Below are positions 1 through 23,669 of a stretch of DNA of 23,669 nt, in pieces (within the stretch, counting starts at the first letter, position 1; each line of letters begins with the position of its first letter). The notes below the pieces were generated by a model. It searched no databases. It worked only from the letters and a program-made list of their open reading frames with translations, and was not told the DNA's origin. The stretch is from a virus, in the IMG/VR virus record IMGVR_UViG_3300027833_001559, positions 1-23,669 of that record; one strand, written 5' to 3'. The translations under genes and the position numbers were made by a program.

Positions 1-2
1 GG

Positions 3-188
3 ATAAAGAGTTGGAAGTGGGAAATTAGACAGTCTAAAGATTTAAAAGCAGGCGGCGCAAGAGGCAGTCGAGTACTGCGAACAGTAGAACAAATTACTCC
101 ACCTAAGGATTGTTGTATTACAGTATTCCACGGAGATCCTAATCCACACAACTGCGAAGACCCTTGGGTAAAGGAAAACTGGCGTTGA
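3..188 (+). CDS. Glycosyltransferase-like protein, C-terminal end (partial)
   Basis: An open frame runs from the left edge of the window to a TGA at 186-188, giving the last 61 residues of a protein that begins outside. The tail reads ITVFHGDPNPHNCEDPWVKE, followed by a Trp-Arg end. A hydrophobic strand, then F-H-G-x-P-x-P-H and a final W-V-x3-W resembles the C-terminus of small sugar-transferase-like proteins found in phages and bacteria. I infer a glycosyltransferase-type fold from that tail only; the nucleotide-sugar site is not in view. Its stop overlaps the TTG start of the next small ORF (TTGA), which suggests translational coupling. Confidence 0.6.
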   Translation: MKSWKWEIRQSKDLKAGGARGSRVLRTVEQITPPKDCCITVFHGDPNPHNCEDPWVKENWR

Positions 189-213
189 CAAACTTTAAGA
201 AACGTGTTATACT
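185..213 (+). promoter_or_regulatory. Candidate sigma70-type promoter upstream of uvsE
   Basis: TTGACA (185-190) is followed by 17 bases and TATACT (208-213), an 11 of 12 match to the sigma70 consensus with ideal spacing. Transcription would start near 220, inside the small ORF at 185-337 and about 110 bases before the UV endonuclease start. The -35 box coincides with the stop of the previous gene and the TTG start of the small ORF, so part of the match could be coding coincidence. Confidence 0.5.
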
Positions 214-337
214 AGCTATACAATGGTACAAACAACTAAGGCAACATCCTGCGCACTATGCATGGTACAACTGTATAGCGTGGGCAATTTACAATTCAGG
301 CACACACGAACTAGATGGACAGTATAGAAAATGGTAA
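185..337 (+). CDS. Small aromatic-rich hypothetical protein (50 aa, TTG start)
   Basis: An unbroken 50-codon frame starts at TTG 185, overlapping the previous stop as TTGA. An AAGGA Shine-Dalgarno-like sequence lies about nine bases upstream. It ends at 337, overlapping the uvsE ATG at 331 by seven bases. The product is basic at the N-terminus (FKKR) and rich in Trp, Tyr and His, with a central segment AHYAWYNCIAWAIY that could be an amphipathic or weakly membrane-associated helix. I do not recognise a function. The tight overlaps on both sides and the filled gap between two real genes argue that it is translated. The non-ATG start is the main doubt, but the exonuclease at 20712 in this window also uses TTG. 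Confidence 0.55.
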   Translation: MTNFKKRVILAIQWYKQLRQHPAHYAWYNCIAWAIYNSGTHELDGQYRKW

Positions 338-1422
338 CTAAACGTATAGGCTTTGCATGCAAGTACATGCACCCAGATCAAACACAGAAGAAGAAAGTGC
401 TTGAAGAAATTCAGCGCCCGCTAAATACTCGTAGCACAACAGTACAGTGGCTCAATAGGCAGACACGTGATGTTGCTGAAGAACGCTTGTGGGACATTAT
501 GGTCCATAACATAGCGGCATACAAAAGGTTGATTGAATATGTTGGATCTCTTCCAAATGAACTACGGATGGTACGGCTTGGTTCTGATGTACTTCCTGTA
601 TATACCCAGCGCGATTGGAGTTATTATTGGCAGCGTCCTGATGTTGTGGCTTACTGTGAAAGAGAGTTTGCAGAAGTCGGTGCCACGGCAAGAGCCCTTG
701 ATGTGCGACTTTCCATGCATCCAGGTCAGTTCACAGTCCTCGCAAGTGACACCCCCGAAATTGTAGAACGGAGCATAGAAGAATTTGAATATCACACCGA
801 TGTCATCCGCTATATGGGTTACGGCCGACAATTCCAAGACTTTAAGTGCAATGTACACATATCAGGCCGCAATGGTCCAGCCGGTATCATTGCCGCCCTA
901 CAAAGACTTACCCCGGAGGCGCGAAACACTATTACAATCGAGAACGACGAAAACAAGTGGGGTATCGAAGACAGCCTCGAACTTGAAAACCATTGCGCAC
1001 TCGTACTTGACGTACACCATCACTGGTGCCGTGAAGGAGAATACTTACAGCCCACCGACGATAGATATAAACGCATAGTTGACAGCTGGCGCGGTGTTCG
1101 TCCTGCAATGCATTACAGCTACAGTAGAGACACAGCACTACCCGAAGGCTTTGCACACGATACAATGCCTAACTTTCCTACACTACTAGAAGCAGGACAC
1201 AAGAAAGGCAAACTACGAGCGCACAGTGATTACTATCCTAACCAGCTTGTAAATGACTATGCATTGTCATTCTTGCCCTATACAGATATTATGTGCGAGA
1301 GCAAGTGTAAGAACTTAGCTAGCATAGAACTGTATAAATATTACAAAGGAAAAGAAAATGAATTATCTAGCAAAAATGTACGGCCGCAAAAAGCCACAGA
1401 AAGAGAATCAGTCTTCGGATAA
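331..1422 (+). CDS. uvsE: UV damage endonuclease (UvdE/UvsE family)
   Basis: This is a TIM-barrel DNA repair enzyme of the UVDE family. The family nicks DNA 5' of cyclobutane dimers, 6-4 photoproducts and some other lesions, starting an alternative excision pathway. The 363-residue product shows the expected order of metal and active-site motifs: RIGFAC near residue 5, LNTRSTT at 31-37, MHPGQF at 129-134 (H130), EYH with H155, VHISG (H176), TIENDE (E204), DVHHHW (D227, H230), MHYSY (H261), AHSDYY (H298) and a C-terminal CESK (E323). All putative metal ligands appear intact. The last roughly 25 residues, rich in Lys and Glu, go beyond the core and are coded in the stretch that overlaps the next gene by 65 bases. 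There is no strong Shine-Dalgarno sequence; the start overlaps the upstream ORF, so coupling is likely. It would repair phage genomes damaged by sunlight in surface water. Confidence 0.93.
   Translation: MVTKRIGFACKYMHPDQTQKKKVLEEIQRPLNTRSTTVQWLNRQTRDVAEERLWDIMVHNIAAYKRLIEYVGSLPNELRMVRLGSDVLPVYTQRDWSYYWQRPDVVAYCEREFAEVGATARALDVRLSMHPGQFTVLASDTPEIVERSIEEFEYHTDVIRYMGYGRQFQDFKCNVHISGRNGPAGIIAALQRLTPEARNTITIENDENKWGIEDSLELENHCALVLDVHHHWCREGEYLQPTDDRYKRIVDSWRGVRPAMHYSYSRDTALPEGFAHDTMPNFPTLLEAGHKKGKLRAHSDYYPNQLVNDYALSFLPYTDIMCESKCKNLASIELYKYYKGKENELSSKNVRPQKATERESVFG
1333..1340 (+). promoter_or_regulatory. T4-type late promoter motif TATAAATA
   Basis: TATAAATA, the T4 late promoter consensus, ends 17 bases before the ATG at 1358, with an AAAGGA ribosome-binding site between. 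It lies inside the end of uvsE, so the next gene can be expressed late and independently. The same motif at the same distance recurs before five other genes here. Confidence 0.65.
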
Positions 1423-1645
1423 AAATCCTAATAGGATTACTGGTGGATTACGTGCCCAGGGCGTAGATACATTAACTATGTTAGGTGAAGATGGCTTAAA
1501 GCAAGAACTGCCTACACTAGCGTATGTGCGTAGTTTAGAAGAGCAGTCAAGACAACAGCGAGCAGCTATAACCGTCCTAGAACGTAAACTTGCTCGCTGT
1601 GATAAATCTATTCAAGCTATTGAATCTTTTATGCGTCAGTCTTAG
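1358..1645 (+). CDS. Hypothetical coiled-coil phage protein (95 aa)
   Basis: The ATG at 1358 is preceded by AAAGGA at a good distance and by a perfect TATAAATA late motif. The first 65 bases overlap the end of uvsE in another frame. The product has a basic N-terminus (YGRKKPQKE), a Gly-rich link with ITGGLRAQGVDTLTML, and a C-terminal half (about residues 55-92) that looks like a single coiled-coil helix with Leu/Ile heptads. It has no catalytic motif. It resembles small conserved proteins of marine T4-like phages, but I cannot name a function. The stop lies 17 bases inside the convergent minus-strand gene. The late promoter suggests a virion or packaging-stage role (inference). Confidence 0.75.
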   Translation: MNYLAKMYGRKKPQKENQSSDKNPNRITGGLRAQGVDTLTMLGEDGLKQELPTLAYVRSLEEQSRQQRAAITVLERKLARCDKSIQAIESFMRQS

Positions 1646-1895
1646 GCTTTTTAGCCTTTGCCTTTGATGTAGTCTTTTTAGCAGGTGCTTTTTTAGTCTT
1701 AGTTGCTGTTTTAGCTTTAGGCTTAGCCGCTGGCTTCTTAACAGTTTTAGGCATTGTAGCATCTTTTGATACTGTTTTAGCTTTAGGCTTTGCTTTAGTC
1801 TTCGGGGCAGTATTAGTATTCGCAGCCGCAGGAACTTCCGCAACTTTGTTATTTCCAAATACTTTACTTGCTATGTTTTTAAACCAATTAGTCAT
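1629..1895 (-). CDS. Histone H1-like Lys/Ala/Pro-rich DNA-binding protein (88 aa)
   Basis: One of only two minus-strand genes in the window. The ATG (1893-1895) is preceded on its strand by a perfect AAGGAGG seven bases away, which strongly supports translation. The first 20 or so residues (WFKNIASKVFG) could form an amphipathic helix. The rest is low-complexity, with roughly 25 lysines in 88 residues plus Ala, Thr and Pro in KAK, PKAK and KKPAAK repeats, much like the C-terminal tail of eukaryotic H1 and bacterial H1-like nucleoid proteins. It would bind DNA without sequence specificity, perhaps compacting phage DNA or displacing host nucleoid proteins (inference). Its 3' end overlaps the convergent 95-residue gene by 17 bases. 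The competing Leu/Lys/Arg-rich frame on the same strand (1577-1858) is a shadow of this repeat. Confidence 0.8.
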   Translation of the reverse strand: MTNWFKNIASKVFGNNKVAEVPAAANTNTAPKTKAKPKAKTVSKDATMPKTVKKPAAKPKAKTATKTKKAPAKKTTSKAKAKKPKTDA

Positions 1896-1913
1896 AATAT
1901 TTCCTCCTTAAGG

Positions 1914-1926
1914 AATAAGTATTTAC
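1914..1926. promoter_or_regulatory. Overlapping divergent late-promoter-like motifs
   Basis: The stretch AATAAGTATTTAC reads ATAAGTA on the + strand (1915-1921), exactly 21 bases before the ATG at 1943, and GTAAATA on the minus strand (1926-1920), 24 bases before the H1-like ATG. Each is one mismatch from the ATAAATA late core. Both genes also have strong Shine-Dalgarno sequences. I read this as a compact two-way late promoter. It is inferred from sequence only. Confidence 0.4.
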
Positions 1927-1942
1927 AACAAGGAGAACTAAT

Positions 1943-2107
1943 ATGATTAAGAACTGGATTAAAGAAAGACTAGAAGAACGTACATCATGGAACGGAGCAA
2001 TGCTTGTTGCCGTTGGAGTTGTTGTATTAATCGCAGGACCATTTGCAAAGCTAGCGGCATATGCAGCTATTGCATACGGTATCTGGGCTATTTGGTCTAA
2101 AGACTAA
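1943..2107 (+). CDS. Small conserved phage membrane protein (54 aa)
   Basis: The ATG follows AAGGAG at a good spacing and the frame runs 54 codons to TAA at 2105-2107. A charged N-terminus (IKNWIKERLEERTSWNG) leads into one or two hydrophobic segments, about residues 18-50 (AMLVAVGVVVLIAGP, then AAYAAIAYGIWAIW), and a short charged tail. This looks like a small inner-membrane protein. It resembles short conserved proteins I associate with marine T4-like phages, but its function is unknown. It sits between two minus-strand genes, diverging from the H1-like gene and overlapping the zinc-ribbon gene tail-to-tail by four bases. Confidence 0.8.
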   Translation: MIKNWIKERLEERTSWNGAMLVAVGVVVLIAGPFAKLAAYAAIAYGIWAIWSKD

Positions 2108-2391
2108 AGCCTACTAATATCTAAGTTACTAGAAGCAGGCATATCCCATATCTGCTTCTTAGTAACACCCATTTTCTGAGCAAATTTCTTACTATTGCAG
2201 TTCTTACATACGTGAAAGTAGTTATTATTTAAACGCTTAGGATCCATACTACCTCTAGCACGATTAAACTCTATACTACAGTTATCACAACGTAGCACAA
2301 CATACGTGCAATGACGTATATAAGAGTGTTCCTTACCGGTCTTGCTCTTGCGAAAATGTTTAGTTTCTTTTTTGAATTCTTCTATGAACAT
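2104..2391 (-). CDS. Small zinc-ribbon protein, function unknown
   Basis: A minus-strand frame ends at 2104. I choose the ATG at 2391 (95 residues); ATG 2406 and TTG 2424 are in-frame alternatives that only add hydrophobic residues (IILMLNILM). None has a clear Shine-Dalgarno sequence. On the minus strand, TATAAT (2416-2411) with a weak CTGATA 18 bases upstream could place a transcript start just before ATG 2391. The product has two CxxC pairs, C35/C38 and C62/C65, separated by a basic segment with MDPKRLNNNYF, as in a treble-clef or zinc-ribbon fold. This is followed by KKFAQKMG and MPASS. Such proteins recur in marine T4-like phages without known function. DNA or RNA binding is a reasonable inference. 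Its 3' end carries a strong imperfect hairpin (2126-2165). Confidence 0.72.
   Translation of the reverse strand: MFIEEFKKETKHFRKSKTGKEHSYIRHCTYVVLRCDNCSIEFNRARGSMDPKRLNNNYFHVCKNCNSKKFAQKMGVTKKQIWDMPASSNLDISRL
2126..2165. other. Long imperfect inverted repeat at convergent gene ends
   Basis: TTACTAGAAGCAG (2126-2138) pairs with CTGCTTCTTAGTAA (2152-2165) with a single bulge. An inner ATAT-CCC-ATAT can extend the stem past a two-base bulge. It lies 19 bases after the stop of the + gene at 2107 and inside the last codons of the minus-strand gene. No T-run follows on either strand, so it is not a standard intrinsic terminator. It could be a 3'-end stabilising or pausing structure. Confidence 0.55.
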
Positions 2392-2426
2392 AAGTATATT
2401 TAACATTAAGATTATAAAACGCAACG

Positions 2427-2433
2427 ATAAATA
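2427..2433 (+). promoter_or_regulatory. T4-type late promoter motif ATAAATA before the IscA-like gene
   Basis: GATAAATA ends 21 bases before the ATG at 2455, the same geometry as the motifs before the fibre genes. It may drive the Fe-S scaffold gene and the giant fibre gene 12 bases after it, which has no motif of its own. Confidence 0.6.
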
Positions 2434-2454
2434 CTATCAGTAGAAAGAAAAAAT

Positions 2455-2814
2455 ATGACAATTTGTACAATAACACCAGCAGCTAACCAACAAATTAGTA
2501 AACTCTGTCAAGAGAATGACTGTTATGCTATTACATTAGATCTTAAAGGTGGCGGATGTGCTGGCTTTGAGTATGATTGGGGAACAGCACAAGCAGACGA
2601 ATTAGAAGCTGGCGACGAAATAATCCAATGTGATGTGGGCAATTTTGCTGTTAGTAAGCACAGTGTTATGTTTTTAATAGGAACTGAAGTAGATTATGTA
2701 AAAAGTTTAGTTGGGTCTAACTTTGAAGTACGTAACCCTAATGCGCAATCAGCATGCGGCTGTGGTATTAGTGTAAATTTTGATATCGATAAACTGGCTC
2801 AGCCAGCAATATAA
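2455..2814 (+). CDS. IscA/HesB/SufA-type Fe-S cluster assembly scaffold
   Basis: This 119-residue protein belongs to the A-type Fe-S carrier family, which binds iron or a [2Fe-2S]/[4Fe-4S] cluster between two subunits and hands it to apo-proteins. It has the three invariant cysteines: C35 in GGGCAGFEY and C101/C103 in the SACGCGISV tail. It also keeps the family's GTEVDYV segment (76-82) and the F-x-V-x-NPNA stretch before the cysteine tail, and its length is normal. The ATG has only a weak purine-rich AGAAAGA upstream and an ATAAATA late motif 21 bases away. It ends 12 bases before the giant fibre gene and may share its transcript. HesB/IscA-like genes are known auxiliary genes of marine T4-like phages. 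A structural or tail-associated role has also been considered because of such linkage, and the sequence does not decide between these. Confidence 0.9.
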   Translation: MTICTITPAANQQISKLCQENDCYAITLDLKGGGCAGFEYDWGTAQADELEAGDEIIQCDVGNFAVSKHSVMFLIGTEVDYVKSLVGSNFEVRNPNAQSACGCGISVNFDIDKLAQPAI

Positions 2815-2826
2815 CGGAGCACAATA

Positions 2827-5800
2827 ATGGCAAAACAAGATGTAAACATCGGCGTAGAAGGCAATGACGGAACAGGAGATAGTATCCGTGAGTCGTTCCG
2901 CAAAACAAATGAAAACTTCCAAGAGCTTTATGCTGTATTTGGACAAGGTGGACAGATTAGTTTTACTACATTAGGTGATACTCCAAGTACTGTAGAATCT
3001 GGGAAGATACTTACAACTGACGCAAGTGGTACTGCAATTATATACAGTACTATCGGTAGTAATAGTGATGTAGATTCATTAGTAGATGATAGTATTAATG
3101 TTGATGTAGTTAGTGTTCCAGGTAAAATTATATTAACAACAACATTTAGTGCTATAGTTGACGACAATGTTAAACCAACCTTAGGCGGACACTTATCAGC
3201 TGCTAACTTTGGTATTGCTGGAGTTGCAATTACTGATAGTGCTGCTACTGCACTTAACTCGCAGCCGGGTAGAAGTACTAGTTATACTATTGACGATTTA
3301 GTTATTACTAAGGGCTATGCTGATAGACGTTATATCACTAGCGGACTTCCAGTGCGAGTTGCTGCTGAGCCAGCTACAAATACACAGTACACATTAGCTA
3401 TAACAAGTTACATAGACGGCAACTTGTTTATTAGTGGTCACGGGTATGATAGTGGCGCAAACGGTACAGGATTTGTGTTCCAAGCAGAAGATGTTGACCC
3501 AACTGGTGTTACAAGTGGAACAACATATTTTATTCGTTATGTAAACGCCGACCAGTTATCATTATTTGCAACACAAGTACTTGCACAAACAGAAAGTTCA
3601 GTTGAAGCAGCAGCAAACAAACTAACAGTATCAGGAACTATTGCAGCTGACGATAGTCACACAATAGCAGACGCAGGATTTGATAAAGACTTATCTGGGA
3701 ATTTCCTAAGTGATGTTGCTATGCCAAGAGAAAGTATTACTAGACGTCAAGGTGATACAATGACTGGTGATCTTTTCCTAAGTGATCATCCAGGTGACTT
3801 AGCTGGTGACGGTACTCCAAATGGTCCAGAAGATCTACAAGCAGCTACAAAATATTATGTAGACAATACTGCATACTCAAGCCCAGAAGTATTAAATGTT
3901 AGTACTATAGGTGATGACACTATGCAAGGTGTGCCAAACGGTAAAGAAGGCACGTCACTTACATATGCATTTAGAACAATTAATGCAGCGGCACGTAGAG
4001 CAGCCGAATTAATTAAAACTGCTCCAGAAGAGCCAGGTCCGTATTTCCAAACACTTACACATACAAACTATACAACTGAAGCTACAACTCTTGCTGCCGG
4101 TGTTGAAAATGCTGTTAACGTAGTTACAAGTGCAAATTTAAGATTAAACAAACAATTTATAATTGCAGAAGTTACAGGCTATCTTGCATTTAAATATCCA
4201 AACTTTAGTTACAATGTAGCAACTTGCGAACGTGACTTAGGATTAATTATTGATAGTTTAAGAATTGATGCTGAACGTGGCAACAATGCAAACTATTTAA
4301 CAAGAACAGCAGCAGAGCGTTATTACTCTAGTGTAAGTGGTAGACTTGCTATTACATCACAATTAGAGCAAACAACTGATAGTTTCTCATTCTTAGGTAG
4401 CTTAATTACTAGCGCACTATTACAAAATGCATTATTGCAACAAAAAGAAATTGCAAGTATTGTTGTTAAGACAGGTGATGTTCCTTCGTTGGTTACCACA
4501 ACAACTGCACACGGATTAGTTAACAGCAACCAAGTAGTGTTTGACAGCATTGTTGGTATGACAGAACTTGAAGATGTAGTTGTATATGTGAAAGTAACTA
4601 GTGCCACACAGTTTGAACTATTTACAGATGCTACATTATCTACATCATATGACAACAGTACGTTTACTCCGTTTGTAAGCGGAAACATTGGCCTAAGATA
4701 TCAATCTAAATTTGCACAAGACAAAAGTCAAGCAGTAGCGTGGGACGGTGCAGCAGGTGGTGCAGAACCAAATGGCGCAGCAGGAATTACAAATAATGTT
4801 ACACTACTAAACAATATTATTACTAACGGTATTGAAGCAGGTGTTGATGTATCGTTTGGTAACAGATATCAATTATCACTTACAAATAGTACAGCAGGAC
4901 AATTAGATCAAACAAATCCTGACAACACTGATGCTATTCCAGGTAAAGTATTACGTGGTAAGCGCACAGGCGCTATAGGACGTATCATTACGTTTACACA
5001 AGATACTAACTCAACTATATTTTATATGCAGTTGTTGTCACCTGTACAGTTTGACACAAATGAAGAAATCGAAGTTGGTAACTATGTAAAAGCAAAACAA
5101 GTTCTTATTAAAGTTGAAACTGGAATTTACGAAGAAGATTATCCAATTAAACTTGCTAAGAACGTATCACTTAAAGGTGACGAATTTAGACGAGTAATTA
5201 TTCGTCCAAAGCGTAGACAATCGCAGAGTATATATGCAAGCACATATTTCTATAGAGATGCAGAGTTTGACGGACTAACACTACAAACTACTGGTACGCC
5301 ATTTGTTAACCAAGTTGGAACAACTCAAGGGTTCTTTGGACGTCACTACTTAACTGATAACACAAAACCTGCTAACGTAGGTACAACATTTACTAACTTA
5401 GGCAAGTATGCAGATGCTGCCGCGGTTATGAAGTCTAACAAAGAATTTATACAAGACGAAGTGATCTTTTATATCAACTCTACTTTCCCTGCATTAACAT
5501 ATGACGAAACAAAATGTCGCAGAGATAGTGCGCTAATTTTAGAAGCAGTTAGTTTTGACGTAGCATTTGGTACTAACTATAACAGTGTAACCGCTGGCCT
5601 TGCATACCAACGTGCAAATGCTTATGTTGCAATTGGTGGACAAGGCATTGCAACTAACGCTGCAATTTCATTCCTAAAAACAGCAGCAGCAGCTTTAGTC
5701 ACAGGCAACGGCGGAAGTGCAAATGCAGTAGCTAGATCAAATGCAGGCTTTGATGAAATACTTGACATTATTGCTAACGGTGTTGTAAGTACAGATACGG

Positions 5801-8800
5801 CAGCTGATGCGCTAGTATTTCCTGCACCAACAGGCGGAAGTATAAACAAAGTAAATGCATCTGCACAGTTACAAGCAAACAAAGACTTCTTAGCAGCAGA
5901 AGTATTAGAATTCCTTAACCAAAATCATAACGCTGTCTACGCTACAATGAGTCAAGCAAAATGTTCAAGAGATGTAAAATACATTGTTGATGCATTGAGC
6001 TATGATGTTCTATACAGTGGTAACACTGGATCTATAACTAATGCCAAAGCATACTTTGTAGGTGCAGCAAGTCAGCTAGCAGCAGGCCAACAAACAGCTA
6101 CAATAGCAGCATACGATCACTTAGCAACTATTGCAGGGCAAGTTGTTACCGAAGCAACAGTTACTAATTTACAAAGTGTATTAGCACAAGATACAACTGG
6201 TACAGCAGCCACAGCGACTGAAGCAACTGAGGTTGACGGCTTAGTACAAATAATTGAAGATGTTATAACAGAAGGCGATCTTGATAGTATTGCAGCGACA
6301 GTTAATCCAAGTATTACTTGGGCAGCAAATGAATTTAAATTAGGTTCGCAAGGTATTACTGCCGGTGCAGCAACTACAGTTAATGATGTTATAACTTACA
6401 TTGACCTTACATTTAAAGACTTTACATATAATGAAACCAAATGTCGTAGAGATACAGGATATATTGTTGACGGTATTGTAAAAGATCTATTGTCAGGTGG
6501 TAGAGAGTTTGCATTAGAAAATCAAGGACAATATTGGACCGGATATGTTAGTTCAGGCTTTGCTGGACAAGAAACACAAACAACAGCAGCTATACAGCAT
6601 ATTAGTACACTTGCTGGACAACTATTGTTAGGAACTGCTCCAACAACGAATGCAGGTACAAACTTTGATCCTGATGTAACTTTAGGAGATGTAGAGCCAA
6701 ACTGGGCAGCAGGAGTAAGTTATAAACAAGGTGATTTTGTACAAAAGGGCGCTATCTATTATAGAGCATTAAAAACTCACGTATCAAAAGCAAGTGACGA
6801 AGATACTGATGTACTAAGTGCAACGTATCTACAGCTTACAGATATTAATGTTTGGAAGTCAGTAAGTAGCAGTATTGCAACAGTTGGCAAATTAGTTGAC
6901 ACAGTTACATTTGCATTTAATTCAGCTTACAATCCACCTAAGCGTAATGACGCAGAAGGCATGGATGTGTTCTTAATGGACGATGCAACTATTATTAGAA
7001 ACGTTACTGTTCAAGGACACGGCGGATTTATGTGTGTACTTGATCCAGAAGGTCAAATTTTAACTAAGTCACCATACATTCAAACAGCATCAAGTTTTGC
7101 TAAAAGTGAAAATAAGAAAGCATTCCGAGGCGGTATGTATGTTGATGCATTTGCTGGTAACATACCAATACGTGTAAAACAGAACTCAGGAAACTATACA
7201 GATGCTAACGGAAGTGTTCCGCTAAATGCATTTACGCTTTATGTAGAATCACAAGATGTTGGTGGACAGGATCAAGGCTTAAAATTAAGACTTCCAGAAT
7301 TACCTGCTCCATTCTATTACAGAGGACAGCGTTACCAAGTTACAGCTATATCAAACTATGATAGTGCATTAGGTAGAGCTGTTATATATCTTGATCCAAG
7401 TTCGAATCAAACAAATGGCTGGAACTTTACTGGCAGCGACTCACCAGGTGATGCTGGACACAATCAAGATGATACTATACAAGATATCTTCTTACAAAGT
7501 GCTGGTAACAGAAGTATACTAGGTAACGACTTTACACAAATTAACGACTTAGCATACGGACTTGTAACTAACAACGGTGCGTTCTCAGAGATGGTTAGTA
7601 TGTTTACATACTACTGTCATGCAGCATACTATGCAAGTAACGGTTCAGAAATTAGATCACTTAATGGATCTAACGGTTACGGTAACTTTGGCTTAGTTGC
7701 TGAAGGTGCTGATCCAAACGAGATTCCAGATCAGGTTACTACACTAAGAAATATGACACAACCTGTTAAAGCATTTACCTACGGTGGATATACTAACATA
7801 ACAGATGATACTAGTGTTACATTATATGACTTTAAAGAAGCACCTCTAAAGAACGCTTACATTTATATTGATCATGGCGGAGCAACAGGTGGTCTAAACT
7901 ATAAAATTACTAACGTACAAAATATTTCAGATCTAAACAACGACGGCACACCGGGCGATGCTGGGTCTGTTGTAGTAACTGGGTTAGAAGCAGTAGCATA
8001 CAGTTCGGGTACAGTAGGCTCTGATGGCACATATACTAATGTGGCACAGAAGTCTAGTACTGGGGGCGGCACAGGAGCAGTATTTAATATTAATGTTAGT
8101 GGCGGTACACTTACAATTAGTACAATAGAAAATGTTGGTAGTGGATATGCACCTTCGGACACAATAACAATTGGTGGTGCAACTATTGGCGGCACTGACA
8201 TTACTAATGATGTTGTATTAAGTATAACAACATTGTATACAAACACAGCTGGTACATTTAGTAATAATGTTTACAGACTTACTATTCAAGAAGCAGGATC
8301 TAATTTAGATTTCTTCCCTGGACTACAAGCAAGTCTATCACTAGATGATGTTGTTGAATACAGACATGGTGAAAGTTTCTTATTCGATAATGTTGATACA
8401 CAAGATATTACAGAGCGTCCAAGTACTGCTATTAACTTTGATGAAAGTGATACTACAACATATAGAAGTACAGGCTTTACTGGAAGTGATGATCAAAATC
8501 TAGCATTACAAGCTGACGAAATTAAAACAGTATTTGATGATGATTTTGCATACGTTATTCCTACAATTGATTTTGCAAATAAAGCAGTATCAGCACCAAC
8601 AGGTGGCGGTACATTAGGTAATGCTGCATCTGATACATTCTTAGCTATTGAAAAGTTAAATGTTAAAGATGCAGTAAGAATTGTACAACAATCAACTGAC
8701 TCAGTAAGTCAAACGATTAAGAATCCAGGCGATGCTGGTTATACAGGCGGTATGATATTCTCATATGCTGGTAGAACACTGAACGTTATTAATTACGGTC

Positions 8801-11800
8801 CAATGACATTTGGCGCTATTACTAATGTAACAAGTGCAAGCCCAGTAACAATAACAAGTGCAAATCATAACTTATCAAATGGTGACAGAGTTGAGTTTGA
8901 TAGCATTGGCGGAACTACTATATTAAATGGCACAAGTTATTATGTTGGCGCTGTAACTACTAATACTTTTAAACTTTATACTGACGAAGCAGTGACTCAA
9001 GCATTAAATGGTGCAGATTATCCTGCATATACAAGTGGCGGACGTTGGGTAACAACTGATAGTGTTTGGTATATTGAAACTGCATTTATAGCAGGAACAG
9101 ACGTTGAGGGTAATAGTACTGCTGGTATTAAATTATCGCCAACTTCAACTAGACTAATACATTGCGGATTACCATCAGGTTCTACTGCTGAAATTACAGT
9201 TGCTATATCATTGCTACGTGCAACAGGACATGACTTTACAGAGATTGGTACAGGCGGATTTAACACTAGTAACTATCCAAATGTATTATTAGGTCAACCA
9301 ATTGGCGGATCAGCTTCCAAGGCTGGTGCATATACAGCAGCAGATGATGCAAGTAAAGCACAAGTATGGGAGCGTAGAAAAGGTAGAGTATTCTTTATCA
9401 GTTCAGACAACGATGGCTTCTTTAGAGTTGGTAAGTATTTTGTTGTAGACCAATCAACAGGTAGTATTACTTTCGCAGGCGATGTTGGTATTTCAAGAGC
9501 AGCTTCATTAGGATTTAAAGAAGGTGTTACAATTGATGAGTTCTCAAATGATGAATTGTTTATTGACTTATCAGACACAGCAGTTCCTACAGAAAAAGCA
9601 GTTGCCAACTATGTAAGTCGTAGACTAGGACATAACGGCAGTGCGCAACTAACAGGAACAAGCAGATTTGCTCCAGGCTTCTTAGCACTAGATGGCTCAA
9701 CTCCACTAGAAGCTAACTTAAATGCTAATAGTAAGCAAATTAAAAACTTACTTGACCCAACTGATGATAATGATGCAACTACTAAAGACTTTGTTGCACA
9801 AGCAGTTAGCAACTATGACGAACTTGATGATTTAAGAAACGTTACAATACATCCAGTATTGCCTGCTAGTATTAGTAAACAAATTCTTACTCCAACAGGT
9901 AAGCGTAGACTATTAACTGATCCTGAAGTAGCAGGGTCGTTTACAGTAGGCGGAACTATTACTGACGGAACTGCACAAGGTACCGTTGTTGCATTAGAAT
10001 CTAGATTTGATAACGTACTAAACAAAAACGTAAGAATTATTACTTACACACTAACAACTGTTGGTGAATTTAGTACAACAGCAAGTCCGATTAATAACGG
10101 TGTTGTTGGAAGTGCAGGATCAACAACAGCAGTAGTATTAGAAAATCCAGTTGATGAATTTACTAACGCTATAGAATCTACTGCAAGTGATATTAATATT
10201 ACTGTAAACAGACTAGAAGCAAGCACAGAGATTGATCTACAGATTGAAGCTCAAGCTATTATTAACAGTGATGTTAATGACACTGCTGAAATTGATCAAA
10301 GCAAATTGAATATGAACATTGCGCAGACAAGCACAGCAGCACCAGTAGGCACGGCAGCACAAAAACAAGCAGCAAGTGGCTTAGCAAGTTTTGATCAAGA
10401 TAACTTTGAAATCACAGACGGCTTTGTTGGTATTAAAGCTGGCGGTGTTAGGTATTCTGAACTGCCAACTATGGTTACTGATAGTGTTATAGGACGTAGT
10501 GCAGACGCAACAGGCGTAGCAAGTGCAGTAGCATTTAGTACTATTATTGCCGAAGGCTTAGGTTTAGCAGACGGTGACTTTGCATCAGTACTTGCTTATG
10601 GATCACCTACAAGAACTGCACCAGGATCTGTACTTATAAAAACAGGAACAGGTGCTTATAACACTAGTGTTATTTCATATGAAAATACAAACACTAGTAT
10701 TGCTAAACGTGACAGCAGCGGTAAACTTCAAGCAACAGCACTTATAATTGGTGGTGATGCAACATATGAAGTACTTGCAGAAAGTGGCGGTGCACTATCA
10801 TTTAAAACACCTGACCAAGGAGTTATACTAACTTCAAGTGGAGCAAGTAAGCCACAGATAAACACTGGCGGAAATATTAAAGTTGGTGAGATGAGTGTTG
10901 CACCAACTGAAAGTATATTCCATGCTAACAGTGCTTATGGTTCGGTAGGTGGTGCAGGCACAACGGAAGAAACTAGTGCTATATCATCACGTTGGTTATA
11001 TACTAACTTCATTGAATCAGTAAACGAGAAAAATAATGAAAGTACTGGTATTGGCTTAGGCACCGGCACAGGCTTTTCAGAAGGTGGCAACAATGTTATT
11101 ACTTTTGTAACAGGAGGCGCTGTTAGAGGAAAAATAACTTTAGCTGGATTTACAGGTGATGTTGTTGGTAATGTAACTGGTGATGTTGTTGGTAATGTAA
11201 CTGGTAATGCTAGTACAATTACAAACCAAGCTAATTCTGCAACAATAACAGCAACTAATGCAAATACTGCTAGTCAAATTGTACTACGTGACGCAAGTGG
11301 AAACTTTAGTGCTGGTACAATTACTGCTAACCTTACAGGTACAGCAAGTGCATTAAATGGTACAGCTACTACTACAAATATTACAACTGGTGCAGCAGCA
11401 ACAGCAGGTAGTATTACAGGTAACTGGAGTTTAACAACTGGCTCACGTATGGAAGCAACTTATGCGGATTTAGCGGAGTATTACGAAGGTGATACTGAAT
11501 ACGCTGTTGGTACAGTTGTTGTGTTTGGCGGTGACAAAGAAGTTACACAAAGTACAGAACACAATACAACACGTATAGCTGGTGTAGTAAGTGACCAAAG
11601 TGCATATACAATGAACAGCGAATGTCCAGGTATTAAAGCACTAGTTGCACTACAAGGTAAAGTTCCAGTGAATGTAATTGGTACAGTTGCTAAAGGCGAT
11701 ATGCTAGTAGCAAGTTCAATACCTGGTTATGCAGTAGTTAATAATGATCCTAAAGTTGGTAGTGTAATTGGTAAAGCAATTAGCACCAAAGCAGACGGTG

Positions 11801-11838
11801 ACAGAGGAACTGTTAATGCAGTAGTAGGTAAAGGTTAA
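2827..11838 (+). CDS. Giant mosaic tail-fibre-like virion protein (3003 aa)
   Basis: The ATG is preceded by CGGAG. The N-terminus (about residues 8-37) carries ND-G-TGD, then R-x2-F-x-K-x-N-x-NF-x-EL, a module also found on the protein at 14619 and probably a virion-attachment end. Further on are HPGDLAG with LQAATKYYVDN (321-347) and four copies of a Cys-Arg-Asp module (443-499, 871-933, 1016-1084, 1186-1238). Three AHGL/NGD-type beta modules lie near 187-258, 549-619 and 1996-2073. A beta-helix-like entry with SLKGDEFRRVIIRP starts near 765, and a W-x2-G-x2-Y-x2-GD-x-V segment like carbohydrate-binding modules sits at 1290-1318. A highly conserved core with GNDFTQINDL and IRSLNGSNGYGNFG spans 1562-1636. 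A Gly-rich beta domain covers 1744-1802, a GDVVGNVT tandem repeat lies near 2777, and the C-terminal domain starts at TYADLAEYYEGD (2878). Similar proteins are virion components of marine T4-like phages. I infer a role in host recognition or adsorption. There is no break in 9 kb. Confidence 0.88.
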   Translation: MAKQDVNIGVEGNDGTGDSIRESFRKTNENFQELYAVFGQGGQISFTTLGDTPSTVESGKILTTDASGTAIIYSTIGSNSDVDSLVDDSINVDVVSVPGKIILTTTFSAIVDDNVKPTLGGHLSAANFGIAGVAITDSAATALNSQPGRSTSYTIDDLVITKGYADRRYITSGLPVRVAAEPATNTQYTLAITSYIDGNLFISGHGYDSGANGTGFVFQAEDVDPTGVTSGTTYFIRYVNADQLSLFATQVLAQTESSVEAAANKLTVSGTIAADDSHTIADAGFDKDLSGNFLSDVAMPRESITRRQGDTMTGDLFLSDHPGDLAGDGTPNGPEDLQAATKYYVDNTAYSSPEVLNVSTIGDDTMQGVPNGKEGTSLTYAFRTINAAARRAAELIKTAPEEPGPYFQTLTHTNYTTEATTLAAGVENAVNVVTSANLRLNKQFIIAEVTGYLAFKYPNFSYNVATCERDLGLIIDSLRIDAERGNNANYLTRTAAERYYSSVSGRLAITSQLEQTTDSFSFLGSLITSALLQNALLQQKEIASIVVKTGDVPSLVTTTTAHGLVNSNQVVFDSIVGMTELEDVVVYVKVTSATQFELFTDATLSTSYDNSTFTPFVSGNIGLRYQSKFAQDKSQAVAWDGAAGGAEPNGAAGITNNVTLLNNIITNGIEAGVDVSFGNRYQLSLTNSTAGQLDQTNPDNTDAIPGKVLRGKRTGAIGRIITFTQDTNSTIFYMQLLSPVQFDTNEEIEVGNYVKAKQVLIKVETGIYEEDYPIKLAKNVSLKGDEFRRVIIRPKRRQSQSIYASTYFYRDAEFDGLTLQTTGTPFVNQVGTTQGFFGRHYLTDNTKPANVGTTFTNLGKYADAAAVMKSNKEFIQDEVIFYINSTFPALTYDETKCRRDSALILEAVSFDVAFGTNYNSVTAGLAYQRANAYVAIGGQGIATNAAISFLKTAAAALVTGNGGSANAVARSNAGFDEILDIIANGVVSTDTAADALVFPAPTGGSINKVNASAQLQANKDFLAAEVLEFLNQNHNAVYATMSQAKCSRDVKYIVDALSYDVLYSGNTGSITNAKAYFVGAASQLAAGQQTATIAAYDHLATIAGQVVTEATVTNLQSVLAQDTTGTAATATEATEVDGLVQIIEDVITEGDLDSIAATVNPSITWAANEFKLGSQGITAGAATTVNDVITYIDLTFKDFTYNETKCRRDTGYIVDGIVKDLLSGGREFALENQGQYWTGYVSSGFAGQETQTTAAIQHISTLAGQLLLGTAPTTNAGTNFDPDVTLGDVEPNWAAGVSYKQGDFVQKGAIYYRALKTHVSKASDEDTDVLSATYLQLTDINVWKSVSSSIATVGKLVDTVTFAFNSAYNPPKRNDAEGMDVFLMDDATIIRNVTVQGHGGFMCVLDPEGQILTKSPYIQTASSFAKSENKKAFRGGMYVDAFAGNIPIRVKQNSGNYTDANGSVPLNAFTLYVESQDVGGQDQGLKLRLPELPAPFYYRGQRYQVTAISNYDSALGRAVIYLDPSSNQTNGWNFTGSDSPGDAGHNQDDTIQDIFLQSAGNRSILGNDFTQINDLAYGLVTNNGAFSEMVSMFTYYCHAAYYASNGSEIRSLNGSNGYGNFGLVAEGADPNEIPDQVTTLRNMTQPVKAFTYGGYTNITDDTSVTLYDFKEAPLKNAYIYIDHGGATGGLNYKITNVQNISDLNNDGTPGDAGSVVVTGLEAVAYSSGTVGSDGTYTNVAQKSSTGGGTGAVFNINVSGGTLTISTIENVGSGYAPSDTITIGGATIGGTDITNDVVLSITTLYTNTAGTFSNNVYRLTIQEAGSNLDFFPGLQASLSLDDVVEYRHGESFLFDNVDTQDITERPSTAINFDESDTTTYRSTGFTGSDDQNLALQADEIKTVFDDDFAYVIPTIDFANKAVSAPTGGGTLGNAASDTFLAIEKLNVKDAVRIVQQSTDSVSQTIKNPGDAGYTGGMIFSYAGRTLNVINYGPMTFGAITNVTSASPVTITSANHNLSNGDRVEFDSIGGTTILNGTSYYVGAVTTNTFKLYTDEAVTQALNGADYPAYTSGGRWVTTDSVWYIETAFIAGTDVEGNSTAGIKLSPTSTRLIHCGLPSGSTAEITVAISLLRATGHDFTEIGTGGFNTSNYPNVLLGQPIGGSASKAGAYTAADDASKAQVWERRKGRVFFISSDNDGFFRVGKYFVVDQSTGSITFAGDVGISRAASLGFKEGVTIDEFSNDELFIDLSDTAVPTEKAVANYVSRRLGHNGSAQLTGTSRFAPGFLALDGSTPLEANLNANSKQIKNLLDPTDDNDATTKDFVAQAVSNYDELDDLRNVTIHPVLPASISKQILTPTGKRRLLTDPEVAGSFTVGGTITDGTAQGTVVALESRFDNVLNKNVRIITYTLTTVGEFSTTASPINNGVVGSAGSTTAVVLENPVDEFTNAIESTASDINITVNRLEASTEIDLQIEAQAIINSDVNDTAEIDQSKLNMNIAQTSTAAPVGTAAQKQAASGLASFDQDNFEITDGFVGIKAGGVRYSELPTMVTDSVIGRSADATGVASAVAFSTIIAEGLGLADGDFASVLAYGSPTRTAPGSVLIKTGTGAYNTSVISYENTNTSIAKRDSSGKLQATALIIGGDATYEVLAESGGALSFKTPDQGVILTSSGASKPQINTGGNIKVGEMSVAPTESIFHANSAYGSVGGAGTTEETSAISSRWLYTNFIESVNEKNNESTGIGLGTGTGFSEGGNNVITFVTGGAVRGKITLAGFTGDVVGNVTGDVVGNVTGNASTITNQANSATITATNANTASQIVLRDASGNFSAGTITANLTGTASALNGTATTTNITTGAAATAGSITGNWSLTTGSRMEATYADLAEYYEGDTEYAVGTVVVFGGDKEVTQSTEHNTTRIAGVVSDQSAYTMNSECPGIKALVALQGKVPVNVIGTVAKGDMLVASSIPGYAVVNNDPKVGSVIGKAISTKADGDRGTVNAVVGKG
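4153..6540 (+). repeat. Four diverged copies of a Cys-Arg-Asp protein module inside the giant fibre gene
   Basis: Copies lie at about 4153-4323, 5437-5625, 5872-6078 and 6382-6540. Each has a helix-like lead (for example EFIQDEVIFYI), an aromatic F-x-Y, then C-x-RD-x3-I-x-D/E-x3-x-D and a Gly/Asn-rich turn. The core reads TCERDLGLIID, KCRRDSALILE, KCSRDVKYIVD and KCRRDTGYIVD in turn. They are diverged at DNA level, so this is old duplication rather than a recent expansion. Confidence 0.75.
11155..11202 (+). repeat. Perfect 24-base tandem repeat coding GDVVGNVT
   Basis: Two identical 24-base units (11155-11178 and 11179-11202) encode GDVVGNVT twice, followed by a partial third (GNA). The exact nucleotide identity inside an otherwise diverged gene suggests recent slippage or recombination. 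This type of GN/VTG repeat is common in shafts of phage fibres. Confidence 0.85.
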
Positions 11839-11850
11839 ATGACAAAGCAA

Positions 11851-11857
11851 ATAAATA
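11851..11857 (+). promoter_or_regulatory. T4-type late promoter motif ATAAATA
   Basis: AAATAAATA lies in the gap after the giant fibre gene and ends 18 bases before the ATG at 11876, with GAGGA between as Shine-Dalgarno. It probably drives the fibre gene and the protease gene, which lie nine bases apart. Confidence 0.65.
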
Positions 11858-11875
11858 TACTAAGCGAGGACACAA

Positions 11876-13012
11876 ATGACAAATAGATATCCACTCATAG
11901 TTGATGCATCCGATGGTAACAAATTAAAAGAAATACCAAGCGGAGACAATCTACAACTTACAGGTAGTAGCATCACTGGTGTTATAGATGTTACAGCAAG
12001 CGGAACTGTTGCAAGTGCAGTAGTAAGTGCAGCAAGCATTAAGAAAGGCGGCACTGAAATATCTGCTCTTGCAGTATCAGGTGCTTGGACTGATGTAGTA
12101 GGTAGACCTACTCAATTAAGTGAGTTTACTAACAACTTAAACTTTTTAGTAGCTGGGAACAATATTAGTGTATTAACTAATAATTCCGGCTATCTAACTA
12201 CTGTTGCATTTAGTGAAATAACAGACAAGCCTACTACAATAGCAGGGTATGGTATTACTGATGTAGCTTCATCTAGCCAAGGTGCATTAGCAGCGACATC
12301 AATACAGCCAGGAGACAACATTAGTAGGTTGTTTAATAACGCAGGATATTTAACAGTATCAGATATACAAAACGGCTTAGTTACAATAGATGTTAATAAC
12401 ACAGGCGACTTAGTTGGCAGTGTGTTTGCTGATGATTCAACTGTGATGGTTGACAGCATACTAGCCGCAGTCAACTTAGACGGAACAATTAGAGGTCATG
12501 TTAACCCTAATGCAAACCAACACAACACATGGGACTTAGGTACAAGCCCAATTAGGTTTAAAGATGCATATTTTCAAGGGACTGTTACTGCAACAAATTT
12601 TGTTGGTGACGGAAGTGGCCTTACTGGAATAAGTGGCGGCGCAGCTAATATAGGAAACTTTACACTTGCAGCTAGTGTAATCGATACAGATGATTCAAGT
12701 GGAATTACTATCACTCCGTTAGTTACTATTAGTAGTGATTTAAATGTCGAGAACGATCTACGTGTAACAAATGTTGTTTATGCAGAGACTTTTGAATCTA
12801 CATCTACTGGTGTGCCAACAATTAATAGTGCAAGTTCAATTAATCTTAGTGCAACTGATAGAGTTACAATAAACAAGAGTCCGTTAAAGTTTGCAACCTT
12901 TACATCAGCAGAAAGAGATGCACTTGTAAGTGTAGCAGGTGATACATTATTCAATTCTACTACTACAAAGCTACAAGTTTATACTGGCTCTGCTTGGGCA
13001 GACCTACATTAA
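11876..13012 (+). CDS. Tail fibre protein with short collar-type repeats (378 aa)
   Basis: The start has GAGGA upstream and a late motif. The N-terminus (RYPLIVDASDGNKLKEIPSG) is a probable docking segment. Residues of about 70-140 contain fibre repeats of the W/F-x-D/E-I-x-x-x-P-T-x-L/I-x-x-F/YG type (TDVVGRPTQLSEF, SEITDKPTTIAGYGITDV), the signature of trimeric shaft repeats in T4 gp37-like and other long tail fibres. The middle has the TWDLGTSPIRFKDAYFQGTV and FVGDGSGLTGISGG segments seen next to fibre tips and chaperone-type ends. The C-terminus ends with AERDAL, then FNSTTTKLQVYTGSAWADL, a widespread terminal beta motif of phage fibres. I infer a trimeric fibre that contacts the host surface. 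The gene is followed after nine bases by the subtilase, so both are probably made together late in infection. Confidence 0.82.
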   Translation: MTNRYPLIVDASDGNKLKEIPSGDNLQLTGSSITGVIDVTASGTVASAVVSAASIKKGGTEISALAVSGAWTDVVGRPTQLSEFTNNLNFLVAGNNISVLTNNSGYLTTVAFSEITDKPTTIAGYGITDVASSSQGALAATSIQPGDNISRLFNNAGYLTVSDIQNGLVTIDVNNTGDLVGSVFADDSTVMVDSILAAVNLDGTIRGHVNPNANQHNTWDLGTSPIRFKDAYFQGTVTATNFVGDGSGLTGISGGAANIGNFTLAASVIDTDDSSGITITPLVTISSDLNVENDLRVTNVVYAETFESTSTGVPTINSASSINLSATDRVTINKSPLKFATFTSAERDALVSVAGDTLFNSTTTKLQVYTGSAWADLH

Positions 13013-13021
13013 GGAGCACCT

Positions 13022-14593
13022 ATGAGCGAAAAAGAATATATCGTTACCCTTAACAAAGGTGTCGACTACGATGCATTTAATCAAGAGATGATAGCGAACA
13101 CTGGTGCAGGAGATATTCCCGGACGTAGTGTAGATATAGCAGACGCAAGACTAGGGTCACAACGTAATACACATTACTCCCTTACAGACGATGAAGCAAG
13201 TGATTTAAAAAACGACAGTAGAGTATTAGATGTTGCAATTCCGCCAGATCAAGATGATAACTTAGAAATTGGCCTTACTACAACTTTTAGCGGAACTTTC
13301 TATAAAGGAACTTCAGAAGGTGGTGAATATATAGACTGGGGTAAAAGACGACATAGTATAACTACTGAAGATGCTATTTGGTCTTCTTCTTTAGTAGGAT
13401 CTTATGATTTTAATCTAGACGGCAGTGGAGTAGATGTTGTAATACAAGATAGCGGATTACAAGTAGACCATCCAGAATTTATAGACGAATACGGCGTTAG
13501 TAGAGTACAACAGATTGACTGGTATACAGAAAGTGGAATAGCTGGCTCACAAAACGCAAACCATTACAGAGATACAGACGGACACGGAACTCATTGTGCA
13601 GGAACAGCAGCAGGTAAATCGTTTGGATGGGCAAAGAACGCAAGAGTGTATAGTGTTAAACTAGCAGGACTAGAAGGTGCCGGCGACAGTGGTACTGGTA
13701 TTAGTATTAGTAATTGTTTTGATGTTATTAAATTATGGCATAGAAATAAACCAATTGATCCTGTAACAGGACAAAAGCGGCCAACTATTGTTAATATGAG
13801 TTGGGGATATAGTACCGCAGCAACTTCTTTAGACAGTGTATCATATAGAGGAGTAACTTACACCAGCGGAAATGATGCTAGTTTTAGTGCTACTCCTAAT
13901 GCACATATGAGAGACACTTACGGAATTTATCCATATAATACAACTAGCGGTTATAGAGCGCCAGTGAGAGTAGCATCAGTAGATACAGACGTAGAAGAAT
14001 TAATAGACGAAGGTGTATGTGTTTGTATTGCTGCAGGTAATAATAGTTTTAAAGTAGATGTTAGTGGTGGCGATGATTATAATAATTCATTTGATAGAGG
14101 ATCAGGTAATGTATTTTATCACCGAGGTAGTTCGCCCTATAGTGTAAATGCATTTATGGTTGGTAGTTTACAAGCTCAATCTAGTACAGCAGATAATAAA
14201 GTAGGATTTAGCACAACAGGACCAGGTGTAGATATTTACGCAGCAGGCAATAATATTGTTAGCTGTACAAGTAATACAAATAAATTTAGTGATGCCGCGT
14301 ACTACGGTTCTGGTAGTTTTAGGCAATGCAATATTAGTGGCACTAGTATGGCTAGTCCGCAAGTATGTGGATTAGGCGCATTATATTTACAGGCAAACCC
14401 AATGCTCACACAAGCACAGTTACAAGATATGATACATAAAGATTCGAGCGAAACATTAGAAGCAGGATCACTTACAGGGTACGGCGATACAAATGATGCT
14501 ATGGGCGGACCACGCAGAGTAATGGTATCAAGGTATACAACTGATGTACCTTTCTCAAATACATTATCAGGCACAGTAAGTATCACGAGTTAA
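13022..14593 (+). CDS. Subtilisin-like serine protease (peptidase S8) with I9-like propeptide
   Basis: The full catalytic set of the subtilase family is present in 523 residues. It comprises Asp143 in VVIQDSGLQVDHPEF, His188 in DGHGTHCAGTAAG, the oxyanion Asn340 in IAAGNN, and Ser442 in ISGTSMASPQVCG. Residues 1 to about 75 resemble an I9 inhibitor/propeptide: YIVTL at the start, HYSLTDDEASDL, then a SRVLDVAIPP strand. The enzyme may therefore be made as a zymogen that cuts itself. There is no signal peptide, so it acts in the host cytoplasm or rides in the virion. AAGGAG stands before the ATG. It is nine bases behind a fibre gene and without its own late motif, so co-transcribed with it. I infer a virion-associated protease that trims fibre proteins during assembly or digests host surface proteins at adsorption; it could also cut host proteins inside the cell. 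T4's own prohead protease gp21 belongs to another family. Confidence 0.93.
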   Translation: MSEKEYIVTLNKGVDYDAFNQEMIANTGAGDIPGRSVDIADARLGSQRNTHYSLTDDEASDLKNDSRVLDVAIPPDQDDNLEIGLTTTFSGTFYKGTSEGGEYIDWGKRRHSITTEDAIWSSSLVGSYDFNLDGSGVDVVIQDSGLQVDHPEFIDEYGVSRVQQIDWYTESGIAGSQNANHYRDTDGHGTHCAGTAAGKSFGWAKNARVYSVKLAGLEGAGDSGTGISISNCFDVIKLWHRNKPIDPVTGQKRPTIVNMSWGYSTAATSLDSVSYRGVTYTSGNDASFSATPNAHMRDTYGIYPYNTTSGYRAPVRVASVDTDVEELIDEGVCVCIAAGNNSFKVDVSGGDDYNNSFDRGSGNVFYHRGSSPYSVNAFMVGSLQAQSSTADNKVGFSTTGPGVDIYAAGNNIVSCTSNTNKFSDAAYYGSGSFRQCNISGTSMASPQVCGLGALYLQANPMLTQAQLQDMIHKDSSETLEAGSLTGYGDTNDAMGGPRRVMVSRYTTDVPFSNTLSGTVSITS

Positions 14594-14599
14594 TAAATA
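14593..14599 (+). promoter_or_regulatory. T4-type late promoter motif ATAAATA
   Basis: TAATAAATA overlaps the stop codon of the protease gene and ends 19 bases before the ATG at 14619. An ATGGAG Shine-Dalgarno element lies between. The position matches the other late motifs in this module. Confidence 0.65.
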
Positions 14600-14618
14600 G
14601 TAATATGGAGATCACAAA

Positions 14619-15320
14619 ATGGCAATAACTAGAATAAATGTAGGTACTATAGCAAATGATAGTACAGGAGACGACCTAAGACAAGCGTTTGTTAAAGTTA
14701 ATAATAACTTCGACGAACTAGATCTTAGAGTTGTACCGCAGAACGAAGCAGCAAACTTAGGAGCAGGCACCGGCGTGTTTTACTCTAAAGAAGGCGCAGT
14801 ACTAAATTTTAGAACTTTAATTGCAGGCGATAATATTGCACTTACTTCAGACGGCAATAGTATTACAATTACTAGTCCAAGTACACTTTCAATTGCATCA
14901 GACAGCACAGCATTAAATATTTCAGGTGCTAATAGACAGTTTGGTATCAAAGGTGGACAAAATATTACAACTGAAGTTAGTGCAACTGATATTAGAGTTG
15001 CTATTGATCCAACTGACTTAATTGCACAAGATACTAATCCTACGTTAGGTGCGGCGCTTAACGCTAATACATTTAATATTAATAATGTAGGAACACTAAA
15101 TGCAACAAATATAACTGCAACAACAATTACAGGTGCGCTAACAGGCACAGTAGACGGCATAAGTGTTACAGAAGTAAATAGACTTGCAAATGGTGCAGAC
15201 TACGGCGGCGCAGTAATAAACTCACAATCGGGTTTAGAATTATTACTTGCATTAACTGCAATAGACTATGGATCATTAACATCACCAGCATCAATTACTT
15301 CAGATTACGGTACACTGTAA
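14619..15320 (+). CDS. Tail fibre-like virion protein sharing the giant protein's N-terminal module (233 aa)
   Basis: Residues 5-35 carry NVG, ND-S-TGD, then R-x2-F-x-K-x-N-x-NF-x-EL, which matches the start of the 3003-residue protein. I read this as a common docking domain for the same virion site. The rest is beta-rich and low in charge: GAGTGVFYSKEG, FRTLIAGDNIAL, repeated NTFNINNVGTL-type segments, then ITGALTGTVDGIS. A short C-terminal end has LLLALTAIDYGSL. This is the composition of a fibre shaft with a small tip. GGAG and a late promoter precede it. The exact structural role is unknown, but a position in the tail or adsorption apparatus fits the neighbours on both sides. Confidence 0.8.
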   Translation: MAITRINVGTIANDSTGDDLRQAFVKVNNNFDELDLRVVPQNEAANLGAGTGVFYSKEGAVLNFRTLIAGDNIALTSDGNSITITSPSTLSIASDSTALNISGANRQFGIKGGQNITTEVSATDIRVAIDPTDLIAQDTNPTLGAALNANTFNINNVGTLNATNITATTITGALTGTVDGISVTEVNRLANGADYGGAVINSQSGLELLLALTAIDYGSLTSPASITSDYGTL

Positions 15321-15326
15321 TTTTCG

Positions 15327-15333
15327 ATAAATA
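15327..15333 (+). promoter_or_regulatory. T4-type late promoter motif ATAAATA
   Basis: GATAAATA lies in the 34-base gap after the previous stop and ends 21 bases before the ATG at 15355. The Shine-Dalgarno sequence between them is weak (AGGGAA). Confidence 0.65.
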
Positions 15334-15354
15334 TGCTATATAGGGAATAGATAT

Positions 15355-18135
15355 ATGGCAAACTTTTGGACAAATAATAACGGAGATAGTTTAGGTACTT
15401 TGCAAGAGCAAGTGACTATTAATCCGTTACAGCTACCTCTTTCGGAATCAAGTGCTACAGTTGCATTAATTAGTGGCAAACTTCCTAAAGGACTTAGGCT
15501 AACTAATAATACTATTGCAGGTACTCCGATAGAAGTTGCTAATGAAACAGTTAGTACATTTGTACTTCGAGCAACATACAATTCACAAATTAGCGATAGA
15601 ACTATAAAGATAACAGTACAAGGTGCTGATGATCCAGTATGGGAAACTGACGCAGGATTATTAAAAGCAGGTAATAACGATACTTACTATATATTAGATA
15701 GTTCTCCTGTTGATTTTCAATTAGTAGCTATAGATAGTGATACAGCAGCAGGACAACCATTAGAATTTTTTATTCCAAGTAATGGTGGTACACTTCCACC
15801 GGGCATAAAGTTAACAAGTGATGGTCGACTAGTTGGCATAGTTGATCCAATTTTAGCAATACAAAAATCTGTCGGTAGCGGAACATATGATGACGCTGGC
15901 TTTGATGCAGGAACTACATCAGCATACGACTTTAGTGTGCCAAGTTCAAACGGCTATGACAGTTTTTATTACGATACTACAATCTACGGACTAAACACTC
16001 CAACACGTTCTCCTAAAAAACTTAATCGTTTTTATGAGTTTCAAGTTAGTGTAAGCGATAGCGATTCAATTGCAACTAGAACGTTTAAACTATATGTTGT
16101 TGGCGATGATTTCTTTAGATCAGATACAACAGTTATGCAAGTTGGCACAGGAATTTTTAGTGCAGACAATACACACATCAGAGTACCAATTTGGGTAACT
16201 CCGAGAGACTTTGGATATAGGCGTGCAGACAATTATGTCACACTAATACTCGATGTTATTGATCCTAATACAGTATTAGGTGTAGTAAGTTATTACCTGA
16301 CATCATTAAATGACGATAATACACAAAGTATACTACCGCCCGGATTAACTCTTGATACTACTACAGGAGAAATTGCTGGTAGAGTCCCTTATCAGCCAGC
16401 AGTAACAAAAGAATATAAATTTACAATTAATGCAAAGCGCATTGGCTATGATATTGATAGTGTACAATTAATAGAATATTTGTACCAAAGTGCAAACATT
16501 GGCATCGCACAGATTAAAGTAAGTAAGTTTGACAAGTATTCAAATTTTGCTCTTAATAGGGAATTTACAGTAGCAGGTGAAACATATTCTGTTACTAGTA
16601 TTAACACAAGTAATACTGAATATGATGTATTAACCTTGAACAGGGCAATTGTTACTAACTTTACTAAAGGCATTAGTATTAACTTTGGTACTATTGCTAT
16701 TACTGAACTAGAAGAAGCTGTTAGTAAAAAGACATTTGTTATAAAACTATTAGGCGAAATAGATTCAACTATTGCATATACTACTCCGGCAAACTTAGGA
16801 TCGTTTAGTGCAAACTATATTAGTACACTTGCTGTTAGTGCAACAACAACTGTTCCAAATGCTATGTTGCTTTACAGTTTAACAGCAGGCACATTGCCGC
16901 CAGGTATAACATTATCGTTGTCCGGAGAGTTAATCGGTAAAGTAAGAAGTTTTGGTACAGAAGAAAATCTTGGACTTACTGTATTTGATAGTCAGCAGAT
17001 GCAATTAGACGGAAATACTACTACATTAGATCGCACATATAAGTTTACAATTAAAGCACAAGATCAATATGGATTTAGTGCAATTGAAAAAGAATTTAGT
17101 ATTAAGTTATCAGATCCTGATAATAAACAATACAGTAATGTGTTTATGCGTCCGTTACTACCAAAGACTCAACGTAATTCATATATTAACTTTGTAAATG
17201 ATGCAGAAATATTCCTTCCAGAATATCTATATAGACCAGACGATATTAACTTTGGCGTACAAACTAAAATTAATATTCTTGCTTATGCAGGCATTGAGGC
17301 AAAGTCATTAGATTATTTTACAGCCGCAGTAGCTAAGAATCATAAAAGACGTAATTTTACAGTTGGCAATGTTAAAACGGCAGTTGCACTAGCACCCGGA
17401 ACAAAGGATGTAGTATACGAAGTTGTATACTTAGAAGTTATCGATCCAAAGCAATCAACTCAAAAGAATAAGAAGGTTGCTACACAAATTCAAATAAAAA
17501 ACACTGATACAATAACTGTTGATAGTTCAATGTATAGCACAGTTGATGATTTATATAATAGTGAGTTTGCACAACTTACTATTCAAACTAGACAATCTGG
17601 CTCAATAGAAGTTAAATGGATTGATATGTTAACAATTACTAGCAGAGACGAAGTACTTAATCTTCCTGCTACAAATGAATTATCAATATTTAATCGAGCT
17701 GGCGAACCTTTATCTATACCGTTTGTAGCAGGTATTGTTGAAAGCAATAAAGATACGCCTAATACAACAAATACTATAACTGCTGACAGTAATGCAATAA
17801 AAGTCGACGGCTCTAATGATACAACACGTTATATATCTAATCTAACACATATGAGAGATAACTTAAAAGATATAGGCGAAACTGAAAAGAACTTTTTACC
17901 GTTATGGATGAGATCTGCACAAGAAGATACTGTAACAGAATTAGGGTTTGTTAATGCTATTCCATTATGCTATTGTAAGCCAGGTACTGCAAAAATAATT
18001 AAAAACATAATTGATTACAATAACATTGACTTTAAACAATATGAATTAGATGTTGACAGATATGTTATAGATAACTCAGAAGGTGTTTCACAAGAACAAT
18101 ATGTTGTATTCGCAAATTACGAATTTAACACTTAA
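15355..18135 (+). CDS. Virion structural protein with Ig-like (He_PIG type) repeats (926 aa)
   Basis: At least four repeats of a putative Ig-like beta-sandwich are visible by their signature L-P-x-G-L/I-x-L then G-x-I/L-x-G: about residues 41-58, 145-166, 326-349 and 513-530 (for example ILPPGLTLDTTTGEIAGRV). Such repeats are common in phage tail and baseplate-peripheral proteins, where they may bind host surface sugars. After residue 590 the protein changes character, with FMRPLLPKTQRNSYINF, PEYLYRPDDINFGVQ and NHKRRNF. Its C-terminus has FLPLWMRSAQ, then AIPLCYCKPG and DRYVIDNSEG. It looks like a conserved folded tail domain of the kind seen in large structural proteins of marine T4-like phages. 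No enzyme motif was seen. I expect a tail or baseplate-attached virion component, expressed late from its own motif. Confidence 0.8.
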   Translation: MANFWTNNNGDSLGTLQEQVTINPLQLPLSESSATVALISGKLPKGLRLTNNTIAGTPIEVANETVSTFVLRATYNSQISDRTIKITVQGADDPVWETDAGLLKAGNNDTYYILDSSPVDFQLVAIDSDTAAGQPLEFFIPSNGGTLPPGIKLTSDGRLVGIVDPILAIQKSVGSGTYDDAGFDAGTTSAYDFSVPSSNGYDSFYYDTTIYGLNTPTRSPKKLNRFYEFQVSVSDSDSIATRTFKLYVVGDDFFRSDTTVMQVGTGIFSADNTHIRVPIWVTPRDFGYRRADNYVTLILDVIDPNTVLGVVSYYLTSLNDDNTQSILPPGLTLDTTTGEIAGRVPYQPAVTKEYKFTINAKRIGYDIDSVQLIEYLYQSANIGIAQIKVSKFDKYSNFALNREFTVAGETYSVTSINTSNTEYDVLTLNRAIVTNFTKGISINFGTIAITELEEAVSKKTFVIKLLGEIDSTIAYTTPANLGSFSANYISTLAVSATTTVPNAMLLYSLTAGTLPPGITLSLSGELIGKVRSFGTEENLGLTVFDSQQMQLDGNTTTLDRTYKFTIKAQDQYGFSAIEKEFSIKLSDPDNKQYSNVFMRPLLPKTQRNSYINFVNDAEIFLPEYLYRPDDINFGVQTKINILAYAGIEAKSLDYFTAAVAKNHKRRNFTVGNVKTAVALAPGTKDVVYEVVYLEVIDPKQSTQKNKKVATQIQIKNTDTITVDSSMYSTVDDLYNSEFAQLTIQTRQSGSIEVKWIDMLTITSRDEVLNLPATNELSIFNRAGEPLSIPFVAGIVESNKDTPNTTNTITADSNAIKVDGSNDTTRYISNLTHMRDNLKDIGETEKNFLPLWMRSAQEDTVTELGFVNAIPLCYCKPGTAKIIKNIIDYNNIDFKQYELDVDRYVIDNSEGVSQEQYVVFANYEFNT

Positions 18136-18139
18136 CAGA

Positions 18140-18147
18140 TATAAATA
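18140..18147 (+). promoter_or_regulatory. T4-type late promoter motif TATAAATA
   Basis: GATATAAATA gives a full eight-base T4 late consensus and ends 21 bases before the ATG at 18169. AGGAG lies between. Confidence 0.7.
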
Positions 18148-18168
18148 TGAGTACAGGAGAAAAATAAA

Positions 18169-18732
18169 ATGGCAAGTACAATTAGTACAGTAGGATTCGA
18201 CGCTGCTTTTCCAGTAGCAGGAGTAGACAACGATAGTCAAGGCTTTCGTACAAACTTCAACGTAACTAAAGTAGGATTAGAACAAGCAGCAACAGAAATT
18301 ACTAGTTTACAATCGACAACAGCAAAATTAAATGCAGCTAACGATTTTAATGGTAGTATAATTAGTGAAGCTGAATTACAAAAGAATACCGAAACTGTAT
18401 ATTCAAATGCAGCACGTTCAGGTGCTTGGAGTTTAGATTGGGAGCAAGGACATTACCAAACACTACAGGCAAATGGAACGTTAACAGCAACAATTACAAA
18501 TCTTCCACCAAGTGGGGTAATGGGCAGAATGCGATTACAACTAACTGGTGACGGAACAAGTCGTGTCGTAACACTAGCAAGTGCAACTGGATCTATCCTA
18601 ACTGACGGCCATGCTGCTTGGACAGGTGATACATTAAGTGTTAATTCTGCAACTACTCCTGTTATTATTGACTTATGGTCAATAAATGGCGGCACAACAA
18701 TATTTGCTAATTACGTAGGTATATTTGCTTAA
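18169..18732 (+). CDS. Small virion structural protein (187 aa)
   Basis: AGGAG and a perfect late motif precede the ATG. The N-terminal third (FPVAGVDNDSQGFRTNF, then a helix with EQAATEITSLQSTTAKLN) recalls the N-x-NF helix module of the fibre proteins but is distinct. The central NDFNGSIISEAELQKN is followed by a beta-rich C-terminal domain (about residues 85-187) with LTATITNLPPSG and VVTLASATG. That domain ends in a beta strand, ANYVGIF. Proteins of this pattern are virion components in marine T4-like phages. It has no enzymatic motif. The stop overlaps the next ATG as TAATG, so the following 78-residue protein is probably translated by the same ribosomes. Confidence 0.78.
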   Translation: MASTISTVGFDAAFPVAGVDNDSQGFRTNFNVTKVGLEQAATEITSLQSTTAKLNAANDFNGSIISEAELQKNTETVYSNAARSGAWSLDWEQGHYQTLQANGTLTATITNLPPSGVMGRMRLQLTGDGTSRVVTLASATGSILTDGHAAWTGDTLSVNSATTPVIIDLWSINGGTTIFANYVGIFA

Positions 18733-18968
18733 TGTTTAATCCATTAGTTGATAGCTTTGAACAACTAAGTGACGCTGAAGTAGAAAATAAAATGCTCGAT
18801 CTTCAGCGTAAATATTTTATGTCTCCTAATCCACAAGTCCAAGAACAAATTTCTGTAATACTAGAAATGTTTAAACAAGAAACAAATTCAAGGCGTGCCA
18901 AGCAATACGTACAACAACAAGAACAAAATGGCGAAAAAGGACTTGACAGTTTAATAAATGTAAGTTAA
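18732..18968 (+). CDS. Small helical phage protein, function unknown (78 aa)
   Basis: It starts at the TAATG overlap with the structural gene and has only a poor Shine-Dalgarno sequence, so coupling is likely. The product is helical and charged: LVDSFEQLSDAEVENKMLDL, RKYFMSPNPQVQEQIS, then a long Gln/Glu-rich helix and a C-terminal LDSLINV. I do not recognise a catalytic domain. The short length, helical make-up and the hydrophobic/acidic LDSLI end are loosely like T4 gp33, the late-transcription co-activator whose C-terminus (LDFLL) binds the sliding clamp. That is only a guess, but a late-transcription factor would suit a genome with so many late motifs. A candidate promoter for the next gene lies in its last codons. 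Confidence 0.7.
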   Translation: MFNPLVDSFEQLSDAEVENKMLDLQRKYFMSPNPQVQEQISVILEMFKQETNSRRAKQYVQQQEQNGEKGLDSLINVS

Positions 18969-18971
18969 ACT
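18943..18971 (+). promoter_or_regulatory. Candidate promoter before the DnaE-like fragment
   Basis: TTGACA (18943-18948) has a weak -10 TAAACT (18966-18971) 17 bases on, which would put the transcript start at or next to the ATG at 18978. A one-mismatch late motif, ATAAATG (18954-18960), lies in the same stretch, ending 17 bases before that ATG. Either could serve; both are weak. The downstream gene has no Shine-Dalgarno sequence. Confidence 0.3.
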
Positions 18972-18977
18972 GTATGT

Positions 18978-19508
18978 ATGCTTATAAAAACAGACTCTCT
19001 CGGTATCCCGAGATTTACAAATAAAGACTTAGTTAATATGATCTATAGTGGTCATGTTGACAAATGTCATGTTGTATTATGCGATCCTAGTGATGATATT
19101 GAAAAGTTTAACGCAGCAATGCGCGAACAATATCTACCCGAGCTTAAACAATATATTCCATTAGATGTAGATCAAAAGACTTTTGACGGTGCATTACAAT
19201 CAGAATGGTTCATGCCTGATGAATATAAGAATATAAATGTATACGAGTATGTATTAGGCAAAGCAGAAACACCCTGTCCACAGCATGTACAAGATCGTAT
19301 ATGGGAAGAACTTAGAGCATATCAAGTACGTGGTATGTTTCCGTTATTGCAGTATATGATTTACCTTGTAGACTTTATGCGTGAGAATGATATTGTATGG
19401 GGTGTAGGTAGAGGTAGCTCTGTAGCATCATATGTGTTATACTTAATAGGTGTACACAAAATTAACTCAATCCAGTTTGGCCTGGATTGGCGGGAGTTCT
19501 TGAGATAA
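18978..19508 (+). CDS. DnaE-like (DNA polymerase III alpha) fragment lacking catalytic residues (176 aa)
   Basis: The C-terminal half matches the start of the palm domain of bacterial replicative polymerase DnaE/PolC. The order is a helix VQDRIWEELRAYQVRGM, a hydrophobic helix MIYLVDFMRENDI, the G-x-GRGS motif (G142 to S147) followed by SVASYVLYLIGV, and then FGLDWREFL. In DnaE the last segment (LLFERFLNP) is followed within about ten residues by the two catalytic aspartates (PDIDIDF). Here the protein stops at FLR, just before them. Residues 1-100 do not resemble the PHP domain in any way I can see. The frame is clean, so this is not an obvious frameshift; no continuation is visible downstream. 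It cannot be a polymerase alone. It could be a decoy, a clamp- or template-binding adaptor, or a decaying remnant. There is no Shine-Dalgarno sequence. Confidence 0.72.
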   Translation: MLIKTDSLGIPRFTNKDLVNMIYSGHVDKCHVVLCDPSDDIEKFNAAMREQYLPELKQYIPLDVDQKTFDGALQSEWFMPDEYKNINVYEYVLGKAETPCPQHVQDRIWEELRAYQVRGMFPLLQYMIYLVDFMRENDIVWGVGRGSSVASYVLYLIGVHKINSIQFGLDWREFLR

Positions 19509-19539
19509 GTAATACTATAACTAAAAGGAGGCTATTAAC

Positions 19540-19866
19540 ATGGCAATGAAACAACCAGGACGTATTGTCCACAGAAGTGCTAACGGCAAAGCCGTTGATA
19601 TGGATATGTTACGTCAACGTAATGAGCTAACTCCGGCAGTAGGAAATGCGAGAGTTAATGCAAGAGGCGACGAATTAGGCCCAGGTGGTAAGATTGTTCG
19701 CAAGAAAGAAGATCTTCTTAAAGATTATTATGCAAATGCAAAAGGTATGGCAGAAGAACAGCCTGTAGCAAAAGGCGTATCAACAGAAGAAGCGCAACCA
19801 TCCGAAGCTGAACTAGCTGAATGGGAAGAAGATGACGACGGCAACTTTGTACAAAAAGGCAAATAA
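19540..19866 (+). CDS. Conserved acidic phage hypothetical protein (108 aa)
   Basis: A strong AAAAGGAGG sits before the ATG. The N-terminal half is basic and Gly/Asn-rich (KQPGRIVHRSANGKAVDMDM, NELTPAVGNARVNARGDELG, GPGGKIVRKKEDL). The C-terminal half is acidic (SEAELAEWEEDDDG). The charge split and low complexity suggest a partly disordered, multivalent binding protein. I associate this N-terminal pattern with small conserved proteins of marine T4-like phages, but no function is known to me. It is two bases upstream of the co-chaperonin gene, so the two are probably co-expressed; a role in folding or assembly is speculative. Confidence 0.75.
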   Translation: MAMKQPGRIVHRSANGKAVDMDMLRQRNELTPAVGNARVNARGDELGPGGKIVRKKEDLLKDYYANAKGMAEEQPVAKGVSTEEAQPSEAELAEWEEDDDGNFVQKGK

Positions 19867-19868
19867 AA

Positions 19869-20291
19869 ATGGCGACGAACATAAAGAAAATAAAAGGCTC
19901 ACCAAAGGCTATAGGTGATCGAACACTTGTAACAGATATGTTTTTTGGAGAACAAAAAACAAAAGGTGGTCTTATCATTAAAGATGATGATGGCACCACA
20001 CGAGGAATTTATCCTCGTTGGGCTAAAGTTTATTCTAAAGGACCACGGAACAACGAACCATTTGAAGTTGGACACTGGATTCTTGTAGAACACGGTCGAT
20101 GGTCTCGTGGAATGACTATAGAAACTCCAGAAGGTGAAATTGAGCTTCGAATGGTAGAAACTGAAAGTATACTCGGCTACTCTCTAGAGAAACCAAATGA
20201 TATTCAAATTGGTGCTGAATATTCAGATGGCGAACACGCTACTGTAGATCCAAGCTCATTTGTAAACTCATCAGGAGCATTGGCACAATGA
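19869..20291 (+). CDS. GroES/gp31-like co-chaperonin (140 aa)
   Basis: The first 105 residues follow the Cpn10 pattern. GDRTLV opens the beta-barrel, then EQKTKGGLII forms the mobile-loop region that docks on GroEL. A WAKVYSKGPRN strand-turn follows, then FEVGHWILVEHG (the GroES V-G-D-x-V equivalent), and a closing MVETESILGYS strand. T4 gp31 replaces host GroES so that GroEL can fold the major capsid protein; I infer the same role here. The C-terminal 35 residues (DIQIGAEYSDGE to the end) extend beyond a normal 95-residue GroES. There are only two bases between the previous stop and this ATG, with a weak AAGG upstream. The last codons overlap the mazG start as ATGA. Confidence 0.75.
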   Translation: MATNIKKIKGSPKAIGDRTLVTDMFFGEQKTKGGLIIKDDDGTTRGIYPRWAKVYSKGPRNNEPFEVGHWILVEHGRWSRGMTIETPEGEIELRMVETESILGYSLEKPNDIQIGAEYSDGEHATVDPSSFVNSSGALAQ

Positions 20292-20644
20292 CAAACACAT
20301 TTAAAGACATTGATAAATTTGCAACAGCGTGTGATCAGCCACCGAGTGAAGCAAACTATAAAATGTATCTTGATCTAATACGTGAAGAAACAGATGAGCT
20401 AGAAGAAGCTATTCAAGACAACGATAAAGTAGAACAGCTAGACGCACTAGTAGATATCCTAGTTGTTACTATGGGTGCAATCCGTGCCGCAGGTTGGGAC
20501 GGAGAAGCGGCCTGGAAAGAAGTAATGGACACAAACTTTGCAAAGATTGATCCAAACACAGGCAAAGTAATCAAACGTGATGATGGTAAAGTACTAAAGC
20601 CAGAAGGCTGGCTGGCGCCACAACTAGCACAATTTATTAAATAA
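20288..20644 (+). CDS. mazG: MazG-type nucleotide pyrophosphohydrolase (118 aa)
   Basis: This is an all-alpha NTP-PPase of the MazG family, which hydrolyses (d)NTPs to monophosphate and pyrophosphate. The metal-binding residues are present: REETDELEEAI (E33, E34, E37) and QLDALVDILV (D52, D56), followed by a GWDGEAAWKEVMDTNFAKI helix pair. The family's short C-terminal tail with KVLKPEGW is also present. It is a single MazG domain, as in marine phages, rather than the tandem form of E. coli. Phage MazG was proposed to lower host ppGpp; later biochemical work on a cyanophage MazG favoured dGTP/dCTP, fitting a role in recycling host nucleotides. It overlaps the co-chaperonin gene as ATGA and is followed by a 67-base regulatory gap. 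Confidence 0.9.
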   Translation: MTNTFKDIDKFATACDQPPSEANYKMYLDLIREETDELEEAIQDNDKVEQLDALVDILVVTMGAIRAAGWDGEAAWKEVMDTNFAKIDPNTGKVIKRDDGKVLKPEGWLAPQLAQFIK

Positions 20645-20656
20645 TTTAAAAACTAC

Positions 20657-20685
20657 TTGACTCCTTAGTTACTATATGCTATAAT
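20657..20685 (+). promoter_or_regulatory. Sigma70-type promoter of the exonuclease-clamp loader operon
   Basis: TTGACT (20657-20662), 17 bases, then TATAAT (20680-20685): 11 of 12 to consensus, in the largest intergenic gap of the window. Transcription should begin near 20691-20693, giving a leader of about 20 bases with the AAGGAG ribosome-binding site. The start falls between the two arms of the hairpin at 20660-20705. Confidence 0.8.
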
Positions 20686-20705
20686 GTATATAATAATTAA
20701 GGAGT
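20660..20705 (+). promoter_or_regulatory. Hairpin that would hide the exonuclease ribosome-binding site in read-through RNA
   Basis: ACTCCTTAGTTA (20660-20671) pairs with TAATTAAGGAGT (20694-20705) over 12 continuous base pairs, one of them G-U, with a 22-base loop. The right arm contains the whole Shine-Dalgarno sequence TAAGGAG (20698-20704) of the gene that starts at 20712. RNA coming through from mazG contains both arms and should be poorly translated. RNA begun at the local promoter starts after the left arm and leaves the site free. Confidence 0.7.
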
Positions 20706-20711
20706 ATTCTT

Positions 20712-21248
20712 TTGGCAACACACGGCACAATCGATCTAGAGACTATCGACACTAGTCCAAGCGCAACTGTTCTATCATTAGGAGCAGTTAAATTTAATCC
20801 ATTAAACGACAGCGAGCCACACAGCGAATTATACCTTAAAATTAATATTGATGAACAAGACCAACTAGGTCGTACAGCTAGTGACAGCACTATTGAGTGG
20901 TGGAGCAAGCAAGATCCAAAGATCATGGAAGAAGCATTTGATCAGACTGGTGCTGTTAGCGTAGATGAGGCTTTACGTCAAATTAGCAAATGGGTCGTTG
21001 GTATTGATACATTATGGGGACAAGGATACGGTTTTGACTATACCATACTGGAAGACATGTTCCGCCGCGCTGCAAAGCCTATTCCGTGGAACTTCTGGAT
21101 TATAAGAGATTCTAGAACACTGTTTGGCTGTTGCCAGGCAGATCCTCGCAAAGCATTTCAAACAGATTTACACAACGCATTAGCAGATGCATATTTTCAA
21201 TCAAAAGCAATACAAGTTGCATATAAAGAGTTAGGACTATTAAGATGA
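20712..21248 (+). CDS. DexA-like 3'-5' exonuclease (DEDD family), TTG start
   Basis: A 178-residue nuclease of the DnaQ-like/RNase T superfamily, DexA or Rv2179c-like branch. The acidic metal ligands are in order: D8 and E10 in TIDLETI, D109 in GYGFDYTIL, and H154 plus D159 in LHNALADA, a DEDDh set. The branch-specific STIEWWSKQ (59-67), WNFWIIRDSRTLF (126-138) and the GAVKF strand (24-28) are also present. T4 DexA degrades single-stranded DNA 3' to 5'. The start is TTG at 20712, chosen because TAAGGAG lies seven bases upstream and no nearer ATG fits. It is the first gene after the sigma70-type promoter and the hairpin that covers its ribosome-binding site. Its stop overlaps the next ATG as ATGA. 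Confidence 0.88.
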   Translation: MATHGTIDLETIDTSPSATVLSLGAVKFNPLNDSEPHSELYLKINIDEQDQLGRTASDSTIEWWSKQDPKIMEEAFDQTGAVSVDEALRQISKWVVGIDTLWGQGYGFDYTILEDMFRRAAKPIPWNFWIIRDSRTLFGCCQADPRKAFQTDLHNALADAYFQSKAIQVAYKELGLLR

Positions 21249-21442
21249 ATCCTCCACCAAGAGATCAAAATACACATCAAAAAGAAATAGACGAATTTTT
21301 AGCTAAAGGTGGCAAAATTCAAAAGTTTGAATACGGACAACGAACTGAAGATTTAGAAGTTGGGTATAGTTTCTATGGTAGACGTAAGAAGCCAGCAGCT
21401 AAACCTACTGCTGATAAAACGACCACAAAGAAGAAAAAATGA
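21245..21442 (+). CDS. Small basic protein with EFLAKGGKIQ motif (65 aa)
   Basis: It begins in an ATGA overlap with the exonuclease and ends in another with the next small gene, so it is in the middle of a coupled chain. The N-terminal half contains HQKEIDEFLAKGGKIQKFEY, a helix and turn recurring in small phage and bacterial proteins, sometimes next to DNA-binding segments. The C-terminal 20 residues are nearly all Lys, Ala, Thr and Pro, a likely nucleic-acid-binding tail similar in style to the H1-like protein at 1629. I do not recognise a function. Confidence 0.75.
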   Translation: MNPPPRDQNTHQKEIDEFLAKGGKIQKFEYGQRTEDLEVGYSFYGRRKKPAAKPTADKTTTKKKK

Positions 21443-21603
21443 TTAGATGGTATGACTGGCTAGCAGCTATATCATACGCACATCTTATTATGTATTTCTT
21501 CTTTACAATTCCTATCGTTGGTGCTATAATAGCATATATGATATACGAATACTTATGGGGACATGTGTATTGTCAATTTAGATTACAACAGGAAAACAGA
21601 TGA
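21439..21603 (+). CDS. Small membrane peptide in the replication operon (54 aa)
   Basis: It starts in an ATGA overlap at 21439 and ends in another at 21600-21603 with the clamp loader start, so it fills the gap exactly. A short aromatic N-terminus (IRWYDWLA) leads to a hydrophobic stretch of about residues 8-36 (SYAHLIMYFFFTIPIVGAII), then EYLWGHVYCQF and a polar tail. One or two membrane helices are likely. It is too short for most gene finders' length cutoffs. Function unknown. Its position would couple translation of the clamp loader to that of the exonuclease genes even if the peptide did little. Confidence 0.75.
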   Translation: MIRWYDWLAAISYAHLIMYFFFTIPIVGAIIAYMIYEYLWGHVYCQFRLQQENR

Positions 21604-22514
21604 AAGAATTATGGGTAGAAAAGTATCGTCCGAAAACAGTAGATGGTTACGTATTTCGAGATGAAGCGCAGAGAAAACAAGTAAACACTTGGATTGCAGA
21701 TAAAAGCATTCCTCATTTGTTGTTTAGTGGCGCAGCTGGCATTGGTAAAACTACACTTGCAAAACTATTGTTTAACGAACTTGAAATTAACGACTTAGAT
21801 ATTTTAGAAATTAACGCAAGTCGTACAAATAGTGTTGAAGATGTACGTAATAAAATTGTTAACTTTGTACAGATGATTCCGTTTGGTGACTTTAAAGTTG
21901 TGTTACTTGATGAGGCAGATTACTTGTCGCCTAACGCACAGGCAGCACTACGTGGTGTGATGGAAGAGTATCATACTACTGCACGTTTTGTTATGACATG
22001 TAATTACGAAAATAGAATTATTCCTGCTATTCATAGTCGTTGCCAAGGCTTCCATATTGCTAAAGTTGATCAAACAGAATTTACAGCACGTATTGCAACT
22101 ATTCTTATTACAGAAGGTATAACTCCAGACTTAGATATTCTTGACACATATGTCAAAGCGACATATCCAGACTTGCGTAAGTGTATAAATATGTGTCAGA
22201 TGAATGTGCAAGACGGCAGCTTGCTTCGTCCTAATGAAGGCGACACTGGGAACAGTGATTGGAAGATAGATATGGTCGAATTGTTTAAAGCAGGCAAAGT
22301 TAATGAAGCACGTAAACTATTATGCGGAACAGTCCGTCCTGAAGAGATGGAAGAAATTTATCGTTGGCTGTATGACAATATTGAATTGTTCGGTGACGAA
22401 GCACAACAAGATACCGCAGTGTTAACTATTAAACAAGGTCTAGTAGATCATGCATTGGTTGCAGACCCGGAGATTAACTTAGCGGCAACGTTAATTAGAC
22501 TGGCAAGAATCTAA
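21600..22514 (+). CDS. 44: Sliding-clamp loader large subunit (T4 gp44-like AAA+ ATPase)
   Basis: A 304-residue AAA+ ATPase of the replication factor C/gp44 group, which opens the ring clamp gp45 and loads it on primer-template DNA. Visible motifs are WVEKYRP (5-11, the RFC box), Walker A GAAGIGKTT with K50, Walker B VVLLDEAD with D104 and E105, sensor 1 TCNYENRI (N135), and the arginine-finger SRC (146-148). The C-terminal region from 165 on is the helical lid plus collar domain, of normal length. In T4 four gp44 subunits act with one gp62; gp62 usually follows directly. Here the next gene is a P-loop kinase-like protein and no gp62 is recognisable in the window. A TATAAATA at 22184-22191 lies inside the coding frame and is probably coincidental. 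Confidence 0.94.
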   Translation: MKELWVEKYRPKTVDGYVFRDEAQRKQVNTWIADKSIPHLLFSGAAGIGKTTLAKLLFNELEINDLDILEINASRTNSVEDVRNKIVNFVQMIPFGDFKVVLLDEADYLSPNAQAALRGVMEEYHTTARFVMTCNYENRIIPAIHSRCQGFHIAKVDQTEFTARIATILITEGITPDLDILDTYVKATYPDLRKCINMCQMNVQDGSLLRPNEGDTGNSDWKIDMVELFKAGKVNEARKLLCGTVRPEEMEEIYRWLYDNIELFGDEAQQDTAVLTIKQGLVDHALVADPEINLAATLIRLARI

Positions 22515-22870
22515 TGATTATTTTAATATGCGGGCCCGAAGGCAGCGGTAAAACTACGATAGCAAAGCCGCTTGCAGAACTATTAGGAGCCCAGTATGTT
22601 ACTAAAGATAGTTATACAAAAGAACTTAAAGGATATATCGACGGCATTGTTGCAACAGGCAAGACAGTAGTAATAGACAAGCGTTGTAATACAAACAAAG
22701 CAGTTGAATACTTAAATCCTGATTATATTGTATGGATGGATATGCGTACAGTAAAAACAGAAAAGCCTTACAGAGTTGACTATCATGTAGAAAAATGGTT
22801 CAGCGATGCTCATCTACAGCTTTCACAAGTTGTTAACCGATATATGGGAAAGAATTACTCATTTCAATGA
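22514..22870 (+). CDS. P-loop kinase-like protein (118 aa)
   Basis: The start overlaps the clamp loader stop by one base (TAATG). Residues 2-15, [14 protein letters not shown], form a strand and Walker A loop with K13. VVIDKR (57-62) could be the second strand of the fold and DYIVWMDMR (about 69-77) a later core strand. The layout is like small nucleotide or adenylylsulfate-type kinases (CysC/AAA_33 group), but it is short (118 versus 170-200) and the usual lid Arg pair is not obvious. The substrate cannot be told from sequence. Possible roles are nucleotide or polynucleotide end phosphorylation. It stands where T4 has gene 62 but shares none of its features that I can see. Confidence 0.78.
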
Positions 22871-22880
22871 AAGGAAAATT

Positions 22881-23240
22881 ATGTCATACTTAGTAACTGA
22901 TAATTGCATTAAATGTAAACATATGGATTGTGTAGCAGTGTGTCCAGTAGACTGTTTTTATGAAGGCGAAAACATGCTAGTTATCAATCCAGATGAATGT
23001 ATCGACTGTGGCGTATGTGAGCCCGAATGTCCTGCAGATGCTATTTTAGCAGAAAATGCATTTTCAACTCCTCAAGAACAAGTACGTTGGGAAGAAATTA
23101 ATCGAGAGTATAGTTTAATTTGGCCTGTTATTACTCAAGTAAGAGAAAACGATGTTCCTGCTGATGCAAAGGATTGGGACGGCGTACCAAACAAATTTGA
23201 AGAGCATTTCAGTGCAGCACCAGGAAAGGGTGATGAATGA
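22881..23240 (+). CDS. fdxA: 7Fe ferredoxin, FdxA type ([3Fe-4S][4Fe-4S])
   Basis: A 119-residue ferredoxin that clearly follows Azotobacter FdI/FdxA. C9, C17 and C50 fit the [3Fe-4S] cluster, and C21, C40, C43 and C46 the [4Fe-4S] cluster, with C12 and C25 also kept. The N-terminal core reads [26 protein letters not shown] and [13 protein letters not shown]. The C-terminal extension with [23 protein letters not shown] matches the alphaproteobacterial style. I choose ATG 22881 because AAAGGAAA is just upstream and the family starts there; the in-frame extension to 22806 only reads through the kinase gene. It carries low-potential electrons; the partner is not in the window. The next gene, DHFR, overlaps it as ATGA. 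Most marine cyanophage ferredoxins are plant-type [2Fe-2S], so this one is unusual. Confidence 0.95.
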
Positions 23241-23669
23241 TAAAAGCAATACTAGCATGTGACGACTATGGCGGCGTAAGTAAAAAGGGTACATTGCCTT
23301 GGCCTAATAATCCAACAGACCTTAAATGGTTTAAAAGTAATACAGCAGGACATATTGTTGTGATGGGATCTACTACTTGGGATGATCCACATATGCCACG
23401 TCCGTTGCCCAAGCGCACAAATGTACTTGTAACTACACGCAAGGACGACTATCCAGGTGCAGACATGTATATTACTGGTGATTTAAACAGTGAAATAAAA
23501 CATATCGAGTATATAAACGAAGGTGTTATTACTTGGGTTATAGGTGGTCCTAATATTATCGAACAAACACTAGGTGTTATTGACGAATTTTATATTAGTC
23601 GTATTCCAGGGGCTTATGCATGTGACACATTCTTACCATTGCGTAAGATTGAAAGTTTATTTGAACTCA
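23237..23669 (+). CDS. folA: Dihydrofolate reductase (partial, cut by window edge)
   Basis: The ATG at 23237 overlaps the ferredoxin stop as ATGA. The frame is open for 144 codons to the end of the window. It reduces dihydrofolate to tetrahydrofolate with NADPH, closing the thymidylate cycle; T4 has the same gene as frd. Motifs in order: IKAILACDD strand, [16 protein letters not shown] with W22 and the acidic active-site D28, [11 protein letters not shown] (the family's V-M-G-R-x-T-W with Ser for Arg), [12 protein letters not shown], then [12 protein letters not shown] (nucleotide-binding Gly-Gly), and [20 protein letters not shown]. About 20-30 residues are probably missing at the C-terminus. 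A thymidylate synthase gene would be expected close downstream. Confidence 0.93.

Follow-up and report, generated by a model that had tools for sequence, protein, structure and literature searches.

A sigma70-type promoter inside a hairpin that contains the Shine-Dalgarno sequence: a candidate boundary element of phage genomes

Directly upstream of an exonuclease gene in the window (the whole 23,669-nt stretch of viral DNA analyzed here), a σ70-type promoter, an RNA hairpin and a Shine-Dalgarno (SD) sequence occupy the same bases. We propose that they probably constitute a compact boundary element: RNA reading through from upstream would be silenced by termination and/or by occlusion of the SD, and the element's own σ70-type promoter would make RNA exempt from this silencing. 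The element would be placed at the end of the structural, or late, block. RNA from upstream would carry both arms of the repeat and fold into a hairpin containing the whole SD; compensatory and G-U changes that keep the hairpin in relatives indicate that it works as + strand RNA. In most relatives, a U-rich tract right behind the hairpin completes what looks like intrinsic-terminator anatomy, with the 3′ arm formed by the SD and the U-tract by the spacer between the SD and the start codon. The promoter is threaded through the same bases, its -35 element on the 5′ arm and its -10 element in the loop. Read-through RNA would end at the start codon and/or stay untranslated, and the local promoter would yield translatable RNA. 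Late RNA would enter the element from upstream, and the host-σ promoter in the loop would serve early. The features on which this proposal is based are as follows:

18140..18147, + strand: TATAAATA, the final T4-type late promoter motif ahead of the element, located 28 nt before the tail-block gene at 18169
20657..20662, + strand: -35 hexamer TTGACT, the last three bases of which (ACT) open the 5′ arm
20660..20671, + strand: 5′ arm of the outer stem, ACTCCTTAGTTA, the anti-SD, from the fold and covariation
20673..20692, + strand: inner 7-bp stem closing a hexaloop, from the fold; its pairs are retained in most relatives
20680..20685, + strand: -10 hexamer TATAAT, exactly the hairpin loop; nearly invariant in relatives though unpaired
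20692, + strand: predicted transcription start, 7 nt past the -10 element, from promoter spacing
20694..20705, + strand: 3′ arm of the outer stem, TAATTAAGGAGT, containing the whole AAGGAG (20698-20703), from the fold
20706..20713, + strand: T-rich tract ATTCTTTT, running from the SD to the start and entering the TTG; a possible terminator U-tract
20712..21248, + strand: exonuclease gene with a TTG start, encoding a 3′-5′ exonuclease (Rv2179c-like, PHROG exonuclease; PF16473, phrog_255)
21502..21530, + strand: clamp loader promoter TTTACA-17-TATAAT, for the gene at 21600, with no SD hairpin

The promoter TTGACT-17-TATAAT named in the initial annotation was found at positions 20657-20685 of the + strand, with 11 of 12 matches and a TG extension. 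It is joint best among the 33 promoter-like sites in the region 15000-23669, a number of sites equal to that expected by chance. The 12-bp stem with the SD in its 3′ arm, described in the same annotation, was also recovered: 12 outer pairs (20660-20671 with 20694-20705) are followed by one mismatch and by seven inner pairs (20673-20679 with 20686-20692) that enclose the loop 20680-20685, and the AAGGAG lies wholly inside the 3′ arm. The inner 7-bp stem and the T-rich tract had been overlooked in that description. By itself, the hairpin 20660-20705 has a predicted energy of -21 kcal/mol, and the minimum free energy of the segment 20641-20730 is -23.7 kcal/mol versus -9.9 kcal/mol for shuffled sequences (z -5.3; 0 of 200 shuffles).

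The proposal that transcription starts between the arms agrees with the placement of the promoter, since with the -10 element forming the loop the predicted start, 20692, coincides with the end of the inner stem, and local RNA would lack the 5′ arm. RNA begun at this position could not form the terminator or the SD block. In agreement with the expected silence of read-through RNA, the calculated probability that the SD is unpaired is 0.0005 in the long RNA with both arms; in RNA from about 20692 it rises to 0.26. Local RNA had been expected to stay open, and this holds in part: the SD is far less hidden there, but a weak AAGGAG/CUUUU hairpin (-2.3 kcal/mol) can form, although the segment 20692-20730 as a whole is no more structured than its shuffles (z 0.02). 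In the folding model, the SD of local RNA is thus partly open, limited by SD/CUUUU pairing, and the contrast between the long and the short RNA is still large.

Relatives of the locus were gathered from IMG/VR by exonuclease homology, regardless of the upstream DNA or of arm sequence, which yielded 80 loci. The promoter-hairpin lies directly upstream of the exonuclease in about half of them; in most of the remaining loci, it is found about 165 nt further up, ahead of a 53-aa ORF located in front of the exonuclease. The hairpin is 38-54 nt long, depending on arm spacing. In some relatives, it is weak or absent beside the promoter (L067; G002), and in L070 and L079 it is shifted and still covers the SD. 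In L001, L002 and L029, a tRNA gene between a σ70-like promoter and the exonuclease (upstream of 4001) stands where the SD hairpin would be; L029 has a pairing of AGTTTGTTT with AAACGAACT that stops immediately before the tRNA. The minus strand of L031 carries, at 2986, an inverted repeat TTGACTCCTTGTTAAG...CAACAAGGAGTCAA, the ends of which resemble a -35 element on each strand; it may work in both directions.

Several properties of the family resemble those of intrinsic terminators. The spacer between the SD and the start codon has a T fraction of 0.76 in the elements versus 0.26 in 155 other genes with a GGAG in the same loci; spacers such as TTTTCTT and TTTTATT occur in relatives, and TTTTCTTTTG is present in many. 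Among 84 strong elements, the U-tract value (nT) exceeds 3 in 93%, and the terminator score (d'Aubenton-Carafa) is passed (>0) in 71%. The use of TTG as a start codon tracks the element (22 of 30 genes with it versus 0 of 29 without), as though the tract entered the start codon. One can therefore suppose that the element is mainly an intrinsic terminator closing the upstream (late) operon, and that the SD overlap is a space-saving coincidence with little translation block; the early promoters of RB49, which include a hairpin at the -10 element, with TTTTCTTTT and then a separate SD behind it, and so resemble a promoter in a terminator, fit such a view. We consider it unlikely as the main explanation. 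The stem is A/U-rich, and the window's copy, with an imperfect U-tract (ATTCTTTT), falls below the terminator threshold (d -16.3). Moreover, SD pairing is retained where the U-tract is lost (L039, L047, L049, L075 and PA5oct), and the shifted hairpins of L070 and L079 cover the SD nevertheless. Since SD pairing outlasts the loss of the U-tract, termination alone does not explain the element.

Conversely, the element may act mainly by translational occlusion, with read-through RNA continuing past a blocked SD and the U-rich spacer used otherwise (S1 binding, a weak start). The full pairing of the SD in the long RNA and its persistence in elements without the U-tract speak for this, and T4 gene e works in this way (PMC3014915), with like numbers in our calculation. 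Occlusion leaves unexplained the enrichment of U right behind the stem ahead of unrelated first genes, and as the main account it is rather improbable too. The preferred reading, a boundary element silencing by termination and/or occlusion, accommodates both sets of observations. The hiding of the SD, which had been the whole mechanism in the initial annotation, is retained in it; the terminator-like U-tract had been missed, and termination may contribute as much as the translation block. Judged from sequence, a terminator built from the SD and the spacer is likely for the family; for the window's copy it is uncertain.

Conservation and covariation of the stem in relatives, the absence of which had been named beforehand as speaking against the hairpin, were both found. 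Stem positions 7-12, which lie beyond the -35 and SD bases, are paired in 83% of cases across 43 distinct elements, versus 47% with shuffled 3′ arms (maximum 60% in 2000) and 25-43% with slid arms. A MAFFT alignment of 33 elements, from which ten were omitted because their element was shifted, weak or a near-duplicate, has 89.8% paired cells versus 75.6% in shuffled versions and a covariation score of 0.414 versus 0.175 (slid versions, at most 0.084). Cells with changes on both sides number 101 versus 39.7 in shuffled versions; the rows are related to each other, so these counts are not independent events. RNAalifold also recovered this outer stem and counted six compensatory pairs in it, and one pair of alignment columns contains C-G, G-C, A-U, U-A, G-U and U-G. 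As can be seen from the same 33 relatives, the first six columns (the -35 element) are invariant and the -10 element is nearly so; the conserved bases that are unpaired are the TTG of the -35 element and the -10 element in the loop. Conserved unpaired bases together with a covarying stem are what two overlaid constraints, one on a promoter and one on an RNA stem, are expected to leave in the sequence.

A near-perfect inverted repeat over a promoter could also be a DNA palindrome, i.e., a repressor operator overlapping the promoter. This is strongly disfavoured, and we regard it as very improbable: the arm sequence varies freely with complementarity kept, and the spacing between the arms varies as well. 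Non-Watson-Crick pairs in relatives are G-U or U-G in 41 cases and A-C or C-A in 5, and an operator palindrome is rejected by this strand asymmetry. The excess of G-U over A-C points to selection on + strand RNA, since a DNA dyad would not favour the wobble of one strand; as only RNA entering from upstream holds both arms, selection would act on that RNA. Chance complementarity of TTGACTCC and GGAGT through overlap of the -35 and SD consensus sequences, to which the location of 6 of the 12 outer pairs in constrained -35/SD bases lends some appearance, has next to no probability, being refuted by covariation in the six pairs outside these bases, by the lack of such pairing at other promoters of the same genomes and by 75 of 129 loose pattern matches in which pairing is confined to the forced bases.

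Pattern scans of viral contigs revealed the element in front of at least five kinds of first genes, among them the exonuclease, the 53-aa ORF, mazG-like genes, MHPL, a DsbA-like ORF beside a DNA polymerase (in L317, both names were read by eye from the sequence) and others. The element thus keeps its place at the boundary, and the gene behind it varies. In front of mazG and MHPL, it lies directly behind the last tail-type gene; in G007, it follows an endolysin-like gene (judged from sequence, with no database match); and in the window's own lineage, it is located a few replication-type genes beyond the tail-type genes. In the 123-kb relative G001, the SD is fully hidden in one of 14 promoter-led genes, the gene of the element, which rules out a promoter class of the whole phage. 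There is one TTGACTCC-type element each in G001, G007 and G013. A search of 84,980 bacterial and archaeal genomes with a strict pattern retrieved three matches; with a pattern of this strictness, the element looks virus-specific.

Among isolated relatives, the element was not seen before mazG: in five cyanophages, mazG follows close behind the upstream genes, and the mazG leader of Atu_ph07 lacks the element. The Rfam search of the window gave no match above the gathering score and a single chance-level match (E 5.5). Phage PA5oct (L361), the clamp loader of which is 56% identical to that of the window, carries a single element built on the same logic, with arms, TTGACTAACTCC...AACGGAGTTAAC, that are unrelated; it precedes a DsbA-like gene. 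In this cultivated phage, at 18211 of the + strand, a promoter lies inside a 9-bp hairpin, AACTCCGTT/AACGGAGTT, in which the SD of the DsbA-like gene is hidden.

PeSL (promoter-early stem-loop) cassettes reportedly occur in RB49, phi1 and other T4-like phages, as described by Arbiol in 2010 and Comeau in 2014. The element is like these cassettes in that a σ70-like early promoter is joined to a terminator-like stem-loop between phage genes. The early promoters of RB49 have a stem-loop in the spacer between the -35 and -10 elements, or around the -10 element with a U-tract, and a separate SD, whereas in the present element the SD forms the 3′ arm; furthermore, RB49 has many PeSL cassettes per genome, such copies reportedly mediating recombination, and G001, G007 and G013 have one element each. 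In RB49 (L366), on the minus strand upstream of modB (about 9420-9482), there is a terminator-like hairpin GCCTCC...GGAGGC-TTTTTTATT-ATG, the 3′ arm of which is the SD, with the promoter upstream of the hairpin instead of inside it. IS10 and IS50 also have an internal σ70 promoter, and RNA from outside folds into an inverted-repeat hairpin that hides the transposase SD; these are transposons, and the element described here is located at phage operon boundaries. Like an intrinsic terminator, the element has, in most relatives, a U-tract behind its hairpin; it differs in having a promoter in the stem and loop, an overlap with the SD and an A/U-rich stem, the window's copy scoring low. PeSL work on T4-like phages is cited in PMC5931544.

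The hairpins of T4 genes e, soc, 49 and I-TevI have a late promoter inside an SD-hiding hairpin, on its 5′ side, such that transcripts begun at the inner promoter are translated and those coming from upstream are silent (PMC3014915, PMC2988022). The T4-like logic proposed in the initial annotation is borne out for gene e, which has the same topology and, as a control in the same calculation, gave SD unpaired probabilities of 0.00 for the long and 0.85 for the short RNA. With T4 soc as a second positive control, the SD was not hidden in the fold; the method thus misses some published cases. As in gene e, the hairpin hides the SD in read-through RNA. Unlike in gene e, the inner promoter is of the σ70 type and not the late TATAAATA, which would reverse the timing; a U-tract stands behind the stem, the gene is an early-type exonuclease, and several different first genes are found. 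By its sequence, the element joins SD occlusion of the T4 gene e type with a promoter/terminator cassette of the PeSL type, and it departs from each of these two known designs in a defining feature.

The block upstream of the element carries putative late promoters. Seven copies of the motif ATAAATA are present on the + strand of the window, and the minus strand has none; six of the seven, the last at 18141, are located 24-28 nt upstream of structural-block genes (1358 to 18169), and the gene that starts at 20712 has no copy in front of it. The motif is likewise enriched near gene starts in G001, G002 and G013. This arrangement matches T4-type late-promoter anatomy as far as can be judged from sequence. 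A search with PF04545 for a late σ factor gave nothing above the cut-off. Since the inner promoter is of the host-σ type and T4-type late promoters are found upstream, the exonuclease gene is expected to be early and shielded from late read-through. The reversal of timing relative to T4, suggested in the initial annotation, is therefore plausible on these sequence grounds: the late-promoter motifs upstream fit it, but a promoter-like site at 18943 means that early RNA, too, may enter from upstream.

This site, TTGACA-17-TAAACT (18943-18978), has its predicted start at the ATG of a 176-aa DNA-polymerase-III-like ORF and is seen in many relatives, which may point to a leaderless early mRNA; because of its overlap with the end of the upstream gene, codon conservation confounds its own. 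The ORF itself (18978-19508) encodes an isolated short segment similar to the DNA polymerase III alpha subunit (phrog_11127, PF07733).

The product of the gene behind the element matches Pfam PF16473 (7e-35) and PHROG phrog_255. Control by the element of the whole chain of genes down to the clamp loader, as had been claimed, is unlikely because a separate promoter with no SD hairpin, at 21502-21530, serves the clamp loader, and promoters occur at the same place in relatives. The probable targets are the exonuclease gene and a 65-aa ORF that overlaps it at 21245. Further downstream, at 22806-23240, there is a phage ferredoxin-like gene with 4Fe-4S domains and DUF3470.

More tentatively, the sequences are compatible with a wider reading, in which an element of about 50 bp would combine three roles, those of a terminator of the late operon, an early promoter for the host σ and a translation switch that depends on the start site, and would move as a unit between first genes, with timing the reverse of that of T4 gene e. 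If the proposal is true, late RNA would be kept from re-expressing early genes on the same strand with no protein regulator and within about 50 bp. Uncultivated phages of marine and fresh waters with a clamp loader closest to that of PA5oct frequently carry the element. It is easily detected by pattern and could mark operon boundaries, and it could serve as a ready-made insulated promoter part. It would also link two devices of the T4 group, SD-hiding hairpins and promoter/terminator cassettes.
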